This document shows positions 1 to 64,000 of a stretch of DNA of 64,000 nucleotides, one piece after another. This stretch comes from a virus: IMG/VR virus record IMGVR_UViG_3300039210_000244, positions 1 to 64,000 of that record. The stretch is one strand, 5' to 3'. Within the stretch, counting starts at the first letter, position 1, and every line of letters starts with the position of its first letter. The notes under the pieces are model-generated. The model did not search any database and was not told the DNA's origin. It saw nothing but the letters and a program-made list of their open reading frames with translations. The position numbers and the translations under genes are program-made.

Positions 1-483
1 GTAGTCGTCGTGGACTGGAGGATCACCGATGGCACTGGCCCTACAATCGTTGCTGAGGTTAAAGCTGCACTCCCTGAGTGCCGATGGCTTCTCTACACTG
101 CGACACCTGATGCGTTCGTTCTACGAGCCGCCATCAACGCTGGGATTCACGGCGCCGTCTCGAAGGGCGCGCCGCTCGATGTTCTGTTGAGGGGAGTGAG
201 AGAAACCGCCGACGGCCATCAATTTTTCTGTCCCGAAGCAACCCGCGCCCTGCAATCCGTGCTGCTCTCTGCGACGAAGATCCAACAGCTCAACGATACG
301 GAGATTAAGCTGATCCGATTCATCGCCGACGGGATGGAGATGAAAGACGCTGCTTTCTCCGCTGGGATCGCAACCAAGACCGCCCACAACTACCTCACTG
401 GCATTCGAGAAAAACTAGGCTGCGCGAGCATGGTTGACATCGCGACATGGGCGATCCGGCACGGTCTTGCTGTGGGTGAGTAA
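1..483 (+). CDS. Response regulator, receiver plus LuxR-type HTH (5' partial)
   Basis: The gene is cut by the left window edge: the frame is open from base 1 and begins inside the receiver domain with VVVVDWR, where the Asp is the likely phosphoacceptor. The conserved Lys of the receiver is in VSKGA. A GTG at 10 exists but would delete half the receiver, so I treat it as internal. The C-terminal 60 residues (LNDTEIKLIRFIADG to AIRHGLA) form a LuxR/NarL-type helix-turn-helix. The protein should regulate transcription in response to a sensor kinase. It converges with the leftward phage genes and may be host flank or phage cargo; the sequence does not decide this. Confidence 0.8.
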   Translation, partial: VVVVDWRITDGTGPTIVAEVKAALPECRWLLYTATPDAFVLRAAINAGIHGAVSKGAPLDVLLRGVRETADGHQFFCPEATRALQSVLLSATKIQQLNDTEIKLIRFIADGMEMKDAAFSAGIATKTAHNYLTGIREKLGCASMVDIATWAIRHGLAVGE

Positions 484-548
484 CGTACTACATTGTAGCA
501 TGTGCCGGGCGTTGTGCACACTTACAGAGATGCGCTTCGTCATTTTAA

Positions 549-905
549 GTGACAATCTCAGGAGGCCGGAGAAGCAGCTCCATTTCTTTGCCCTACACTG
601 TTGGCCGGGCTCTCACTAAAAGAGCGGCGAGCCTCGATCTGCCGCCAGCCCGCTACGTCCGTCACCTTCTTCGGAATGATCAGATTGCGCCTTATCACGG
701 ACTCGCAGACCTACTCGACCACGTGCCATCGAGTAAGTTCGCGAACGTTAGAATCCCGACCTCGTTACCTGAATACCGCCTCTCCGGAATCCTGATGCGA
801 GCCGCCGAAGAAAAACTCGACGTGTCATCTTACGTGGCCGCGCTCGTTCTGCGTGATCTGGCGATGAACGGGAAAGGCTTCACGATCCTATCGACACCGG
901 CCTGA
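549..905 (+). CDS. Small protein, possible ribbon-helix-helix fold
   Basis: 118 codons from a GTG placed directly after an in-frame TAA. The protein has two similar segments (SISLPYTVGRALTKRAASL and VRIPTSLPEYRLSGILMRA), each a short strand followed by helices and then ARYVRHLLRND or SSYVAALVLRDL. This pattern resembles two ribbon-helix-helix units, so DNA binding is possible, but this is inference. An AGGAGG at 560-565 lies inside the frame and does not serve the GTG; a TTG at about 588 is an alternative start. It ends one base before the convergent methyltransferase gene. Confidence 0.5.
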   Translation: MTISGGRRSSSISLPYTVGRALTKRAASLDLPPARYVRHLLRNDQIAPYHGLADLLDHVPSSKFANVRIPTSLPEYRLSGILMRAAEEKLDVSSYVAALVLRDLAMNGKGFTILSTPA

Positions 906-906
906 G

Positions 907-2652
907 TCAGCTCGCCTTCGCCAGCACACCCGGCTCATCGCAGTCGGCGAATAGGTCGGCGGGCTGATTGGTCGGAGCCGAGGGTTTAACCTCGGGAGCG
1001 GGCGTCGGCGCGCCGAGCATCAGAAGCGAGTGGGCGCCGAGCTGCAGCTGCTTGCCGAAATACTTCGGGGCGTTTTTGTCGCCGAGTTCTTCCGCGGCCT
1101 GCGCGCCGTTTTTGAGCCAGCCTTTCAGCCGGCCGTATTCGACGTTCAACGCCAGCGAGAAATCCTGGTTCATCCGCAGGTGGATGTTTCCATTCAGGAA
1201 GGCTCGCACCTCGAACAGCGTATCACTGTGTCCGATCTCTATCACGTTGTTGCAGTAGAATTCCTGACACTCGCCACTCCGCCAGATTGTACGATCCCAC
1301 CGGTTCAGCCTGCGGTCGTCTGTGTTACTGTCGAAACCGAGGTTGCGGGCAACGGTCAGCAAATCACCGAGGAAGTCACAGGCCGTCTCGTTGAGCGATT
1401 GTTCTTTGCCAGACCATTCCTTATTAACACCGCCCATGCGCTGAAGCACCATGCGATATTCGAGCGCGATGTGACTCGGCTTCTCCTCGTTGTAGCGCCA
1501 GCGGTCGTGTACGAATGGACGTTGATTTGAGACGTAGTTTCGGACGTTCGCCGACTCGACCATCGCCTCGAATGTTTCGATCAACTGCTCGTCGAGGTAG
1601 TTGTTCGCGTTCTTGAGCACCCACAGGATGACCGCGTGAATATTGCCCACCGTAAAATCAACGTGACCGTTCGCATTCAGCGTTTCGAGCATCCGGTTCC
1701 GCTTCTTGTGCGTGAGCCTATCCGTCACCTGTTTCATGTGTGCGAACAGCTCTTTCCAGTAGGTGTTGCGCAGTCCGGTCAACCGGGCTTTGAGGCAGCC
1801 TAGAATTCTTACCGGGGTCACGTCGAATTCCTTCAGGAGATCCACGTCTAGCTGCGCGACGAGATCGTAGTTTTTCCGGATATGATCCAGCTCGTCATTG
1901 TAGAGTTCGACCATGCGCTCCGGGTAGTTTGCGCCGACCACGAGTGAAGCGAACTTCGGATTTTGAACATCCTCCTGCCGGTTCTTCTTTCCCTCGGCGT
2001 CCGGGTCAACACCCGCGGCTTCGAATTTCGCTTTCAGGCCAGCGAATTGCTCGTTGAAGAAGCGATCAAAGGCGTCGTCTTTTTCGACGGCCAACTCGAT
2101 ACGGATCAGGTGGACGATCGCGCGGGCCGTGCGGTCCTCCGCGTCTTGGAAGCTAAACTTGCCGACCGTCCTATATTTCGCCTCACGGTATTTGATGGCA
2201 GCCGCGATCTCGACTGACTTCTCCCAGCGCACCGGGATGACGAGATAGACGACCTTCGATGACGACTCACGAATGATCTTCGTGCTCCATGCCTCAAACT
2301 CGGAATAGGGCGGATTGCAGAACGTTACATCCACCTGTTTTGCCACAAGCGACTGCTCGTGAAATTCGGTGCCGACGATAAAGATTGACGGGTCGAGATG
2401 CTGGCACAGCACGATCGATTTCTCGATGGCGTAGAGTTCGGAGAACCCACAGCCGCCCTGGAGCGCGCGCAGCACCTTTCCGTTGCCTGCGCCGATGTCG
2501 AGAACCGAGTTGAAGCCTCGCTTGTAGTCGTAGCGATTGGCCTCCTTGAAGGCGCTGGTATCGCGGATAAGCGCGGCAATGATCTCGTCGGTCGTTGGGT
2601 AGAATTCGAAGTCTTGATCAGACTCTTTGAGTTGTTGGATCAGTTGGTTCAT
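907..2652 (-). CDS. DNA adenine methyltransferase-like protein with DUF4942 domain
   Basis: 581 aa. The N-terminal third is a class I SAM-dependent methyltransferase: the SAM-binding motif is DIGAGNGK (residues 52-59) and the catalytic motif is NPPY (113-116), typical of N6-adenine enzymes. The C-terminal half (about 280-510, e.g. CLKARLTGLRNTYWKEL) matches the DUF4942 family often fused to such methylases in phages. Likely role: modifying phage DNA against host restriction. No cognate endonuclease is adjacent. It is the last gene of the leftward early region. The start is set by the leader with GAACCTGAACCCGAA just upstream of the ATG. Confidence 0.85.
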   Translation of the reverse strand: MNQLIQQLKESDQDFEFYPTTDEIIAALIRDTSAFKEANRYDYKRGFNSVLDIGAGNGKVLRALQGGCGFSELYAIEKSIVLCQHLDPSIFIVGTEFHEQSLVAKQVDVTFCNPPYSEFEAWSTKIIRESSSKVVYLVIPVRWEKSVEIAAAIKYREAKYRTVGKFSFQDAEDRTARAIVHLIRIELAVEKDDAFDRFFNEQFAGLKAKFEAAGVDPDAEGKKNRQEDVQNPKFASLVVGANYPERMVELYNDELDHIRKNYDLVAQLDVDLLKEFDVTPVRILGCLKARLTGLRNTYWKELFAHMKQVTDRLTHKKRNRMLETLNANGHVDFTVGNIHAVILWVLKNANNYLDEQLIETFEAMVESANVRNYVSNQRPFVHDRWRYNEEKPSHIALEYRMVLQRMGGVNKEWSGKEQSLNETACDFLGDLLTVARNLGFDSNTDDRRLNRWDRTIWRSGECQEFYCNNVIEIGHSDTLFEVRAFLNGNIHLRMNQDFSLALNVEYGRLKGWLKNGAQAAEELGDKNAPKYFGKQLQLGAHSLLMLGAPTPAPEVKPSAPTNQPADLFADCDEPGVLAKAS

Positions 2653-2687
2653 GTCTTTTCGGGTTCAGGTTCGGGTTTCGGAAAAAT

Positions 2688-3584
2688 TTAAGCGGCGACG
2701 GGCTGCGTCGCTTTCCACGCCTTGATGGCCTGCGCGAGATCCGGCGGAGTCATGTTCGTGCCGTCGGGCCTAAGCGGGCGAATGTCGAAAAACTCCCACG
2801 GGTCGTCAGCGTCGCCGCCTTCAAGATGCACGGCCTTCTTCCCGATCCGCTTCACGGTATGAGTTGAGCCATTGCACATCAGCTCGACCTTTGTTCCAGG
2901 CGGACAGGTCGCGCGGAGGTAATCGCCGTAAAGGTCGGAGAGGTTTTGTGCCTTCACGCGTGACGGAGCGGTCGCGCACCTCTGGCCGTTTTCGTAGCAC
3001 TCACCGGCCTCCACTGCTTTCTGTCGGGCGATGAAAAAAGCGAGATCGGTCTTCACCTTCTGAAGTTCCACTGAGTCATCGATCAGGCGATCAGCCGCCG
3101 CGTATTGCTTCTTGCGCGTACCGGCGTTGCCGCATCCGGCGCCGAGCGGGAAGTGCGTCGCCATCGGGTCGGCTATGCCGAGTTTCTTTTCGAGCACCGC
3201 TTTGCGGGTCTCAAGTGAGTCGATTCGTTCAGAGAGTGTCATGGTCGTTTCGGGCTTCGGATTCACACCGGGCGACAGTTTGAAAATCTCACTCTGCCAA
3301 AAGCCACCGTTGTTCGTGGCGTATGCGTTGCCGTGTTTCACGCGCTCCACGAGCAAACGCATTCCAGCACGCTCCATCTTCTTTGTAACCTTCACCCACT
3401 CGCGGCGGATTATCATGGTGATGTGGGTTGATCCGCAGCACTCCCGCCAGCCCACTTCGACGGAGCCGGTTTTCGTGAGCGTTGAATACCAGCCCGCGAG
3501 GCTGTTGCTCTGGTATCCGAGCTTTGCGTTTATTTTTTGGTCGGCGACATCAATGGCCGCGACGATCGAGGCGGAGTTTATCAA
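2688..3584 (-). CDS. Hypothetical protein, TTG start likely
   Basis: 298 aa from a TTG at 3584. The frame is open further upstream to 3620, but that stretch is the GAACCCGAACCCGAA leader and would encode an artificial KPEPE. The ATG at the usual distance behind the leader is out of frame and stops after three codons, so TTG is the best start. The product is soluble, with a Cys pair (WRECCGS), a central helical part and a small C-terminal domain with alternating basic and hydrophobic residues (VELMCNGSTHTVKRIG). I recognise no family. It sits between a promoter and the methyltransferase gene. Confidence 0.65.
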   Translation of the reverse strand: MINSASIVAAIDVADQKINAKLGYQSNSLAGWYSTLTKTGSVEVGWRECCGSTHITMIIRREWVKVTKKMERAGMRLLVERVKHGNAYATNNGGFWQSEIFKLSPGVNPKPETTMTLSERIDSLETRKAVLEKKLGIADPMATHFPLGAGCGNAGTRKKQYAAADRLIDDSVELQKVKTDLAFFIARQKAVEAGECYENGQRCATAPSRVKAQNLSDLYGDYLRATCPPGTKVELMCNGSTHTVKRIGKKAVHLEGGDADDPWEFFDIRPLRPDGTNMTPPDLAQAIKAWKATQPVAA

Positions 3585-3624
3585 AGTAGCATTCGTTTCG
3601 GGTTCGGGTTTGACTGACAAGAGA

Positions 3625-3654
3625 AGTGAAAGGAATTACCGCATTAGTGTAAAG
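3625..3654 (-). promoter_or_regulatory. Phage promoter P1 (TTTACA-17-TTCACT)
   Basis: Read leftwards: TCTTTACA (-35, 3653-3648), 17-bp spacer beginning CTAATG, then TTCACT (3630-3625). The same block occurs at seven other places in the window. It drives the 2688-3584 and methyltransferase genes and lies directly behind a terminator. Confidence 0.7.
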
Positions 3655-3665
3655 AGAAAAATGAA

Positions 3666-3692
3666 AAAGGCGCGAAGTTTTTTCGCGCCTTT
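3666..3692 (-). terminator. Intrinsic terminator after the MazG gene
   Basis: Perfect inverted repeat AAAGGCGCGAA / TTCGCGCCTTT. On the minus strand it is followed by TTTTTCATTTTTCTCTTT, so it ends leftward transcription of the MazG gene just before promoter P1. Confidence 0.85.
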
Positions 3693-3739
3693 GCCATGAA
3701 CCAATGTGGTTCGCTGCGTCGTAATTGAACCAATACGGT

Positions 3740-4246
3740 TCAGCGTTGGTCGCCGCTGCCAGCGATCACGCCGCGAGCCATCCGGCACTCCAGCTTCTCG
3801 ATGTTCAGGCGCATGACCTCGGCTAGCGTCGAGTCGCCGATGAGTTCCGCTTCTCCGGCTACAGCACGAAGAATCAACTCAATTTGCTCGCGCACAAACT
3901 CCGGATTCATCGGCGTGCCGTCACGGATAGTTTTCTTCGCCTTGTTGGCGATCAGCCCGGCGTGGATGACGAGCTGATCGGAAGAGCCAGCTGCCCACTG
4001 CTCGTTTCCGAGCTCGCCCAACTCGATCCCGAACAGATTAGCAAGAACCGCACAATACCAACACACGTCACCGAGCTCTCCGATTACATCCTCCTCGGTC
4101 AGAGGCGCCCCCTGACCTTGGCACTGATATTTCTCAATCAGCTCGGCCACCTCCCCACACAGGCCAAGCGTGAGGTAGGCGAGGGCTTGTTCCGGTGGGA
4201 ACTGAGCGGTTTGTAGTGCGCGTTTCTGGTATTCTTTCGGGTTCAT
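3740..4246 (-). CDS. MazG-like nucleotide pyrophosphohydrolase
   Basis: 168 aa. The metal-binding signature of the all-alpha NTP-PPase superfamily is visible: GEVAELIEK (31-39) and, 20 residues on, EDVIGELGD (52-60), giving the EXXE...EXXD arrangement. Such enzymes hydrolyse NTPs or dNTPs to monophosphate and pyrophosphate, and phage copies are thought to tune the nucleotide pool or (p)ppGpp. The ATG lies next to a short leader with AACCCGAAACGAA. A terminator follows directly. Confidence 0.85.
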   Translation of the reverse strand: MNPKEYQKRALQTAQFPPEQALAYLTLGLCGEVAELIEKYQCQGQGAPLTEEDVIGELGDVCWYCAVLANLFGIELGELGNEQWAAGSSDQLVIHAGLIANKAKKTIRDGTPMNPEFVREQIELILRAVAGEAELIGDSTLAEVMRLNIEKLECRMARGVIAGSGDQR

Positions 4247-4279
4247 TCAGGATTCGTTTCGGGTTGGTGGTGCTGAGGA

Positions 4280-4768
4280 TCAACGGCGTTGCGGCGGAGG
4301 GCAGTGAGCAGGACTCGGCCTCGCTGCCTGATCCGATGACCGTTCATCCTCTGTCAGTACCGGGATGGCCTTACCCTTCAGCCGGCGAATGTCGAAATCC
4401 ATCGAGGCGACAGCCGCGCCAGTTTTTGCGAGCGTGCCTTTCGGCTGAACGGCGACGTGAACACATCCGCTAATGTGCATGTTGATCCCGATCGCGATTC
4501 CCTTGAATCCGCTGGCGGTGTCCGTCACCTCGGTTCCCAGCACTTCGATCGGGAAAGCTACTGCGTCGAATGCTACACCATCCATATCGAGACGATCTGG
4601 AACGACCCATACGCGATCGACCGGCTGTCCTGTCTCAGGATTGAGGCCGCGGGGTTGAAACGCATATTGGAGCCGGCGGTCGAGCTCCATGTACGCGTGA
4701 GTCACCATGCCCATCAGGCCGGTGGCAGTGTCTTTCGTGACGGAGCCGAGTTTGATGATCTTGATCAT
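4280..4768 (-). CDS. Phage protein with two tandem SH3-like repeats
   Basis: 162 aa built from two homologous units of about 50 residues: GSVTKDTATGLMGMVTHAYM...AFQPRGLNPETG (8-50) and GTEVTDTASGFKGIAIGINM...AVQPKGTLAKTG (about 78-125). This duplicated KD-TG-G...G...Q(P)KG pattern is common in small phage proteins and suggests SH3/KOW-like barrels. The function is not known. The C-terminal tail is polar and Pro-rich. The leader carries GAACCTGAA before the ATG. Confidence 0.65.
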   Translation of the reverse strand: MIKIIKLGSVTKDTATGLMGMVTHAYMELDRRLQYAFQPRGLNPETGQPVDRVWVVPDRLDMDGVAFDAVAFPIEVLGTEVTDTASGFKGIAIGINMHISGCVHVAVQPKGTLAKTGAAVASMDFDIRRLKGKAIPVLTEDERSSDQAARPSPAHCPPPQRR

Positions 4769-4813
4769 ATTTTTTTCAGGTTCAGGTTTCGGGTTTTGAT
4801 AACAGGAAAAGGT

Positions 4814-5209
4814 TCAGAGCCAAAGCCGGCGCCACCGGGCGCACCACGCTACACGCATCTGATGCTCGCGTTTGACCCGCTCCATCAACGCTTGGTTCAT
4901 CTGCAACGTTTGCTCCGCGTATCTGTCAATGTGCATTCGTTCCAGATCGCGCCTTCCGCGCGGCGTCTTGCGGCGGATATTTTTGTCCGATACAAGTGCA
5001 TTCCAGCCGTAGCATGACTCTACGGTGTAGCACGGACTACCCGCCGTTGCCCAAACGTCGATAGTTCGCGCAGGATTGTACCACCTTACTGTGCCAGATA
5101 TCACGCCATCTTCCCGGAGGAAATAGACGGCTTCGCCTTTTTTGATTGGCCACTGCTTCTGGGGTAGCGGATTGGAGATCGAAACAGGTTTCTTTGGGTC
5201 GAATTTCAT
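4814..5209 (-). CDS. Hypothetical basic protein
   Basis: 131 aa, not recognised. The N-terminal half has beta-rich segments (GEAVYFLREDGVISGTVRWYNP) like a small barrel. The C-terminal half is strongly basic and helical (RRKTPRGRRDLERMHIDRY to ARWRRLWL). It begins 6 bp after the stop of the UvrD-like helicase gene, so it is probably co-transcribed with it. Nucleic-acid association is conceivable from the charge only. Confidence 0.6.
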   Translation of the reverse strand: MKFDPKKPVSISNPLPQKQWPIKKGEAVYFLREDGVISGTVRWYNPARTIDVWATAGSPCYTVESCYGWNALVSDKNIRRKTPRGRRDLERMHIDRYAEQTLQMNQALMERVKREHQMRVAWCARWRRLWL

Positions 5210-5215
5210 GGGGAT

Positions 5216-6856
5216 TTAGACGGTGGCCGGCGTGAGTGCCGCGACCGTTTCAAAGAGTTCGCCGGGCTGGCGATTGGTCAGGACGGTCTTGTTGTTCGGC
5301 AGTGTCATGCGGCGCTGGCGCGCGCTGGTGACGACGAGCGATTTCTTTGCCCGGGTCACGGCGACGAAGAATAGTCTGCGTTCCTCCGCCATTTCCTCCG
5401 GCGTGTCGGCGGTGAAGAGTTCCGCGCCGGGAACTATCACAGAATCGAATTCCTCCCCCTTAGCCGCGTGGCAGGTCAGAATGTTCACACCTCGGATCGA
5501 TTTGGCTTCTGGCGAAGCGCGCAGGCACTCCAGCAACGCCTCAACGGTATCCGGTCGGAAGATCCGAATCCGTTCAGCCATCAGCGCGTGGCTCGCTGAG
5601 CTGACGCCGTAGCGGTGGAGATCCGCGTTGAGTGAGAGAATGACCTGCAGAGACGGGAGCGCCCAAATGGCGGCGTTTGGACACCGCTTGCGATACTCTT
5701 CGAGGTTGCGCTCGGCATCGTCCGGACTCGTGCGCTGGATGCGGGCTTGTTCGCGCGCCAGCAGTCGGGCGTTTGCCCAACTTCCGGGCGATGCGATCTG
5801 CTGCAGGATCAGGAGCAGCAAACGCCAGTCGCGCGGTTTCTTCTCGCTCTCCCGTTCGGCTACCGGGATGCCGGCCGCGTGAAGGTCTTCGCGAATTTCG
5901 TCCGCCAGCCGGTTCGTCCGGCACAGCACTGCGATTTCTGCCGGACCAACGCCGGCCGCGATCTCCATTTCGATTTCGAGGCGGACAGTCGCACGCTCGG
6001 CGTCATCGCTGCTCGTGGCGAACGTCTTCACCGTCGCCCCGTCGCCAAGCGCGCTCTCGGTCTTCTTGTCGATCCTGTCCGGATTGAGCGAGATCACGGC
6101 GTTGGCCACGTCGCAGATTTCCCGGCCGCATCGATAATTCAGGTTGAGCACGTGATGCGCGAACAGGTCCGGCATGTTCCAGAACTCCGTGACGTTCTCA
6201 GGACGTGCACCGCGAAATTTGTAAACCGACTGATCACTATCAGCCACGATCAGCAGTTGCTCGGGCTTGGCTGCCAGATAGATCGCGGCATCGACCGGTG
6301 AGCTGTCTTGATATTCGTCAACCGACCAACACGGCCACGGGTTTGATCCGCGGACCTTCATCAGCTTCAGTCCTTCGGTCAGCACCATGTCGAAGTCGAG
6401 CAAGTGCTCGCCCCGCATCCATTGGCGGTATGATCGCACAACGCGCGCGGCCTGCGTCACGCTCCGGTCATCCATCGCCAGCCCGCGAGCGGCCTCCAGC
6501 GCGGTCGCCGTGCCCTTGTAGTCCATCAGCGTCGCGTGACGGGCGAGAAATTCTCCGGCGTCCTGTTCGCCGACCATGACCCACCGCGGGTCATCGCGGC
6601 GTAGGAGCATCAACATCATCGCGTGAAGCGTGCCGACGAAGCCGGGCTTGCCGATCGTGGCGAGCAAACGCTGTTTCAGCACGCGAGCGGCGACGTTGGT
6701 GAACGTCACGAAACATTGTTGCTCGGGCTTGAATCCGATGGTTCCGAGGTGACGCGCACGCTCGACCACCACTTTGCTTTTCCCGCTCCCTGGACCGGCA
6801 ATGACCATATTCCAAGGCGCGGGCGAAATGACTGCGTTGAGTTGTTCGGTGTTCAT
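5216..6856 (-). CDS. UvrD/PcrA-like superfamily 1 DNA helicase
   Basis: 546 aa. SF1A motifs in order: Q-motif start LNAVISP, Walker A GPGSGKS (21-27), TFTNVAARVL (motif Ia), VDEYQD (179-184), ADSDQSVYKFRGA (205-217, motif III), LNYRCG (motif IV), HAAKGEEFDSVIV (motif V) and RRLFFVAVTRAKK (motif VI). It is shorter than cellular UvrD (about 720 aa), lacking part of the accessory subdomains. It should unwind DNA 3' to 5' during phage replication or recombination. Its ATG overlaps the stop of a 30-codon upstream gene (ATGA), implying coupled translation. Confidence 0.92.
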   Translation of the reverse strand: MNTEQLNAVISPAPWNMVIAGPGSGKSKVVVERARHLGTIGFKPEQQCFVTFTNVAARVLKQRLLATIGKPGFVGTLHAMMLMLLRRDDPRWVMVGEQDAGEFLARHATLMDYKGTATALEAARGLAMDDRSVTQAARVVRSYRQWMRGEHLLDFDMVLTEGLKLMKVRGSNPWPCWSVDEYQDSSPVDAAIYLAAKPEQLLIVADSDQSVYKFRGARPENVTEFWNMPDLFAHHVLNLNYRCGREICDVANAVISLNPDRIDKKTESALGDGATVKTFATSSDDAERATVRLEIEMEIAAGVGPAEIAVLCRTNRLADEIREDLHAAGIPVAERESEKKPRDWRLLLLILQQIASPGSWANARLLAREQARIQRTSPDDAERNLEEYRKRCPNAAIWALPSLQVILSLNADLHRYGVSSASHALMAERIRIFRPDTVEALLECLRASPEAKSIRGVNILTCHAAKGEEFDSVIVPGAELFTADTPEEMAEERRLFFVAVTRAKKSLVVTSARQRRMTLPNNKTVLTNRQPGELFETVAALTPATV

Positions 6857-6945
6857 GGCATGAAAACGAAGACGACGCTAAGCACGTAGCTGACGCCGAG
6901 AGCGGCGCCAAAGAGCAGCGCGGTGAGGTAGGGGTGACGTTTCAA
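6853..6945 (-). CDS. Tiny single-pass membrane protein (30 aa)
   Basis: TTG start with an AAAGGA sequence 5 nt upstream. The protein is MKRHPYLT followed by a continuous hydrophobic stretch (ALLFGAALGVSYVLSVVFVF), ending MP. The stop TGA overlaps the helicase ATG, and the start TTG overlaps the stop of the upstream gene (TTGA). Basic N-terminus plus one transmembrane helix suggest a small inner-membrane peptide. Existence is inferred from the overlaps and the hydrophobic pattern. Confidence 0.45.
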   Translation of the reverse strand: MKRHPYLTALLFGAALGVSYVLSVVFVFMP

Positions 6946-7109
6946 AACGATCCTTTCGTCAGGATCGCGATCGACCGGTAGAGCTGTTTGATCCGAGCCG
7001 TTTGGCGCGGCGTTTCACATTTGCGGCCTCCAAGGTGAAGCATTCGGCGGAGGCGGCTGTTCATCCAGTTCAGGCTGCGCTTGCGGCGTTTCTGGCACGG
7101 GCGGGTCAC
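6942..7109 (-). CDS. Small very basic protein (55 aa)
   Basis: GTG start that overlaps the stop of the upstream gene (GTGA) and a TGA stop that overlaps the TTG of the next gene. The product has a dense basic N-terminus (CQKRRKRS...RLRR) with two Cys, and no recognised domain. The double overlap in a tight four-gene chain is the main evidence that it is translated. Confidence 0.45.
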   Translation of the reverse strand: MTRPCQKRRKRSLNWMNSRLRRMLHLGGRKCETPRQTARIKQLYRSIAILTKGSF

Positions 7110-7435
7110 AGTGGACCCTCCGCTTTGGCGATTGCGGCCTCGGCCACTTGTCGCACATCACCGTTGCCAGCCAGCGCATGGCGCCACAACCTCCAATAGA
7201 CAGCCTTCAACGCCGCCAGTAGCTCAGCGTGGTTGTTCACGGCACGAACGATTACCTCGGCGTGGTGGCGACTATCCCGCGGCATGAAGCAGAACGGTTC
7301 CGTTTTTCCGCTAATAGGATCAACGCGATTGGTGCAAACGTACTCGATGTCGAAGCCATCAACATCGCGGGTTTCGATATGGAGTGGCGTTGGAGCGGCC
7401 ACAGCCGTCGTTACAGGCGATTCATTCATGTTCAT
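7106..7435 (-). CDS. Small phage protein of the AEVIVRAVNNHAELLAALK type
   Basis: 109 aa. A small beta domain (HIETRDVDGFDIEYVC...EPFCFMPRD) is followed by an amphipathic helix HAEVIVRAVNNHAELLAALK and a second helix. This helix pattern recurs in many uncharacterised phage proteins of unknown function. The gene is first in the operon with the two tiny genes and the UvrD-like helicase. It has promoter P2 and a double GAACCCGAA leader upstream. Confidence 0.7.
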   Translation of the reverse strand: MNMNESPVTTAVAAPTPLHIETRDVDGFDIEYVCTNRVDPISGKTEPFCFMPRDSRHHAEVIVRAVNNHAELLAALKAVYWRLWRHALAGNGDVRQVAEAAIAKAEGPL

Positions 7436-7481
7436 TTCGGGTTCGGGTTACTGACTCGGGTTCGGGTTGACTGACAATGGG

Positions 7482-7515
7482 AGTAAAAGAAATTAGCTCA
7501 TTAGTGTAAAGATAA
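7482..7515 (-). promoter_or_regulatory. Phage promoter P2 (TTTACA-17-TTTACT)
   Basis: Leftward: TTTTTATC then TTTACA (7510-7505), 17-bp spacer starting CTAATG, TTTACT (7487-7482). Nearly the same sequence as P1 through the spacer. It sits between the SSB terminator and gene 7106-7435. Confidence 0.7.
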
Positions 7516-7522
7516 AAAGAAA

Positions 7523-7548
7523 GAGGCGCAGAAATAAATCTGCGCCTC
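7523..7548 (-). terminator. Intrinsic terminator downstream of the SSB gene
   Basis: Stem GAGGCGCAG / CTGCGCCTC with an 8-nt AT loop. On the minus strand it is followed by TTTCTTTTT. It separates the helicase/SSB operon from promoter P2. Confidence 0.85.
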
Positions 7549-7711
7549 AGTGTTCAGGATGTGGCCGGGGTGCGTAATCGATTGTACCACTCACTTTTCA
7601 GAGCGAGGCATCGGGTGGAAGGGGACCATGTTCTAGAGCGTCCCGGTTCTCAATGCCTCTGGTTTATGCGTCCCACCTAGCCGGGGACCGGCCGCGCGTC
7701 CCAAAGGTCCC

Positions 7712-8218
7712 TTAGAAGGAAACGTCTTCGTCGAGATTCTCCGTTGCCGGCGGGCGTTGCTGCTGCTGGCGAGCCGGCGGTGCATTCCGGTTCGGCTGCT
7801 GCTGGCGCTCAGCCGGCGGCGTGTGGCGCTCCTGCTGCTGGTTGCCGTTATCGCTGCTCGACGAGCCCTCGCCGGTCTTCCCGCAGAAGTCGAATCCGCC
7901 GGACGGAAAGTTGATCGTGAGCTTCAGCTTGCTCCGCTTCTGACCGCTCGTCTTGTCCTCCCATTGATCCATCTTCACGCGGCCCCAAACTATGATCGGC
8001 GAACCTTTCACGAAAAACTTCTGGATGATCTCGCCGGTTTTCCCCCACGCTTCGCAGTCGAGGAACGTCACGTCAGACCGATCTGCTCCGCTTTCGTCTT
8101 TCCATGTGCGATTGTTCGCCACGGAAAAGTTACAGATCGCGGTGCCGTTGGGCGTGACGCGAAGTTCGGGATCTCTGGCGAGGTTCCCGCCAAAGGTTAA
8201 ATGGTTGATTCCTGGCAT
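7712..8218 (-). CDS. ssb: Single-stranded DNA-binding protein
   Basis: 168 aa. The OB-fold occupies about residues 1-110, with the usual SSB start (NHLTFGGNLARDPELR), NFSVANNRTW and GSPIIVWGRVKMDQWEDK. A flexible Q/P/N-rich linker follows, and the protein ends with an acidic tip ENLDEDVSF, the SSB protein-interaction tail (canonical DDDIPF). It should coat single-stranded DNA in replication and recruit helicases and recombinases. It belongs with the Pif1-like helicase and SMC-like genes upstream. The leader is only a weak version of the repeat motif. Confidence 0.95.
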   Translation of the reverse strand: MPGINHLTFGGNLARDPELRVTPNGTAICNFSVANNRTWKDESGADRSDVTFLDCEAWGKTGEIIQKFFVKGSPIIVWGRVKMDQWEDKTSGQKRSKLKLTINFPSGGFDFCGKTGEGSSSSDNGNQQQERHTPPAERQQQPNRNAPPARQQQQRPPATENLDEDVSF

Positions 8219-8252
8219 ATCGTTTCTTTCGTTTCGAGTATTTGTTTATTAC

Positions 8253-8708
8253 TTACGGTGAATCTGGAGCGGCATTCAGTAAAAGACCGTTCATTCCGGC
8301 CTTCATATAACGCTGGAAAACTGTTTCGCCTGACGAGGTGCGAGCGTACGGCAGAAAAACTTGATCGAGACGGACCATTGCCGTTTGCACGAGCGCGAGC
8401 TGCGCTTCAATCCAGTCTTTGATGATTCGCCAGCCTACGCGGGCAGCCTGCTCGCGCGTGACCAAGCGTGTCGGAATTTTACCGGCCTTGTGCTGCTTCT
8501 GGAGGATCGCGAATACAGCTTCCGTGTTGCATGGCAGCTGGTAGGTTGTCGGGCCAAACTCAGTTGCGATGCGGAATGAGATCCCGGATACGATGCCGCC
8601 GGAATACTCCGTCATGATCGCGATCGCACCCGCCCGCGCGAGGGTGCTCTGGATCTCGGAAACGGATTTCTCCGCTGCGATCTGCGTCGTGTAGTTGAGG
8701 ATGGCCAT
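8253..8708 (-). CDS. Conserved phage hypothetical protein (MAILNYTT type)
   Basis: 151 aa from the ATG at 8708; a longer frame exists but begins inside the neighbouring gene. The sequence MAILNYTTQIAAEKSVSEIQ followed by a beta-strand-rich part (GGIVSGISFRI) and helices (REQAARVGWRIIKDWIEAQLALVQT) matches a protein type I know from phage genomes beside SSB and recombination genes, without assigned function. The conserved arginines and the helix-rich C-terminus suggest a soluble accessory protein. Confidence 0.75.
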   Translation of the reverse strand: MAILNYTTQIAAEKSVSEIQSTLARAGAIAIMTEYSGGIVSGISFRIATEFGPTTYQLPCNTEAVFAILQKQHKAGKIPTRLVTREQAARVGWRIIKDWIEAQLALVQTAMVRLDQVFLPYARTSSGETVFQRYMKAGMNGLLLNAAPDSP

Positions 8709-8718
8709 GCGTGGAAAA

Positions 8719-8988
8719 TTAGAAGACGTGGAGGAACTCCTGCGCATCGACGCGGTAGATTTTGCAGCCAGAAAACTCTGCGCGGTCCGATTCCTCGAAC
8801 GTTGGATCGTAGGTTGGTTTTCCGCCTTTCCATTCAGCTCCCCAAAGGGAGCAGAGCGTAATGAGCTCTGACCATTCGTTATGACCGAGGAAAATCTTCG
8901 TCGGAGTTCCCGCGTGCTTGGCCACGATCTCGGCCATGATGCGGCCGTAAATCGCGACGCGCGGGGTTGGTTGTTCGTTCTCTTTCAT
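8719..8988 (-). CDS. Hypothetical protein, 89 aa
   Basis: Starts at the ATG 8988, which overlaps the TGA of the Pif1-like helicase gene (ATGA); this overlap fixes the start over a longer in-frame opening. It begins MKENEQPTPRVAIYGRIMAEIVAKHAG and ends YRVDAQEFLHVF. No family recognised. Mixed alpha/beta composition. Likely co-translated with the helicase. Confidence 0.65.
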   Translation of the reverse strand: MKENEQPTPRVAIYGRIMAEIVAKHAGTPTKIFLGHNEWSELITLCSLWGAEWKGGKPTYDPTFEESDRAEFSGCKIYRVDAQEFLHVF

Positions 8989-10256
8989 GCTGCGTTGAGT
9001 TTGTAGAATTCCAGTGCGGCCGGGTGGGCGTGAATCGAGTTCCCGCTGATGTCGGCGATGAACAAACCTTCGAGCGTCTTGCAGCGTGAGAGCGCGACGT
9101 ACGCCTGTCCCGGCGCGAAACACCGCTTCAGATGCACGCGAACCTTATCGAGCGTCGCACCCTGCGCTTTGTGGGCAGTGATGGCGTACGCAAGGCGAAG
9201 CGGGATCTGCCGGCGGCTGGCGAGCACGTCGTGTTTCGACCTGACGATTTGCCACTCAGCTTGATCAATCTCCAATTTTGCGCCGTTCGTGAACTCAACG
9301 ACAGGGTATTTGCAGCCTGGACGCTCTTTGATCGCGACGACCTCGCCGAGACTTCCGTTCACGAGACCGGCTTCGGTATCGAGGTTCTTGAGCAACATCA
9401 CCTGCGCGCCGATCTTCAGCTGTAGCGTTTTCGGCGCGAGGCAGTCTTTCTCCAGCTTCTTTCGGTTGTGGTCTCCGTCGGCCCAATCGCTGGCGTCCCA
9501 TATGTGCAGGTCTGTTTTCAGCGCCGCCAGCGACTCCGCATTGATTCGGTCGGCGTGTTCGTTGTGTGTCACGATCTCCACCGGCTTGATGCGCGGGTCC
9601 GAGTCCACTGCGTTGATGCGCGGGCGGAGAACCGCACGAACGTCCTCGCTGGTATCGCCAACGCGGACACGGCTGAGGATGTCAGAGAACGCGCGCTCTT
9701 TCTGGCGCATGACTTCCGTCAGCACGAAGACCTTCACTTCAGCGGCCGGCCAGCAACGCGCCTCGAAGGCGAATCGCACCGGTTGACCCTGTTCACCGAT
9801 CGGTGGCAACTGGCAAAAATCACCGATGAAGATCATCTGAATTCCCCCGAACGGCGCCGACTTTTTGCGCACGAGCTGAAGCATCAAGTCGAGCTTATCC
9901 AACAGATCGGCCTCAATCATGGAAATCTCGTCGATCGCCAGCATCTTCGCTTTGCAGATTTCGTAGAACACCCCGTTTTTCCGTTCGAGGTGCTTCTTCG
10001 CGATCTCCATCGCACTGTCTCGCCCCATGCCGAGGCCGGCCCAACTGTGCAGCGTGCTTCCTCCAATTTGGATCGCTGCGATCCCGGTTGAGGCGCAGAC
10101 CTGCAAATCGGAATACTGTGACCGGAGGTAGCGGAGCAACGTGGATTTACCCGTACCGGCGGCGCCAGTGAACATCACGTTTCGTCCGGCGCGGATCTCA
10201 GTCACGCCGGCCTGCTGCTTGGCGTTCAACTGCTCGAATTTGAGTTCGGCTTCCAT
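8985..10256 (-). CDS. Pif1/RecD-type superfamily 1B DNA helicase
   Basis: 423 aa. Walker A GAAGTGKST (31-39), STGIAAIQIGGSTLHSWAGLG (typical Pif1 Ia region), Walker B IDEIS (108-112), GDFCQLPP (145-152, Pif1 motif III), and near the C-terminus YAITAHKAQGATLD (motif V) and YVALSRCKTLEGL (motif VI). Pif1-like proteins unwind DNA 5' to 3'. In this phage it likely serves replication or recombination together with SSB and the UvrD-like helicase. It begins 2 bp after the stop of the SMC-like gene. Confidence 0.93.
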   Translation of the reverse strand: MEAELKFEQLNAKQQAGVTEIRAGRNVMFTGAAGTGKSTLLRYLRSQYSDLQVCASTGIAAIQIGGSTLHSWAGLGMGRDSAMEIAKKHLERKNGVFYEICKAKMLAIDEISMIEADLLDKLDLMLQLVRKKSAPFGGIQMIFIGDFCQLPPIGEQGQPVRFAFEARCWPAAEVKVFVLTEVMRQKERAFSDILSRVRVGDTSEDVRAVLRPRINAVDSDPRIKPVEIVTHNEHADRINAESLAALKTDLHIWDASDWADGDHNRKKLEKDCLAPKTLQLKIGAQVMLLKNLDTEAGLVNGSLGEVVAIKERPGCKYPVVEFTNGAKLEIDQAEWQIVRSKHDVLASRRQIPLRLAYAITAHKAQGATLDKVRVHLKRCFAPGQAYVALSRCKTLEGLFIADISGNSIHAHPAALEFYKLNAA

Positions 10257-10258
10257 GA

Positions 10259-12598
10259 TCAGACTTCGATGATTTTGAGATCGCTGCGGCCGACGCTGAG
10301 TTCTGGCGCCAATTCGATGGCGTCGATCAGCGACGGGTTTGCCGGACCGATCAAAATAAATTGATCGATGTCACCGCTGCGCACCATGCCGTCGAGATTC
10401 GCGATCAGTTGCACCGCATTGGATGCGTCCAACCGTCCGATCTCGTCCAGCAAGAGCACGCGCAGGTTGCTCTTGGCGGCGAGGCCGGCGGTCAGTCCCA
10501 TCATGACGATCGCTGTCTCGGTGCCGGAGAACACGCGCTGAGAAACAAACTTGTCTCCGACGCGCATCCCTATTTCTCCACATTCGAAAACGAGCGGGCC
10601 TTTGAGGATATTCGCCGCGAGTTTATTCGCGATCGCCAGCGGTGCTTCGATCGAGCCGGACACGATTTCGGTTTTCTTCTGCGCGATGAGATCGATCACC
10701 TTGCCGAAGGTTTTGATCACGCCGTCTTGAACCTTGCGCCGGGCAGCCGCGTCTTCCATGCGCTTCCGGTCCTGCTCGAAGCGGATGATCGAGTGCACAG
10801 TTTCCTCGGAGGTCTTGTAGCTCGCCGATCGGATCTCGTGCTCTTTCTTCAACGCTTCGAGTTCTGCCGGGCTGAATTCAGGGAGAGCCGGAGCCGCGAG
10901 AACTTCGGCGAGCTCTACGCTTGCCTGTTTCCCGTCCGCCTCTGCTGCGTTCGCGGTTGTGAGTGCCTGACGTTCAGGAATCAACCGAGCCATCGCCATC
11001 TTCAGCGCCGCGGTATCGGCGGTGACTTCGGCAGTGAGTGCGTTCATTTCCAGCGGCGTCATCGGTGGCGTGAGCGACTGAGCTCCGAGGCTTTCCATCT
11101 CCGCGGCGGCGTTCTGGCAGAGCGTCAGCGCGTGGCTGGTTTTCTGAGCACGACCGCCGGCGTTGAAGTAGTCCTGCTGACGTGCCCGACATTCGATCGC
11201 AGTCTCGTTCGCTTTTTCAGCTGCATCCGACAGCCGCATTTCGGCTTCGTACTGTCGTGATTGCTCCGCCTCGTCAGCTTCGGGATTCGAGACGGTCTTC
11301 TCCACCCATTGCGTGATCTCGATCGGTTGAACCTCGCCTTGAGCATTCACCTCGATAACCCCGGTCACTTCGTAGCGGCCTGGACCGGCATTCGAAAAAT
11401 CATCTGTGCGGATTTGCGGCGCATCCTCATTCACCGGCGGCTGAGTGGCTTCGCTCTTCAGCGCGTTATACGCCTCTTCGGCGGCTGCATGAGCTTCGAG
11501 GGCTTCCTTCAGCGTTGCTTCGGCGGTGATGAAATCGGCACGAGCAGAATCCGCTTCGGCGCGCACCGTGTCCATCGACTCGATGAGTTCCTTGCAGTAT
11601 TTCATCCGGCCGGACGCGTGTGCGAACTTTGTGCCCTGCTCGGCGGCGGCGCGCAGCCGTTCCCGTTTCTCGGGCAGTTCAGATTGGAGCTTTGCGATCT
11701 CGGCCTCCGTTCCCTGGAGCGTATCAAGCCGTAAGACTGCGAACCGCGCGACGATCTCAGCGTATTTGATCCGCCGCTGAAGTTTCTCGATTCGCTCTGT
11801 GAGTTGTTTCGCCGCGGTCGCCCGCGATTCAGCCGTTGCGATGGCGCCCGTGAGCTCTTGGATCTTCGCCAAGATCCCGGCCTTGTGCGCTTCGGCTTCT
11901 TGACGATCGGGCAGCTTGGCGAGCTCAGCCTCGATCGTGCTGATGTCCGACATTCCCTCGACCATTTTTTGCATCCGGTCCTTCTCGGCCGTCGCCTCCT
12001 TCTTGCGCTCTTTCCAGAACAACTCCGACAGCGCGAGCAGCTCATTGACCGTCGGTGCCTTCGCCAGCACCTCGCTGGCCCACCGGCCGTAAACCTGAAT
12101 GTGCGGAGGCAACACAGTTGTTCCGGCGCCTTCAACGTTCAGGCTGAGTGCCTCACCGATCGCGTCGGCAATTTCTTTCGGCGAGCCGCCTTGGCTCTGC
12201 ACGAGCTCACAGGCTTTCGAGATCCGCGCGTTGTCCGACAGACCGAAGAAAATCGACGGGTCGAACAGGACGCGCGTGGCGTCGTCGAGCACGCCGTGCG
12301 TGGCCAGCGTGACATCAGCGGTTTGTTTGACCGTCGATTTCACTTTTTCGAATGCCACCACCTGCTCAGGCATTCCGTCATGCGACATCGCGATCCGCAT
12401 CGGGTAATCGCTGGCGAACATTTTTAGAGCGGCGGCGGTTTTTGCCACGTCCGGGATGTACCCCAGCACTAGACAGCGGATCGCTTGATCGATCGCCGAC
12501 TTGCCTGAAAAATTGCGGCCTTGGATGAGATTTTCCTTTGCGAACTCATAGGACGCTGTGACGCCTTTGAAGTTCATCAGGCTTAGATTCGTAATCAT
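10259..12598 (-). CDS. SMC/Rad50-like AAA ATPase
   Basis: 779 aa. Walker A is GRNFSGKS (27-34). Residues about 190-640 are long heptad-rich coiled coil (many A/E/K/Q). The C-terminal head contains the signature-like FSGTE (690-694) and Walker B LLLDEIGRLD (715-724). This split-ATPase layout is that of SbcC/Rad50/RecF-type proteins that tether or process DNA ends. No SbcD-like nuclease is directly adjacent, although a metallophosphoesterase lies at 14249-15223. The leader holds two GAACCCGAA blocks. Confidence 0.85.
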   Translation of the reverse strand: MITNLSLMNFKGVTASYEFAKENLIQGRNFSGKSAIDQAIRCLVLGYIPDVAKTAAALKMFASDYPMRIAMSHDGMPEQVVAFEKVKSTVKQTADVTLATHGVLDDATRVLFDPSIFFGLSDNARISKACELVQSQGGSPKEIADAIGEALSLNVEGAGTTVLPPHIQVYGRWASEVLAKAPTVNELLALSELFWKERKKEATAEKDRMQKMVEGMSDISTIEAELAKLPDRQEAEAHKAGILAKIQELTGAIATAESRATAAKQLTERIEKLQRRIKYAEIVARFAVLRLDTLQGTEAEIAKLQSELPEKRERLRAAAEQGTKFAHASGRMKYCKELIESMDTVRAEADSARADFITAEATLKEALEAHAAAEEAYNALKSEATQPPVNEDAPQIRTDDFSNAGPGRYEVTGVIEVNAQGEVQPIEITQWVEKTVSNPEADEAEQSRQYEAEMRLSDAAEKANETAIECRARQQDYFNAGGRAQKTSHALTLCQNAAAEMESLGAQSLTPPMTPLEMNALTAEVTADTAALKMAMARLIPERQALTTANAAEADGKQASVELAEVLAAPALPEFSPAELEALKKEHEIRSASYKTSEETVHSIIRFEQDRKRMEDAAARRKVQDGVIKTFGKVIDLIAQKKTEIVSGSIEAPLAIANKLAANILKGPLVFECGEIGMRVGDKFVSQRVFSGTETAIVMMGLTAGLAAKSNLRVLLLDEIGRLDASNAVQLIANLDGMVRSGDIDQFILIGPANPSLIDAIELAPELSVGRSDLKIIEV

Positions 12599-12715
12599 TG
12601 TTCTTTCGGGTTCGGGTTTCTATTCGGGTTCGAGAGACGGAGACGCGCGGGTGATTCATGCCCATCTATTCTCGGGAGCGCCGGATTGCCCGGCACAACA
12701 CACCCCGCGCGAAAT

Positions 12716-13564
12716 TCAGTTGAATGGCTGGCCCTGGCGTTCGGGTTGGCCGGTGTTCGTGTTGCCGTTCGTGGCCGGCTGTTCGTAGCTCTGGAACGGC
12801 TTCATCGGGAAGTTCTCAATGTCGGCCGGTTTCATTGTCCAGCAGGCATTGACCATGAATCCCATCGCCATCTTTTCGATGATTTCGATCGTGGGCTCGA
12901 ACTTCGTTCCGTGCCGTTTGTTAAGATCCGCGATCGCCTTGAACGCGGCGTCAACGCAGCGGTGATACGCGGCTGTAGTTTTTGCCACGCGCTTGTCGAA
13001 GAGCTTCATCTGCACCGCGCGATCCGCGGCGATGCTCTCTTTCGTGGCGCCCTGCGGGGCTGGCTCGGAGTCTGCCGGCTGTGAGCGACCATTCGAGCGG
13101 TTGGGCGGCGGCTGGTTGCCGTCGTCGTTGCGCTGCTGCGATTGCTGACCGTTCGGCGGTGGCGCCTGCTCCTGTTGTTGCGCGGGCGGCGTGACCGGCT
13201 GGCCGCTCCCGTCCTCAAACGAAAGGTCCGGCGACTCGTACACTGAAATTTGCGGCGTTGTCTTGCCCTGATAATTGTTATCCTTGCGAACGAGTCCGCC
13301 AATCCCGCGATCGGAGCGGCCGGCTATCGCGTAAAGCTGTGAGCCTTCCATCCGGCGACTCACTTCTTCACGAGACCACAGCTTCAGCTCGATCTGAGCT
13401 TTGCCGTCCGTGATCACTAGCATCTGGATCGTATAATCGGGTTTGCCGACTTCCTTCGATTTGAATGGCTTGCGCGGATAGACCTTCGTGATCTTGCCGC
13501 GGAACGCTTCGGGCTTCGCGCCGTCGCTCATGTCGATGAGCTGGGAGACAGTATTAACGAGCAT
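12716..13564 (-). CDS. OB-fold nucleic-acid-binding protein
   Basis: 282 aa. The N-terminal 110 residues look like an OB fold (FRGKITKVYPRKPFKSKEVGKPDYTIQ, then IELKLWSREE and LYAIAGRSDRGIGG). A long Q/P/N-rich linker follows (about 125-175) and a helical C-terminal domain (DRAVQMKLFDKRVAKTTAAYHRCVDAA). It resembles phage replication accessory proteins that bind single-stranded DNA and is distinct from the SSB at 7712-8218. Its leader is the most elaborate in the window. Confidence 0.65.
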   Translation of the reverse strand: MLVNTVSQLIDMSDGAKPEAFRGKITKVYPRKPFKSKEVGKPDYTIQMLVITDGKAQIELKLWSREEVSRRMEGSQLYAIAGRSDRGIGGLVRKDNNYQGKTTPQISVYESPDLSFEDGSGQPVTPPAQQQEQAPPPNGQQSQQRNDDGNQPPPNRSNGRSQPADSEPAPQGATKESIAADRAVQMKLFDKRVAKTTAAYHRCVDAAFKAIADLNKRHGTKFEPTIEIIEKMAMGFMVNACWTMKPADIENFPMKPFQSYEQPATNGNTNTGQPERQGQPFN

Positions 13565-13632
13565 GTTTCTTTCGGGTTATCGGGTTTTAATCTTTTCGGT
13601 TCGGGTTCGGTTCGGGTTCGGTTCGGGTTCTA
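13565..13632 (-). promoter_or_regulatory. GAACCCGAA-repeat leader (best example of a family)
   Basis: Three tandem copies of the 11-mer GGTTCGGGTTC (13598-13630, plus-strand reading) and two further TTCGGGTT/ATCGGGTT copies nearer the ATG. In mRNA sense this is repeated GAACCCGAACC ending close to the start codon; there is no Shine-Dalgarno sequence. The same motif, often GAACCCGAAACGACATG, precedes the genes starting at 2652, 3584, 4246, 4768, 7435, 12598, 13564, 13922, 19427, 21039, 21489, 22292, 23883, 35983, 36531, 39582, 41527, 51496, 51809, 52597, 53725, 56961 and 60065. Confidence 0.7.
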
Positions 13633-13643
13633 ACGATAGCAGC

Positions 13644-13922
13644 CTATTGTTTTTTCGGCGGCTCCAGTTTGGCGAGCTCCATGATCTTGTCTCGGAGCTT
13701 CGGAAATTTTTCAGCGTACGCGTCGATGGCTTCCTGCGTCGGTCGATTAGGCAGGCGTTCTTCGCTGATCTTCTCCTCGACGAACCCTCCCTCTGAAAAC
13801 TTTTTCATTTCAGCGACAGATTTGCGGAAGCAAATAACTTTGAGCCTCAATACGAGGTCGGGATCGATCCGGGCGTTCCAGAGAATTTTCTCTTCGCCGG
13901 GCGGGAGTGGAGGACGGGCCAT
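13644..13922 (-). CDS. Hypothetical protein, 92 aa
   Basis: Highly charged helical protein, starting MARPPLPPGEEKILWNARIDPDLVLRLKVICFRKSVAEMKKF. The strand (ILWNARIDPDLVLRLKVIC) followed by a helix is reminiscent of ribbon-helix-helix proteins, but the match is weak. The C-terminus is Lys-rich (LAKLEPPKKQ). It is first in the transcript from promoter P3. Confidence 0.6.
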   Translation of the reverse strand: MARPPLPPGEEKILWNARIDPDLVLRLKVICFRKSVAEMKKFSEGGFVEEKISEERLPNRPTQEAIDAYAEKFPKLRDKIMELAKLEPPKKQ

Positions 13923-13958
13923 ATTCTTTTCGGGTTACAGATTTGACTGAGCAACCGG

Positions 13959-13990
13959 AACCTAAGCCTATGGCCTGAATAAGTAAAGAT
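13959..13990 (-). promoter_or_regulatory. Phage promoter P3 (TTTACT-17-TAGGTT)
   Basis: Leftward: TATC then TTTACT (13987-13982), 17-bp spacer, TAGGTT (13964-13959). Same upstream AT-rich block as the other promoters. It drives genes 13644-13922 and 12716-13564. Confidence 0.65.
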
Positions 13991-14002
13991 AAATACAACC
14001 GA

Positions 14003-14245
14003 TCACTTGTTTTTCTTTGGCGCCTCAGCGTAAAAATTCGTTGGGTGTAATTTTCCGCCCGCGGTGAGGACGCGGCGACGAATCTTCAGCACGACCTTGG
14101 CGCGGACGCCGCTGACCAGTAGGCGATTCGCTCCAGAGCGATCCATCTTCCACTTCTTCGCCCATTGCAGCGCAGAATAATATCCGAACGGCACATGATC
14201 CGGAACGTTGATCGACTCTCTGATTCGCTTGAGCAGATTGTTCAT
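14003..14245 (-). CDS. Small basic protein, possible winged helix
   Basis: 80 aa, pI clearly basic. Central part YYSALQWAKKWKMDRSGANRLLVSGVRAKVVLKIRRRVLTAGGK reads like helix-turn-helix followed by a beta wing, with hydrophobic positions in the right phase. This suggests a small DNA-binding protein; the fold assignment is inference. The ATG lies 3 bp from the stop of the phosphoesterase gene. Confidence 0.6.
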   Translation of the reverse strand: MNNLLKRIRESINVPDHVPFGYYSALQWAKKWKMDRSGANRLLVSGVRAKVVLKIRRRVLTAGGKLHPTNFYAEAPKKNK

Positions 14246-14248
14246 AAA

Positions 14249-15223
14249 TTATGCGGCCTTCGCCAGAGGGATCGGCGCGAATGCGGAGGTGAACAACGAC
14301 ACACCGTTGATGATCGGGATATTGAGGTGCAGAAATTTCCCGGTATGACTCACGAACTGAACCGCGTATCCGTGCGTCCAATCCGTGTGCCGTCCGTGAC
14401 ACCATAATGGTTGCATTTCGCAGAGACATCCCGGATTCCACGATCCGACGACGCCGACTCCAACCTTGCGCACAATGTCCGACTGCGCCCGGTGCGTGTG
14501 GGCAAACACAATGTTTCCGGCCATGCCGACCTGCGTGGCAGCCGCGGCGTTCTTGGCTGCGAGTACGCCGTGGTGAAAGTAACACTTCCCGCGTTTGATG
14601 ATCCCAGGGACGCTCAGGCCGTCGTGGCATTCGCCGCTCCTGCGGTAGTGAATCCCACGGTCACTAAGTTTCAGCAACGCTTCCGGCCCGACCAAGCTGA
14701 GCAGGAACTTGCCGTCGGACCCGTGTCTCAGCGTCTCGGTCACGCACCACGTCTCTACGCGACGACAGTGGTTCCCTTCGATGAAATCGATCACCGCATT
14801 CGGCGCCGCCGACTGCACGCCGTCGAGAAACCCGTTCGCAGCCGCGATGTCGCCTTCGTACGAATACGCTGTTTCCGCGACGTATCCCATGACGTGATGC
14901 TGCGCGAGGAAGCCTCCGCAATCGATGATGTCGCCGTTTAGGATCAACTCTTGAGGGTTTAGCTGCTTCGCGTCGCGCAAGAATGCCGAGACCGCCGGCC
15001 GAGCCATCTTCGCCCCGTGCACATCGCACGCGATCATTCGGATCGTGTCGCCCCGGAGGCGTGGCATGCGCTTAGCCGGCTGAACGGTCACTTTCCTCGC
15101 CCGGCGCTGACGTTCTACCGCGGCGACCGTTGTCGCCAGCAGCTTCTCAAGTTGAGCGACACGCTTATTCGCGTCCTGCGCTTTTTTGGATTCAACGGCG
15201 GCGCGGATCGTGTCTGGCTTCAT
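14249..15223 (-). CDS. Calcineurin-like metallophosphoesterase
   Basis: 324 aa. The metal ligands of the family are all present: D67 and H69 in CDVHG, D98 in NGDIID, N151/H152 in GNHCRR, H217/H218 in YFHHG, and AHTHR (241-245). The N-terminal 55 residues are a charged helix probably used for interaction. Phage enzymes of this type act as nucleases or phosphodiesterases; the substrate cannot be told from sequence. It lies directly downstream of the integrase gene, behind a copy of the late-type motif at 15272-15290. Confidence 0.85.
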   Translation of the reverse strand: MKPDTIRAAVESKKAQDANKRVAQLEKLLATTVAAVERQRRARKVTVQPAKRMPRLRGDTIRMIACDVHGAKMARPAVSAFLRDAKQLNPQELILNGDIIDCGGFLAQHHVMGYVAETAYSYEGDIAAANGFLDGVQSAAPNAVIDFIEGNHCRRVETWCVTETLRHGSDGKFLLSLVGPEALLKLSDRGIHYRRSGECHDGLSVPGIIKRGKCYFHHGVLAAKNAAAATQVGMAGNIVFAHTHRAQSDIVRKVGVGVVGSWNPGCLCEMQPLWCHGRHTDWTHGYAVQFVSHTGKFLHLNIPIINGVSLFTSAFAPIPLAKAA

Positions 15224-15271
15224 GCGATTTGCAGCGCATGATTACAAAAGCACTCTGTCGAATTTTACCTC

Positions 15272-15290
15272 TAAAAATCAGGGTAACGGC
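15272..15290 (-). promoter_or_regulatory. Late-type motif GAGGTAAAATTCGAC
   Basis: Reads TTTTTAGAGGTAAAATTCGAC leftwards, in the gap between the integrase and phosphoesterase genes. It matches the element upstream of the tape-measure and tail-tube genes. TAAAAT could be a -10 box, but no -35 is recognised. Confidence 0.4.
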
Positions 15291-15291
15291 A

Positions 15292-16263
15292 CTAAACAAC
15301 GAACTCCAGCGTTTCAAGCGGACTTACTGCGCGCTCCAAATGCGGGTGACGATACGTCTGCGTTGTCTCCAAAGACTTGTGACCGAGAATAGCCTGCAGG
15401 TCGCGAATATCACCTTCGAAATGCGTGCCGAACCCGTGACGCAGGCAGTGCGGCGTGATTCTCGCCAAGATGCCAGCCTTGTCACAAGCGATATAAAATG
15501 CCCGCTGAATCTCGCGGTCCCGCATGTGCCAGCGAAGCATCTGGCCAGACCGAGGGTGCTCTTGCGGCCCGATCGACGGAAACAGAAACATCCACCCCAA
15601 TGAATGCGGAGCCCGTGGATATTTCTTTGCAAGTGCTCCCGGCGTTTGGATAGGCAGTGGCGTCGGACGACGTGATTGGTCCTGTTCGAAAACACGTTTG
15701 GCGTGATCGATCTGGCGGCGGATCTGCACGTGCAGTATTTCTGGCAACGGAACCACGCGATCATGGCCGTGTTTTGGCGCGCGGATCACCAGTCGGCACT
15801 CAGACATCCGAATATCTTTCAACCGAACTTCCAGCGCCTCATTCACGCGCAGCCCGCAACCGTATAGCATGAGGGCAACCAGTCGAGCGGGGATCGCGGG
15901 TGTGTCGAACAGTGCGCCTAGCAGAGCGACCGTCTCTTCACGTGACGGGCAATGACGCTCATAGACCGGCCGCTTGGCGCGAATGGCATCAACATTACCG
16001 AGCGTTTTTCCGACTGAAGCGTACAGCGCATTGATCGCCGCTAGATCGTGGTTTTGCGTGGATGCAGAAACGTTGTCCCGTGTCACTCGCTGGGAAAGGT
16101 ATGCCTCTGCGATCTGCTCCGATGTCCATTCTTTTGGACACGACAGAGCGAAATCGTAGTACAAGCCAGCGACCCGGCAGTACCCCTCCTCGGTATCGTG
16201 CTGCTGGCCCTTTAGGCGGATGCACTGAGCGAGCCGGGCGAGAACCTCACTTTTCGGTTTCAT
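15292..16263 (-). CDS. intI: Integron-type tyrosine integrase (IntI-like)
   Basis: 323 aa, the usual IntI length. Catalytic residues: R139 (GCGLRVNEA), K164 (PKHGHDR), H272 and R275 (PHCLRHGFGTH), H295 (LGHKS) and Y304. The IntI-specific insertion between the boxes is present (GALAKKYPRAPHSLGWMFLFPS, 209-230), followed by HPRSG...WHMRDREIQRAF, as in integron integrases and not in XerC/D or ordinary phage integrases. The N-terminal VSASTQNHDLAAINALY also fits IntI. It should recombine the adjacent attC sites. The start is the ATG 57 bp from the proposed attI recombination point. Confidence 0.9.
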   Translation of the reverse strand: MKPKSEVLARLAQCIRLKGQQHDTEEGYCRVAGLYYDFALSCPKEWTSEQIAEAYLSQRVTRDNVSASTQNHDLAAINALYASVGKTLGNVDAIRAKRPVYERHCPSREETVALLGALFDTPAIPARLVALMLYGCGLRVNEALEVRLKDIRMSECRLVIRAPKHGHDRVVPLPEILHVQIRRQIDHAKRVFEQDQSRRPTPLPIQTPGALAKKYPRAPHSLGWMFLFPSIGPQEHPRSGQMLRWHMRDREIQRAFYIACDKAGILARITPHCLRHGFGTHFEGDIRDLQAILGHKSLETTQTYRHPHLERAVSPLETLEFVV

Positions 16264-16326
16264 GTTACTATGGTTGTAGTTTACTGAATCCGTTATCCGC
16301 GAATTGTCGGAGAATCACTGTTCGGC
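16264..16326 (+). other. Putative attI site
   Basis: The short space between the intI start and the first cassette. It ends with GTTCGGC (16320-16326), the same core as the R' box of attC1 and attC5, exactly where the first cassette boundary is expected. No other conserved attI element can be recognised, which is normal because attI sites vary between integrons. Confidence 0.6.
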
Positions 16327-16327
16327 A

Positions 16328-16627
16328 TCACGGTTTGAGTGCCGCGAGTAGGCGGCGGAAGATTCCGGGGCGCTTACGGTTTTGCGCCGCTTGCGACGAC
16401 GCATAGATGGGGTTCTGGCGGATCGCGACGAAGCCGTGCGTTTCGCAGAGCTGCCCCAGGTGCTTGCCGCGTCCGCTGAGTTTCCAGCGTGTGAGCGAGC
16501 CGCAGACTGGGCAGGTTGTCGGCCACGTAGTCGGAGCCGAACTAGACGCCACACCCAATTCGGGGGCGCGTCCGTCGCAGGCTCCGGCGGGAGTCACAGG
16601 AAGAGAAGGAAGGGTTGCAGTGCTCAT
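16328..16627 (-). CDS. Cassette 1 gene: zinc-ribbon protein
   Basis: 99 aa. The start lies in the loop of attC1, so residues about 20-33 (APELGVASSSAP) are encoded by the attC L''/R'' arm. The body holds a zinc-ribbon-like pair CPVCG...LCETHG and a basic C-terminus (NRKRPGIFRRLLAALKP). The stop is 2 bp from the attI core. Function unknown; zinc binding is inferred. Confidence 0.65.
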   Translation of the reverse strand: MSTATLPSLPVTPAGACDGRAPELGVASSSAPTTWPTTCPVCGSLTRWKLSGRGKHLGQLCETHGFVAIRQNPIYASSQAAQNRKRPGIFRRLLAALKP

Positions 16628-16668
16628 AAAGTTTTCAGGCCCCCGAATTGGTGATCTTGGTGTTCGGC
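16536..16668 (+). repeat. attC1
   Basis: R'' GCCGAAC (16536-16542), L'' CACCCAATTCGGGGGC (to 16567), 71-nt loop, L' GCCCCCGAATTGGTG (16639-16653), R' GTTCGGC (16662-16668). L'' and L' pair with one unpaired base, as in attC sites. Confidence 0.85.
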
Positions 16669-16958
16669 AAAACGAAGACGCCCGGCCTTACGCGGACAAG
16701 CAGCCTGCGTTTCACCATTGTTGAGAGGGTCGCGCCGACGTGTTTTCCGGCGTTGCAGTAGATATTTCTCCCGATGAGTTCTACCGCGGCTTCGAGTGTG
16801 ATTTTCCCGCAGATGTGGCAGTGTTCGATTACGGCTTTTTGCTTCGGCGAGAGTCGCACCGCCGAACCAGACGCCAGAGCACAACGCGCCAGCGTGGCCC
16901 GTTTTTCGGGAGTGGCTTCAACGCTCAACATCTCCAGTTGTTCAGGCGCGTGGCTCAT
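16635..16958 (-). CDS. Cassette 2 gene: winged-helix-like protein
   Basis: 107 aa. It starts in the L' arm of attC2 and its attC-encoded segment reads ARCALASGSAVRLSP. The core (SPKQKAVIEHCHICGKITLEAAVELIG...HVGATLSTMVKRRLLVRVRPGVFVLP) looks like a winged helix-turn-helix with a two-strand wing. The last residues (NTKITNSGA) and the stop are encoded by the attC1 arm of the neighbouring cassette, so the ORF crosses the recombination point. Probable small DNA-binding regulator. Confidence 0.65.
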   Translation of the reverse strand: MSHAPEQLEMLSVEATPEKRATLARCALASGSAVRLSPKQKAVIEHCHICGKITLEAAVELIGRNIYCNAGKHVGATLSTMVKRRLLVRVRPGVFVLPNTKITNSGA

Positions 16959-16972
16959 CTTAGGTGTTAGGC
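16862..16972 (+). repeat. attC2
   Basis: R'' GCCGAAC (16862-16868), L'' AGAGCACAACGCGCC (about 16875-16892), L' AGGCGCGTGGCTC (16944-16955), R' GTTAGGC (16966-16972), a perfect GTTRRRY core. Confidence 0.8.
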
Positions 16973-16976
16973 ACGA

Positions 16977-17267
16977 TCAATTGAAGCCCTCGATGTAGTG
17001 GCGCATTTGAACGGGCGAAGAAAGCAGACCGGCCATGAGCTGCATCATGCCGAGCTGGATGCCCACGTGTCCCTCGGTATCGGGGTGCTTCCCAAGGTCG
17101 CTGGCCATGCTCGCGAAGGCTTGGTTTACGTCTCCCATGTCGCAGTATTCGAGGGCGCGTTTCTTGCACCACGCTAGATGCTCGGCGCGTGAAGACGGAG
17201 CCGAACCATGTGCTAGAGAGGAACGCCCACTATCGGGGCCTTCGATTGAGTCTGTTGGATTTTTCAT
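16977..17267 (-). CDS. Cassette 3 gene: hypothetical protein
   Basis: 96 aa. Start in the attC3 loop; attC-encoded segment SSLAHGSAPSS. The body is helical (RAEHLAWCKKRALEYCDMGDVNQAFASMASDLGKH...GIQLGMMQLMAGLLSSPVQMRHYIEGF) and resembles helical proteins that recur in phage and integron cassettes, without assigned role. The stop is just before the attC2 R' box, so the ORF stays within its own cassette. Confidence 0.65.
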   Translation of the reverse strand: MKNPTDSIEGPDSGRSSLAHGSAPSSRAEHLAWCKKRALEYCDMGDVNQAFASMASDLGKHPDTEGHVGIQLGMMQLMAGLLSSPVQMRHYIEGFN

Positions 17268-17324
17268 GTTGGTTTTGGTTACTGAGATTTTTCCCGGTGG
17301 GCGTCCCTCACCACGCCGTTCGCC
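17200..17324 (+). repeat. attC3
   Basis: R'' GCCGAAC (17200-17206), L'' GAGAGGAACGCCCAC (about 17215-17230), L' GGTGGGCGTCCCTC (17296-17309), R' GTTCGCC (17318-17324). The left half closely resembles the isolated half site at 22162-22191. Confidence 0.8.
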
Positions 17325-17632
17325 AAAGCTATTTTACGATGGTGCTCGCACGGCGCACTTTCAGGGCAGCAATCCGTGATCCCGATGCGGCGACCTTCCG
17401 CGTTCAGGCATGGCCCTAGCCAAACTCGTTCGCCGTCGTAGTTTGTTATCACCATGTCCACGTTCCAACTGAGTGCCTTTAGTAGCAGCTCCGCCTCTCT
17501 GGTTGTGGGCTGGTCCCTGTCGAGCGATTCCCGAAGAGAACGCAGAGGCGAACCAGCGATTACAGACAACGACCCGCACTGTCCGGCTGGCGAAGGGTCA
17601 GCGTTGGCGGGAGTTTGGATTTCAGGTTTCAT
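17279..17632 (-). CDS. Cassette 4 gene: hypothetical protein with zinc-like Cys/His
   Basis: 117 aa. Start in the attC4 loop; attC-encoded GSLSVIAGSPL. The body includes EAELLLKALSWNVDMVITNYDGERVWLGPCLNAEGR and TDCCPESAPCEHHRK, a Cys/His cluster that could bind zinc. The C-terminus (ANGVVRDAHREKSQ) and stop are encoded by attC3. Function unknown. Its ATG overlaps the stop of the cassette 5 gene. Confidence 0.6.
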   Translation of the reverse strand: MKPEIQTPANADPSPAGQCGSLSVIAGSPLRSLRESLDRDQPTTREAELLLKALSWNVDMVITNYDGERVWLGPCLNAEGRRIGITDCCPESAPCEHHRKIALANGVVRDAHREKSQ

Positions 17633-17677
17633 GGTTTGAGTGGTTCGGCGGGTCGTGTCTGACTCGCGCCGTTAGCC
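17547..17677 (+). repeat. attC4
   Basis: R'' GGCGAAC (17547-17553), L'' CAGACAACGACCCGC (17563-17577), L' GCGGGTCGTGTCTG (17648-17661), R' GTTAGCC (17671-17677). The arms pair perfectly except for one extrahelical base in L''. Confidence 0.88.
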
Positions 17678-18015
17678 AGAAGGGCGTTTCCGAGCTTGTC
17701 GTAAGCGTAGCGCAGCTCCCGCACGGCGTCGCCAGATAGCCCGACCTTGCCTTGCTGAGCAGCATGTAGGTGGTCGAAGTCGAACCATGCGCGGGCTTCG
17801 CCTATCGTGTTACGCAGGCATGCGTCTTCGTAGCCCTCCGGAGAGCACCGCATCTTCACGCACGTCCATCCCTTGCGCCGAGCCTGTCGCCATTTCATGT
17901 CGCTGAGCCACGCATCGAAAGCGGTGATGCATTCGGCGCGGGTTGGGCGCATTAAGAAGGGGCAGTGACCGCCTTCGGGGGTCGCGATGACCCACATTAC
18001 ATAAGGGAATTTCAT
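17629..18015 (-). CDS. Cassette 5 gene: hypothetical protein
   Basis: 128 aa. Unlike the others, its ATG lies just outside its attC (attC5 begins at 18027), so it has no attC-encoded N-terminus. Sequence MKFPYVMWVIATPEGGHCPFL, a conserved-looking ECITAFDAWLSDMKWRQARRKGW and SGDAVRELRYAYDKLGNALLANG. The C-terminus (ANGASQTRPAEPLKP) is encoded by attC4, and its stop overlaps the cassette 4 start (ATGA). No family recognised. Confidence 0.65.
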   Translation of the reverse strand: MKFPYVMWVIATPEGGHCPFLMRPTRAECITAFDAWLSDMKWRQARRKGWTCVKMRCSPEGYEDACLRNTIGEARAWFDFDHLHAAQQGKVGLSGDAVRELRYAYDKLGNALLANGASQTRPAEPLKP

Positions 18016-18026
18016 AGATTTTCAGA

Positions 18027-18112
18027 GGCTAACCAGCCATCAGAGCCAACGCCGACAATCGTCAGGGATAGATTAGGCATTGGGGCGGCGTGGCTCACCG
18101 TGACCGTTCGGC
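18027..18112 (+). repeat. attC5 (short)
   Basis: R'' GGCTAAC (18027-18033), L'' CAGAGCCAACGCCGAC (18041-18055), L' GCGGCGTGGCTC (18085-18096), R' GTTCGGC (18106-18112). At 86 bp it is the shortest site; its loop lacks a start codon but holds the stop of the cassette 6 gene. Confidence 0.8.
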
Positions 18113-18468
18113 GAAGGTGAGCCGTGAGGATCGTAGGCGTTGCAGTGAGGGCATCGTTCGGTGAAGGTGCGCGGCTCCATTTCGACCGCGCCCGCGCAGT
18201 TCCAGCAGTCGCGGCAGTCTATGCTAGCGACTGCACGCGCATAAGCTGCGCGAAGAGGTTTCTCGCGGAAGTCGCGGCAGAGTTGCCGGACCTCGACTGA
18301 TTCATGCGCCAGTTCGCGCTCGAACAGATGTGCGATTTTCGCGATTCGGCGTGGGTGGTTGAGCGGAATATTGTCGCGACCGCGCGGCATTACCGGAGCC
18401 GAACCAGTTGCCAGAGCCAACGTCTCTGCCGGCCCGTCCTTTTTCGATTGGTTTTCTTGAGTGCTCAT
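18073..18468 (-). CDS. Cassette 6 gene: zinc-ribbon-like protein
   Basis: 131 aa. Start in the attC6 loop; attC-encoded ETLALATGSAPV. The C-terminal part has two Cys pairs (DCRDCWNCAGAVEM and ERCPHCNAYD) typical of a small zinc ribbon; the middle is helical with REKPLRAAYARAVASI. The last residues (NGHGEPRRPNA) and stop are encoded by attC5. Function unknown; nucleic acid or protein binding is possible. Confidence 0.65.
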   Translation of the reverse strand: MSTQENQSKKDGPAETLALATGSAPVMPRGRDNIPLNHPRRIAKIAHLFERELAHESVEVRQLCRDFREKPLRAAYARAVASIDCRDCWNCAGAVEMEPRTFTERCPHCNAYDPHGSPSPNGHGEPRRPNA

Positions 18469-18516
18469 AGTTGAGAGTTTTTCGCGGCAGAGCCGTTGCT
18501 CATCGTGGTGTTCGCA
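18398..18516 (+). repeat. attC6
   Basis: R'' GCCGAAC (18398-18404), L'' CAGAGCCAACGTCTCTGCCG (18412-18431), L' CGGCAGAGCCGTTGCTC (18485-18501), R' GTTCGCA (18510-18516). Long paired arms with one base missing opposite L''. Confidence 0.85.
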
Positions 18517-18905
18517 GAATCAATCACGTCGCGCATGAGTCGGTAAGTTTTCGGTGCGTTGTAAGCCTTGCACCAGTCGAGTCCGACTTCGTTCAAGAAC
18601 GCCTGCTCGATTTCATTCCAGCGGGCTATCAGCGCGGCCCACACTTTCGACGCCACGGCGATTTTCGGGAAAGCGTCACGTACTGCAGGCGCAGCCTTGA
18701 GCAGCAGCAGGCAGCGGTTCAGGTCGTCGGGGTCGTGTGGGTAGTTGATGCGTTCCGGCGTTGAGCCGAGCGCGATCATGGCCATCGTTTTTGACGAGAG
18801 GCCGACGCGCCCGTTTGCGAGCCAGTCTAAGACACGCGAACCAGTCGCGACAGACAACGATCCGCCACTGTCCGTTTTCGTGGAGTTTTCAGTTGGATTA
18901 TTCAT
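18465..18905 (-). CDS. Cassette 7 gene: hypothetical helical protein
   Basis: 146 aa. Start in the attC7 loop; attC-encoded GGSLSVATGSRV. The body (GRVGLSSKTMAMIALGSTPERINYPHDPDDLNRCLLLLKAAPAVRD, then WAALIARWNEIEQAFLNEVG) resembles a group of phage and prophage hypothetical proteins of similar size. The C-terminus (NTTMSNGSAAKNSQL) is encoded by attC6 and the stop overlaps the cassette 6 ATG. Function unknown. Confidence 0.68.
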   Translation of the reverse strand: MNNPTENSTKTDSGGSLSVATGSRVLDWLANGRVGLSSKTMAMIALGSTPERINYPHDPDDLNRCLLLLKAAPAVRDAFPKIAVASKVWAALIARWNEIEQAFLNEVGLDWCKAYNAPKTYRLMRDVIDSANTTMSNGSAAKNSQL

Positions 18906-18948
18906 GTTTGGAAATTTGGGCGGATCGCGTCTGCCCTAGGTGTTAGGC
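18835..18948 (+). repeat. attC7
   Basis: R'' CGCGAAC (18835-18841), L'' CAGACAACGATCCGCC (18851-18866), L' GGCGGATCGCGTCTG (18919-18933), R' GTTAGGC (18942-18948). Last site of the array; the stop of gene 18936-19427 lies between L' and R'. Confidence 0.88.
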
Positions 18949-19427
18949 TTTCTTTCGCTTGGGCAAAACGGGGTCATTTCATGCACGCTAAGAGCCTCCG
19001 TCCGTGGTTTGCCGCGAATCATTCCGCAGGACCACACCGAAGCATCTCCCTCGGGGTCGAGTTGTTCGATAAGCCAGCAAAGGCCTTTCGCAGCCTTCAC
19101 AGCACGCGCGTCGCGACGGGCCTGCATCGCGGCTTTCTTTTCGAGCCGATCGCTCTCGTCTTGCGCCATTTTGGCCAGCATCTCAGAGACGCCTAGGGCG
19201 AAGATCGCGGCCTGTGCCGGGAAGTCCTTCCCGAGTTTTGCGAGGTGTTCCCATGCCTTTTTTGGCTGCTCACCGTAATAGAGCTTGGTCCACATCGGAT
19301 GATCCTTCGTTTTCGAGATCGAATCCAGGCTGGCGATATTGTGCTGCGCCATGATGGCCGCGCGTTCATCGTCGGACATTGGGATCTCGCAGCGGTGTTC
19401 AAGCAGGAGTTTTGACAGGGTGCTCAT
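18936..19427 (-). CDS. Hypothetical protein upstream of the cassette array
   Basis: 163 aa. Not recognised. The middle is Ala/Lys/Arg-rich and helical (SEMLAKMAQDESDRLEKKAAMQARRDARAVKAAKGL). The C-terminal segment CWLIEQLDPEGDASVWSCGMIRGKP is more globular. The gene has promoter P4 and a GAACCCGAAACGAC leader directly before its ATG. Its last codons run into attC7, so it lies half outside the integron and probably delivers transcription to the cassettes. Confidence 0.65.
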   Translation of the reverse strand: MSTLSKLLLEHRCEIPMSDDERAAIMAQHNIASLDSISKTKDHPMWTKLYYGEQPKKAWEHLAKLGKDFPAQAAIFALGVSEMLAKMAQDESDRLEKKAAMQARRDARAVKAAKGLCWLIEQLDPEGDASVWSCGMIRGKPRTEALSVHEMTPFCPSERKPNT

Positions 19428-19463
19428 GTCGTTTCGGGTTCGGGTTAAACTGACTACCCGAAT

Positions 19464-19497
19464 AAACTATTCGAACGCACGATAAAAGTAAAGATAA
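19464..19497 (-). promoter_or_regulatory. Phage promoter P4 (TTTACT-17-TAGTTT) feeding the cassettes
   Basis: Leftward: TTTTTTATC then TTTACT (19492-19487), 17-bp spacer, TAGTTT (19469-19464). No terminator is visible between it and intI, so it probably transcribes gene 18936-19427, all seven cassettes, intI and the phosphoesterase. Confidence 0.7.
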
Positions 19498-19522
19498 AAA
19501 AGACGGTTTGTTTTGTAAATCT

Positions 19523-20014
19523 CTACGCTGATGCCTTGAAAAACCCAAGCATCCCGGTGCACGCGACGAACGGCAGCGGCCGGATCTCGTCTAGGACATA
19601 GCCGTATTCGCCCATGAACCACGGGCTGGAACTTCCAGTAACGCATGCGCCGAGCTTCGCCATGCCGGTGATCCCGCCGAGCTCATAGCTGTCGAACCGT
19701 TTCGACGCGAACACGTCCGCCACCGACTGTGGCAGCCGGCCGAGACCGATGCCGCGTTGAATCACCTCCATCGCGCAGTCGAATGCTTCGGCGGTCATCT
19801 TCGCTTTCGAGGCATGAACGAGAAACCATGTCCGCCGGTGCGACCGCCGGCTTCGGTTCTCGATGTTTTTGCACTCCTGCTTGCGCTTGTCCGGATCGGT
19901 GAGATCAGGCCGCGTGATCAGGAACGCCCACGGCTGCTTAATAGCGAGGGCAGGGAAGAGGCGCATGTAATGGCGAGTGTCTGAGTCGGTCATGGCTTTA
20001 ACGTTCGCGTTCAT
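19523..20014 (-). CDS. ASCH/PUA-like domain protein
   Basis: 163 aa from the ATG 20014, which overlaps the stop of the DUF5131 gene; a longer frame to 20143 would read through that gene and is rejected. FPALAIKQPWAFLITR and CKNIENRSRRSHRRTWFLVHASK are typical of ASCH-fold proteins (PUA superfamily) that bind RNA or modified bases. Phage members have unknown substrates. It is translationally coupled to the DUF5131 gene, suggesting a joint function. Confidence 0.75.
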   Translation of the reverse strand: MNANVKAMTDSDTRHYMRLFPALAIKQPWAFLITRPDLTDPDKRKQECKNIENRSRRSHRRTWFLVHASKAKMTAEAFDCAMEVIQRGIGLGRLPQSVADVFASKRFDSYELGGITGMAKLGACVTGSSSPWFMGEYGYVLDEIRPLPFVACTGMLGFFKASA

Positions 20015-21039
20015 GCTGTCGGGTAGCCGTTGTGTTCGACGCCATCGAGCAATCGGCCGGCAGCGGCTTTGCCGACTCGCGCCATGTATGTCTGCGTTTT
20101 GTCCATGTTCTGAAACAGATACCACTCCGGATTGATGGGGCACTTCGTTGATAGGTCGTGCGTGAATTCTACTCGGTTGTCATCGAGGACTTTCACGGGC
20201 GCCCACTCTCCCCATTGTTTATAAAGAAAAGGCACGCCCGCAGCAGAGCACTGATTGCGCAGCGATATTGCCCATGTCGGATGCATCGGACGCGCGTTAG
20301 GTCCAGACTCGCCGCCGCAAATTACCCAATGGATTCCAGTGAGGGCTTTTTTCCCAAGCTGCGCAACCGCGTCGGAACGCTTCGTTACGTTCGAGAATTC
20401 CAGCGGCCCGAGCAACGGCTCGCACGAAAGAAATCGCACGACGGCCGGAATTGCGAGCAGCGATGGGATTCGCTCGTCGGCACGTTGCCGGTCTTCGACT
20501 GACGTTCCGATCCACACGTTAGCGGGCGGCTCAGGATCGACATTTATGAGTGCACCATCAGCCTTCTGGCCGATCCATGCGAAAATCCAGTTCTCAAGAT
20601 CCATCCGACCTACGCAGCTCTCCATCGCTGCGAGCAAACGCGGACGGAAATTCTCCGGACGCTTCGTGAGCAGCAGCCAATCGAGGTGCTGGCATTTGCG
20701 GATGAGATCAAGCAAGTCAGCCAGCCAATCAAGCGGAACCTCGTCGTCCAACCAGTCGGAGAGCGATGCGCAGAAGACGCGTGGACGACGTTTTTTCGCG
20801 TCTCCCTTTTCAGCCCACCGAAGGCAGTCGGCTTCGGCGTTTCGACTCCATCGGATAGGCTCTTTCCAATTCGCAGCGGATGTGCGCGAGCGCGGATTGC
20901 CCTTGCCCCATTTTACGCGGCCATAGCGCGCGTCCATCAGCGTTTCGGCATAGCAGTGCGCACAGCCGGGTGAAACCTTTGTGCAACCGATCCACGGATT
21001 AAACGTGTGATCGGTCCACTCGATTTTTGAGTTTTCCAT
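20011..21039 (-). CDS. DUF5131 (phage Gp37/Gp68 family) protein
   Basis: 342 aa. The N-terminus IEWTDHTFNPWIGCTKVSPGCAHCYAE is the hallmark of the Gp37/Gp68 family, with a radical-SAM-like three-Cys arrangement (C...C..C). Further family features: CASLSDWLDDEVP, WLLLTKRPENF, VWIGTSVEDRQRADERIPSLL, FLSCEPLLGPL, WVICGGESGPNARPM and FLYKQWGEW. The biochemical role is unproven; a nucleic acid modification activity has been supposed. The start is set by the GAACCGAACCCGAA leader. Confidence 0.9.
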   Translation of the reverse strand: MENSKIEWTDHTFNPWIGCTKVSPGCAHCYAETLMDARYGRVKWGKGNPRSRTSAANWKEPIRWSRNAEADCLRWAEKGDAKKRRPRVFCASLSDWLDDEVPLDWLADLLDLIRKCQHLDWLLLTKRPENFRPRLLAAMESCVGRMDLENWIFAWIGQKADGALINVDPEPPANVWIGTSVEDRQRADERIPSLLAIPAVVRFLSCEPLLGPLEFSNVTKRSDAVAQLGKKALTGIHWVICGGESGPNARPMHPTWAISLRNQCSAAGVPFLYKQWGEWAPVKVLDDNRVEFTHDLSTKCPINPEWYLFQNMDKTQTYMARVGKAAAGRLLDGVEHNGYPTA

Positions 21040-21087
21040 AATTCGGGTTCGGTTCAGGGTGTTGGATAGAGCGGGCGACCTTGGCGA

Positions 21088-21489
21088 TCAGCGCGGTGTT
21101 CCCGAAACCGGATCGGGGAGCAGCTCGGCGAGATCGATGCCGCGCTGTAGTCCGGCAACGTACCCGTCGAAATACTTCGTCACAACTTCCGGGAAGGTCG
21201 GATATCCGAGGACAAACCGATCCAATTCGGCGATGTCGATCGCGCGACGGAGGCTGGCTATGAGTTCCGCCTTGGTGATCGGAACGAATGGCGCTGGCGA
21301 CACCGCCACTACCGGGACAATCACGGCTGGCGCGGCGGTGATGACGGCCTTGGGAGCCAGATTGACGGGTGCAGGCGGGATGATTTTAGGCGGCGCATAG
21401 CCGCGGTATTGGGTGAACGGAGCCGCGCCACAGACGACGGCAGCGATCAGGAACAGGACTGACAGGATGGTGTACTTTATCGGTTTCAT
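21088..21489 (-). CDS. Secreted or membrane-anchored Pro-rich protein
   Basis: 133 aa. Start ATG 21489; upstream in-frame codons are leader repeats. An N-terminal signal or anchor helix (MKPIKYTILSVLFLIAAVVCGAA) is followed by a Pro/Ala/Val-rich stretch (APPKIIPPAPVNLAPKAVITAAPAVIVP) and a helical C-terminus. Periplasm-facing. Function unknown; its place near the small membrane genes could mean lysis or envelope modification, but nothing in the sequence proves it. Confidence 0.6.
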   Translation of the reverse strand: MKPIKYTILSVLFLIAAVVCGAAPFTQYRGYAPPKIIPPAPVNLAPKAVITAAPAVIVPVVAVSPAPFVPITKAELIASLRRAIDIAELDRFVLGYPTFPEVVTKYFDGYVAGLQRGIDLAELLPDPVSGTPR

Positions 21490-21525
21490 TTTCGTTTCAG
21501 GTTCAGGTTTCGTTGCTGACAAAAA

Positions 21526-21729
21526 TTAGAATAGCTCAGGCTCACTCTGCGCGGCCTTCACCGCGGCGATTATCCCCATCACATCATTGATGTTTGGATT
21601 CGTGAGGCGGGCGGACTGTTTCGAGCCGTTCGGAAAGTGCAGAGTAAACACGCCGTCCTCGCGCGTGACGCTATCGACGCCGGAGGCTTCGCACTGCGCG
21701 AACGACGGATGCATCGTGAGCACGTTCAT
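21526..21729 (-). CDS. Small protein, 67 aa
   Basis: The ATG at 21729 overlaps the stop of the upstream 62-aa gene (ATGA). MNVLTMHPSFAQCEASGVDSVTREDGVFTLHFPNGSKQSARL reads as a small beta-hairpin domain followed by a helix (INDVMGIIAAVKAAQ). No family recognised. Confidence 0.6.
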   Translation of the reverse strand: MNVLTMHPSFAQCEASGVDSVTREDGVFTLHFPNGSKQSARLTNPNINDVMGIIAAVKAAQSEPELF

Positions 21730-21914
21730 GCCGCGGCCTTGCTTGATAGATCGATCTGGTATGCCAGTTCGTCGATCAACTCCTGTGCGTACTGTGTCTG
21801 CCATGCGCGGTCGATCGGATCATCGATCAGCTCGGCTACCGCCAGATCCGCGCGCAACATCGCGAGATCGTTCTGGAGGTGCTGCAATTGCTGGCGGTCG
21901 ATTCGGGTGATCAT
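21726..21914 (-). CDS. Small helical protein, 62 aa
   Basis: Starts MITRIDRQQLQHLQNDLAMLRADLAVAELIDDPIDRAWQ; a helical hairpin with heptad-like spacing, likely oligomeric. It overlaps the following gene by ATGA. No function recognised. Confidence 0.6.
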   Translation of the reverse strand: MITRIDRQQLQHLQNDLAMLRADLAVAELIDDPIDRAWQTQYAQELIDELAYQIDLSSKAAA

Positions 21915-21935
21915 GTTCGTGGCGGTTCAGCGAAG

Positions 21936-22292
21936 TCACTTGATGACCTCGATTATCATGGTACCGCGAATCTCCACGAGCAGGCCGGTTTTCTCGTCCT
22001 CGAAGTAGCAGCCGTCACCCTGCACGTCGGTCACGGCTCCGGTTGTCGTCCAAGATTCGATCGGATTTCCGCTGTTTCCGTAGAGCGTGATCTTGTGCCG
22101 CTTTCCCAGCGCATTGAAGGACGCCACTTCCGCGTCAGTGCAGGCAGCGAGAAAGAGCAGAGCCAAACCAGCCACTAGAGCCAACGCCCACAGTCGGGGG
22201 CTTCGGCGATTGGCGGCGCGGATGATTCGGCTGTAAGCCATCCTCAGTTCGGGGATGGCGGACACTGCAACTGTCATGTTTTTCGTGCTCAT
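21936..22292 (-). CDS. Phage lipoprotein
   Basis: 118 aa. An unusually long N-terminal region ends in a hydrophobic segment and lipobox (LLFLAAC, residues about 45-51). The mature part FNALGKRHKITLYGNSGNPIESWTTTGAVTDVQGDGCYFEDEKTGLLVEIRGTMIIEVIK matches a small periplasmic lipoprotein type seen in many phages, of unknown function. The DNA for RRSPRLWALALVAGL is homologous to the left half of attC3 in the integron, so part of the signal sequence seems derived from an attC fragment. Promoter P5 and a CCCGAAACGAC leader precede it. Confidence 0.75.
   Translation of the reverse strand: MSTKNMTVAVSAIPELRMAYSRIIRAANRRSPRLWALALVAGLALLFLAACTDAEVASFNALGKRHKITLYGNSGNPIESWTTTGAVTDVQGDGCYFEDEKTGLLVEIRGTMIIEVIK
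22162..22191 (+). repeat. Isolated half attC (R'' and L'' only)
   Basis: GCCAAAC (22162-22168), a short spacer, then CTAGAGCCAACGCCCAC (22175-22191), continuing with GTCGGGGGCTTCG as in attC3. No matching L'/R' arm is found in the following 200 bp. It lies in the coding region for the lipoprotein signal sequence. Confidence 0.6.
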
Positions 22293-22327
22293 GTCGTTTC
22301 GGGTTCTGGTTGCTGACTGACACGAAC

Positions 22328-22361
22328 AAACTACCCGTTACATCGTTAGATGTAAATATAA
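22328..22361 (-). promoter_or_regulatory. Phage promoter P5 (TTTACA-17-TAGTTT)
   Basis: Leftward: AATTATTATA then TTTACA (22356-22351), 17-bp spacer, TAGTTT (22333-22328). It drives the lipoprotein, the two small genes and probably 21088-21489. Confidence 0.68.
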
Positions 22362-22399
22362 TAATTTAACCAGGAGCGAAATAATTCGCTCACCGCCGA

Positions 22400-22747
22400 T
22401 CAATTCCGCGTCGCCAGCCAACCGATCAGTGCACCGACGAACGGACCGACTGACGCCAGCCATCCCACCAGTTTGTATCCACCGCGAATTTGGTTCGCAA
22501 TCTCCTTGAACTGATCCACCGCGATCCGGAGTTCGGCTGATTCTTTTTGTGCGGCCTCGAACCGGGCGCTGCTCTCTTTTTGATTGGCTTGGAGCTGTGT
22601 TCGCAACTCGACGATCGCCGATGGTTCCTGCTCCGCCCGCGTCTTCAGCGTGGCATCGATCGCTGCCACCTTTTGAGCCATCTCGCCGACCTGCTTCGTC
22701 AGCACTTCAATCAGTCGTTCGAGGCGTTGCGTAGAATCGTCAGACAT
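22400..22747 (-). CDS. Coiled-coil protein with C-terminal membrane anchor (XhlA-like)
   Basis: 115 aa. Residues 1-85 are coiled coil (RLERLIEVLTKQVGEMAQKVAAIDATLKTRAE), followed by one transmembrane helix near the end (GGYKLVGWLASVGPFVGALIGWLA). This layout matches haemolysin XhlA-type and other holin-associated proteins. A role in lysis is likely but not proven. Confidence 0.6.
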   Translation of the reverse strand: MSDDSTQRLERLIEVLTKQVGEMAQKVAAIDATLKTRAEQEPSAIVELRTQLQANQKESSARFEAAQKESAELRIAVDQFKEIANQIRGGYKLVGWLASVGPFVGALIGWLATRN

Positions 22748-22812
22748 GGTTGAGAGGGTTCATCTGTAAGAGAACAACCTCCCATCATTCGGGAATTTAT
22801 TTCGCTAAAATT

Positions 22813-23883
22813 CTATGCAGCCAACGGCGCCGTATTTGCTCCCTCAACCTGCATCCTCGAATCGATCGCTTTCTCTATCGAGGTTTTCGCGCCATCAACT
22901 GCTCGCGGAATGCGATAGCGCAAATGCTCCTTGAGTTCGGAGAACGCGGCCACCGCTTTAGGGACGCCCACAGACGCCTCATCCTTGAGGTCCTGCACGC
23001 TCGCGCGGAGCTTCCGCTCAATCTGCCCAGTGAGCCACAGATGGCGCGCCACGAGCCCGCCGCCGATGAGGATCAGCGCAAGGCCACCGCCCGCGACATA
23101 GATGAACCACGTTTGACCGACGATATAACCGGCGCCGATTAGCAGCATGCCACCGACGGCACCCGGGACCGCTTTAGTCAGCGCCGCGATGCCGGTGAAA
23201 AAGAGTAGGGCACCACAACCGAGCACGACCGCCATTCCCGTGCCGACCAAAATGCGAGACGCCCATCGGAGAAGATCGTCCGCGTGCTTTTTGTTCGCGG
23301 CCACAATCGCAGCCTTCGCCGCCGCAACTTCCGCGTCTTTGTCGGCGATGACCTTTTCGAGCGCGCTCTTCTGCTCGGCGAGCTCGGTGTCGGCGGCCGT
23401 TCGCAGCGCCACGAGTTGCTCGTCGCGCGCTTTGATTGTCTTCTGTTCCGCCTCCATCGCCAGCTTCAACCGCGACGTTTCATCGAGCGCAGAGCCGTAA
23501 AGTTTTTTCTGCTCCGCGAGATCACCTTTGACCGTCGCGAGAATTCGCGCGTCAGCCTCCGCTTTCTTCGCCGGTGTTGGATCTCCGACGATCGCGTGCG
23601 CGAGGTCAGCCTCCGCCGTGATAATTTCCTTCCCCTTGCTCGCTTCCGTTTTCTCCGCGCCCTGGCCTATGCCGTAAACGTTACCGGCGAGATCACCAAG
23701 CAGAGAATCTTTCGCCTCCAGCTGTTGTCCGAGCGCGGCGATTTGTTTTTGCTGCTCCTGTCCCAGCTGTTCCGTCTTCGGTCCGACTGGAGCAACGACC
23801 GTTTTCGTACTCTGGCAGCTGACGTTCAACAGAAGCACAAAGGCAACGACGAATAGTCCAAGGCAAGCGAGCGCGTTTTTCAT
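22813..23883 (-). CDS. Large coiled-coil lipoprotein with transmembrane segments
   Basis: 356 aa. Lipoprotein signal MKNALACLGLFVVAFVLLLNVSC (lipobox LNVSC). A long coiled coil follows (about 35-200), then two or three hydrophobic helices (ILVGTGMAVVLGCGALLFFTGIAAL and a Gly/Ile-rich segment around 240-285) and a charged C-terminal helix. It may span or bridge the envelope, resembling fused spanin-like or tail-associated membrane proteins. Function is inferred from topology only. Confidence 0.6.
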   Translation of the reverse strand: MKNALACLGLFVVAFVLLLNVSCQSTKTVVAPVGPKTEQLGQEQQKQIAALGQQLEAKDSLLGDLAGNVYGIGQGAEKTEASKGKEIITAEADLAHAIVGDPTPAKKAEADARILATVKGDLAEQKKLYGSALDETSRLKLAMEAEQKTIKARDEQLVALRTAADTELAEQKSALEKVIADKDAEVAAAKAAIVAANKKHADDLLRWASRILVGTGMAVVLGCGALLFFTGIAALTKAVPGAVGGMLLIGAGYIVGQTWFIYVAGGGLALILIGGGLVARHLWLTGQIERKLRASVQDLKDEASVGVPKAVAAFSELKEHLRYRIPRAVDGAKTSIEKAIDSRMQVEGANTAPLAA

Positions 23884-23955
23884 TTCAGGTTCGGGTTCTC
23901 CTTCAGCTCTGAGCGTCGGAGGTATCAGAGCAAGCTATACAGATTAAAATCCTCC

Positions 23956-24174
23956 TCAGTATATTGCCCGTTCCAGAGGCACCTGCCAAAGTCCCCCCTT
24001 CCCCACGCGATAAGGCATGAGGAAAGGGATGACGATGACGGTGCCTCCAAATTGCCCTGTCCCTGTCGGCCCCACCAGTTTTCCAAGCAGCAGCTCCCGC
24101 CGAGTATGGCCCCACGTTTCACGGTTCTTTATCGCTGTGCTCAGGTCGGCCCCAGTCTTCGCCGGGTCCGCCAT
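23956..24174 (-). CDS. Possible small protein, 72 aa
   Basis: Open frame MADPAKTGADLSTAIKNRETWGHTRRELLLGKL...GGTVIVIPFLMPYRVGKG, one of several overlapping frames here. It is preferred because its codons use G or C in third position like neighbouring genes. No leader repeat and no family recognised, so it may be spurious. Confidence 0.35.
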   Translation of the reverse strand: MADPAKTGADLSTAIKNRETWGHTRRELLLGKLVGPTGTGQFGGTVIVIPFLMPYRVGKGGLWQVPLERAIY

Positions 24175-24456
24175 TCAGCTGTAACGGGTGGTAGTTGCCA
24201 CCGATCACAGCACTCGCCAAAAATGAACACGATTGCCGATGTCGGCCCTCGTTTTCCGTTCGTTCGTAGCCGCGACGTAAAAACAAGAACACCTCGGCGT
24301 GTCTCACGACGCCGAGGTGTTCTTTTCGATTCAGGTCTTAGTGACGGGATCGCCGTCACTCAAATTGGGTTCCTCGTTGCTGTGAGACTCGCAACGCAGA
24401 AACGGATGAGATCAAACACCGCGGAAGTAAAGATTATTCAGAAAACAATCTGTCAC
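24175..24456. other. Intergenic region with terminator, no gene seen
   Basis: About 280 bp between the small gene 23956-24174 and the tail operon end. It holds the 16-bp-stem terminator and, near 24426, an AATCTTTACT resembling the phage -35 block but without a -10. No credible coding frame. Confidence 0.5.
24285..24324. terminator. Strong bidirectional terminator
   Basis: Perfect 16-bp stem AAGAACACCTCGGCGT / ACGCCGAGGTGTTCTT with an 8-nt loop, flanked by TTTT on the plus strand and by GTTTTTACG on the minus strand. It ends the long leftward tail operon. Confidence 0.9.
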
Positions 24457-24822
24457 TTAGACATCGATCGCGTCCGAGAAAACAGTGAGCTGTCCCGCTT
24501 CCGGCTGAAAATCACAGATGGCCGGCTCAACCTTCGCGGCGGCGTAAATCTGAGCGCGGAAAGGATCATCCGCTGGATTTGCGGCAAGCGCGGTGGTCGA
24601 GAGCCATTGGTCGAACTTCGCACCGCTCAATCGCAGCTTGGCAAACGGGCGATCAGCCATCGAAAGCGTGGCCTTGGGGTTGGTCGCAGCCTGCGCGGCA
24701 CTGAGGTAAAGCCCGAACCAAACAGAAATTTCTTTGCTCAGATAGTCAGCCGGCGCGGCGATAATCTTGACGTAGTTGCCTGCGGCACCGTTGGGCAGGG
24801 TGAATGTTTTTTGGAGAGCCAT
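24457..24822 (-). CDS. Last gene of the tail operon, hypothetical
   Basis: 121 aa. MALQKTFTLPNGAAGNYVKIIAAPADYLSKEISVWFGLYLSAAQA, then RLSGAKFDQWLSTTALAANPADDPFRAQIYAAAK. Similar small proteins follow the tail-tip gene in siphophages; probably a virion or tail accessory protein. It starts 5 bp after the stop of the tail-tip gene. Confidence 0.6.
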   Translation of the reverse strand: MALQKTFTLPNGAAGNYVKIIAAPADYLSKEISVWFGLYLSAAQAATNPKATLSMADRPFAKLRLSGAKFDQWLSTTALAANPADDPFRAQIYAAAKVEPAICDFQPEAGQLTVFSDAIDV

Positions 24823-24827
24823 GACGT

Positions 24828-27800
24828 TTAGGCGTATTCGGTGAGCGAAATCTGGCAGCGGTATTGCGCGCTAGCCCCTATGTTGGACGCGTCGCGGGTC
24901 CAGAGTTTTATATAGGCCGTGGTGGACGTGCTGGTGGCGCCGTCAACGGCGAGATAACGTCCGAGAACGTTGTCGTCGGATTCGACCTGAACCGATCCCA
25001 CGTCGGGATGCGCCGAGAAACCGCGATTGCTGATGTCGAGGGCGAAAATTTCGGACGCCGCGCCGCCGGTGAGCGGAGAAGTGACCATGTTCTCATCGTA
25101 CTTTGCGAGCACCTGGCGCACGCTCGATCCGCTGCCGGTCTTGACGCCGCTCATCGATACGTTCGCCGAACTTTGCTCGGACATCGATCCAGCCGCTAAC
25201 GCGAGAGTGAAATTTATCCAAATCCCCGTGTCCGTCCAATTGCCGCTGTCGGAATAATTCCCTGTGCGATCGCGTGTGCGAACCCACAGGCGCTGAGACG
25301 TAGTTGTGCCGCTGTAGAAAAAAACTTTCTCCGCAGTCCCATCTACAATCGTATCGGCCGAACTCGGCGGCGTTCCGGTGCTTCCGCTGATTCCAAATTC
25401 GTAATTAGCAACATCGCGATCCGCGCTTCTGGTGAACGTAACCGTCATTCCGTATATCTGAGTGGAGCCCCAATACTTGGCGGCAATCGGGTAGGAAGAG
25501 TCAGGCGCGTGACCTACAAAGCCGGTGGGGTTGGCCGGGCCGGACGATTTATTTGGCGCCGTGAAAGGCGAACCGGTAGCCAAAACAATTGCGCTCGGAG
25601 CAAGATCGAACGTGAACACCTGCACCGCCACCTCGTACGACATGTTGGGCGCGAGGTCGTCGATCGTGCTCGTGCGCGGCGTCGGATTCCGGTTGTTGTC
25701 CCATTGGTCAGCGACTATCCATCCGGTCGATCCGTTCTTCCGATACAGAACGTTCATGATGTACCCGCCGGTGGGCATTGCCGGGACGTTGATCACGAGG
25801 CGGGAAAGCGCGGTGCCGTCACCGGCGAGATACGCGCTCGACGTGTTGAGGGTAGGCGCAGCCGGGTCTGTCGGCGGCGTCGTTTCGACGTAACCTTGGA
25901 GCAAGATCCACGTGTAGCTTCCGACCAACGTGCTCGGCGTCGCGCTATTGCTGGAGTACGTGCCGATGTACTTACCAACGACATCCCCTCCGGAGGCCGT
26001 GAACGTCGCGCCGCCGTCATTCGAGAACTTGAAATAAAAGTAAGCGTTGTCCCCAGGCGTGCCATCGTCACCGATGATCTTCATCGCCGCCGTGAACGTG
26101 CCGGTGGTGCCGACTTTTTGATGCTGGTAAAGATCGCCAACGGTGAACGTCGAATGCCACGAGGCACCATCCACGGAATACTCAATGATTACGTCGTTTC
26201 CGGCTACTCCGTCATAGCCTTCGCGGACTTTGACGATCGAGATATAATCTTCCACGCCGTCCCAAACGACTTTCACGGTGATCGCCTCGCTCAGCATGGA
26301 TGAGACATCGACCGCACACGTGGTGCCTGTGACGGTCAGAGTCGCGCTGCCTGACGTGACGCTGAAGGTCGGCGAGCCCGCGAGATTCTGGCCGGTCGCC
26401 GTAAAGTTGATTGTCGCCGGAACCGGCGTCGTCGGCGCGGCCTTCGCGTATTGGACGGTCTGAGTGTCCGAGGTGAGCACAACCAACTTGGCGTTCGTGC
26501 CGCCGGTGCCGGCTTTTGACTTCGTGATCGTGAACCGCCGTACAATTGAATCGTAGCCAGTCCGCGCCGCGGTGATGTCCACGTATCCAACGTCCGCCGA
26601 CAGCGCCGAAACGGTCACAACGCGGCCAACCAGCGCCGACGTGCAGTCCGTGTCCGCTTTCGTGACGGTCCAATCTGCCGACGAATCAACCACGCCCTCA
26701 TAAATCTTGATCTCCGTCGAGGCGCCCGCAAACGACGACACCACGCCGGCAGAGTCTGCGGGAACAAGGTGAGCCTCGTTCGTCAGGATCGCATTCGGGC
26801 CACCGACGCCGCGTGGCGTGATTGCGGCGGAATTGCTTTTCTCTCCGATCAATTCGCCAGCCGACACCCCGGAGATCCAATACCAATATGGCACGTCAAC
26901 ATCGACCGTCACATCAACGAACCGCGGGTAAGCCTGCTCCGCGATCTCGGTCGATGCAGCCGGATCGCTCGTGGTGCCTCGGAAAATCTTGTATTCAACC
27001 GCGCCCGGGATCGCGGTCCACGTGAGGCCAATCGCTTTGCCGGTGCCAGCAATCGCCGCGAGGTCGGTCGCCGCGGCCGGAGTCGCGTCCGGTACGACAA
27101 CCGTAATCTGCGGAACGTACGCGGCGCTCGTTTGAGGGTAGAATTCCGCAAGCGTTACGGCATCAGCCACGCGGCGAACGTGCTCCGCATACGCAGTGTC
27201 GGGATCGTACAGCCCCGCGTTGCCGAACGGGATCATCCGGAAGTAGCTCGGATCTAGCGCAACGTTCGGTGCCTCAAAATCTGGGTGCCAAAGGAAAGAG
27301 ACATTTTCGATCGGCGCGCACCAAACCTCATACGTCGCCCACGAATCAGGGAACGAACCGGCCGAAAATTCCGCCGCAACCGTGTTCCTACGAGCGCGAA
27401 GCACAGGCACATCGAAAGTGTCGGTCGCAACCGCGCTCACCGGGCCGGCCACCGACAGGAATTCAACCCAAGGTTTCCCGTCCGGCTTCGCGACGATGTT
27501 ACCGCCACCGTCTTTTTTAATTAGACAAATGACCATCGAATCCATCGCGGCCTCGCCAGCGCCGCCGTTCCAGTTCGTCAGATAGGTCGAATCACGCCGC
27601 GGGTCCACGCCGTTTGAGCCCGTGAGCAACGACACGCGCAGGGTCGTGGCAACGTTCGAGAACGCGGCAACGAGATTGAGCGGCAAGGCAAACGCCGGCT
27701 GCCGACCAATCTCCGCGTAGTCGCCAGCGACGGTCTTGCAGTATTGGACGATGTACCAAAAGGCCATGTCCGCAGGCCGTGCGGCAAAAGCAACAACACT

Positions 27801-29075
27801 CGGGCTGTCGCCAGTAACGTCCGAATCGAGTGAGACAATCCGAGAATAATTGACCGGCGGAGTCGCATCATCCGCGACATTGATGACCGGAGTCGGCACG
27901 ACCACCTGCACGGCGCCGTTCGTTTCAAGCTCACCGGTGATTGTGATCGGACCCGTTTTGTCGAACGATCGACGCAAAATGAAAAAAAGTCGGATGTCTG
28001 ACGCCTCACCCTGTTCCTCGACCGGGAAGGTGAAGTAGTCGCCGGGACGTAGTTTTGTCCCGTCGGAATTCACCGCTTTCCCGCGTTTGACTTCGAGTTC
28101 GAGCGTGGTTTTTGGATACGCCGCCGCGCGCAGGAGATCCGCACCGTGCGCAAAAACTTGAGCCTCGTGGGTGAGCAGCTGGCGCGACGCCGTTTTGCGC
28201 CGCACGATCCCCGTGGATCGGACGGAAGCGGTATTGTCCACCGTTCGAGCGTCGCCCTTGTGGTGTTTGTCGGCGTTTCGGAATTCGATCGAGAACGAGT
28301 TCGGTAGCGCCGAGGCGTCTTCCGTTTCAAAATGGGCTGAGTCAACGTCGTCATGAGTGAGAGCGGTAGCGCCTGCCACGACCCCTGTCCGTATGCGTCG
28401 GCCAGCCTCGATTCGACCATCCGCACCCATTCGTAGCCACGCATTGGAGACGCTTGAGAGATCGGCGAGCGCCGACTTCATGTTCGTCTTCTCATTCCAG
28501 AATGGAGCAACCGATGACGAGATTCGGTTCGTTCCTGCAACCGTCTCGGCAGCGAGGTCATTGCTCAATGTCACGAACGACGCTGCGTTCAACTTGTCGG
28601 ACGGCAGTCCACCGAAATTCCACGAGGTAAGGATCTCAGCCGCTACCGCCGCGGGATTACATGTGTCGTTGCCGTCAATCTGCTCCGTACCGTTGCTGAT
28701 TATCAGCTGATTTGGCGCGCGGCTCCAACACACCTCGATCGTCGGCGCGGCGGTCTCGCCACTTACGCCAAAGGAGCAATCCACCAAAACAAGATACACC
28801 CACCCACGGTACGCAGGCTGGAGTTTGAACGACGCGAGCACGCTGTCGGCCGCCTGCGTTTCCGTGCCCCAGTAGAAATATGCCGGCCCAACTCCGGTCA
28901 GAAAAATTGCCGAATAGTCAGCGCCTACTGGTTTACTGAGCGGTCCAGACCAAACGGTTTTACCTCCGAAAACGATCCATTCTAGGCTATACGCCGGCCC
29001 CTCGCCAAGCGCGCCTGCGAGGGTGCCGTGGTACTCGTTGGTCGTGCTCGCCCCGCCTTTTGATCCGGAACTCAT
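24828..29075 (-). CDS. Tail tip attachment (host specificity) protein, J-like
   Basis: 1415 aa. The N-terminal 450 residues have the J/gp21-type fold signs (GGKTVWSGPLSKP, YRGWVYLVLVDCSFG, WNFGGLPSDKLNAASF). A fibronectin III domain lies around 680-770 (ATDLAAIAGTGKAIGLTWTAIPGAVEYKIFRG), then Ig-like/beta repeats and a second FN3-like region (about 1080-1180) before a beta-rich C-terminus. It should sit at the tail tip and contact the host receptor. Position after NlpC/P60 and a small gene is the standard siphophage order. Confidence 0.85.
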   Translation of the reverse strand: MSSGSKGGASTTNEYHGTLAGALGEGPAYSLEWIVFGGKTVWSGPLSKPVGADYSAIFLTGVGPAYFYWGTETQAADSVLASFKLQPAYRGWVYLVLVDCSFGVSGETAAPTIEVCWSRAPNQLIISNGTEQIDGNDTCNPAAVAAEILTSWNFGGLPSDKLNAASFVTLSNDLAAETVAGTNRISSSVAPFWNEKTNMKSALADLSSVSNAWLRMGADGRIEAGRRIRTGVVAGATALTHDDVDSAHFETEDASALPNSFSIEFRNADKHHKGDARTVDNTASVRSTGIVRRKTASRQLLTHEAQVFAHGADLLRAAAYPKTTLELEVKRGKAVNSDGTKLRPGDYFTFPVEEQGEASDIRLFFILRRSFDKTGPITITGELETNGAVQVVVPTPVINVADDATPPVNYSRIVSLDSDVTGDSPSVVAFAARPADMAFWYIVQYCKTVAGDYAEIGRQPAFALPLNLVAAFSNVATTLRVSLLTGSNGVDPRRDSTYLTNWNGGAGEAAMDSMVICLIKKDGGGNIVAKPDGKPWVEFLSVAGPVSAVATDTFDVPVLRARRNTVAAEFSAGSFPDSWATYEVWCAPIENVSFLWHPDFEAPNVALDPSYFRMIPFGNAGLYDPDTAYAEHVRRVADAVTLAEFYPQTSAAYVPQITVVVPDATPAAATDLAAIAGTGKAIGLTWTAIPGAVEYKIFRGTTSDPAASTEIAEQAYPRFVDVTVDVDVPYWYWISGVSAGELIGEKSNSAAITPRGVGGPNAILTNEAHLVPADSAGVVSSFAGASTEIKIYEGVVDSSADWTVTKADTDCTSALVGRVVTVSALSADVGYVDITAARTGYDSIVRRFTITKSKAGTGGTNAKLVVLTSDTQTVQYAKAAPTTPVPATINFTATGQNLAGSPTFSVTSGSATLTVTGTTCAVDVSSMLSEAITVKVVWDGVEDYISIVKVREGYDGVAGNDVIIEYSVDGASWHSTFTVGDLYQHQKVGTTGTFTAAMKIIGDDGTPGDNAYFYFKFSNDGGATFTASGGDVVGKYIGTYSSNSATPSTLVGSYTWILLQGYVETTPPTDPAAPTLNTSSAYLAGDGTALSRLVINVPAMPTGGYIMNVLYRKNGSTGWIVADQWDNNRNPTPRTSTIDDLAPNMSYEVAVQVFTFDLAPSAIVLATGSPFTAPNKSSGPANPTGFVGHAPDSSYPIAAKYWGSTQIYGMTVTFTRSADRDVANYEFGISGSTGTPPSSADTIVDGTAEKVFFYSGTTTSQRLWVRTRDRTGNYSDSGNWTDTGIWINFTLALAAGSMSEQSSANVSMSGVKTGSGSSVRQVLAKYDENMVTSPLTGGAASEIFALDISNRGFSAHPDVGSVQVESDDNVLGRYLAVDGATSTSTTAYIKLWTRDASNIGASAQYRCQISLTEYA

Positions 29076-29272
29076 TTCTTTCCCCCAGACTGTGCCGGCA
29101 CCTTAACCACGCGCTGACCGTAGATTGGCGTGAGCCAGCGGATCGTCGTCTTGATTGTCCCCATTCCGAGCGGGATCGCCTGCGCCGCACGAGCGGACGA
29201 CAGCGACTCGTCCTCCGCCTTGAATTCGTCGGTCGTGTTCGGTTCTGCGGCTTGGTCTGTCCTTGCGCCCAT
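29072..29272 (-). CDS. Small tail-tip gene, 66 aa
   Basis: The stop overlaps the J-like start (ATGA) and the start is 4 bp from the NlpC/P60 gene. The N-terminus is acidic and disordered; the C-terminal part GMGTIKTTIRWLTPIYGQRVVKVPAQSGGKK is basic. Likely a small virion assembly protein as found in this position in related gene clusters. Confidence 0.6.
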   Translation of the reverse strand: MGARTDQAAEPNTTDEFKAEDESLSSARAAQAIPLGMGTIKTTIRWLTPIYGQRVVKVPAQSGGKK

Positions 29273-29276
29273 TTGA

Positions 29277-29720
29277 TTATTTGATTGGACGCCATGCGCG
29301 GCGTAGTCGTTTCAATAGCTGCTTCTCCCTGAATGACGCGACGTGCACGCCGCCCTTCTGCCAGCTGTGCACCATTTCGTTCGCATCGAGCGCAAGCCCG
29401 ATGTGTCCGATGCCGGCATAGAAAAGTAGAACGTCGCCCGCGCTGATCCCGGTCAAATTTATCGGGTAAAAAAATGCAGGATGATCATCGAGCACATGGG
29501 CGATCCGCTCCAACGACTCGGATTTCGACACGTCGGCGCGATCAAACGGCTCCGGCCCTTCGTGGCCGAACTTCTGCAAGATCGCAAATGGCAGCCCGCC
29601 GCAACTGGCACCCGTGCCCTTCATTGGAACCCCGTTCCCAACCCACGGCGTACCGAACCATGACATCGCTTCGGCGCGAAGGGCGATCGCGTCTGCAGCC
29701 GTTGAAATCACGGGGATCAT
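29277..29720 (-). CDS. NlpC/P60 family tail peptidase
   Basis: 147 aa. Catalytic Cys in GASCGGLPFAI (C40) and catalytic His in GHIGLALD; a third polar residue follows in MVHSW. The spacing fits NlpC/P60 cysteine peptidases. In this tail position (lambda K-like) the enzyme probably trims peptidoglycan during DNA entry. It begins by overlapping the stop of the upstream minor tail gene. Confidence 0.88.
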   Translation of the reverse strand: MIPVISTAADAIALRAEAMSWFGTPWVGNGVPMKGTGASCGGLPFAILQKFGHEGPEPFDRADVSKSESLERIAHVLDDHPAFFYPINLTGISAGDVLLFYAGIGHIGLALDANEMVHSWQKGGVHVASFREKQLLKRLRRAWRPIK

Positions 29721-31510
29721 TTCTTCCCTCCGGTGTTTGTCTTCGCAGCGATCATGGTCGGATCAGCCTTCGGCATTTCCGGTGCTCCCCGGAAATTGTC
29801 GTAGTTGCTGTGCGCTTGACACGCTTCGGGAGTGCCGAGGCACCCGGGGACCAAGACCCAGCCCGGTTCAACCGCGGTCGGAGCGGGCGTAACTGGAGCG
29901 GCGAATATACACGAAAGATTTCCGTCCGGCAGATTCACAGAATCGACAATCGGATAGACCTGCGTTTCTCCGCCAATCACGCGTTCAGCATAGCCGTTCG
30001 CAAACCAATGATCAGGCAAGGCCGACGGACCGAATTCCGCTACGCCGGCGGTGATGCCGGCCAGCGCATGCGTGACCTGCACGTCCGCTTTCAATTTCGT
30101 GCACTTGGCATCGCAGAACACGGCTGCGCAATTCGGCGACAACGAGTAGCGCGGACCTTCGATGTCTAGCATCGAGCCGAGACCTTTCAGCTTCATCGTC
30201 AGGATCGGACCATCCCCCTTCGGGGCAACGGCCTTGCCCGTGTAGATCAGCTCGGCTGCGGTTGGGTTGTCTGCCGTCCCCTCGTAAATTTTAACTTCGA
30301 GAGGTATTGCGGCCGGCCGGTTGCGGAGCCTCGTAAATGGCGACCCCGCCCAATTTGCGACGGTCAAATCACAATCGTTGATCTGGAGGTTGATCTCCTC
30401 CGTGATCGTCCCGTGCTCGATCCCGCGGTGCTCGTACGTACCTCCCGGTCCCTCCCCACCAACTTCGTACGGTGTGAAGCGCCAAGTCGTATAACCGTCG
30501 CTCACGACATATCCGAACCACGGTCCGGGCACGCCGCCGATCGTCACGCCCGGAGTCTCGCCGGTCAGGACGAGGGTCTCTGTCGGCAGCTTGATAAACT
30601 CGATCTGACCGCTCACGCATTCGCCCGCGATCGCCGGAAGCTCCCAGTTCAACGTCAACGCGTCGCCGTAGAACCGGCCGACGTTGTAAACCGCTGAATC
30701 GTTGTTCGACGGGCAGCGCCACGCGCCCACCGTGCCACACCGGTCTCGGAACAGGGTCAGCAGATAACACGTCTCCGACAGATCCATCGCCTTGAAGTTG
30801 ATCGTCTGCTTACCGCGCGGAATCTGGGAATAGTATTCGTCGGCGTCCTCGCGACCGAAGCCGACCTTGGACCGCTTGATCCGCACATCATATTTTTCAG
30901 AGTTCGCGCCCCACGTGAACGGAACCGTCAGGGTTGGAACCGTCACCGTGCGCACGACCGATGTCGTCAACGCGACGACGTTCGGACGGAGCGCATTTGC
31001 GGCTGATCCATTCTCAATCACCTCGAACGAAACGACGTGATCGCCCTGGCCGTTAATCGTTATCAGCTCCGGGAATTGCGCGTCGAACCGCCCCCACAGG
31101 ACCGGAGCAACCATGCACAGCGACGACGGAACGAACGTGGACGGTCCCGCACCGGTTCCAATTTCATAAGTGGCAAAATCCGCCTCGAACCAAATCTTCA
31201 GCGCGCCAACGACGCTCGCTTCTTTGCCTCCAGAAAGGAGTGTCACCGCCGGCCAGAAGGGAGTGAGTACCGGACGATTGTCCCACGCGTCGAGCGATGC
31301 CGTCAGCACACCGTATTCGCCGGCGGTAAGCAGTCCGGTGAATTTGAAGGACGTAGTGGTTTCAACCGCCAACGGGAACCGCTCTTCACGATTCGTTTTG
31401 CCAGTGTTGCGCGTCGCCTTCGCCAAGATTTTTGCTGCGATCGGCTTCGACCAATCGTGCAGGTGGGGGATCAGAAATACGGCCTGGCCGAGATATGTCG
31501 TGGAGATCAT
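29717..31510 (-). CDS. Minor tail protein with C-terminal DUF2163/BR0599-like domain
   Basis: 597 aa from the ATG 31510 that overlaps the tape-measure stop. The N-terminal half (FLIPHLHDWSKPIAA..., SLDAWDNRPVLTPFWPA) is beta-rich. The C-terminal half contains KLKGLGSMLDIEGPRYSLSPNCAAVFCDAKCTK and ends CLGTPEACQAHSNYDNFRG, the Cys-pattern of the phage BR0599/DUF2163 family. It corresponds to the distal-tail/L-type protein between tape measure and NlpC peptidase. Confidence 0.8.
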   Translation of the reverse strand: MISTTYLGQAVFLIPHLHDWSKPIAAKILAKATRNTGKTNREERFPLAVETTTSFKFTGLLTAGEYGVLTASLDAWDNRPVLTPFWPAVTLLSGGKEASVVGALKIWFEADFATYEIGTGAGPSTFVPSSLCMVAPVLWGRFDAQFPELITINGQGDHVVSFEVIENGSAANALRPNVVALTTSVVRTVTVPTLTVPFTWGANSEKYDVRIKRSKVGFGREDADEYYSQIPRGKQTINFKAMDLSETCYLLTLFRDRCGTVGAWRCPSNNDSAVYNVGRFYGDALTLNWELPAIAGECVSGQIEFIKLPTETLVLTGETPGVTIGGVPGPWFGYVVSDGYTTWRFTPYEVGGEGPGGTYEHRGIEHGTITEEINLQINDCDLTVANWAGSPFTRLRNRPAAIPLEVKIYEGTADNPTAAELIYTGKAVAPKGDGPILTMKLKGLGSMLDIEGPRYSLSPNCAAVFCDAKCTKLKADVQVTHALAGITAGVAEFGPSALPDHWFANGYAERVIGGETQVYPIVDSVNLPDGNLSCIFAAPVTPAPTAVEPGWVLVPGCLGTPEACQAHSNYDNFRGAPEMPKADPTMIAAKTNTGGKK

Positions 31511-34500
31511 GCGAGTTCGTACTGCACGCCTTTGATGTAATCGTTCATGAAGCGCCGGCCCGGCATCGTCTGAAGCCATTGCTCTGCCGACTGCTCGTTT
31601 CCGAAGTGCGCGACGTTCACGGTCTGGCCACTGCCGGACGAACCGGTGACAACCCCGCTCGCGCCGCCAGTGGTTGATTTGAGCGCGCCGCCAGCTGCGG
31701 CGGAACCTCCACTCTGCACGTAAACGTCAGCCTGCGCCGCGCGCTGCGCGTCAGTCCGCGTGTCGGAAACAGTTCCGGTCTGCGACTGCGGTCCGCGATA
31801 GATACTCACGAGTTTGTCGTCGATGCCGGTAAACAGCATCTTGCCGAGCCAGCCGCCGGTTTTGAAACCGGGGATCTTCTTCCCCAGCCGAGCCGCTTCG
31901 TTGAGCCCCATAAGCCAGCGGTATTTCGGATTCTGCGCGACCTCCGCGGTCTGCACGTATTCGCCGTTCGACAACCGCGCGTCGATCTTGTCGTCCTTGG
32001 GACCGCCCGGACCGACCACGGCACCGCCGCCATCGGCGTAGTTGACCGGGCCACCATCACGGAAATTCTTTTTCATCACCGCCGCGCCCGCCGCGATGAT
32101 CGCCGCCAGCGCCGCGATGGCGAGGAATGGCCCAACGTACGGAATGCTCGCGACGGCGGTCATGCCTTTGATGCCGGCCTGAATCAGCGAAGATCCGCTC
32201 TCAGCGTTCGACGCAGCGATACGTGAGGTGGCGCCGCCGACCGTCACCGCTGTTTTCGTTCCCTCGGTAGCGATCGTGCCCACAACTTCCTTCGTGCGGA
32301 AGATCGCCGAGACCGCGGCCATCAATGTGTGTTTGATGACCCATTGAGCGGCCATGTCGGAAATCGATTTCACAACCGTCTTGGCGATCCCAAGGAAAAC
32401 GCCGTTGACCGCTTGGCCGACGGTCATCGTCTTGTTGAGCAAACCCTCGATGCTCCCGGACACGGAATTGATCGCACTGCCCATCACGTCTGCAATTGAG
32501 CTTCCGATGGTTTTGAATCCGTTCTGCAGCTGAGTCATGGACGCGGTGACGGATTGGGAGAGATTGTTTGGATTCGGCCCGGCGTTAGCGGCATCGCCCT
32601 GCGCCCGTCCAAGATCGCGGCTCGCGCCAGCCACGTTCGTGTCTCCGATCGCGATCGCTTCGGGCGAGACGGCATGGCTCCGAATATCCTGCATCTGCTT
32701 CAGGTATTCCTTCGCCGCTACCACGGAGTCATCGAGCGCCTGCTTTCGCGCGTTCCATTTCTCCGCATCGGTGTGCGTGAAATCGGCATCGATATTCGCG
32801 AGCCGGAGCTGGATTTCATCCTGCTTATTCTCCAGAGCCAGCTTCTGCACGTCGATTTGTGCACGGGTCGCCTTCAACTCCGCCTCTTCCACTTTCTTGG
32901 CAGCGGCAATCTGATCGTCCGCGGCTTTTTTCTTTTCGTCGGCGATTTTGGTGTCCAGCGCGCCCTGCTTCGCGCCGATCTCCAGTTTCGTCTCCTGCAA
33001 TTTAAGGCCCGCTGCCTCAATGGCATTGTCGTCGCCGACGAGGCGCGCGGCTGCTAGATCGATTTTATAGATCTCCTCCGCCTTCGCCTTTTCGGCGTCG
33101 ATCATCACCTGTTTCTTCTGATTGTCGGCAAGGGTATATTGCGCGGTCTCGATCTGATTGGCGTAGGCGTCCTTCTGCTTGTCGAGTTCGGCTGTCGTTT
33201 CCTTGGCCTTGTCCAGCGCCGCGGTTTCGGCCGCTGCTTGTTTCTCTTTTTCTCCACGCGCCGCCGCTTCGACCTTTAGCCGGGCAGTGACCTTTTCCTT
33301 CAGCTGTGTTTCGAGATTCGAAATCTCCTGATTGTAGGCGACGACCTGTTTGCGCTCGTTGTCGCCGAAGGTGTCGGTTTTTCCTACCGTCACAGTCCCG
33401 CCGCCCATGTTAGTCCCCACAACCTGATCTTTGTAGCGGCCCTTCATCAGCGCGTCGCGTTTTGCGATTAGATCATCAATCTCTTTTCGCGCCGCATCGT
33501 TGGCGGTATCCACCCCACCAGCACTCGTCGCCGTCTTGGCAGCATTTCTGATCTGATTCCCCTTCCCGTAGATTTCCGCGAGCTTGGTGTCGGCCTCCTC
33601 AATACCCTTCAAGACCGAATCGCGTATCGAGGCGATAATGATCGCGCCAAGTGCAACGGTCAGCGCCGCCCCCATGGGTGAAAAAAGAGCCGAACTGATC
33701 GACTTCCCAACGCTCGCCCAATTCCAACTAATCATACCCATCGACCATTTTGCCGCGAATCCCCTACCGAGAGGAACGGCGAGACCCGGCATGATCGACA
33801 ACATTTTGGACAACCCGGAGAACGCACCAAAGCCGACCGCAGCCGTCGTCAGTCCTTCTCCGATCGCGCTGATTGCAGCACCATAGTCGGCGAGAAAACG
33901 GGTAATGTCCGCCTTCCACTCCAAAAGGCGAAGGTTCATCGGAGCGAAGGCGATGGAGAGACGATTGGACGCGTGTTCACCCGCGAAAGCCGTCTCCACG
34001 AGCGCGTCTGACATCTCCTTCGAGAGAATTCCGGCGGTCTTCTGCACACTCTTCGACATCGCATCAAATCCCTGCTCATTGAGTGTCTTCAACACATCCA
34101 GCATCGGTCCCGCAAAGCGCCCGAAGAGTGTCATCGACAAACGCGCTTTTTCGTTCTCGCTAGAGATCTTCGAGAACGATCTCGCGAGCTCTTCGAGCTG
34201 TTGCTGCATCGGCAGCGCGTCAAGCGCCTTGGGGTCGAGACCCAATTGTGATCCAAACATCGCCGCTTGCGGTCCCTTCGGATCAATCAGCGCCGCGCCG
34301 AGCGCCGCACGATACTGCTGGAGGTGCATCGCCAGCTCCGAAAACGCCATCTTGCCACCGGCCGCCAAGACCTGCGTCGCATCGCCCGCAAGGCCGGTGG
34401 CACGCGTCACCCGCCACATCTCATCCGCCAACCGACTCGATCCGTTGACCGCCTCCCCGATCTTCTCGGTGATCGCCTGAATCCCGATGGTCGCGATACC

Positions 34501-34683
34501 GAAGGCGGCGCCAAACTCCAGGAGACTATGGCCAGTCTCGGTCAGCTTTGAGTCGAGTTTGGAAACCTCCTCGGTGGTGCCCTTGACTTCTTGTTTGGCC
34601 GTTACAAATCCTTTGGCCATATCTGTCAATCCGGCGAGGTCCGCCTGAATTTTCAGCAGGATAGAGGTGGATGTATCGGGCAT
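31507..34683 (-). CDS. Tail tape measure protein
   Basis: 1058 aa from ATG 34683 (an in-frame GTG lies 12 bp upstream). N-terminal coiled coil, hydrophobic helices at about 250-350 (GLAVPLGRGF, MGAALTVALGAIIIASI), a long Ala/Lys/Glu coiled coil in the middle, further hydrophobic helices (IPYVGPFLAIAALAAIIAAGAAVM) and the frequent tape-measure C-terminus FRDGGPVNYADGGGAVVGPGGPKDDKIDARLSNGEYV. At about 0.15 nm per residue the tail would be near 160 nm. A late-type motif lies 30 bp upstream. Confidence 0.92.
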   Translation of the reverse strand: MPDTSTSILLKIQADLAGLTDMAKGFVTAKQEVKGTTEEVSKLDSKLTETGHSLLEFGAAFGIATIGIQAITEKIGEAVNGSSRLADEMWRVTRATGLAGDATQVLAAGGKMAFSELAMHLQQYRAALGAALIDPKGPQAAMFGSQLGLDPKALDALPMQQQLEELARSFSKISSENEKARLSMTLFGRFAGPMLDVLKTLNEQGFDAMSKSVQKTAGILSKEMSDALVETAFAGEHASNRLSIAFAPMNLRLLEWKADITRFLADYGAAISAIGEGLTTAAVGFGAFSGLSKMLSIMPGLAVPLGRGFAAKWSMGMISWNWASVGKSISSALFSPMGAALTVALGAIIIASIRDSVLKGIEEADTKLAEIYGKGNQIRNAAKTATSAGGVDTANDAARKEIDDLIAKRDALMKGRYKDQVVGTNMGGGTVTVGKTDTFGDNERKQVVAYNQEISNLETQLKEKVTARLKVEAAARGEKEKQAAAETAALDKAKETTAELDKQKDAYANQIETAQYTLADNQKKQVMIDAEKAKAEEIYKIDLAAARLVGDDNAIEAAGLKLQETKLEIGAKQGALDTKIADEKKKAADDQIAAAKKVEEAELKATRAQIDVQKLALENKQDEIQLRLANIDADFTHTDAEKWNARKQALDDSVVAAKEYLKQMQDIRSHAVSPEAIAIGDTNVAGASRDLGRAQGDAANAGPNPNNLSQSVTASMTQLQNGFKTIGSSIADVMGSAINSVSGSIEGLLNKTMTVGQAVNGVFLGIAKTVVKSISDMAAQWVIKHTLMAAVSAIFRTKEVVGTIATEGTKTAVTVGGATSRIAASNAESGSSLIQAGIKGMTAVASIPYVGPFLAIAALAAIIAAGAAVMKKNFRDGGPVNYADGGGAVVGPGGPKDDKIDARLSNGEYVQTAEVAQNPKYRWLMGLNEAARLGKKIPGFKTGGWLGKMLFTGIDDKLVSIYRGPQSQTGTVSDTRTDAQRAAQADVYVQSGGSAAAGGALKSTTGGASGVVTGSSGSGQTVNVAHFGNEQSAEQWLQTMPGRRFMNDYIKGVQYELA

Positions 34684-34710
34684 AACGCACCGCACGGAAT
34701 CCCAGCGAGC

Positions 34711-34738
34711 CCGTCAAATTTTACCTCCTAAAAATATA
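34711..34738 (-). promoter_or_regulatory. Late-type motif AGGAGGTAAAATTTGAC upstream of tape measure
   Basis: Reads TATTTTTAGGAGGTAAAATTTGACGGG leftwards in the divergent gap between 34683 and 34803. The AGGAGG is too far (about 38 nt) from the ATG to be its ribosome site. Shared with 36602-36620, 15272-15290 and, less perfectly, 42665-42680, 43158-43172 and 43806-43818. Confidence 0.5.
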
Positions 34739-34802
34739 CTTTCGAAAGCCGTCTGCGCGCTTTGCGACTTGTCCGCGTAGGTTTAACCGGCTACCAGCGG
34801 AA

Positions 34803-35279
34803 ATGACTCGCCACATTTTCGTATCAGTTTTGGCACTCGCATCGCTGTTTTTGGCGGGCTGCAAGCAGAGCGACAAATTCAAGACCCATGCAGAGACATG
34901 GCTGATCCACTCCGAAGGAGCACCCAACAGCCTGAATCTGCGGCTGCTGCAGGCAGCACAATTCATCAAGCCCGATGAACTGTTGAGCAAGGACGAGATC
35001 GCACGGATATGGGCCGTGATCGATGAATCGACCGGAAACCAATGGCTGGCGACCTCAGCCACCCAGATCCGAGCTTCTTTCAATCAGATTGGTCAGCCGC
35101 CATCGGAGTTTCGTGATACCTACGCTGACATGCAGCAGTTCACGCGGCTAATCGAAGAGGCCGTAGTTTACGAAATGAACCACAGGGACGATCCGCGGGA
35201 AGTCTATGCGACCGTCAAGCCGATGACAGACCGAGCAGAACAGTTACTTGCCGTGATCCGTCTCCGGCTTGGGAAGTGA
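34803..35279 (+). CDS. Small lipoprotein on the opposite strand (moron-like)
   Basis: 158 aa, plus strand in an otherwise leftward tail operon. Signal peptide and lipobox MTRHIFVSVLALASLFLAGC; the mature part is helical (LRLLQAAQFIKPDELLSKDEIARIWAVIDESTG, FTRLIEEAVVYEMNHRDDPREVYATVKPM). No family recognised. Its own strand, its position between conserved tail genes and a lipoprotein signal suggest a cargo gene expressed in the lysogen, perhaps altering the host surface. It overlaps the tail chaperone frame by 36 bp. Confidence 0.75.
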   Translation: MTRHIFVSVLALASLFLAGCKQSDKFKTHAETWLIHSEGAPNSLNLRLLQAAQFIKPDELLSKDEIARIWAVIDESTGNQWLATSATQIRASFNQIGQPPSEFRDTYADMQQFTRLIEEAVVYEMNHRDDPREVYATVKPMTDRAEQLLAVIRLRLGK

Positions 35280-35660
35280 CGGCGGCACCGCCGGGCGCGG
35301 GGTTTCCGCTACGAGCGCGAGCAGCTTCGAGAACAGGCTGTTCTTTTTCTTCTCGGCCGGGGTCAGCGGACGAATGATCGCTTTCAGCGCGGAGGCGCAA
35401 CGGTCAAACGCACTTCCACCTTTCTCGCCGACAAGCAGCGGAGCAACCGCAGCGTGAACCGTGTCGAGATTCTGCAACGCGAGCGCAGCGTCCCGGCGAT
35501 CACAGCCGGCCAACGCCACGCGGATTTGGGGCACGGACATTTCTCGCACCTCGAACCAAGTACCTACGCCCCTAGCTACGGCGTCGCCAAGGAATTCGTC
35601 AAGGCGGACACTTCTTGCGAGCTGATCGCCATCGGCTTCACGCCCTGTAGTGTCTTCTTT
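35244..35660 (-). CDS. Tail assembly chaperone, T-like part produced by -1 frameshift
   Basis: The frame is open from the slippery CCAAAAG at 35657-35663 to 35244 and reads ...GREADGDQLARSVRLDEFLGDAVARG...WFEVREMSVPQIRVALAGCDRRDAALALQNLD. No good start codon or leader precedes it; the only internal starts give a truncated product. It overlaps the G-like gene in the -1 frame, the arrangement of G/GT chaperones of siphophages. It should be made as a fusion to the first part of 35576-35983 and assist tape-measure and tube assembly. Confidence 0.7.
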   Translation of the reverse strand, partial: KEDTTGREADGDQLARSVRLDEFLGDAVARGVGTWFEVREMSVPQIRVALAGCDRRDAALALQNLDTVHAAVAPLLVGEKGGSAFDRCASALKAIIRPLTPAEKKKNSLFSKLLALVAETPRPAVPPSLPKPETDHGK

Positions 35661-35983
35661 TGGCGGGCAAGAAGACGGGCAAAGCGAGGGTCATTTTGGG
35701 CTTTCCCCAATTCGTCGATCGCGTAGAGCGAATCGTCGTCGAGGGTTTCCGCCCAGCCCTTCGGCATGTCGGTCACGAATTCAACGAACGCGTGAATGTC
35801 GCCGATTGTGTCGAAATACTGCGCCACTTTCGTGAGTGGGACCAAACGCACGTTTACGACTTCCGTCGCTCCGTGCATGTAGGTGATCGGCTGGTCTTGC
35901 CCCCTGCCGTCGTGGTGCACAACCGTTGCCGGCTGTGCACCGTTGATGATTGTCTGTGCCGCTATCGGGTTCGGTTCGCTCAT
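35576..35983 (-). CDS. Tail assembly chaperone (G-like)
   Basis: 135 aa between the tail tube and tape-measure genes, where the G-type chaperone is expected. VNVRLVPLTKVAQYFDTIGDIHAFVEFVTDMP and ETLDDDSLYAIDELGKAQNDPRFARLLARQKK are helical and acidic. The codons CAA AAG within CCAAAAG (35657-35663) form a plausible -1 slip site near the 3' end. The leader has GAACCTGAAAC and GAACTGAA. Confidence 0.75.
   Translation of the reverse strand: MSEPNPIAAQTIINGAQPATVVHHDGRGQDQPITYMHGATEVVNVRLVPLTKVAQYFDTIGDIHAFVEFVTDMPKGWAETLDDDSLYAIDELGKAQNDPRFARLLARQKKTLQGVKPMAISSQEVSALTNSLATP
35657..35663 (-). promoter_or_regulatory. Putative -1 frameshift site CCAAAAG
   Basis: In the G-like frame the codons are CGC CAA AAG AAG. 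Slipping one base back reads CCA AAA GAA and continues without stop for about 135 codons into the T-like frame. The heptamer is not the most efficient type, but it is the only A-rich run in the overlap. Confidence 0.5.
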
Positions 35984-36027
35984 TTCAGTTCGGGATCAGT
36001 TCGTTTCAGGTTCTAAAAAAATCAGGA

Positions 36028-36531
36028 TCAGGCGAGCAACGCGTTAGGCGTGAGCACGACCTTCTCCAGCGCGTCGATCTTGATCGTCGCCTTGGTGACC
36101 TCGCCGGCGGTCAGCTTGAAACCGCCGTCGAGCTGCCAGCTCGCTTTGAAAATGTTCGAGTGCAGGGCAATCGCGGTCACGGCATCATCGGGATCGACGA
36201 TGAAGACTTCGGCGGTGCCGGTGGAGAAACCGCCTTCGATTCCAGTGGAACCAGCGAACGCGCCCGCGAGCGTCTTCACGTCTTCAACCTCGAACTTGAA
36301 CCCCTGCGTACGTTTCTTCGGCACGGTGCGATCGGGGCGGAGGAAACCGTCAGCGTCCGGAACCTCGCGCTGCGTGGTCTCGATCGTTTGCTCGTAATCA
36401 CAAAGCTTCCCAATAATTGAAACCGGTGTTTGCGGAACGCCGGCTACCGACGGGGTAAGCGTGACGTACGTTTTACGAGGAATTATGGTCTTCGTCGGGT
36501 CGAAGGTAACGGTTGGGATCACGATAGGCAT
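36028..36531 (-). CDS. Major tail (tube) protein
   Basis: 167 aa, beta-rich. MPIVIPTVTFDPTKTIIPRKTYVTLTPSVAGVPQTP, SIIGKLCDYEQTIETTQREVPDADGFLRPDRTVPKKRTQGFKFEVEDVKTLAGAF. Size and position (after the connectors, before the chaperones) fit a siphophage tail tube. Leader with several GAACCTGAA units; a late-type motif lies further upstream in the same gap. Confidence 0.7.
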   Translation of the reverse strand: MPIVIPTVTFDPTKTIIPRKTYVTLTPSVAGVPQTPVSIIGKLCDYEQTIETTQREVPDADGFLRPDRTVPKKRTQGFKFEVEDVKTLAGAFAGSTGIEGGFSTGTAEVFIVDPDDAVTAIALHSNIFKASWQLDGGFKLTAGEVTKATIKIDALEKVVLTPNALLA

Positions 36532-36601
36532 GGTAGGAGTCGGTTCAGGTTCAATTCAGGTTCAGGTTCTTTGCTCCTCTGTCGTCGGAGTCCGCGCACC
36601 C

Positions 36602-36620
36602 TCCGTCAAATTTTACCTGT
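36602..36620 (-). promoter_or_regulatory. Late-type motif ACAGGTAAAATTTGACGGA upstream of tail tube
   Basis: Leftward GAATTAAACAGGTAAAATTTGACGGA. It shares GGTAAAATTTGACGG with the element before the tape-measure gene and lies 74 bp before the tail tube ATG, with the repeat leader between. Confidence 0.5.
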
Positions 36621-36627
36621 TTAATTC

Positions 36628-36978
36628 TCAGCGCATCGCCAACCGCCGCCGTCTCGCCCGATAATCAGCGGTCAGCTTGCGCTCGATCCCGCCCTTTGGA
36701 GGCGTCTTTTTTCGCTGGATACCCGCAAGGCAGGTGACGAGGCGATCGCTTACCGCATCGTAAACCACGGTCATCGCCTTTCCGTACATCCGCACCTTCC
36801 AGATCGTTCGCGCTTTTGATGTTCCTGCGCCGACGAACCGTACGCACTCGCGACCTTCGCGCACCGCGGTTAGAATCACATCGTAGCTTGAAGGGTAGAG
36901 CTTGAGCCCAAGGCGCTCGTTCGCGCGCCGGATGAAGTGCCTCTCCTGCGCAAGCTGCGTGACCGCGAGATCGTTCAT
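36628..36978 (-). CDS. Hypothetical basic protein with possible RNase-like fold
   Basis: 116 aa. FIRRANERLGLKLYPSSYDVILTAVREG, then RTIWKVRMYGKAMTVVYDAVSDRLVTCL and a very basic tail. The helix followed by a four-strand sheet with His/Arg resembles small toxin or RNase-like proteins of the BECR type, but catalytic residues cannot be assigned. The start overlaps the stop of the preceding 46-aa gene. Confidence 0.6.
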   Translation of the reverse strand: MNDLAVTQLAQERHFIRRANERLGLKLYPSSYDVILTAVREGRECVRFVGAGTSKARTIWKVRMYGKAMTVVYDAVSDRLVTCLAGIQRKKTPPKGGIERKLTADYRARRRRLAMR

Positions 36979-37115
36979 GGTGAGACCGCCCGATTACGAC
37001 GCCGGCATTTCGGTAACACGTTTGAGGTCGGATCCGGCCGCGGAACACGCGGGTAACACGGACGCGCAAACTGGCGCGTCTGCACCGCAAGCCAGAGGAT
37101 AACCGCCGCGGTCAT
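36975..37115 (-). CDS. Tiny protein, 46 aa
   Basis: ATG 37115 overlaps the stop of the tail completion gene, and its own stop overlaps the next ATG; both are ATGA overlaps. Short hydrophobic N-terminus MTAAVILWLAVQ followed by a basic, Pro/Arg-rich tail. Coupling on both sides argues that it is translated; alternatively it only relays ribosomes. Confidence 0.4.
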   Translation of the reverse strand: MTAAVILWLAVQTRQFARPCYPRVPRPDPTSNVLPKCRRRNRAVSP

Positions 37116-37657
37116 AGAGCATACATGTCCGCGGTGATCGGGGACAGCCGGCGGTTCGCGCGGCGTCCAGTCGGAACGACGAACGAGAGATCCAACTGCC
37201 AGAGAAACGACTGCTCGCTGATCTCCGACATGCGTCCGTCCCAAGTGAACGCCTCCGTGAGCAGCGCGACTGACGGCTCATTCTTACCGGCAACGACCGT
37301 CCCGTCGGCATTGTGCACCTTGAGGAGCAGTTCCGGCTTGAGATCCGACGGCGCCGTCTCGATCGCGTCCATCAAACTCTCGGCCCAATCGAGCAGACCT
37401 GGCTCAGCGCGCGGATCGAGCTTCACGAAGTCCTGCTTCTTCTTCGTGCGAAGGAACAGTGAGACCTTGCCAGTGGCTTTGCCGCCGACGCTCTCTGTCA
37501 TCGTGAGGTCAACCATCGTCACGAGCGGCAGATCCTTCTCACCGGTGATCGTAAACTCGTTGCCCTTTTTCACGGCAAGGCCAGCCAGCAGACCGTAAGT
37601 CTGCGAGTGAAAAACGAGGCGCGTCCAGATTTCGCGAGCGATGGCGGAGTAGATCAT
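37112..37657 (-). CDS. Tail completion/terminator-like protein
   Basis: 181 aa. Starts MIYSAIAREIWTRLVFHSQTYGLLAGLAVKKGNEFTITG; the middle has SLFLRTKKKQDFVKLDPRAEPGLLDWAESLMDAI and the C-terminus FLWQLDLSFVVPTGRR. Position between the gp10-like and tube genes suggests a tail terminator or neck protein; the sequence itself does not prove it. Confidence 0.55.
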   Translation of the reverse strand: MIYSAIAREIWTRLVFHSQTYGLLAGLAVKKGNEFTITGEKDLPLVTMVDLTMTESVGGKATGKVSLFLRTKKKQDFVKLDPRAEPGLLDWAESLMDAIETAPSDLKPELLLKVHNADGTVVAGKNEPSVALLTEAFTWDGRMSEISEQSFLWQLDLSFVVPTGRRANRRLSPITADMYAL

Positions 37658-37914
37658 TTGAGAGTGATGTTTTTACTGTCTGACCAAAGCAGCTCCCAAT
37701 GGTCGCCACAGTCGGCGACGTTGTGCTTTGTGCACTCGGTTTCGGTACGAACAAAAGCCAGCACGAATTCAGTGGGACGGATGCGGACACGAACACGCCC
37801 AACAGGCGTCGGAACGATCGGCTTCACAGGATCGGCCTCGGGGCCGTACAGGATTTGCTCCGCGTCGATTTCGGTCCCGCAGACCGTGATGATTTTACTC
37901 ATGGGGTAGCTCAT
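37654..37914 (-). CDS. Small head-tail region protein, 86 aa
   Basis: ATG 37914 overlaps the stop of the gp10-like gene. MSYPMSKIITVCGTEIDAEQILYGPEADPVKPI, PVGRVRVRIRPTEFVLAFVRTETECT. Compact beta protein of unknown role; start chosen by the overlap although the frame is open further upstream. Confidence 0.6.
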   Translation of the reverse strand: MSYPMSKIITVCGTEIDAEQILYGPEADPVKPIVPTPVGRVRVRIRPTEFVLAFVRTETECTKHNVADCGDHWELLWSDSKNITLK

Positions 37915-38438
37915 TTGATTACTTTCTGCAGGAAGGATTTCATTTCCGCTTGGAGTAGCGCACGCGCCTTGGGCCGCATGTTCTCGACGATTCGCATCGC
38001 CTTGATTCCGCGCACGCGCTTCGCCAAAACGTAGTCGGTCCCGAACTTCATCCCGGGCGTCCAGCCGCCAACTGCTGCGGTCGAGGTGAGGGGAATAAAT
38101 AGCAGCCGCGCAGTCTTCGGATAGATGTAGCCGCCATTGCTCGTCGGCGTGCCGGCGTTGCCGGTTCCCTTCTCCAGCCAAAGCATGATCTTGTTCGGGT
38201 TGGCCGGATTCCCGTCGGTCGAATTGAAGATCAGCCGCTCGCTATCGTTTGTCTTCAGGATCGTCCAATTCCGACGCGTGTTGCCGGTCCAGCCCTTCGG
38301 CGTGGCGGCGATCAAAGCCGTCCTCGTTCTCCACGCGGCGATCTCAACTGGCTTGTCAAACGACTTGTCGGTCAGCGCCAGCTTTATCCGAGCGATCATG
38401 CGATCACCGGCGTCGGTGTTGGCGGTCGCGCGAATCAT
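37911..38438 (-). CDS. HK97 gp10-like head-tail component
   Basis: 175 aa. RMIARIKLALTDKSFDKPVEIAAWRTRTALIAATPKGWTGNTRRNWTI and the C-terminal RPKARALLQAEMKSFLQKVIK are typical of gp10-like proteins (helix, T/P..TG..R..W pattern). It joins head and tail or starts tail assembly. Both ends overlap neighbours. Confidence 0.75.
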   Translation of the reverse strand: MIRATANTDAGDRMIARIKLALTDKSFDKPVEIAAWRTRTALIAATPKGWTGNTRRNWTILKTNDSERLIFNSTDGNPANPNKIMLWLEKGTGNAGTPTSNGGYIYPKTARLLFIPLTSTAAVGGWTPGMKFGTDYVLAKRVRGIKAMRIVENMRPKARALLQAEMKSFLQKVIK

Positions 38439-39076
38439 ACGAGCCCGATTCGGTAGCGATCCAAAATATCCGTGACCTCAGCGGGGATCTTGCGAAGCGT
38501 GACCGTTTGCCGGTCGCCATTCACGCCGACGTACTCGCGCGTCGAACGGCCTGAACTGACCGCGGCAAAGATCGTGCACGCGCGGGTGATGTTGGCTGGG
38601 ATGCCTGTTGGCGGGACCGTCAACGGGTTCGTTGCATCGAGCGCATAGCCAAATTTACCCTGTAGCGTGATCTGCTTCAGCAGCGGAAACGTGCGACCTC
38701 CGTTGAGCACGTCCATTCGAAATGTGTCCGGGCGAAGCCAGCGACCGACGCGGACAATCTTAGCATCCTTCGAGAATGGCGCCGTCTCCAGTCGGTATTG
38801 ATCGGCCGGCAAAACCTCGCCGTCCACTTGGATCTCCGTGAGCTCGATGCACGGGAACGGCAGCCAAATCCTATTCAGAGCGATCCAGTATGACGGCACT
38901 ACGAGCACCGAGGATGAGTGGTCGTGGAACAGGAAGTCGCGATGACAGTAATCGTCGATCGCTCGCGACGCCGCGTTGATGCAGTCCGTGAACAGGTCTA
39001 TTTCGGTATCGTCGGTGTTGCGCGTTTCAGCCTGAACGTTCGCGACGGTACAATACGGATAAAGGAGCGTGCTCAT
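38435..39076 (-). CDS. Head-tail connector (gp6-like)
   Basis: 213 aa. TVANVQAETRNTDDTEIDLFTDCINAASRAIDDYCHRDFLFHDHS is the classic gp6-like connector N-terminus (helix with A...I..YC.R.F). The following beta part has LPFPCIELTEIQVDGEVL and the C-terminus IPAEVTDILDRYRIGLV. It forms the ring below the portal. Confidence 0.82.
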   Translation of the reverse strand: MSTLLYPYCTVANVQAETRNTDDTEIDLFTDCINAASRAIDDYCHRDFLFHDHSSSVLVVPSYWIALNRIWLPFPCIELTEIQVDGEVLPADQYRLETAPFSKDAKIVRVGRWLRPDTFRMDVLNGGRTFPLLKQITLQGKFGYALDATNPLTVPPTGIPANITRACTIFAAVSSGRSTREYVGVNGDRQTVTLRKIPAEVTDILDRYRIGLV

Positions 39077-39312
39077 ATTGTGCAGAGCGTAACCATTTTC
39101 TTGTCACGCGGAGAGGGAGACTGACCGTGCCAGTAGCGGCGGTGACTCTGGAGTACCTTCGTCCGGCACTTCTCCACCTCGATCTGGTAGTCCCGCACAA
39201 CCGCGGCGACTCCATCGTGGGATGCGATCTTCAGCCGGCGGAGCAAGAGATCCTGCTCGGCGAGAGCGATCACCGATTCCCTGATCGTCTGAGCGAGTTT
39301 GTCGCGGTCCAT
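39073..39312 (-). CDS. Small helical protein, 79 aa
   Basis: MDRDKLAQTIRESVIALAEQDLLLRRLKIASHDGVAAVVRDYQIEVEKCRTKVL. Stop overlaps the connector ATG. Helical and charged; unknown role in head assembly. Confidence 0.6.
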   Translation of the reverse strand: MDRDKLAQTIRESVIALAEQDLLLRRLKIASHDGVAAVVRDYQIEVEKCRTKVLQSHRRYWHGQSPSPRDKKMVTLCTI

Positions 39313-39360
39313 AAGCTGAGCGGTTTAGCCCGCAGCTGCCGCGGGCAGGTGAAAGAAAAA

Positions 39361-39380
39361 GAGCGGCGCAACGGCCGCTC
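39361..39380 (-). terminator. Intrinsic terminator after gene 39385-39582
   Basis: Stem GAGCGGC / GCCGCTC with a 6-nt loop; followed on the minus strand by TTTTTCTTTC. It overlaps the end of the small gene. Confidence 0.75.
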
Positions 39381-39384
39381 TCGT

Positions 39385-39582
39385 TTACTCAGCGGACGGC
39401 TTCGCTACTTGGCCGGTCTTTGCGGGAACAGGAACCTCGGGAACGAGCTTGAACTGTTCTGGCGCGTGCTTCTCAAGGCCAGCGGCCTGTTCGGCCGTGA
39501 CTGTGATGATGCAGCCTTCGGTGACTAGACCGACGCCAGCAAGATTCTGTTTCACTTTACCAATGTATTTATAGCGCGGCAT
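39385..39582 (-). CDS. Small protein after the capsid gene, 65 aa
   Basis: MPRYKYIGKVKQNLAGVGLVTEGCIITVTAEQAAGLEKHAPEQFKLVPEV. Small beta protein of the kind often encoded after the capsid gene in HK97-like head modules; possibly a decoration or connector accessory. Leader has GAATTGAACCCGAAACGAA. Confidence 0.6.
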   Translation of the reverse strand: MPRYKYIGKVKQNLAGVGLVTEGCIITVTAEQAAGLEKHAPEQFKLVPEVPVPAKTGQVAKPSAE

Positions 39583-39767
39583 AAAATTCGTTTCGGGTTC
39601 AATTCAGTTCGGGTACAAACACCGTGCGAAATCGAGTCGCGGCCATGCAAGCAATATCGCTGAAAATCAATCAGCAGCCGTTGTCCCTTCAACGCACAGC
39701 GCGAATCTCATCGGACTCGATACAGAACGGCGGCAGAAAAAAGAGCCCCGTTAAATCGAAAAGAAAA

Positions 39768-39794
39768 GGCCGGCTCCACCCGATGGAACCGGCC
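39768..39794 (-). terminator. Intrinsic terminator, second behind capsid
   Basis: Stem GGCCGGCTCC / GGAACCGGCC (one G-T pair); followed leftwards by TTTTCTTTTCG. Confidence 0.8.
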
Positions 39795-39885
39795 TCCCGA
39801 TTAACAAGAGCAAGGAACAAGCTCGCTCTACCCATCAGCATCAGCGGGCGCGGACGCGTATCCGTCAAACAATTCCGAAAATAAA

Positions 39886-39913
39886 AAGCCCGCCCCAGTT
39901 AAGGAGCGGGCTT
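39886..39913 (-). terminator. Intrinsic terminator directly behind capsid
   Basis: Stem AAGCCCGCCCC / GGAGCGGGCTT; followed leftwards by TTTATTTTCGG. It lies 22 bp past the capsid stop codon. Confidence 0.85.
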
Positions 39914-39934
39914 GAAGGTATCAGACAGGCTCGC

Positions 39935-41527
39935 TTAGGCCGTCCAATTGAAACCGATCGCAGCCGCTTTCGTGTTTGCGAGTGATTCCATCGGCGCGAA
40001 GGCGCGACGGAACGAGGCAACCACGCAGTTGACCTGCTTCTGCACGTCACGGAACGTTTCGAGCATGAAGCCACGACGCACGCCAGCGATCCAGGCCGGC
40101 TTGTAAACGATCAGGATCGAACCCTTGGTCGTGGTGATGCCATCGTACACGCCGGTAGCGTTCAAGTCCTCGCGGACCGCAGCCGACGGAACGATGTCGA
40201 TGCCGAAGACGCTCGGCGCCACACCGGTGAAGATGCGAGCGTTCTGAGTACCGCCGGCCTTTTCCGCCGTGAGGGTTTCAGGGAGCAGGATCAGATCGTT
40301 GTAGGCCAGAGGGCCGGCAATGATCAGGAGTTGCTTCGGGTCCATGCCCCACTTTCCAAGCAGCTTGCGGAGAGCACCGATGTTGGCCGCGGAGACGCCG
40401 CCCGTCGCGAGCGACAACTGGAGCGAAGCCTGCGCGAGCGCGAGCTTGCGGATGCCGTTGAACGCGCGGGCAACATGCGTTGCACCGAGAGCGAGGATGT
40501 CGGAATCCTGAGCGCCGGTCGTGTCACCACTGACCATCGCGAACTCCAGCGCGGCAGCCGCGGCTTCACCGAGCTGCGACGTGATGAGCGGGAGAACCGC
40601 GATCAACGAGTCCTCATCGGCCTCGTAATCGTAGTTCGTCTGGCCCATGATCTTCGCAGCCGTCAGCGTCAGCTTGTCAGTGCCAGGGCTCGATTCCGTG
40701 GCCGCGGTCGAGGAGGTGCCCAATTGGAACACCGGTCGAGTCGTGGACAGCGGGAACGGGAACGGATTGGTCGGCATGTTGACCTCGGTGCCAGCCAGCG
40801 CGACCGCCAGCTTGCTTTCGAGGTACAAGCGTTGGAGCAGCGTGCTCGACAGCGTGACGTTCATCAATTCCAAGCCGCTGCCAGCGGCACCGGAGGTGAT
40901 CGCTTTGGTTTGGATGCTGGACATCAGGCGCTTTTCAGAGCGCACGCCGCGGTCGGTCGCGTCTTTCAACACGGACTCCGGAATGCCGTCGTTGATGACT
41001 TCGTCCGGGATCGCGCCTTGGCCGAGGAAGCGGCCACCCTTGGTCAGCACGTTGAGGAGCTGCTTCTGGGAGACCGACAAATTGCCGGCGCGGTGAGCGA
41101 TGGGGAACTCGATACCGGATTCCTCCGGAAATTCCATTTTAGAAGGAGCGCGGACGCCCTTGACGGCTTGATCGACGATCGCCTTGACGGCTTCGGCTGT
41201 GAGACCGGCGGTGGCCGATTTCTTGACGGCCTCGGCGACGGCGCTCGCGAGAGCGACGGGATCGAGGTTTTCGATCTTGATCGCCTTAACGGCGGTCGAG
41301 ACGATTTCCGTGACCTTGGCTTCGGTGACGTTGCCAGCGGTCGCGTCCTTGACGGCTTTCGTCACGGTCGCAGTCAGGTCAGCCTCGGTCATCGAGCTTT
41401 CGTCGGTGGAAGCAGCGGCCTTCGCTTGAAGGTCGGCGAGTTCGATTTTTTCCTCTGCCGTATGACTGGCAGCGGATTTGGCAATCAGCTCTAGGAGCCG
41501 TTTGAGTTGTGCAGCGGTGAGTTTCAT
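39935..41527 (-). CDS. HK97-like major capsid protein
   Basis: 530 aa. Residues 1-140 are an Ala/Val/Lys-rich helical delta-like scaffold region with loose repeats (TVTKAVKDATAG, IVSTAVKAIKIE, AVAEAVKKSATAG), expected to be removed by the protease upstream. The capsid fold follows: LLQRLYLESKLAVALAG, MPTNPFPFPLSTTRPVFQLG, KIMGQTNYDYEADEDSLIAVLPLITSQLGEAAAAALEFAMVSGD and KGSILIVYKPAWIAGVRRGF. Order protease then capsid and the final domain identify it. Confidence 0.9.
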   Translation of the reverse strand: MKLTAAQLKRLLELIAKSAASHTAEEKIELADLQAKAAASTDESSMTEADLTATVTKAVKDATAGNVTEAKVTEIVSTAVKAIKIENLDPVALASAVAEAVKKSATAGLTAEAVKAIVDQAVKGVRAPSKMEFPEESGIEFPIAHRAGNLSVSQKQLLNVLTKGGRFLGQGAIPDEVINDGIPESVLKDATDRGVRSEKRLMSSIQTKAITSGAAGSGLELMNVTLSSTLLQRLYLESKLAVALAGTEVNMPTNPFPFPLSTTRPVFQLGTSSTAATESSPGTDKLTLTAAKIMGQTNYDYEADEDSLIAVLPLITSQLGEAAAAALEFAMVSGDTTGAQDSDILALGATHVARAFNGIRKLALAQASLQLSLATGGVSAANIGALRKLLGKWGMDPKQLLIIAGPLAYNDLILLPETLTAEKAGGTQNARIFTGVAPSVFGIDIVPSAAVREDLNATGVYDGITTTKGSILIVYKPAWIAGVRRGFMLETFRDVQKQVNCVVASFRRAFAPMESLANTKAAAIGFNWTA

Positions 41528-41641
41528 TGTCGTTCTTTCGTTTCTGTCGTTTCGAGTCGTTTCGTTTCAGGTTCAGGTTTTCCGAAGGCTACTCCCGCTG
41601 AGGGTTTGGCCGTGATCGCCTAAAAAATTTGGGGCGCGCTT

Positions 41642-42673
41642 TCATTCCGTGCGGAGGGATTTCTTGCTGCGCCAAAACTTGGAGAATGCTTTCTGGCAGT
41701 CGGCGGCGCCGAGGCTGCGTGTGCGCACGAGCGCGTCCGGGTTCATCGGGACCGCCACGAGGCTGATCTCGTACAAATCCGCCGTGTGGATACCGCGACC
41801 ATCGTCCTCGTAGTACCAGATGCCGCCGATCGACACGCCTTTCAGGTGGCCTTCGACGAGCTTGTACCGGACATCGCACATCCCGGGCGCGTTGCTGATC
41901 CGTCCGCGAACCGCGAGACCTTGCGCGGTGACGCCAACTTTCTCCCAGCTTCCGGCGATGGCATCGACCTCGTTCTCGTGATCGGTCAGAATCACGGGGT
42001 TGGTCATGAACTCCGGGATCGTCGCATCGAATGCGCCCGGGAGAATATAGTCGCCACCGCGGTCCTTCGGCGTCGTTGAGACGAAGGTGGAGGCGAAGCC
42101 TTCGATCACCACGTCCTGATAATCACAGATCGGGCAGTCGGCATCGTCCGCAGCACCGGCGTCAACCATGCTGGTGCCGTCGGCTGCCGTCTTCGGCGCC
42201 ATTGGGCGCGGCATGCGAATCGGTTTAGCTTTGCAGTCAGCCGGGAGCGTGAGTGCCGCCGAGGCTTCAAAAATCTTGATTTGCTGGCCGGAGATCAGCG
42301 CCTTGCCGAGTTCGAGATCCGTCTGCTTAACCGCGGTCGTCGCTTCGGTCAGATAGAGCCGACCGTCGCGGCCCGGGATCGCCATCTGTGCGATGACGTT
42401 CGCGCCCTCGATGCGTAGTGCCTTGCCGGCTACGCGCGCACCCTCGTAGGCAAAGAACACCGGTTTGCCCAACAACTCTGCCATCGCCTTCTCGTGCGCG
42501 TTCGGCGCGAGCAGATTCCCTACGACGTGACGTCCGGTTTCGGACGCGAGCCACGCCTTCATCTCCGTTTGGTTGGAGTGATTACGCACGAGCAAAATCT
42601 TTTGCGCGGGCTTTTTGAGTTGGAGAATCTTGCTCACGTATTTGGGTTTCACGACGCACCGCAGGTCGGTCAA
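41642..42673 (-). CDS. HK97-family prohead protease
   Basis: 343 aa if started at TTG 42673; GTG codons at 42652 and 42637 are alternatives and the latter fits the distance to the late-type motif. The protease domain is C-terminal: GFASTFVSTTPKDRGGDYILPGAF, catalytic His in TDHE (232), and catalytic Ser in LKGVSIGG (281), followed by LYEISLVAVPMNPDA. An extra N-terminal domain of about 180 residues with a CPICDY zinc-like motif is unusual. It should mature the capsid and cut its scaffold. Confidence 0.85.
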   Translation of the reverse strand: MTDLRCVVKPKYVSKILQLKKPAQKILLVRNHSNQTEMKAWLASETGRHVVGNLLAPNAHEKAMAELLGKPVFFAYEGARVAGKALRIEGANVIAQMAIPGRDGRLYLTEATTAVKQTDLELGKALISGQQIKIFEASAALTLPADCKAKPIRMPRPMAPKTAADGTSMVDAGAADDADCPICDYQDVVIEGFASTFVSTTPKDRGGDYILPGAFDATIPEFMTNPVILTDHENEVDAIAGSWEKVGVTAQGLAVRGRISNAPGMCDVRYKLVEGHLKGVSIGGIWYYEDDGRGIHTADLYEISLVAVPMNPDALVRTRSLGAADCQKAFSKFWRSKKSLRTE

Positions 42674-42680
42674 ATTTAAC
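42665..42680 (-). promoter_or_regulatory. Late-type motif GTTAAATTTGACCGA upstream of protease
   Basis: Leftward CTTTTTATTCACGTTAAATTTGACCGA, directly behind a terminator; overlaps the annotated TTG start, favouring a downstream start for the protease. Confidence 0.45.
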
Positions 42681-42690
42681 GTGAATAAAA

Positions 42691-42716
42691 AGAGCCGCCC
42701 ATTTCGGAGCGGCTCT
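42691..42716 (-). terminator. Intrinsic terminator after gene 42804-43130
   Basis: Stem AGAGCCGC / GCGGCTCT; followed leftwards by TTTTTATTC. It stops transcription before the protease unit. Confidence 0.85.
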
Positions 42717-42803
42717 GTAATGCCTCACGCGGTGTTAGCTACCGGGTGAGGCGAGTGGCCTAAGAGCCAAGTGGTCCAATAAAGCCGAGCCCTTCAAAAA
42801 AAC

Positions 42804-43130
42804 TTAGACGGACCGCGATCCCAAGAAGCCTCGGACCGTGATGGTGCCGGACGCCCACGCAGAGATCGTCGCGCGAATCGCCTGCCCGAAAAGATTCGGC
42901 AGCTGGATCGCCGTCTGTGCACCGACGGTCGTGAATGCGGCCTGCGCCACACGGTGCCAGTTCGTGCCATCGGGGTTCAAAACCTCGATGGTCAGCGTCA
43001 TTCCAGCGGTGGCGCCGGCCGTGACCGGGAGAATCACAATCGTATCCTGCCCCTTCTTGGTCTCGACCGCTTGTCCACTGCCGTTCGCGCCCTGCGCGTT
43101 GAGGAGAATAAAATCAGATACAATTTGCAT
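42804..43130 (-). CDS. Small beta-rich structural protein
   Basis: 108 aa. MQIVSDFILLNAQGANGSGQAVETKKGQDTIVILPVTAGATAGMTLTIEVLNPDGTNWHRVAQAAFTTVGA reads as an Ig-like or jelly-roll sandwich. A decoration or head fibre protein is plausible from position and fold. A late-type motif lies 30 bp upstream and its own terminator follows, so it can be expressed strongly alone. Confidence 0.6.
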   Translation of the reverse strand: MQIVSDFILLNAQGANGSGQAVETKKGQDTIVILPVTAGATAGMTLTIEVLNPDGTNWHRVAQAAFTTVGAQTAIQLPNLFGQAIRATISAWASGTITVRGFLGSRSV

Positions 43131-43157
43131 GGTGCCAACTTTCTTCCGCCGTGCTGG

Positions 43158-43172
43158 CGGTCAATTTATTGT
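43158..43172 (-). promoter_or_regulatory. Late-type motif AATAAATTGACCG
   Basis: Leftward GAATTTTTGCACAATAAATTGACCG, 30 bp before the ATG of gene 42804-43130. Confidence 0.45.
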
Positions 43173-43180
43173 GCAAAAAT

Positions 43181-43771
43181 TCAGAGCCACGATGGCCCCT
43201 TGACGCCCTTGGGAATGCGCAGAATCAGCCGGACAACGAATTTAAAAATGATGTACGCCTTGAGCTTCATGCTCTCCACAAACAGCCAGCGGCAGGCACC
43301 GTGGAGTCTCACACTGAACGGCACGACCCAGCCAGTGACGACGTACACCGGGAGCGCGTCCGGGTGAATGAAATCCAGCGACACGCCAGAAGTCATCGCG
43401 TAGGTTTGATCCATCCACTGGCCAACCTGGATGTGGGCACCTTGGCGCCCTGGATCGCTGAGAATCGTTCCGCCGAGATCAATCGCGTGCGAACCACCCT
43501 TGACGGTGATCACTTGCCCACCAGCCGGCGCGACACCCAACGTCCCGAATTCACCGCGGAGCCTGATGTTCGTCGCGACATCAATATCCACCGCATTCTC
43601 GCGGAATTGTGGGAGCTTCACGCTCTCGCCGTGCACGTCGGAGACATGCGCGATCTTTAGCGGCGCGCTCATCGTCGTGTCTGGCGCGGTCGTGAGGTCG
43701 AGGCCGTCGAGGCATTCGCCCGCGGTGGCAACCTTCGTATAGGTGTCAATCGTTTCGGAGGCTGTGTTCAT
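43181..43771 (-). CDS. Hypothetical protein of the head region
   Basis: 196 aa. MNTASETIDTYTKVATAGECLDGLDLTTAPDTTMSAPLKIAHVSDVHGES, TLGVAPAGGQVITVKGGSHAIDLGGTILSDPGRQG, and a hydrophobic, basic C-terminus (AYIIFKFVVRLILRIPKGVKGP) that could insert in or lie on a membrane. No family recognised. Preceded by a late-type motif. Confidence 0.55.
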   Translation of the reverse strand: MNTASETIDTYTKVATAGECLDGLDLTTAPDTTMSAPLKIAHVSDVHGESVKLPQFRENAVDIDVATNIRLRGEFGTLGVAPAGGQVITVKGGSHAIDLGGTILSDPGRQGAHIQVGQWMDQTYAMTSGVSLDFIHPDALPVYVVTGWVVPFSVRLHGACRWLFVESMKLKAYIIFKFVVRLILRIPKGVKGPSWL

Positions 43772-43805
43772 TCGAGTGTCGCGACTCTCCGAGTGCGAGG
43801 TTGTC

Positions 43806-43818
43806 AGTCAATTTATGG
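43806..43818 (-). promoter_or_regulatory. Late-type motif CATAAATTGACTG
   Basis: Leftward GAATTAAGCAGCCATAAATTGACTG, 36 bp before the ATG of gene 43181-43771. Confidence 0.45.
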
Positions 43819-43822
43819 CTGC

Positions 43823-44050
43823 TTAATTCGGCAGCGATTTTTCGGCATCGGCAATCGCGATGGCGGCGGGCGCAACCGACACGACATTTGTTGAGCACCC
43901 GCTGAGCAGAAAGCCGAGGATCGCCGCGACAACCAACAGACCAACGCGCACGCTGCTATATTCGAACAGCGCCAGCACGGCCCGCGCGAAATGTTTCCCC
44001 GCGCATCCTGCGTGGTAAGCGGCCTGCTGTGCTGGCGTAAGCGTGCTCAC
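43823..44050 (-). CDS. Small lipoprotein or membrane protein beside holin
   Basis: 75 aa from a GTG one base after the holin stop. A helical N-terminus (LTPAQQAAYHAGCAGKHFARAVLALFEYSS) precedes a hydrophobic helix with lipobox-like end (VGLLVVAAILGFLLSGC). The unusual internal lipobox means it may be a membrane-tethered accessory lysis protein, e.g. spanin-like. Function by context only. Confidence 0.55.
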   Translation of the reverse strand: MSTLTPAQQAAYHAGCAGKHFARAVLALFEYSSVRVGLLVVAAILGFLLSGCSTNVVSVAPAAIAIADAEKSLPN

Positions 44051-44051
44051 G

Positions 44052-44294
44052 TCATTCCGACCTTTTGTTAATCGCGAACAACACCACGACAGCAGCCGCC
44101 GATGCGCCTGCAAAGCCAGTTACAGAGCCCGGGATTTCAAGGAGCTTTGAAGCCAAGCCCGAAAGCCAGAACCACAGCAGACCCGGTAGAATAATCGTGA
44201 CAAACACGACCGATAAAAACGCGAGACGAGATGAGGAAACGTTGCCGGTTCCGTCGTCGATTGCTGAACGTAGCCAATCTGGGATGAGTTTCAT
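44052..44294 (-). CDS. Holin-like small membrane protein
   Basis: 80 aa. Charged N-terminus, then two transmembrane helices (LAFLSVVFVTIILPGLLWFWLSGLA and SVTGFAGASAAAVVVLFAI) and a short basic end (NKRSE). Size and topology match class II or phage-holin families. It would permeabilise the host membrane at lysis. Confidence 0.65.
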   Translation of the reverse strand: MKLIPDWLRSAIDDGTGNVSSSRLAFLSVVFVTIILPGLLWFWLSGLASKLLEIPGSVTGFAGASAAAVVVLFAINKRSE

Positions 44295-44358
44295 AAATTC
44301 TTTATTGGTTTGCGTAGTCTAGGGAGTTGGCACTACCTTGCCGCGTCTCTTCCCCCAC

Positions 44359-44976
44359 ATGAAATCTCCCCTGTTTGCTTGCTTGTTCGCCGGGCTGTGC
44401 GCCTCGGCTTCGGCTTCCGGCTTCGACTGCTCGATACTCAGCCACATCACCTTCGATCAGCCGTGGCGCGACCTTGATAACTGGTACGCCTATATCGACA
44501 CGGCGGGAGACGGCGCATACTCCGTGAGCACGTTCGACTCTCAGGGGTACAGCGGAACGCGGTGGGGGCAGCGAACGATACTGAGCGGGACGGCGGGCGA
44601 TGGCGTGAACGCAGGAAGCGCCAGTGGCTCCGTAGAAATCTACACGATCTTCTGGTTTGATTTTGGCATCGAGGGAGGAGCCCTGAGCTTCACGCATCAA
44701 CGGCTGGCTAACTACGCCTATGCTTTGGGAAATGCAGACGGCATGGCGTTCGATTCGATTCTGTTCGATGGTGTCGAGACCAACCGAACGAGCTTCGACG
44801 GCCTGCAATTCTGGCATTCCGTGCAGCTCACGACGCGCGTTGAGGGGTGGGCGGTTGAGAATAACGAGGCCAGCCATGTGCCGGACGGCGGATCGACCGT
44901 TGGGCTGCTTTTGATTGCGTTGTCTGGATTCGCGATTCATAGGGTTTTATGCCTAGTTCAGAATGTTCAGTTCTAA
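44359..44976 (+). CDS. Secreted protein with VPDSG-CTERM-type sorting signal (1)
   Basis: 205 aa from ATG 44359 (an upstream in-frame start at 44338 would spoil the signal). Signal peptide MKSPLFACLFAGLCASASA, a beta-rich domain (HITFDQPWRDLDNWYAYIDTAGDG, then IYTIFWFDFGIEGGALSF), and a C-terminal VPDGGST motif followed by a hydrophobic helix and HRV. This tripartite end is the VPDSG/PEP-CTERM sorting signal recognised by exosortases. Strand and content mark it as cargo, expressed independently of the phage structural genes. Confidence 0.75.
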   Translation: MKSPLFACLFAGLCASASASGFDCSILSHITFDQPWRDLDNWYAYIDTAGDGAYSVSTFDSQGYSGTRWGQRTILSGTAGDGVNAGSASGSVEIYTIFWFDFGIEGGALSFTHQRLANYAYALGNADGMAFDSILFDGVETNRTSFDGLQFWHSVQLTTRVEGWAVENNEASHVPDGGSTVGLLLIALSGFAIHRVLCLVQNVQF

Positions 44977-44987
44977 CCCCTGTAAAA

Positions 44988-45533
44988 ATGAAAATCAGAA
45001 ATATAGTCGCGGGCCTCGGCCTGCTCGCTTCGGTGTTCGCGTGTTCGACCGCTTCGGCCCTTACTATGTGGCAGTCGCAAACAAGCACGATTGACCAGAC
45101 CGCGTATATAACGGCTGTTTATGGAGCATTTGCCACCGACGATCTGAACTCGAACGGGGTAATTACCGCCGATGAAATATCGCAGCACGCTGACGTTCCT
45201 TACGGGGCAACGTTTGCGGGCGTCCGGATTTCGGGCGTAGGCGGCGCACCCGTCGAACTCACATGGGGCAATTTTCAATTGGTTCATGCGGTTTACAATT
45301 GGCGTTATGCAGTCGGCGACTTCACCGGCATTTTTGCGGGAGGTAGCATTGAGTGGTCGGGGGATGCCAGCGGAGGGCTGCTAACCGTAACCGCTGGCGG
45401 AAACGACCCAGTAGCATACGCCACAACCGGCTTTCTGATGCAGCCCATGCCCGACGCCGGGCAAACGGCGGGACTTATCGCCTTCGCTCTTGTGGGGCTC
45501 GGCTTGATACGTCGAAGGCTTTCGACGGCGTAA
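44988..45533 (+). CDS. Secreted protein with VPDSG-CTERM-type sorting signal (2)
   Basis: 181 aa from ATG 44988. Signal peptide MKIRNIVAGLGLLASVFACSTASA, then a body with a possible calcium-binding EF-hand-like loop (DDLNSNGVITADE) and VELTWGNFQLVHAVYNWRYAVGDFTGIF. The end is MPDAGQTAGLIAFALVGLGLIRRR: motif, transmembrane helix and basic cluster. It lies 11 bp downstream of the first CTERM gene and is followed by its own terminator, so the two form a unit. Confidence 0.75.
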   Translation: MKIRNIVAGLGLLASVFACSTASALTMWQSQTSTIDQTAYITAVYGAFATDDLNSNGVITADEISQHADVPYGATFAGVRISGVGGAPVELTWGNFQLVHAVYNWRYAVGDFTGIFAGGSIEWSGDASGGLLTVTAGGNDPVAYATTGFLMQPMPDAGQTAGLIAFALVGLGLIRRRLSTA

Positions 45534-45564
45534 CCTGAGAGGAAGAACTCTTGATTCCAAAACC

Positions 45565-45588
45565 GCCCTACTCGTAACCGAGTGGGGC
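45565..45588 (+). terminator. Terminator of the CTERM gene pair
   Basis: Stem GCCCTACTCG / CGAGTGGGGC with TAAC loop, followed on the plus strand by TTTTCGTT. Confidence 0.8.
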
Positions 45589-45624
45589 TTTTCGTTCTGC
45601 GCTTACTTTGTTGTGCGGCGTGCA

Positions 45625-47760
45625 TCAGTTGAAAAACAGAGCCCCGCGACGCAACCGTGCATGGACGGGTGTGCTTGGGGGCGCCTGAGTTGTCGCGCTG
45701 GCGTTTGCCGTGTAGCTGGAGTTTCCGAAGCTATTCACGGCGCGCACACGGTAATAGTACGTCGTCGAAGCCGACAGACTGGTGTCAGTGTAGGCCGTCG
45801 CGTTACTGGCTGTCGTGAAGATCAACGTCCAGCCCGTCGATCCGTCTAAGCTGCGCTCAATCTCGAACCCGGTTTCATCGGAGGACGTGTCAACCCACGT
45901 TAAATCAATAGACGATGTGGTGAAAGACGGAGCCGCGAGCGTGTTCGGTGCGGTCGGGGCAGAGCCGGTGCCCGGTGAATAGGCATAGGCCCCAATGTCC
46001 CAGCTTGTGCGCGTTGCTCCAGTGATGTCGGTCGTGAAGTAAGCGGATAGGTCTTGCCCGGCACCAATAAGTGGTGATCCAGCGGTCGGTCGGGCATCCC
46101 ACGTTGAGGGGTTCCCCGAGGTACTGACTAATGCTGGATCAGCCCACAGGCTATTCAGGTCCACGCCGCGTTTAGTTTGCCAAGCCGCGAGGGTATTATA
46201 TGTGGTGTCGTAAATTGCCCGAGCTGCATTACCTCCGTAGAACAAGTTATTGTCTGACGTGAAGTCGGTTATCTGATCGGCTTGAATAGTAACAACCACG
46301 TCAGCGAAGTTTCTAAAAAACGCATTGTTCCTAATATCAACCAATTGGTGCTGATTAACATTAGACTCTACCCCTAAACCACGGTTTGATCCTACGAAAG
46401 TATTATTCCATATTCGGACAACAGAAGCCATCCCGGGCGAGGCAAAACCCACGTCAATATACTCCGAATTGTGGTCGTCCAGAAAAAGACAGTTGTATAT
46501 GTCCACGCTTGGACCTTGGCTGACATAAATTGATGCCGTTCCTCCATTGCTGGTCTGGTCGGAATAAAATTTCGAGTTACGAATGACGATATTATCCCAC
46601 GTCGAGACGAGTCCCGTCGTCCTTAGAAAAATCCCGTCTTGGTGAGGCTTTTCCCCAAACCCCTGCCAATTAGGGCTATCAAACTCTTTGTAATCATGGA
46701 ACGTGCAACCGTCAATTAATATGTTCCTAAACGTAGCTCCCGTAGTGTGGACCGCGATGTCGATTAACCAATGTACATAGTTGTGAAACGTGCATCCTAA
46801 AACCGATATGTCGGATATTGTTGCAGACGACTTAATTCCTACTGGATTAGCCATGCGTGTAAAATCACAGCCAGAAATGGTAATCCCAGTGTTGTTTTCC
46901 AGGGCAACCCCACTACCTGTAACGCTATTCCCGCCATCCATAGGAATTATGGGCTGCCACTGCCCAATTTCAGAAAATGTACAGTTGCTAATCGTGACGT
47001 TTGACCCACCTGACGCTAAATAGACTCCACCTCCACCCGGTGGAGTTATAACCGGTCTCCAGCCATAAACTGTACCTGTACCGGCAGCCGTAAGGTCGAA
47101 CTGAGAGCCCCCGCTTAGGGTTGAAATAGTAAACTCTGTCGGAGAAATAACCGACTGGACATAGTACGGTTTTGCGCTTGTTCCAGAGCCGACTTCACGA
47201 GTCAAAGGGGTTGGAAAAGTCCCACCGCCGACGGTGAATTTCACGGTGTTTCCGACAGACAGCCCGTGCGCCGTTGCGGTCGCAAAGCTGTTGGCCGTTA
47301 TGTCGATTGTGCACGCTTGTCCCGATGCCCAAATTGGGTCTGTTTCGGCATACCCACCGATATTGTAGTATGCAAAACCAGTGATAACAACATTGCTCTT
47401 TGCCGCGCCTCCGTCGGTGAACGCATTTGCGACAACGTTGTTTGACGTTATTACTGCCCTTGTACCCGCCCCCCACGTACTTCCGTCATAGGTAATAGGA
47501 CTTGCGGCGCTTCCGCTGGAAAGTGTGAGCCCGGCCGAACCTACAACATAAGAAACGTCGTTCTTAAATTGTACTGTATCACCAGCTAAAAATGTCGTAG
47601 ATGAAGCGAGACCTGTGGCTAGCGGGTCGCCATGACAGTGTTTCCAGGGCGTGGAGGTCGTAGTTCCGTTTGCGGAATCAGAACCGGTCGCGTAATCGAC
47701 GTAGTATGTAGATGCCGAAACGGTCGCGAACGACAATAGGAATATAATTATGGCGCGCAT
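45625..47760 (-). CDS. Secreted-type right-handed beta-helix protein with FN3 domain
   Basis: 711 aa from ATG 47760, one base after the stop of the fibre gene. Signal peptide MRAIIIFLLSFATVSA, then YYVDYATGSDSANGTTTSTPWKHC, the typical opening of pectate-lyase-like parallel beta-helices (choice-of-anchor/DUF1565-type), with repeated NVTISNCTFSEIG, GITISGCDFTRM and IVIRNSKFYSD coils. A fibronectin III domain lies at about 610-700. It is likely a tailspike or secreted depolymerase. The central part is visibly A+T-richer than the surroundings, suggesting separate acquisition. Confidence 0.8.
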   Translation of the reverse strand: MRAIIIFLLSFATVSASTYYVDYATGSDSANGTTTSTPWKHCHGDPLATGLASSTTFLAGDTVQFKNDVSYVVGSAGLTLSSGSAASPITYDGSTWGAGTRAVITSNNVVANAFTDGGAAKSNVVITGFAYYNIGGYAETDPIWASGQACTIDITANSFATATAHGLSVGNTVKFTVGGGTFPTPLTREVGSGTSAKPYYVQSVISPTEFTISTLSGGSQFDLTAAGTGTVYGWRPVITPPGGGGVYLASGGSNVTISNCTFSEIGQWQPIIPMDGGNSVTGSGVALENNTGITISGCDFTRMANPVGIKSSATISDISVLGCTFHNYVHWLIDIAVHTTGATFRNILIDGCTFHDYKEFDSPNWQGFGEKPHQDGIFLRTTGLVSTWDNIVIRNSKFYSDQTSNGGTASIYVSQGPSVDIYNCLFLDDHNSEYIDVGFASPGMASVVRIWNNTFVGSNRGLGVESNVNQHQLVDIRNNAFFRNFADVVVTIQADQITDFTSDNNLFYGGNAARAIYDTTYNTLAAWQTKRGVDLNSLWADPALVSTSGNPSTWDARPTAGSPLIGAGQDLSAYFTTDITGATRTSWDIGAYAYSPGTGSAPTAPNTLAAPSFTTSSIDLTWVDTSSDETGFEIERSLDGSTGWTLIFTTASNATAYTDTSLSASTTYYYRVRAVNSFGNSSYTANASATTQAPPSTPVHARLRRGALFFN

Positions 47761-47761
47761 T

Positions 47762-49846
47762 TTAATAGAGCAGGTAGTACGCATTAACGTTATTCCGAAG
47801 CGTTGCTTCATCAGCGCCTAGGGTCGTAAGCGAAGCGTTGAACCAAATGTCCTCGCTTACGTCTGCCAGCGGACTAAGCGTCGCACTCCCCAATCGTAAT
47901 TCTGACGGGGCGTTATCTCCCGCTGTTCCAACAGTGGGGCTACCTGCGTTCACCTGAAGACTGTCATTTATTCCGGTCTCAAAATATGCGGTAACAACAT
48001 ATTGCGATCCTATGGAGTATGCCGTCGTGTTAGTGAGGTTTGCCCCAGACGAGATTAAGAAGGTGTTTCCAGTGTTTTGCTTGAGACCTGTCCGAATTGC
48101 ACCACCTCCGCTCACAATCGAATCCAATGCGGTCGTTGAGTTGTTGGTCACGACCGCAAAGACAGTAATAGGAAGCGTTGGAGAGAGGGCCGCTGTAACA
48201 ATCGTATCGTCTGTTCCGTCCAAACTGACTTTCGCGTGACCGTGCGCGTCCACAATCACCGTGCCCGCTGAGACGATCTTAGGCTGTGCAGTTGTGGTTG
48301 CTTGCGTTTGGTTTCTTCCATTTGTGGTTTGATCATACCGCGTCACGACAAAGCCGTCCGTTCCAGCGCAGAAAGCAGCAAGTGCAGTCGTGTCTAAGTC
48401 TTCACCTGAAAATCCGATGTCCTGTTCGGTGTTATCGCTCGCGCGCCGAACACGAATAGCTGAACCAGCATAGGCCGCGCGCAACTTGCGAAGACTATAT
48501 GCCGCGTAAGCCGAGGTAGAGATTGCATCTAGCGCGTAAGTGGACGCGGATATTGTGTAAGCAGCCGATGCAACCGCGCTGTCTTCGTAATACGGCGGGC
48601 CATCAATATACCCCGTCGCCTGCACGGTCTGAGTCGTGCTGACGGTGATCGCTGAGGTGTAGTCAGACCCAGCCGAACGCGACGGAGTCGTCACACCATC
48701 GACCGAATATTTCTGTCCCGTCGCCGTGCCGTAGTCGATAGTCACAGTCTGCGCCGACGAGTAGGTGCCTGCGGGAGGGGAGAACGTGGGCGTCGGTACC
48801 GTGCCAGCTCCAACAATCGTCGGGGTCACGCCGCCGCCGAGTCCAGTGACAGTCGGCGTCCCGTTCGTGCCATCCGCAGCTAACCAATTCGTCGGCAGAT
48901 TGCCGAGGTCCGCCGTGACCCACCATCCGCCCGTTCCTACCGGGACTGATCCTGCGACTACGCCGGCAATCTGAGTGTCAACATAAGCGGTGCTCGCTTT
49001 GGTATCTAATGCCGACTGAGTTGCGGTCGAAACAGGAAGTGATCCAGCCGTGACCTTCTTCTTCGCATTCAATGCCGCCGCATCTTCGATCACCAGTAGA
49101 TCGCTCGTCGTTGGTGTCGTCTTGCTGGCAATACCGCTGATTTCGCCAGAGGCGTTGACGTGTATCGCATTGGTGTCAGTGCCGCCACCGCCACCCGCGC
49201 CTAGCTGCTGTAATGCCGCTTCGACGTTGTCGGTCGTGAAATAGCTGCCTGCATCGACGATGGGTAAGTCTGCTCCGGTTACAACCGTGTCGTCCAAGAA
49301 CAGCGTTGAGCCGGCGTCTGGCGTCCAAACGCGAAACGTGTGATTCCCGACCGGGACGGCGATCGTCGTTGCGCCAAGGGCCGTCGTGCTGCCGTTGCGA
49401 TAGACCGTGCCGCCTGCGGCAGAGATCGTGAGCGTGACCGGGACTGTTGCGCTAACCTGGACGACGCCGCCTCGGCCTGCGGTGTAGGCGCTATTCGCGA
49501 TCGTCAGTGTCTTAGGGCTGCTGCTCCATGTCACAGGGTTGATCGGCCATGGAGCTGATCCAAGCGTGAGCGTGTCGCTGACAAGCAAGCTAACGGTGAG
49601 CGCGGGCGCCGCGCCGACGTCTGACAGCGTTACCGACACGTCTCCGCTGAGTGCGTGGCCGTTGACTGTGCGCGAGGTTGGCACACTGGCAGCCGCCGCC
49701 GCATTCGCCTTCGTGGTTGCGTCGGAAGCCGCGGTCGAGATCGCGTCGGCCTTCGCCGTGTCCACATAAGCAGTTGTCGCCGTTTTCTGAACCGTCTGAC
49801 CAAAGAGCGGTAGCGCCAGCGTGAGAAAAACAAGGATACGTTTCAT
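47762..49846 (-). CDS. Tail fibre-like protein with signal peptide
   Basis: 694 aa. MKRILVFLTLALPLFG is a clear signal peptide, followed by the tail-fibre type repeat TTAYVDTAKADAISTAASDATTKANAAAAA and VNGHALSGDVSVTLSDVGA. A chitobiase-C-like segment (PTFSPPAGTYSSAQTVTIDYG, about 360) and a lectin/arabinofuranosidase-like domain (AAYSLRKLRAAYAGSAIRVRRASDN to TDGFVVTRYDQ, about 455-520) follow. It probably binds host glycans. A signal peptide on a fibre is unusual. Confidence 0.78.
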   Translation of the reverse strand: MKRILVFLTLALPLFGQTVQKTATTAYVDTAKADAISTAASDATTKANAAAAASVPTSRTVNGHALSGDVSVTLSDVGAAPALTVSLLVSDTLTLGSAPWPINPVTWSSSPKTLTIANSAYTAGRGGVVQVSATVPVTLTISAAGGTVYRNGSTTALGATTIAVPVGNHTFRVWTPDAGSTLFLDDTVVTGADLPIVDAGSYFTTDNVEAALQQLGAGGGGGTDTNAIHVNASGEISGIASKTTPTTSDLLVIEDAAALNAKKKVTAGSLPVSTATQSALDTKASTAYVDTQIAGVVAGSVPVGTGGWWVTADLGNLPTNWLAADGTNGTPTVTGLGGGVTPTIVGAGTVPTPTFSPPAGTYSSAQTVTIDYGTATGQKYSVDGVTTPSRSAGSDYTSAITVSTTQTVQATGYIDGPPYYEDSAVASAAYTISASTYALDAISTSAYAAYSLRKLRAAYAGSAIRVRRASDNTEQDIGFSGEDLDTTALAAFCAGTDGFVVTRYDQTTNGRNQTQATTTAQPKIVSAGTVIVDAHGHAKVSLDGTDDTIVTAALSPTLPITVFAVVTNNSTTALDSIVSGGGAIRTGLKQNTGNTFLISSGANLTNTTAYSIGSQYVVTAYFETGINDSLQVNAGSPTVGTAGDNAPSELRLGSATLSPLADVSEDIWFNASLTTLGADEATLRNNVNAYYLLY

Positions 49847-49850
49847 AGGG

Positions 49851-50708
49851 TTACATTCCAAAATTTACGGGGTAGGTTGAGCGGAGCGGATTCCACTTGG
49901 TCCCGTCGTGATATAGCTCGAACAGCGCGTCATCGCCCGACGCGTCGGTTTCGATCGAGTAAAGCGTGTCGCCGGTCGTGTTCTTAATCGTGATGATTAC
50001 TCCAGCCGTCGCAGGGAGGCGGAACATCAATTCGAGTTTGTTTGCCGCCGCGCGCGTCGCCGATGTTTCATCATCGACCGTCAACAGAGCAGCCCCAGCC
50101 GCGAGTGAGACGGTGACGATTTCAAGATGCCGGTGGGCATTCGCATCTGCGATTACGGTCGCGTCTCCAGCCGCCCACGTCTGCACGTGGAATCCGTCGG
50201 GAACACTTCCAGCTGTAACTACGCCGACCGGAGTGCCATCGCTCGCCATGTTCACTTCGCAGAGCAGCTTGAACGGCTGCTGCGCGAACGTGTAGCGGGT
50301 CACGACGCCGGTTCCATCGGACGATGAAATTTCGACCTCGAAAAAAACAGTGATGTAGCGGTCGGACGAAACAGGAATGGAGTCCACCAGCGCCAGTATT
50401 TCGGTTGTGTTCAGGTTCAGCCGCGTCGTCGCAACGTCGGCCACGAGCGTGTACGCACCGGATACCGCCAGCAGAGCGCCATCGCTGGTGTACCGTCGCA
50501 AACCAACCCGCATCTCCGTTCCCGCCGGCAGAACGCTCCCCGTCACCTTTGTCGGGGTCGATCCCGTGGCCCCGGCGGTGAACACGATTTCGAGATCCAT
50601 GATGTCCCCCGCATACAACTGCGCCATGAGGTTTGCTGGCACGGCGCCGTCGCCGAACGAGCGCGTGAGCACAGCTGTTGGGATGTCGATGGTGAAACGT
50701 GGGAGCAT
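49851..50708 (-). CDS. Baseplate/upper fibre protein (BppU-like)
   Basis: 285 aa. MLPRFTIDIPTAVLTRSFGDGAVPANLMAQLYAGDIMDLEIVFTAG resembles the N-terminal domain of BppU-type proteins that anchor fibres. ALLAVSGAYTLVADVATTRLNLNTTEILALVDSIP and YITVFFEVEISSSDGTGVVTRYTFAQQPFKL are beta-rich, and the end carries an SGD-type segment. It begins the fibre operon. Confidence 0.7.
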   Translation of the reverse strand: MLPRFTIDIPTAVLTRSFGDGAVPANLMAQLYAGDIMDLEIVFTAGATGSTPTKVTGSVLPAGTEMRVGLRRYTSDGALLAVSGAYTLVADVATTRLNLNTTEILALVDSIPVSSDRYITVFFEVEISSSDGTGVVTRYTFAQQPFKLLCEVNMASDGTPVGVVTAGSVPDGFHVQTWAAGDATVIADANAHRHLEIVTVSLAAGAALLTVDDETSATRAAANKLELMFRLPATAGVIITIKNTTGDTLYSIETDASGDDALFELYHDGTKWNPLRSTYPVNFGM

Positions 50709-50807
50709 AGCGCGTCGGGATCAGTCCCTACTGCGCAAGCCAATGAATCCACGAAGCCTGTCGAGAAATACGCTGTTTATTCTTCCGTGATACCTAACTG
50801 AGAGCGT

Positions 50808-51158
50808 TCATGTGCGTGCCTTTGCTTTCTCAATCTTGCGTCCAATGCGGCGCTTCCGTTGGGCTTCCTCACCATCGCAGCAACTCCCGCAGAAGTGATA
50901 CGGCGCGTGGCCGAAGTCTAGACACTCGCCCGCGCTCCATTCGTTATACCAGTCACCGCAAACCTCACACCGCTCAACGTGGTCAGTGACTTGCCAGTCT
51001 TGATTGCCGAGAAACCAGATCACCGTTGCGGCTTGCTCTGGCGTGAGCTTTGGCATGTGGGCTGGCACGATCACGTGCCCTTCCTGCACTTCACCCTGCA
51101 AGAAGCTAAACAGCTCCTCTGTGTTCTTTCTGTCGAGTTCGTTTTGGTCGGCTCTCAT
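50808..51158 (-). CDS. Zinc-finger-like protein, 116 aa
   Basis: ATG 51158 overlaps the stop of the next gene upstream. Helical N-terminus, PKLTPEQAATVIWFLGNQDWQ, then a zinc-like cluster CEVCGDWYNEWSAGECLDFG...HFCGSCCDG and a basic tail. Function unknown. Confidence 0.65.
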   Translation of the reverse strand: MRADQNELDRKNTEELFSFLQGEVQEGHVIVPAHMPKLTPEQAATVIWFLGNQDWQVTDHVERCEVCGDWYNEWSAGECLDFGHAPYHFCGSCCDGEEAQRKRRIGRKIEKAKART

Positions 51159-51496
51159 CGCCCCACCTCGTCGAGTAGTTGCGACGCTGCTGCCCGGCAT
51201 CGGTCGAGCTCGCGCATGTGCACGAGCGTTGGCTTCGCGTCGTCCTCGACGATTCGAGCGGCAGCACTGGCGAGATTGCGCAGTGCCTCAGCCAGCTTAG
51301 ACGCTAGTACACTGGCGGCATCATACGCGGCGGTCTGCTTCTGCCACTGATCTCTCCAGTACGCGACCGCTGGCACCGCGTCGTTTGCACTGCGCGCTTC
51401 GGTGATGATCGCTTCGAGTTCAGGCACCAACGCAATTGCCTCGGGCATGTTCACGTCGTCGGCGATCGCGCAGATATGCTCGGCGAGATTTTTCAT
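51155..51496 (-). CDS. Helical protein, 113 aa
   Basis: MKNLAEHICAIADDVNMPEAIALVPELEAIITEARSANDAVPAVAYWRDQWQKQTAAYDAASVLASKLAEAL; Ala-rich coiled-coil type with no recognised family. Leader GAACCCGAAACGAAA directly before the ATG. Confidence 0.6.
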   Translation of the reverse strand: MKNLAEHICAIADDVNMPEAIALVPELEAIITEARSANDAVPAVAYWRDQWQKQTAAYDAASVLASKLAEALRNLASAAARIVEDDAKPTLVHMRELDRCRAAASQLLDEVGR

Positions 51497-51530
51497 TTTC
51501 GTTTCGGGTTCGGGTTTCGTTTCGGGAAAT

Positions 51531-51809
51531 TTAGCCGACGGGTAAAGACCGCGCCGGCGGTTGGACTGTGATGGGTTTTATCTCATCGGAAGTGACTTGG
51601 AAATAGAGCTGCCCGCGCTGGCTGATCATACCGATCCGCACGAGCGCACCCATCAGGTTCTCGAACTGCGGGAGCGTGCATCCTTGCGACAAGAGCGCCG
51701 CGTAGAGCACACCGGCCGGAGCGCCGAAGGGACCGGCGGCTTTCACGCCTTCGATCACGGCATCACAGACCGCCTTCAGAGCGGCGTTTTGTTGGGGAGT
51801 AGGGTTCAT
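51531..51809 (-). CDS. Small winged-helix-like phage protein
   Basis: 92 aa. MNPTPQQNAALKAVCDAVIEGVKAAGPFGAPAGVLYAALLSQGCTLPQFENLMGALVRIGMISQRGQLYF: helix, turn, helix and wing arrangement (GQLYFQV) of a small wHTH protein found in many phages. Regulatory role possible. Leader with GAACCGAACCCGAAAAGAC. Confidence 0.65.
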   Translation of the reverse strand: MNPTPQQNAALKAVCDAVIEGVKAAGPFGAPAGVLYAALLSQGCTLPQFENLMGALVRIGMISQRGQLYFQVTSDEIKPITVQPPARSLPVG

Positions 51810-51846
51810 GTCTTTTCGGGTTCGGTTCGGGTTGCTGACGGAGAAT

Positions 51847-52047
51847 TTACCGCGGGCAGTAGCCGTGTTTTGACAGCGCCCGGCGCACTTCTTCGAGTGC
51901 GCCCATCATCTGATACGCCTCTTCTTTGTCGCAGGCGTTGTCGGTGTGTCTGAGTACCGTGTCGTAACCTACGCGCTTCAGGAATTGGGCGAGCGCATGG
52001 CGTTCGTCTTCGGTAAGGTCCGCGGTAAGGATAAGTGGATTTTCCAT
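51847..52047 (-). CDS. Small helical protein, 66 aa
   Basis: MENPLILTADLTEDERHALAQFLKRVGYDTVLRHT...EAYQMMGALEEVRRALSKHGYCPR. Resembles small phage proteins that contain the LT.DE...A.FLKR pattern, with no assigned function. Only a weak leader repeat. Confidence 0.6.
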   Translation of the reverse strand: MENPLILTADLTEDERHALAQFLKRVGYDTVLRHTDNACDKEEAYQMMGALEEVRRALSKHGYCPR

Positions 52048-52063
52048 GGTAGTGTTCGGTTGG

Positions 52064-52597
52064 TCAGCTCTGCTTCTCTAACTTGAAATATCCACTCGGC
52101 GCCGCCTGAACCGCCAGCGAGGTGAAGAGCTCCAGCCCTTTCTTGCGTGAGTCACCGTGCAGACACCAATCGCGGATCTCCGGCATGATCTTCGGAACCG
52201 CGTACTGCAGCAGGTTGTTCTCTGCGATGATTTGAAGATGCTCGGCCATCAGCGCCGGACAGGCACCATCCGGACCGGTGAACCCATGCGCACGGTGTTC
52301 CTTGTCGCACTCAGCGAACCACGGCGTCGTTTGCGAATCCGGCGCGAGCCAGATGTATTTCATGTCGGTGATGACCTCGCCCAGCTTCTCGCCACGGGCG
52401 ACGTTCTTCGGATCGACCGTGAACGTGTAGAGCTCGAACAGCGGTTGAATGTAGGCGTCAACGCGCTCGCGTTCGAGTTGGGCGAAGGCTTTGGCCATCG
52501 CGTACGCCTTCACGCAGGCCCAGAACGTCGGGTCTTTGGCGAAGGCTTTGAGCTTCGGGATAGTGAGCGGAGAGGACTTCGTTTCGGTGGTTGTCAT
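52064..52597 (-). CDS. Hypothetical protein, 177 aa
   Basis: LTIPKLKAFAKDPTFWACVKAYAMAKAFAQLERERVDAYIQPLFELYTF, VITDMKYIWLAPDSQTTPWFAECDKEHRAHGFTGPDGACPALMAEHLQ. It looks like a globular alpha/beta protein; I do not recognise the family. Own promoter P6 and GAACCCGAACCCGAAATGAC leader. Confidence 0.65.
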   Translation of the reverse strand: MTTTETKSSPLTIPKLKAFAKDPTFWACVKAYAMAKAFAQLERERVDAYIQPLFELYTFTVDPKNVARGEKLGEVITDMKYIWLAPDSQTTPWFAECDKEHRAHGFTGPDGACPALMAEHLQIIAENNLLQYAVPKIMPEIRDWCLHGDSRKKGLELFTSLAVQAAPSGYFKLEKQS

Positions 52598-52628
52598 TTC
52601 GGGTTCGGGTTCTAACTGGAACGATCTA

Positions 52629-52667
52629 AGAAGATCATAAAGGCCGGTTAGTGTAAAGATAAAAAAG
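52629..52667 (-). promoter_or_regulatory. Phage promoter P6 (TTTACA-17-TCTTCT)
   Basis: Leftward: CTTTTTTATC then TTTACA (52657-52652), spacer starting CTAAC, TCTTCT (52634-52629). Drives the 50.8-52.6 kb accessory genes. Confidence 0.7.
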
Positions 52668-52725
52668 AACTAAGTTTCGTCGTCCGCCACGCACTCGTCG
52701 TTAATTCGGGTTTAGGTTAAAACGC

Positions 52726-53187
52726 TCAGTAGCCTGCACGACGCAGTAGCGCCCATGCCGACTCGTCACCTGCTCCCCACGCTTTCTCTGCACTCCAGCC
52801 GTACTTCTGTCCAGTCGCCTGAACATGTGGCGACTCACGCAGCCGCTTTTCATCGGCCTCCTGCCTAGCGTCGTCGGCTTCGCGCTGCTTTGCTCGTTCG
52901 ATCTGTCCAGCGATATCTTCGGGCATTTCTCGGAGGCCCACCAACCACGCATTTTTTTCAACGAAGCAGTTGCCGGGAAGGCGTTCGCGAAGTTCCGAGA
53001 TCAAATCGCGCAGTCGCGCCCATGCATCCGGCCTCGTCTTCCAGTATTCAGTAAACCTCGCATGAAAGCGGGCGGGCGCATCATGCGCTTCGGAAGCCGG
53101 GAGCACAATGCTTTGGGACGGCATTGCGTTGTTTATTTCGCCGAGCGGCGAGTATTGATAGGTCAGAGACGGCGTGAAAATTTCCAT
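52726..53187 (-). CDS. Hypothetical protein, 153 aa
   Basis: Start ATG 53187 chosen over longer openings that enter the neighbouring gene. QSIVLPASEAHDAPARFHARFTEYWKTRPDAWARLRDLISELRERLPGNCFVEKNAWLVGL, then a charged helix and a short globular end (KYGWSAEKAWGAGDESAWALLRRAGY). Unknown function. Confidence 0.6.
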   Translation of the reverse strand: MEIFTPSLTYQYSPLGEINNAMPSQSIVLPASEAHDAPARFHARFTEYWKTRPDAWARLRDLISELRERLPGNCFVEKNAWLVGLREMPEDIAGQIERAKQREADDARQEADEKRLRESPHVQATGQKYGWSAEKAWGAGDESAWALLRRAGY

Positions 53188-53227
53188 GTTGGGTGGGCGG
53201 TTGAGGTTGAGACCTGCGAGGACGTGG

Positions 53228-53725
53228 TTAAACCCGCGCCATCTGGAGCGCAAGAGCTTCGACGGCCCAGGTCTCGCGCTTCGCTTCGTACGCGCGGATG
53301 TAGCAGCCACGGTCAGCGAGGTCGTTGGCCGTAACCCACATTTCGCCTCTCTCGTGCTGGAGGTACTTGCCATTGCTCAGGATCAGCGCGTTTCCCTCGG
53401 CTACGATCGTGACCGCGTTGCGGATCTCTTCGAAGTGCGGAGCGGCGTGGACCTCATCGACCTCGCGCGTGGTCTCCACACGGACGCTCTGACCCCAGTG
53501 GTAGTCGGTCTCGTCCGATTGCGCAGTGTGGAACGGCTTCGCGAACGCCTTCACCTTGGCCAAGTCAACCGAGGCATCGCGGACGGTGATCCGGAGCCCG
53601 GGATAGCCATCGGACGAGACTGTGACCTGCCGGGCATTGTAGCCGAGATTGGCTTTGATCAGCTGGCGGAGAGCTTCTGGCGTTACGCGTTCGCTGCTGG
53701 AGCGGGTAAGTGTTTCGGTTGTCAT
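53228..53725 (-). CDS. Phage protein with LPD29-like domain
   Basis: 165 aa. VTPEALRQLIKANLGYNARQVTVSSDGYPGLRITVRDASVDLAKVKAFAKPF is the pattern of a small alpha/beta domain common in phage accessory genes (LPD29-like), followed by RETWAVEAL. No activity assigned. Strong GAACCCGAA leader and promoter P7. Confidence 0.65.
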   Translation of the reverse strand: MTTETLTRSSSERVTPEALRQLIKANLGYNARQVTVSSDGYPGLRITVRDASVDLAKVKAFAKPFHTAQSDETDYHWGQSVRVETTREVDEVHAAPHFEEIRNAVTIVAEGNALILSNGKYLQHERGEMWVTANDLADRGCYIRAYEAKRETWAVEALALQMARV

Positions 53726-53762
53726 GTTCTATTCGGGTTCGGGTTAATCTGACTACCCAAAT

Positions 53763-53796
53763 AGAAGAACAGAAATCCGTGTTAATGTAAAGAGGA
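53763..53796 (-). promoter_or_regulatory. Phage promoter P7 (TTTACA-17-TCTTCT)
   Basis: Leftward: CCTC then TTTACA (53791-53786), spacer beginning TTAACAC, TCTTCT (53768-53763), followed by TGGGTAGTCAG, which is also seen downstream of P4. Confidence 0.68.
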
Positions 53797-53832
53797 AAAA
53801 CAAATAAATCGAAAGTATTTTCGCCGGTCTTT

Positions 53833-54240
53833 TCAGCGACCAAGCTCCGGGTTCAGCTCGCACAGCCGTTCATACGCGCCTTTGTCCGCCGGGCACTCGA
53901 CGTAATCGACGCTCCAGCTAAATCCGTTGTGAAACGTCTGCACTTTCTCATCGGTGAAGCAGCCGCGCTCCTCGCTCCATTTCGATTCCGAGCAGAGCAC
54001 CGACGGCGTGACGTTGATCCTGCCAACGCATCCGAACATCACCGGCCGCGCCACGACGTAGCACCATGCCGCGCCGTTGTGCGTATCCGGCTTAGGATGG
54101 CCCTGGCTATACGCTGGCAGCCGCAGGTTCATCAGATGGCCTGCGCGTGGCCCGGCGGTGGGTAGGGCAGCGACGTGCAGCCATTCCTTGCCGTCGGGAT
54201 CTCGCTTCAAAACAGCAGTGCCTTTGATCTCGTCGCTCAT
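53833..54240 (-). CDS. Hypothetical protein, 135 aa
   Basis: KGTAVLKRDPDGKEWLHVAALPTAGPRAGHLMNLRLPAYSQGHPKPDTHNGAAWCYVVARPVMFGCVGRINV: compact, beta-rich. No family recognised. It ends just before promoter P7. Confidence 0.6.
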   Translation of the reverse strand: MSDEIKGTAVLKRDPDGKEWLHVAALPTAGPRAGHLMNLRLPAYSQGHPKPDTHNGAAWCYVVARPVMFGCVGRINVTPSVLCSESKWSEERGCFTDEKVQTFHNGFSWSVDYVECPADKGAYERLCELNPELGR

Positions 54241-54291
54241 GTCCGCAGCACAGAGCCGTGGCCGAGTCGGTCAAACTTCTGACCAAACAAA

Positions 54292-54636
54292 TCACTGCCG
54301 AGGCATCACGTCGAGGTACGGGCCTCCGGAGCCAGCGCCCGTCAGGTGGATCGAGTACGCGACGCGACCGTGCGGCTTCTGCGTCGGCCATCCGTCATGA
54401 TAGTATTTATCGTCAACCTCACGATCGACGCACACGAAGCAGCCGCCCACCGCGTCCCGCATCGCCCGGACCAACGTCAGGGCATCGACCGCGAGCTCGG
54501 TCCACGGGATCGCTACGAGATCCATGTCTCGCGTGTTCGTGCCGTGCGTCGCCAGCGCGTAACCGTGGGCGCGTGCGACCTCTGAGAGCTGAGGGTAGAG
54601 CACCACATACGCCGCCGTTATCGACGCGGGTTTCAC
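54292..54636 (-). CDS. Conserved small phage protein
   Basis: 114 aa. LSEVARAHGYALATHGTNTRDMDLVAIPWTELAVDALTLVRAM and PHGRVAYSIHLTGAG...YLDVMPR: the combination RAHGYALA-HG...RD-DL-AIPWT and PHGR.-.-IHL is a widespread phage protein type with a nucleotidyltransferase-like core of unknown role. The start overlaps the end of the minor head protein gene. Confidence 0.72.
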   Translation of the reverse strand: MKPASITAAYVVLYPQLSEVARAHGYALATHGTNTRDMDLVAIPWTELAVDALTLVRAMRDAVGGCFVCVDREVDDKYYHDGWPTQKPHGRVAYSIHLTGAGSGGPYLDVMPRQ

Positions 54637-55538
54637 TCGTAGAACGATTCAGGAACGATCACCCCGCCGTGGTTGGGGTGAAATTCCAGCTCATCGACGC
54701 GCTGCGCATCTACCCCTGTTATGTTGCACGTGGGCCTCCCGTCGAACGTCGGAATACCTGGCTCTACCGCTTGGCAACCCACCACGCACACCGTCTTCAC
54801 GACAGCCGACTCTTTGATTGCCTGCATGGTCCCCTGATCGACCGCCCGGCCGATCTCCGTTCGGGCGATCGTCGGAATGCGTGCACTTGCGATCTCCGGA
54901 ATGGACGATCGAACTGCGTCCACCGTTTCACGGATCGTCAGGCCGTCGGCCATCGACTGCTGAATCACCCGGTTGAGGTTGGCCTTCGTGGTGTCGTTGA
55001 TCCGCGTGACCTGCTGCGCAAGCGTGATCGACCGGCGGAGGATGATCGAACTAGCATCGTGCACCGCTTCCTCGCCGAGAAAAGTAACCGTTCGATCGTA
55101 CGCCTTGGCTGCCACGCTCTGCACCGCCGGCTGGTAGTCCATCACGAGCTCGATGTCCGCATCAGCTCCGAGAACTTCCTCGATCGCTTGCCGCCAGAGT
55201 GCTTCGTGAGCGCCAAGGTGGATGTCGAGCTCTGCTGTCTTGGTCATCGGTACGTCAGCCGAGGCGTAGTGCGCCCGCTGTTCGAACCATGTGCATACCG
55301 CCTCGATCTTCTGCGTGAAAAAGTTATGCAAGATCCGCGAAAGGTTACGCTGACCGGCGATCATCAATTGCCGGCGGCTTCGGATCATGTCGCTGCGGAT
55401 ACGCGCGCGCTGAGCGTGCACCGCTTTCGCGCCGGCGTGGAGTGGAACTGACGACGTACGAAAGCACTTGAGCTGACGCGCGGCGTTCATTGGCCGGCGG
55501 CACGCGCAGGGCTCCGGAAGATTAAGCAACAACGGCAT
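54633..55538 (-). CDS. Minor head protein (Mu gpF / SPP1 gp7-like)
   Basis: 301 aa from ATG 55538, overlapping the portal gene by 17 bp; a longer in-frame opening runs inside the portal gene and is rejected. ITLAQQVTRINDTTKANLNRVIQQSMADGLTIRETVDAVRSSIPEIASARIPTIARTEIGRAVDQGTM is the gpF/gp7 domain. The final CVVGCQAVEPGIPTFDGRPTCNITGVDAQRVDELEFHPNHGG with Cys and His fits the family end. It is assembled with the portal in procapsids. Confidence 0.85.
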   Translation of the reverse strand: MPLLLNLPEPCACRRPMNAARQLKCFRTSSVPLHAGAKAVHAQRARIRSDMIRSRRQLMIAGQRNLSRILHNFFTQKIEAVCTWFEQRAHYASADVPMTKTAELDIHLGAHEALWRQAIEEVLGADADIELVMDYQPAVQSVAAKAYDRTVTFLGEEAVHDASSIILRRSITLAQQVTRINDTTKANLNRVIQQSMADGLTIRETVDAVRSSIPEIASARIPTIARTEIGRAVDQGTMQAIKESAVVKTVCVVGCQAVEPGIPTFDGRPTCNITGVDAQRVDELEFHPNHGGVIVPESFYE

Positions 55539-56961
55539 TGTCTTTGCCGGGCTTCGGCTTGCCGGCCGCAGGGCCGTTCGGATTATTCTGATCTTGCGGC
55601 GGGGCTCCCGTCGGAGGATTCGCGCTCGCATTAGAGCCCGCCCGTGCATCGTCCGGAGCGATGCCCGCGACCTCGATCGGCACGTGGATGTTCGAGATGA
55701 AATACTGATCCATGTATGGATCATTGATCGTCGGAAGGCCGCAGAACTTGCGTAGCTCATTCGGCGAACAGCCACCGCGGTCGAACAGCGGGCCATGATC
55801 CTTCATTACCTGCTCAACGTCGATCAGGCCGGAGAGCGAGAAGTCGAGCTTCAGGTCGGGACCGAACGATGGGATCAGCCCGTGCGGCGAGTTTATCGCA
55901 TCGGTAAAAAGATTGAGGAGCGGCAGGCAGGTGTATTTTCGGAACTGGATGTCCTCGACGCGGGCCGTGGCGTAGTTGCTTGAGCCAAATCCAGCGACGG
56001 ACAGCGGTACACCGTGGTTCAGGAAAATCTGCTCAACATTCACCTTCGCCTTTTCCATCTCCTGCATCTGCTGCGCGGTAATGCCCATCTGGAGTAGCGA
56101 CCATTTGCCGTTCATCCAGGCGACTTTGCCGGAATTTTTAACGCCGGCATATTTATCGTTGAACGCCGCCTGCTGTTTTTCCCAGTCGGACTGCACGCCC
56201 TTAAACTCTTCTCGCACGAGAACAGCCGACGGCATGGCGCCGTTCTGCATGAACCGTTCGTTGTAGAGAGCGCGGTTGATGAAATCGTCGAAGACCGACT
56301 CGGCTTGTTCGATCTCACCCAAGCCCCAAATCTGACTACCTGCATTCGGGCGCTTGAAATGGATAATCTCGTCCGGCGTAAACTCCACCTCACCGCCGCT
56401 CACCCGGTAGCAGTATTTTGCCACGCGCATTGTCCTGTCGGGAATGATACGGATTAGGTGCGGGTAGAGGGCGAAGATGTTCTTCGGCTGTCCGTAGCCG
56501 TTCATCTCATCCTTAAACCAGAAGCAGTTGCCCGTGGATTTCATGTGCGCGACCCACAGATACAGCAGCTCGGAAATTGTGTCGTACGGGTTCGGGTTCT
56601 TCAGCAACCGCGCCAGTTCTGGATCCACCTTTACCTTTGCGCCGCGCTTTCTTTTGTCCGGGTCGCTTGAGACGAAACTCATGTCGGTCGAGAGCACGAC
56701 GTTCGCCACGAGGTCGATCGCGCGAGCGGAGGCCCAGACCTGTTTCGTGCTGGCCTTGATGTAGGACGAAAAGCCGGCGAACTTATTCGTCGCGACGCCA
56801 GGGCCTAGCGACATGATGCCGCCGAACGATCCGTCACCTTCGTTATCATCGACTCCGAGTAGCATTTTCTGATCGTTAGATCGGAAAGCTCCAACCAAAG
56901 ATTGGCGGTCAGCAATGAGCGCAGCCGCCTTGGCGGTCGGTGATCCAAAGAATCGCGGCAT
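55522..56961 (-). CDS. Portal protein (HK97 family)
   Basis: 479 aa from ATG 56961; the preceding in-frame codons belong to the repeat leader. YIKASTKQVWASARAIDLVANVV, LKNPNPYDTISELLYLWVAHMKSTGNCFWF, GGEVEFTPDEIIHFKRPN and NAGSQIWGLGEIEQAESVFDDFINRALYNERFMQNGAMPSAVL are typical for HK97-type portals. The C-terminus is Pro/Asn-rich and disordered. It forms the packaging and ejection ring. Confidence 0.92.
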   Translation of the reverse strand: MPRFFGSPTAKAAALIADRQSLVGAFRSNDQKMLLGVDDNEGDGSFGGIMSLGPGVATNKFAGFSSYIKASTKQVWASARAIDLVANVVLSTDMSFVSSDPDKRKRGAKVKVDPELARLLKNPNPYDTISELLYLWVAHMKSTGNCFWFKDEMNGYGQPKNIFALYPHLIRIIPDRTMRVAKYCYRVSGGEVEFTPDEIIHFKRPNAGSQIWGLGEIEQAESVFDDFINRALYNERFMQNGAMPSAVLVREEFKGVQSDWEKQQAAFNDKYAGVKNSGKVAWMNGKWSLLQMGITAQQMQEMEKAKVNVEQIFLNHGVPLSVAGFGSSNYATARVEDIQFRKYTCLPLLNLFTDAINSPHGLIPSFGPDLKLDFSLSGLIDVEQVMKDHGPLFDRGGCSPNELRKFCGLPTINDPYMDQYFISNIHVPIEVAGIAPDDARAGSNASANPPTGAPPQDQNNPNGPAAGKPKPGKDNAVVA

Positions 56962-57065
56962 GGTAGTGTTCAGTTCAGTTCGGTTCAGCTCTGGCGTTCG
57001 CACGCTTAGAGAAACACCTCTGGCCGTCTAGCAATTCCCTTAACTTTCGCGCATGGGCACAAAAA

Positions 57066-57091
57066 AGCCGGCCCACCTCGGCGGACCGGCT
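57066..57091 (-). terminator. Intrinsic terminator before the portal operon
   Basis: Stem AGCCGG / CCGGCT with further partial pairing in the loop; followed leftwards by TTTTTTGTG. It ends the 57.1-60.1 kb accessory operon. Confidence 0.75.
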
Positions 57092-57108
57092 CGAAACTAT
57101 CTCAACGA

Positions 57109-57369
57109 TCAACCTCGTTCGACACCGCGCGGCCCCGGGATCTTGCCGAGCAATCGGTGATAGTCCGTGACCTCGTTCTGGATCGCCTCGAACACCTTTG
57201 CCGAATCGTCGGGAGAGAGATTGGCTGTCTCCATGATTCGAAAGAAGCACGCGGCGTATCCAGCCATGAACATACGTTCACTCTCTTGTTTCTGAGTCTG
57301 GCTGATCGGGTGCATGTGCGGCTCCCAGACAGAGGCGCACAAAGATTTGAAAGCGTTTTGTGCGTTCAT
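57109..57369 (-). CDS. Small helical protein, 86 aa
   Basis: ATG 57369 overlaps the upstream stop. MNAQNAFKSLCASVWEPHMHPISQTQKQESERMFMAGYAACFFRIMETANLSPDDSAKVFEAIQNEVTDY. The QKQESERMFMAGY pattern recurs in phage accessory proteins of unknown role. Confidence 0.62.
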   Translation of the reverse strand: MNAQNAFKSLCASVWEPHMHPISQTQKQESERMFMAGYAACFFRIMETANLSPDDSAKVFEAIQNEVTDYHRLLGKIPGPRGVERG

Positions 57370-57731
57370 GGTGAGAGTTTGGTGAGTAGAGCCGCGTTCG
57401 CCTGCGCGTCGTGCAGCTCGCGCTCGGTGCGTGCGTGGAAGTAGCGGATGACCGCGTTTCGGTGATTCCAGAAAACACCCTCCAGCCGATCCAGCGACCC
57501 GCACGGACAGTCAAACACGTGTGACACGCCGTTGAAGTCGCCGACGCTGATCGAGCTGCTCGCGTTGTCCGGGATGTAGAGATCCGGCTTCGCCTTGCGA
57601 TTCGCTTCGAGCGCTGCGAGCTCACCGTCATCCATGTTCTCGCCGGTCGCGACGTAGTGCTTGCGGCCACACTGGCACGTCGCGGTCGGTGATCCTCCCC
57701 AGCTAAGCATTGCTTCGAATTCTTTTGTCAT
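57366..57731 (-). CDS. Protein with two Cys-rich motifs
   Basis: 121 aa. CQCGRKHYVAT near the N-terminus and HVFDCPCGS in the middle could jointly bind a zinc ion; then RLEGVFWNHRNAVIRYFHARTERELHDAQ. Hypothetical; stop overlaps the next start. Confidence 0.62.
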   Translation of the reverse strand: MTKEFEAMLSWGGSPTATCQCGRKHYVATGENMDDGELAALEANRKAKPDLYIPDNASSSISVGDFNGVSHVFDCPCGSLDRLEGVFWNHRNAVIRYFHARTERELHDAQANAALLTKLSP

Positions 57732-57734
57732 AGG

Positions 57735-58091
57735 TCAGAGGGTTTCAGGTTGAACGCGATCAGGAATGGCCGGCAGTGGCATCCACGCTTCAGGCGGACT
57801 CACGCGCTGCTCACGCGTTCCCCGGGCACCGGTCGTTCGCCAATACGGCGCCGGCCTATTGGCATACTTGTCGTCATCCCATTCCGCGAGCTCGTGGTAG
57901 CCTTTGAATGGTGTTCGGACGAGCACGAGGATTCGTGTTCCATCCCTCGGCGCAGAGTCCATCGGTTGCCAAGGCGGAGGCAACGCGCAGGGCTTTTTCG
58001 CGAACAGAAAAGCGAACTCCGGCCGCGTGAAATGCTCGATGATCTTGGCCGCGACTAGACCGTGAGGATCTTTGGGGTCGAAGTGACTCAC
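57735..58091 (-). CDS. DUF551-like protein
   Basis: 118 aa from GTG 58091, overlapping the preceding stop (GTGA). WQPMDSAPRDGTRILVLVRTPFKGYHELAEWDDDK and PPEAWMPLPAIP are the two halves of the DUF551 motif, frequent in phage accessory regions, function unknown. Confidence 0.75.
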   Translation of the reverse strand: MSHFDPKDPHGLVAAKIIEHFTRPEFAFLFAKKPCALPPPWQPMDSAPRDGTRILVLVRTPFKGYHELAEWDDDKYANRPAPYWRTTGARGTREQRVSPPEAWMPLPAIPDRVQPETL

Positions 58092-58486
58092 GTTGGCACC
58101 TCCAATCCGCCGGTCGCATGACACCAAACCCGGCTGTGCGCCATCAGCGCCTCGTCGTTCTTCTTAATCTGCTGCCACAGCCCCTCCGCCCCGGCCCTAT
58201 GGACGCTGCGCAGGATCTCATTGTGCCGGGCGCGTATGATGTTGTCGCTCGCGCGTAGCGCCGTCTCCAACGCCTCGATTCGGGCATGCAGCGTCGCCAG
58301 TTCGGCGACGTCCGCCGTTCGCTCTTTGTCTTTGGCGATGATCACGCGGGCGGACATTGCCAAGCCGTGCGTGGCCTCGATCAACTCGCGTTCGATCTTC
58401 TCGGCGAAGTCGAGGCATTCATGCGCCCAAAGGGCAACGAGTGGGACGCGCGCCCGCAGCCCGTCTGTTCGTGGTGTGCCGCTCAT
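58088..58486 (-). CDS. Phage protein of the MSGTPRTD type, coiled coil
   Basis: 132 aa. The N-terminus MSGTPRTDGLRARVPLVALWAHECLDFAEKIERELIEA is widespread among phage hypotheticals; the rest is coiled coil (ELATLHARIEALETALRASDNIIRARH). ATGA overlap sets the start. Confidence 0.68.
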   Translation of the reverse strand: MSGTPRTDGLRARVPLVALWAHECLDFAEKIERELIEATHGLAMSARVIIAKDKERTADVAELATLHARIEALETALRASDNIIRARHNEILRSVHRAGAEGLWQQIKKNDEALMAHSRVWCHATGGLEVPT

Positions 58487-58818
58487 GGCGTGGCCTTTCG
58501 CGCGGCGGAGATCGTCAAGCGAGCCACCTCGGTCGCGAGTTTGTCGGCACTGTGACACGCAACCTTGTACTGGCCCGCCCAACTTTCCGCGGCTTCGGTT
58601 GCCCGATCCGCCCGTGCTTTCTCTTCGGCGTATGCGTCGAGGCGTTGGGATGACCGCTCACCGATTTCCCTGATGAAGTCTTCGGTCGAGTAGTCGCCTT
58701 CCAGCACGCTATGGCGCTGTGCGAGATGGTAGAGACTGCTCAGCCGGCCATACGCCTCGGCCAGAGCGCCTCCGTTCCAGGCTCGTTTGTACGCCTCGAC
58801 GAATTGGACCGCGCTCAT
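58483..58818 (-). CDS. Helical protein, 111 aa
   Basis: ATG 58818 overlaps the stop of the 416-aa gene. MSAVQFVEAYKRAWNGGALAEAYGRLSSLYHLAQRHSVLEGDYSTEDFIREIGERSSQRLDAYAEEKARADRATEAAESWAGQYK. Coiled-coil type; no function recognised. Confidence 0.6.
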   Translation of the reverse strand: MSAVQFVEAYKRAWNGGALAEAYGRLSSLYHLAQRHSVLEGDYSTEDFIREIGERSSQRLDAYAEEKARADRATEAAESWAGQYKVACHSADKLATEVARLTISAARKATP

Positions 58819-60065
58819 GCGGTGTCCTTTTCGCTTCTCGTACGTAATGGGTTGTACTCCACGAAGCCGAGCAACGCATCGCCGGAAAAGGTATCCACGA
58901 TCGACGCGGCGACCTTCCGTCCGGTCAGAGCCTCGCAAATTCCGTTGATCAGACCGATCGGGCGAAGGGAGAAACCTACACCGGCGTCATCCACATAGCG
59001 AACCTGAATGGTCGGATGATTCGCCAGTACTTCGTTACAAGAAACACCCTTGTTCAGCAGCTCCATCACCGCCCGCGAATCGGCTTTGCACGCCTCGTTG
59101 AGTACACGAAGGAACGAGTCAAACGTATCGGCAGCGGGTCGATTCCGTTCGATTTTCGCCGCGTCTTCTAGGTAGCGAATGCGACCGCGTTGGCGCTCGA
59201 TCTTTGCCCGCAGTTCGTCGTTCACCTTCCGTTCGGTCTGCAACTTCACGTCGTAGATGGTGGACTCAGTAATGGCCAACGCCTGACGGTTGTTGGCAGC
59301 CTCGACCTGCATGGCGATGTGCTCTTCGAGTGAGCAGAGGTCACGGCGCCAGTCCTTCTCATCGTGCACGTAGCGGAATCGCTCACACAGCCGGGCGTGG
59401 AATGACTTGAACATGCCCAAAATAGCTTGGGCGTCGTTCTCTCGCTCGGCGGAACGTTGCATCATTGCGGCCACGTCCGCGAGTGGGAATGGCTCATATC
59501 CCTCCTTACATGAAGCGATCATCGGGCTCGTGATTCCGCACTTCTTATCCGCCAGCGGCGCGCCCGGTCCGGGCGCCACGACGTTGCAGCCGGTCAACTC
59601 CTTCAGCGCCGTCGCCCATTGGGCATGTTTTTGCGTCCCTCGGAAGTGCGCATGGTTGTCGCCGTAGGCTCGGCAGAGCGCGAATCCCATCTCCCATGCG
59701 AGGCGCAGGAGATCCTCGTTAACGATACGCGCGGGCACCACGTCCGCAACCGCAGGTTCGCCGGCGGGACAAACGCGAAGCATATCCGCATGCGTCCGCA
59801 GCCGCCGCGGGCAGCCGTAGAGCACGAGCGCTCGGATCGCCAGCGCCGCACACTTGCGCAGCTCGTGGAGCGCCCTGTCGCCGGAGTGATACACATACGC
59901 GCCACGCGCGATCATCACCTGATCTTCGAGCGTCAGGATTTGGCCCTGCACTCCGTTGTCTTTGGCATCGGCGCGGCTCGTTCCGGCCATGCGGTTCTGG
60001 TGGGCGAGCTCTTCGTTCAGAGCTTCGATGACGCTGGGCGTCAGTTGTACGTTCACAGTGTCCAT
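58815..60065 (-). CDS. Hypothetical protein, 416 aa
   Basis: First gene of the accessory operon from promoter P8. Helical regions dominate; LRLAWEMGFALCRAYGDNHAHFRGTQKHAQWATALKEL and a long coiled coil at about 255-305 (YDVKLQTERKVNDELRAKIERQRGRIRYLE) stand out. The N-terminal fifth (SGDRALHELRKCAALAIRAL) resembles a small domain found in several phage accessory proteins. Leader has GAACCCGAATTGAACCCGAA. Confidence 0.62.
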   Translation of the reverse strand: MDTVNVQLTPSVIEALNEELAHQNRMAGTSRADAKDNGVQGQILTLEDQVMIARGAYVYHSGDRALHELRKCAALAIRALVLYGCPRRLRTHADMLRVCPAGEPAVADVVPARIVNEDLLRLAWEMGFALCRAYGDNHAHFRGTQKHAQWATALKELTGCNVVAPGPGAPLADKKCGITSPMIASCKEGYEPFPLADVAAMMQRSAERENDAQAILGMFKSFHARLCERFRYVHDEKDWRRDLCSLEEHIAMQVEAANNRQALAITESTIYDVKLQTERKVNDELRAKIERQRGRIRYLEDAAKIERNRPAADTFDSFLRVLNEACKADSRAVMELLNKGVSCNEVLANHPTIQVRYVDDAGVGFSLRPIGLINGICEALTGRKVAASIVDTFSGDALLGFVEYNPLRTRSEKDTA

Positions 60066-60113
60066 AATCAGTTCGGGTTCAATTCGGGTTAACCAACACC
60101 AACAGGAAACCGA

Positions 60114-60149
60114 ACGAGATCAGAGGACGCGCTAAATGTAAAGATAGAA
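60114..60149 (-). promoter_or_regulatory. Phage promoter P8 (TTTACA-17-TCTCGT)
   Basis: Leftward: TATC then TTTACA (60142-60137), spacer beginning TTTAGC, TCTCGT (60119-60114). Drives the 57.1-60.1 kb accessory operon. Confidence 0.65.
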
Positions 60150-60249
60150 TGCGAGCACGAACAAATATCGTGTATGTAATTCCGTGCGGTGGCGCCCTGC
60201 CATTTTTCTCCTATGAAGCCGCAAAACGCATGATTTCATAACTAACGAA

Positions 60250-62304
60250 TCACGCCATGAGCAGCACGTCATCATTCGACGCCATTTCCCACAACACCGT
60301 CACCGCGTCCACTTGGTCATCGTGCGTGCAGTTCGGGAACTGGCGGAGTTCGTCGAGGAAATCCTGATTCCACAGCCCCTCGACGATAAACAAATTGTCG
60401 GCCGCGATCGTCGCCAGCCACGGCAGAGCACGCGTCTGCTTGTCCGCCGCCGGACGGTAGTCCTGCACGATCGCACGGCCAACCAGCGTTTCACGCAACT
60501 CCTGCGCTGCCACTTCCCAGCCTCTCACCGCCTCGATGCCAACACGTCCAACATTGTCCACGTTCACCGCGTAGTTCGTAATGGTCTTCTTTTGGTCGGG
60601 CCACGCGCGTTTGTCCCGGTCGATGTGAACGATGTAGAGCTGCCTGAGCTCGACTTCTTCGCCGTTGTCCAGCTTGCGTTTCACCGTCCGAACACCGCCG
60701 TACACACCCACCGAGTAATCGGCCGCGGTCTTGATACTGATCGCCAAATCCCATCCGCGCATCAGCTCCATGTCCGCCGGCACTTCGCTGCGCTTGATCT
60801 TCCGGACCCTGTTCACGTCGCACAAATTGCCGTCCGGTGGGTTCGGCCGCTGCTGGTACTGCGCATTCCACTCGAATGGTCCAACGATCAGCCGGCGTGC
60901 CTGTAGCTTGCCAACCGTCCAACGCTCCGGCCACAACGCCTCACCGGCCTTGCGGTGCATCGGGTCGGTCTCCGGGTTCTCGCAGATTGCCTCCATGTTC
61001 ACGAGCTCGAACACCTCTTCAGGGAAACCCGCATCCTCCAGCTCCTTCACGCGCTTCGGATCTTTCAGCCGGCCGATCAAATCGTCTTCGTGCCAACGCG
61101 TCTGGATCACGATCACCACGCCGTCAGGGCTCAGACGGTTGACCACCGTGCCAGTGAACCAATTCCACACCTCGTCGCGCCGCGCCTGACTGTTCGCCTC
61201 TGCGCGATTCTTGATCGGGTCGTCGATTATGAAGCAATTATGAGTGAGGATTCCATTAGCGAAGAAGTTCTCAGTTCCTTCAACCTGAAGATTGAACACA
61301 TCGGTGTCGCGGTATATTCGCTCAACCATGGCCACAGAATCACTGACCGTTTGGATTTCTGAGCAGCATGGAATTGCGTGTGACATTTCAGACAGAGCGT
61401 CACGAGGTTCGTTGGTCTGTGATCCGTCGGATCTAGATTGTTCGAGCAGTAGAATTCCATTAGCCCTCGCTTCAGATGCTTGTGCATCTCGTGCGGTTTT
61501 CTTGTCATCGGTTTTCGGCATCGCGAGCACGAGACGATCACCGGGGGCAAGTTCCATCGCCCGCGTGTATTCTTTTCCCGTGAAGAAAGGATGCTCTCCC
61601 GTAGCCTCAACCACTCGTCCAGAGGCAGTGCTAATTCTATAGATGGTCGCAGCTCGTCGAAAAGCAGTTGCTCTAACACGCCTCCAACACAGTCCTTCGG
61701 GTTCATGACTATATGATAACACATAAACGTCGCGTTGCGATATGTTTATATCCGAAATTGGGATGTTACCCTCGCTCGTTGTAATGAGCGTATCTGGTGT
61801 TAAACAATCTGCGCCTCTTCCGACACCGCCACCGCCGACGCCGGTCGCGAAGTACGCGCCGCCGTGAACCGTGCGCCAGAGCTTCGTCGTGTCGTGCGTT
61901 ACGTCGATGACCTGCTCAGGAAAGAATCGCCGGCACCGTGCGCTGTTGAGCACGGCCTTGGTCTGGATCGAAAACTCTTCCGAGAGCTCAGCCGTGTAGC
62001 CGGCCTGGATGATTTCAAGCGCCATCTTCCGCGCGGCGGATTTGATATGTGCCCACGCAGGGAACATGACCGAAGTCGTGCGCGACTTGCCGTGACGCGG
62101 AGGAAACGAAATCGCCAGCCGCTTGATCTTTCCCGTGTAGCAGTCTTCCAGCTTCCGGCTCAGCAGCTCGTGACACGCGCCCGCGCGATACTTCGGATCG
62201 ACCAATTCGGAGAATGCCGCCAGCGAATTGAGCGCCCCGTCCTTTAGCAGAAACTCCTGCTCACGCTGGAGCGTCTGCGGGTCGGTTGCGCTGGATACGC
62301 TCAT
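60250..62304 (-). CDS. Terminase large subunit with inserted intein
   Basis: 684 aa precursor. Extein: Walker A PPRHGKS (68-74), Walker B FIIDDP immediately after the intein, RWHEDDLIGRL, and the nuclease with GWDLAISIKTAADYSVG, GIEAVRGWEVA and HDDQVDAV. The intein spans Cys167 to Asn356; after splicing the joint is GRGAD-CFIIDDP. The product packages DNA and cuts concatemers. It overlaps the small terminase gene by 44 bp. Without intein it would have 494 aa, a usual TerL size. Confidence 0.95.
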   Translation of the reverse strand: MSVSSATDPQTLQREQEFLLKDGALNSLAAFSELVDPKYRAGACHELLSRKLEDCYTGKIKRLAISFPPRHGKSRTTSVMFPAWAHIKSAARKMALEIIQAGYTAELSEEFSIQTKAVLNSARCRRFFPEQVIDVTHDTTKLWRTVHGGAYFATGVGGGGVGRGADCLTPDTLITTSEGNIPISDINISQRDVYVLSYSHEPEGLCWRRVRATAFRRAATIYRISTASGRVVEATGEHPFFTGKEYTRAMELAPGDRLVLAMPKTDDKKTARDAQASEARANGILLLEQSRSDGSQTNEPRDALSEMSHAIPCCSEIQTVSDSVAMVERIYRDTDVFNLQVEGTENFFANGILTHNCFIIDDPIKNRAEANSQARRDEVWNWFTGTVVNRLSPDGVVIVIQTRWHEDDLIGRLKDPKRVKELEDAGFPEEVFELVNMEAICENPETDPMHRKAGEALWPERWTVGKLQARRLIVGPFEWNAQYQQRPNPPDGNLCDVNRVRKIKRSEVPADMELMRGWDLAISIKTAADYSVGVYGGVRTVKRKLDNGEEVELRQLYIVHIDRDKRAWPDQKKTITNYAVNVDNVGRVGIEAVRGWEVAAQELRETLVGRAIVQDYRPAADKQTRALPWLATIAADNLFIVEGLWNQDFLDELRQFPNCTHDDQVDAVTVLWEMASNDDVLLMA
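61227..61724 (-). CDS. HNH-type homing endonuclease in another frame of the intein
   Basis: 165 aa in the +1 frame relative to the terminase precursor, inside the intein DNA. It has a zinc-finger and HNH-like arrangement: CSRCRKPMTRKPHEMHKHLKRG...FYCS, then DHRPTNLVTLCLKCHTQFH. This is the order found in HNH homing enzymes with a preceding Cys zinc module. The first catalytic His of the usual HH pair is not clear. Start MCY at 61724 or MNP at 61706, without a ribosome site. It may mobilise the intein if it cuts intein-less terminase genes. Confidence 0.7.
   Translation of the reverse strand: MCYHIVMNPKDCVGGVLEQLLFDELRPSIELALPLDEWLRLRESILSSREKNTRGRWNLPPVIVSCSRCRKPMTRKPHEMHKHLKRGLMEFYCSNNLDPTDHRPTNLVTLCLKCHTQFHAAQKSKRSVILWPWLSEYTATPMCSIFRLKELRTSSLMESSLIIAS
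61237..61806 (-). mobile_element. Intein in the terminase Walker B motif
   Basis: 190 residues. N-terminal block A CLTPDTLITTSEG, block B TGEHPFFT, end of N-domain APGDRLVLAMP, block F VFNLQVEGTENFFANGILTHN, C-terminal HN and next residue Cys (+1), all needed for splicing. The linker between the splicing halves (about 265-330) shows no endonuclease in this frame. The region is lower in G+C than the exteins, consistent with later insertion. Confidence 0.93.
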
Positions 62305-62857
62305 AGTGTCGTTTCAAAAGATCGTCCTTCTCTATGTCGGTCATCCCGGTCGTATCCGTGGTCTCGGTCTGGATCGGCGCACCGTTCGGGCCGGAGTGCT
62401 CCGCCTTCACGAAGTTGCGCTGCCCCCACTTGTCCGGGTTCTTCCGCTCAAGGCGCCACGCCGCGGCCTGCCAGCTTTTGACGCTGGCTTTCTTGATCGT
62501 CACCACGTCGGACAGGTCCGCTTCAGCGACCGCTTTTTCAATTGCGTCAAGAAACTGCAGCAGGAGGCGCTGCTTCGAGCCGATGCGCTGCCTGCCGCCG
62601 CCAAGCTCTGCTTTCTTTATGTTCTCGCGTATATCGTTGGCGTCCTTGAACCACGTGAAGTAAGTCTGCTTTGACACGCCCGCGGCAATGGCCGCGGTTT
62701 CGATGTAGCTCCCCATGCGGACGTAGCTGACGATCGTGGCGATCAGCTCGGGTGAGAGCTTGGTTGGACGCCCTTCGCGAATGCGGGGAGCCCGTTTTGC
62801 TGCAGCTTTTGCCAAAGCTGGCGGGATTTCCGGCGTGCTGTTGGCTTCAGACGACAT
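62261..62857 (-). CDS. Terminase small subunit
   Basis: 198 aa. Basic N-terminus, HTH around SYIETAAIAAGVSKQTYFTWFKDANDI, a helical middle and the end ITNT-like TTGMTDIEKDDLLKRHYERI. Such proteins bind the packaging site and hand DNA to the large subunit. It overlaps both neighbours (10 bp with the ParB-like gene and 44 bp with the large subunit). Confidence 0.85.
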   Translation of the reverse strand: MSSEANSTPEIPPALAKAAAKRAPRIREGRPTKLSPELIATIVSYVRMGSYIETAAIAAGVSKQTYFTWFKDANDIRENIKKAELGGGRQRIGSKQRLLLQFLDAIEKAVAEADLSDVVTIKKASVKSWQAAAWRLERKNPDKWGQRNFVKAEHSGPNGAPIQTETTDTTGMTDIEKDDLLKRHYERIQRNRPADAPA

Positions 62858-63650
62858 TGGGAGCGGGCGTTGAGGCTGGCTGATCCGTAGAGTCGGCCTG
62901 CGTTGACGTTGTGGCGGTGGCCAGCATCGAGGTGAGCTGATCGATCAGGGCGGACATCGCGACGGCGGTGTTCTTGATGTTGTCCCGCCGCTTCTTCTCC
63001 ATGATGGCCTTGAAGAGATCATCGTACTTGGCGAGCGGTGCGATATACACCTGCTTGGCGCCGACGAGCTCGGCCATCTTGTCGAGCAAGGCGTCGAAGT
63101 TCTTCACCTCGTCAGGGAGGAACCAAAGTGTGATTGCCTCCGTGCGGATCTGTTCGGCGCCGAAGCCTGCGAAGTTCACCTTGGAGATTTCGCCGAGCAC
63201 CTTCGAGTCGAGACCCGAGTAGATGCGGTCGCTGATGTCGTCGATCTCGTGCCACAGCTCAACGAGCAACTGCAGGTCATCCTGGCCAACGATCGCGTTG
63301 TGCGACAGCTGGACCGCGCGCTTCTTTCCGACCTTCAGCTCGTAGCTGAAGCAGAGAATGATTATCTCCTTTACGCCGGCTTCGACCGCAGCTTTGACGC
63401 GGTGATTGCCTGAGATGATTTCGATACCGCCCGCATCAAGCTTGTGGCAGAGCGGGACGGACTGGAGCGCGCCGTCGCCTTTGACGTTCTGCATCAGTTG
63501 GTCGAAGACCTCCTTTGGCATGTAACGCGCGTTCTTCCGTGTGGGCAGCAAATCAGCTGGATTTACGACGAGCAGTTCGAGCTTGTCGCCGAAGATGCGC
63601 TTGCTGATTTCGGTCAGCTTCGCGTTCAGGGATTCGATGTCTTCATTCAT
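62847..63650 (-). CDS. ParB-like nuclease-domain protein
   Basis: 267 aa. NPADLLPTRKNARYMPKEVFDQLMQNVKGDGALQSVPL...ISGNHRVKAAVEAGVKEI is the ParB N-terminal fold (SGNHRVKAA box). The remainder is helical, with ITLWFLPDEVKNFDALLDKMAEL, and ends in a disordered T/S/A tail. Beside terminase genes such proteins are thought to take part in DNA processing, modification or packaging. Confidence 0.82.
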   Translation of the reverse strand: MNEDIESLNAKLTEISKRIFGDKLELLVVNPADLLPTRKNARYMPKEVFDQLMQNVKGDGALQSVPLCHKLDAGGIEIISGNHRVKAAVEAGVKEIIILCFSYELKVGKKRAVQLSHNAIVGQDDLQLLVELWHEIDDISDRIYSGLDSKVLGEISKVNFAGFGAEQIRTEAITLWFLPDEVKNFDALLDKMAELVGAKQVYIAPLAKYDDLFKAIMEKKRRDNIKNTAVAMSALIDQLTSMLATATTSTQADSTDQPASTPAPNVV

Positions 63651-64000
63651 TGGCTACGTCTTTCGATTTGAGGCTTTGCTGTTTCTGTAACCATTCGGCG
63701 TACAGGGCGCGCATCCGCTTCTGGCCGATGTGCGCATAATAATTGATGGACCACACTCCGCTGTCCGTCTTCTTACGGGAATGGAGCTTGAAGGCGCCGC
63801 GGTACTTCATCGACGCGGGGTTGTGCGAGAATGCGGTCGTGAAGATGAACTTCACCGACTGCATCGTTCGGTGTTCGAGCTCGGTCTGCATTTCCTTCGA
63901 GCAGAGCGCGGCGAGCACGAGTTTCGAGAGACGGGGATGATTCTCCAACGTCACCGGGAGATCCGACATCAGGTAGAGGCACTGAGCTCCGATGTTCTGG
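63643..64000 (-). CDS. Hypothetical protein, partial at right edge
   Basis: The frame is open to the window edge (reading QNIGAQCLYLMSDLPVTLE at the end nearest the edge), so the ATG at 63969 is probably internal. The visible C-terminal part: HPRLSKLVLAALCSKEMQTELEHRTMQSVKFIFTTAFSHNPASMKYRGAFKLHSRKK. It overlaps the ParB-like gene. In phages ParB-like genes often pair with DNA-modification or phosphosulfate-reductase-like genes, but this fragment does not allow a call. Confidence 0.6.
   Translation of the reverse strand, partial: QNIGAQCLYLMSDLPVTLENHPRLSKLVLAALCSKEMQTELEHRTMQSVKFIFTTAFSHNPASMKYRGAFKLHSRKKTDSGVWSINYYAHIGQKRMRALYAEWLQKQQSLKSKDVANE

Follow-up and report, generated by a model that had tools for sequence, protein, structure and literature searches.

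The DNA analysed here, the window, consists of bases 1–64,000 of an 84,461-bp (~84.5 kb) IMG/VR virus record. Among its genes lie an integron integrase gene (intI), an attI site 5' of it, seven attC sites and seven cassette open reading frames (ORFs), for which the coordinates are given in Table 1. The same contig encodes terminase, portal, head, tail and tape measure proteins and helicases, the gene set of a tailed phage.

Table 1 Features of the integron in the window. CM, covariance model score; the slash in attI marks the crossover; E-values of the home-built model are rough.
Feature	Position	Strand	Remarks
intI, integron integrase, 323 aa	15292..16263	-	TIGR02249; PDB 2A3V; catalytic residues
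attI, ...GGAGAATCACTG/TTCGGC	16309..16326	+	Crossover after G16320; core matches R'' of first attC
attC site 1	16536..16668	+	CM 14.8 bits; R''/L''/L'/R'; fold z -2.0
attC site 2	16861..16972	+	CM 19.8 bits
attC site 3	17200..17324	+	CM 24.2 bits, E 0.0026
attC site 4	17547..17677	+	CM 21.2 bits
attC site 5	18027..18112	+	CM 27.7 bits, E 0.0004
attC site 6	18398..18516	+	CM 10.5 bits, lowest of seven
attC site 7	18835..18948	+	CM 13.0 bits; fold z -3.6
Cassette 1 ORF, 99 aa	16328..16627	-	CxxC motif; starts in attC 1; 31 attC-encoded residues
Cassette 2 ORF, 107 aa	16635..16958	-	Starts in attC 2, stops in attC 1
Cassette 3 ORF, 96 aa	16977..17267	-	Starts in attC 3
Cassette 4 ORF, 117 aa	17279..17632	-	Starts in attC 4, stops in attC 3
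Cassette 5 ORF, 128 aa	17629..18015	-	Starts just outside attC 5, stops in attC 4; overlaps cassette 4 ORF at ATGA
Cassette 6 ORF, 131 aa	18073..18468	-	Zinc-ribbon-like; starts in attC 6, stops in attC 5
Cassette 7 ORF, 146 aa	18465..18905	-	phrog_1229 family; starts in attC 7, stops in attC 6; attC-encoded N-terminal extension

The best NCBIfam match to IntI is TIGR02249 (integron integrase; 212.7 bits, E 8e-63, under the family cut-off of 265), and the closest solved structure is IntI4 of V. cholerae (PDB 2A3V), at 124.5 bits vs 78 for the next, a XerC-like protein. The catalytic residues R139, K164, H272, R275, H295 and Y304 are kept, as is the IntI-type region ALxxKYP..W..FPS, and in a tree of 148 IntIs the window protein sits on a long branch among viral IntIs. 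IntI is also the sole PF00589 match and the only tyrosine recombinase found in the 84-kb record, in which no PF00239 serine recombinase was found either. This would suit a phage that uses the enzyme as its own prophage integrase, with the neighbouring repeats serving as att or regulatory sequences unrelated to cassettes. We regard that explanation as very improbable, given that the integrase sequence is of the IntI type and that the repeats, as described below, fit a bacterial attC model, their ends being placed correctly, and carry the signature of cassette circles. IntI may nevertheless have a second role in phage integration.

A sequence-only reading of this DNA had claimed seven attC sites, all facing one way beside intI, each with the order R''-L''-loop-L'-R', complementary L'' and L' arms, a GTT at R' and one extrahelical base, and had put the intI-side boundary of the array at the GTTCGGC at 16320. 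All seven sites are found where they were placed, on the + strand, with lengths of 86–133 bp and a crossover-to-crossover spacing of 304–435 bp. On that strand the order is R'' (GCCGAAC-like), arm, loop, complementary arm and R' (GTTCGGC or GTTAGGC-like), and every site has the R''..AAC / GTT..R' pair in addition to complementary L''/L' arms. By reading the sequence, the 5' arm carries one or two extra bases in each of the seven sites. Such extra bases are the canonical asymmetry of attC and mark + as the top strand, with the array pointing away from intI. The boundary was placed correctly. Its GTTCGGC core at 16320 matches the R'' of the first cassette and is thereby recognised as attI, 57 bp away from the start of intI. 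The motif AGAATCA.TG(G)/TT, or a close variant, lies upstream of intI in six viral contigs (the window and the contigs L014, L016, L019, L024 and L060).

To score the sites, a covariance model was seeded with 40 bacterial attC sites adjoining intI genes, searched against bacterial loci only (86 matches) and rebuilt with loops, with no viral sites in the training. An earlier model that lacked loop sequence missed the window sites and was superseded by this long-loop model. Run filter-free on the window region, the model returns the seven sites as its top seven matches, all on the + strand and with exact ends, and the next match scores 6.2 bits. Over all 64 kb, again filter-free, on + throughout and with the ends exact, the sites rank 1–6 and 8 (27.7–10.5 bits), with the best chance match at 11.0 bits; with default speed filters on, site 3 alone passes (E 0.0026). 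As the individual scores are modest, the weight lies in the set of seven. Bottom-strand folding of the sites beats most shuffles (z -1.7 to -3.6). The covariance model and the folding were both checks that the sequence-only reading had proposed, and both bear it out, the bacterial-trained model agreeing also on the direction of the sites. No Rfam family matches them, and no second attC array was found elsewhere in the 84-kb record with the covariance model (filter-free on the 64 kb, plus the rest of the record).

Integron cassettes enter as circles at the G/TT of R', and from the insertion of a circle the R'' of a cassette is expected to pair with the R' half of the previous junction and not with its own R'. 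In the window, R'' agrees with the previous core at 26 of 28 bases and with its own R' at 18 of 28 (permutation p 0.0012). The wider sample comprised 71 viral and 64 bacterial cassette pairs, and the viral pairs match the neighbour at 3.79 and themselves at 2.14 of 4 bases (p = 6e-11). Judged by this pairing, the window cassettes bear the mark of insertion as circles. Because the R''/R' shift test gives the same outcome on either strand, the polarity of the array rests on the strand picked by the model, the additional base of the 5' arm and attI.

All seven cassette ORFs lie on the - strand, antisense to attC, on the strand of intI and reading towards it; the canonical layout, with the gene sense to attC and attC at the 3' end of the gene, was not found in the window. 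Six of the seven begin within their attC (the exact start codons being putative), with 23–33 attC-encoded residues and the R'' core in an identical phase (6/6), and five cross the next R' core, again in one phase (5/5), and end in the attC of the neighbour. The gene strand is established for cassette 7, as its homology starts at residue 23 on the minus strand: the match to phrog_1229 (E 4e-34) begins at that residue, which is the edge of attC, and homologues occur in 241 phage records, with alignments beginning at residue 23–24 among the matches listed. The frames of the other six cassettes are without homology support. Family-profile searches found no protein family for cassette 1, the match of cassette 6 to PF14599 (E 6e-4) is under the Pfam cut-off, and cassette proteins 3 and 5 have no match in the phage collection; in cassette 3 the + strand ORF exceeds the minus-strand ORF in length. 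For the four cassette proteins searched, no attC-flanked copy was found in another phage besides one identical contig. The antisense orientation of the cassette genes is absent from the sequence-only reading and is the main novelty of the locus.

Six ORFs share an N-terminal motif (..LAxATGSAP..) encoded by the attC arm. The same motif would be shared if the repeats were a coding artefact, that is, if paralogous proteins had a common N terminus and their DNA were palindromic by accident. We give this explanation almost no credence: the protein bodies appear unrelated, and the cassette 7 homologues lack the N-terminal part, with no attC at the homologue loci checked. Furthermore, the viral contig L032 has the same layout, yet with canonical non-coding attC sites and ribosome-binding sites, and R'' and R' pair with the neighbouring site, which protein coding does not predict.

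To place the layout in context, 80 of 396 candidate IMG/VR contigs with relatives of the window IntI were fetched, and attC arrays were found in many of them with the covariance model. Where the array lies 5' of intI, 49 of 59 clear viral cassettes (those of the window counted) have their longest frame in the direction of intI, against 3 of 46 bacterial ones (49:10 vs 3:43; Fisher p = 4e-16, with cassettes treated singly and not independent). Counted by locus, viruses give 16 co-directional against 2 opposite, and bacteria 0 against 13. By ORF length, 10 of the 59 viral cassettes run the opposite way. Codon usage was also tried as a guide to orientation, but it gave 16 'anti' to 35 'sense' in bacterial controls and, being too noisy, was replaced by ORF length and homology. 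On its own, ORF length is a weak witness in GC-rich DNA, and hence homology and the AT-rich contig L032 count most. Seventy antisense frames match 16 Pfam families and 58 PHROGs, including a Mom-like protein; the Pfam families include N6/N4, C5 and Dam methyltransferases, Lar restriction alleviation, the Acb2/Tad1 hairpin, DUF5131, PAPS reductase and others. Sixty sense frames match 3 Pfam families, at least two of these in L065, where the array is downstream. L032, a contig of 41% GC with terminase, capsid and portal genes, shows the antisense layout most clearly: its attC are canonical and non-coding and lie on one strand, all genes lie on the other, and for most genes a ribosome-binding site is visible just past the attC. 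L061 (portal present) resembles the window in that two methyltransferase genes have their start within the attC. In viral arrays on the 3' side (Rctr41k, L065 and L058) the genes are sense to attC, and hence also co-directional with intI. A PHROG portal search found a portal gene in 16 of the 30 integron-bearing viral contigs tested; the rest may be fragments or misassigned, as may metagenome contigs throughout the comparison. Going by frame length and homology, the antisense layout is the rule among the integron-bearing IMG/VR contigs compared.

Some of these viruses differ from each other at a single point. Over a 9-kb stretch that takes in intI, L014 and L016 share 99% identity; they diverge exactly at the GTT of attI and carry different first cassettes, and the same break, again with different first cassettes, is seen among L033, L041 and L045 (94–97% identical). 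Read from these break points, exchange at attI is fresh in related viruses. For the window phage, an identical 17-kb stretch was found in one other metagenome contig, the sole other copy of the array; because that copy is identical, turnover is evidenced in other viruses and not in the window phage, which probably also recombines its cassettes.

A relative phage (95 kb; terminase 52%) has the flanking genes in the same order. Among the genes in its slot are one resembling PAPS reductase and others resembling methyltransferases; the set is unlike that of the window, and there is no IntI and no attC. Related phages with the same gene order but without the repeats were what the sequence-only reading had said would count against it; the slot genes of this relative differ, and the reading of a phage-borne integron stands, with IntI family, attI, polarity, circle signature and phage hallmarks all holding. 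A relative without the element could also point to a decayed bacterial integron fragment, captured by chance and no longer working, and chance capture is documented in Vibrio phages (Qi et al. 2023, PMC9892861). Such an origin is unlikely here. The IntI frame is intact with all catalytic residues kept, and IntI groups with viral and not bacterial IntIs. Homologues mark the one cassette gene that has any as a phage gene, the genes are oriented as in phages, and related viruses show the fresh exchange at attI. As part of the integron reading as a whole, the element is very likely cargo of a tailed phage, held in a hypervariable slot of the genome.

We consider it highly probable that the locus is a complete phage-cargo integron with reversed single-gene cassettes, exchanged by the phage IntI. 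The anatomy, circle signature, polarity, frame conservation and phage context can be read in the DNA itself. The phage IntI, which is probably active, would recombine attI (at G16320) with the folded bottom strand of attC, and small single-gene cassettes would enter or leave. The attC polarity is the usual one, away from intI, with the genes inside the cassettes turned round. Because the genes are reversed, cassettes, intI and surrounding phage genes all read one way, and each attC stands at the 5' end of its own gene. In the window the attC would also be coding, with the start codon in the loop and the arm translated in one fixed frame. Most frames terminate within the attC of the gene that follows, which leaves neighbouring genes overlapping or directly adjacent, in the manner of a compact phage operon. 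Fixed frames through attC and ends in the neighbouring attC would make cassette swaps possible without frame breakage. Transcription probably enters the array from the distal (19.4-kb) side and runs towards intI. In the simplest account, phage operons are one-directional, intI has to lie on that strand and attC polarity is fixed by attI, so that a co-transcribed upstream array would need turned genes. A Pc cassette promoter directed away from intI would be of no use to genes in the antisense orientation seen here. The cargo probably serves mainly against host defences, a suggestion that comes from homology in related contigs and not from the window, where the seven proteins are mostly of no assigned function.

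Integrons have been regarded as tools of bacteria, and those in phages as fragments that were captured. Phage integrons and CALINs have been reported, with phage attC that work with IntI1 and with methyltransferase cargo (Qi et al. 2023, PMC9892861). That study lists three complete phage integrons (in a Vibrio phage, in a Shewanella phage and, as class 1 fragments, in P1) besides clusters without an integrase in virulent phages, and the arrays of two virulent phages, TJE1 and PH101, have the usual direction (PMC9892861). The present case resembles these in its phage-borne IntI, attI and attC and, in related contigs, in methyltransferase cargo, but differs in its diverged phage-clade IntI, its antisense cassettes and its family of related viruses. 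With the sedentary chromosomal and mobile integrons of bacteria (classes 1–3, the Vibrio superintegron; IntI4, PDB 2A3V) it shares the integrase family, attC structure and polarity, an attI 5' of intI, an array leading away from intI and the circle signature. Bacterial cassette genes run with attC, away from intI (43 of 46 clear 5'-side control cassettes), whereas those of the window are reversed. Integrons with 3'-side arrays (Acidobacteria/Planctomycetes L100, L112, L137 and L140; virus Rctr41k; the L065 clade) also have genes co-directional with intI, but there co-direction comes from the position of the array and the genes are sense, whereas the window array is 5'-side and its genes are antisense. 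Phage integrons are thus already known and the reversed cassette layout is the new part: we found no description of antisense cassettes in phages in the open-access literature (subscription papers and preprints lay outside this scope).

More broadly, we think it rather likely that phages own a distinct and widespread integron class, with several virus-only IntI clades, antisense cassettes co-transcribed with intI and the phage operon, attC that in some of these integrons have themselves become protein-coding, and exchangeable libraries of small counter-defence genes. The layout raises testable matters, such as the translation of a folded attC and whether phage IntI tolerates or prefers reversed genes. 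If true, polarity would matter to the screening of phage integrons and to the annotation of cassettes. If viruses run their own reversed-cassette integrons, they would have a defined mechanism for fast turnover of small anti-restriction and accessory phage genes, and a route would exist for cassettes between phages and bacteria.

In the deposited Virus Rctr41k (KX853513; locus L007), the stretch 4680-10100 includes an integrase gene (IntI) that is annotated as xerD. An attC array lies downstream of it, with cassettes that encode a methyltransferase and other products in sense orientation, and no integron feature is annotated in this stretch. In L061, an integron-bearing IMG/VR contig, two adjacent cassettes (6066-7575) carry methyltransferase genes that are related to each other, and their attC sites are near-identical; the pair may stem from a cassette duplication with later divergence. 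Among the IMG/VR viral contigs (L012-L090), a contig end lies within 600 bp of intI on the array side in 21 of 79 loci and on the opposite side in 4 of 79, as if assemblies were breaking at variable arrays.

The window also carries a repeated minus-strand element, (A)ACCCGAACCCGAAA.., many copies of which are immediately 5' of gene starts. Matches to TAACCCGAACCCGAA in the window number 15 (0.06 expected), all 15 on the minus strand; none falls in the cassette array, and the copy at 19433 is immediately 5' of the gene preceding the array. The element may serve the phage as a promoter or as an initiation signal.

Repeated-element copies in the window and slot genes in L189, the locus of relative phage G004 (gene names assigned by eye from translations)
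Feature	Positions	Strand	Sequence
Repeated element (A)ACCCGAACCCGAAA..	2650-2671, 7436-7450, 12605-12619, 19425-19447, 21042-21056, 22290-22312, 51495-51517, 52590-52612, 53732-53746	-	window
PAPS-reductase-like, C5 and N6 methyltransferase-like, GNAT-like, XRE-like genes	within 2719-15119		L189

At 2719-15119 of L189, the flanking genes are the same as in the window but the slot content is different. The slot is hypervariable, and perhaps it serves counter-defence genes.
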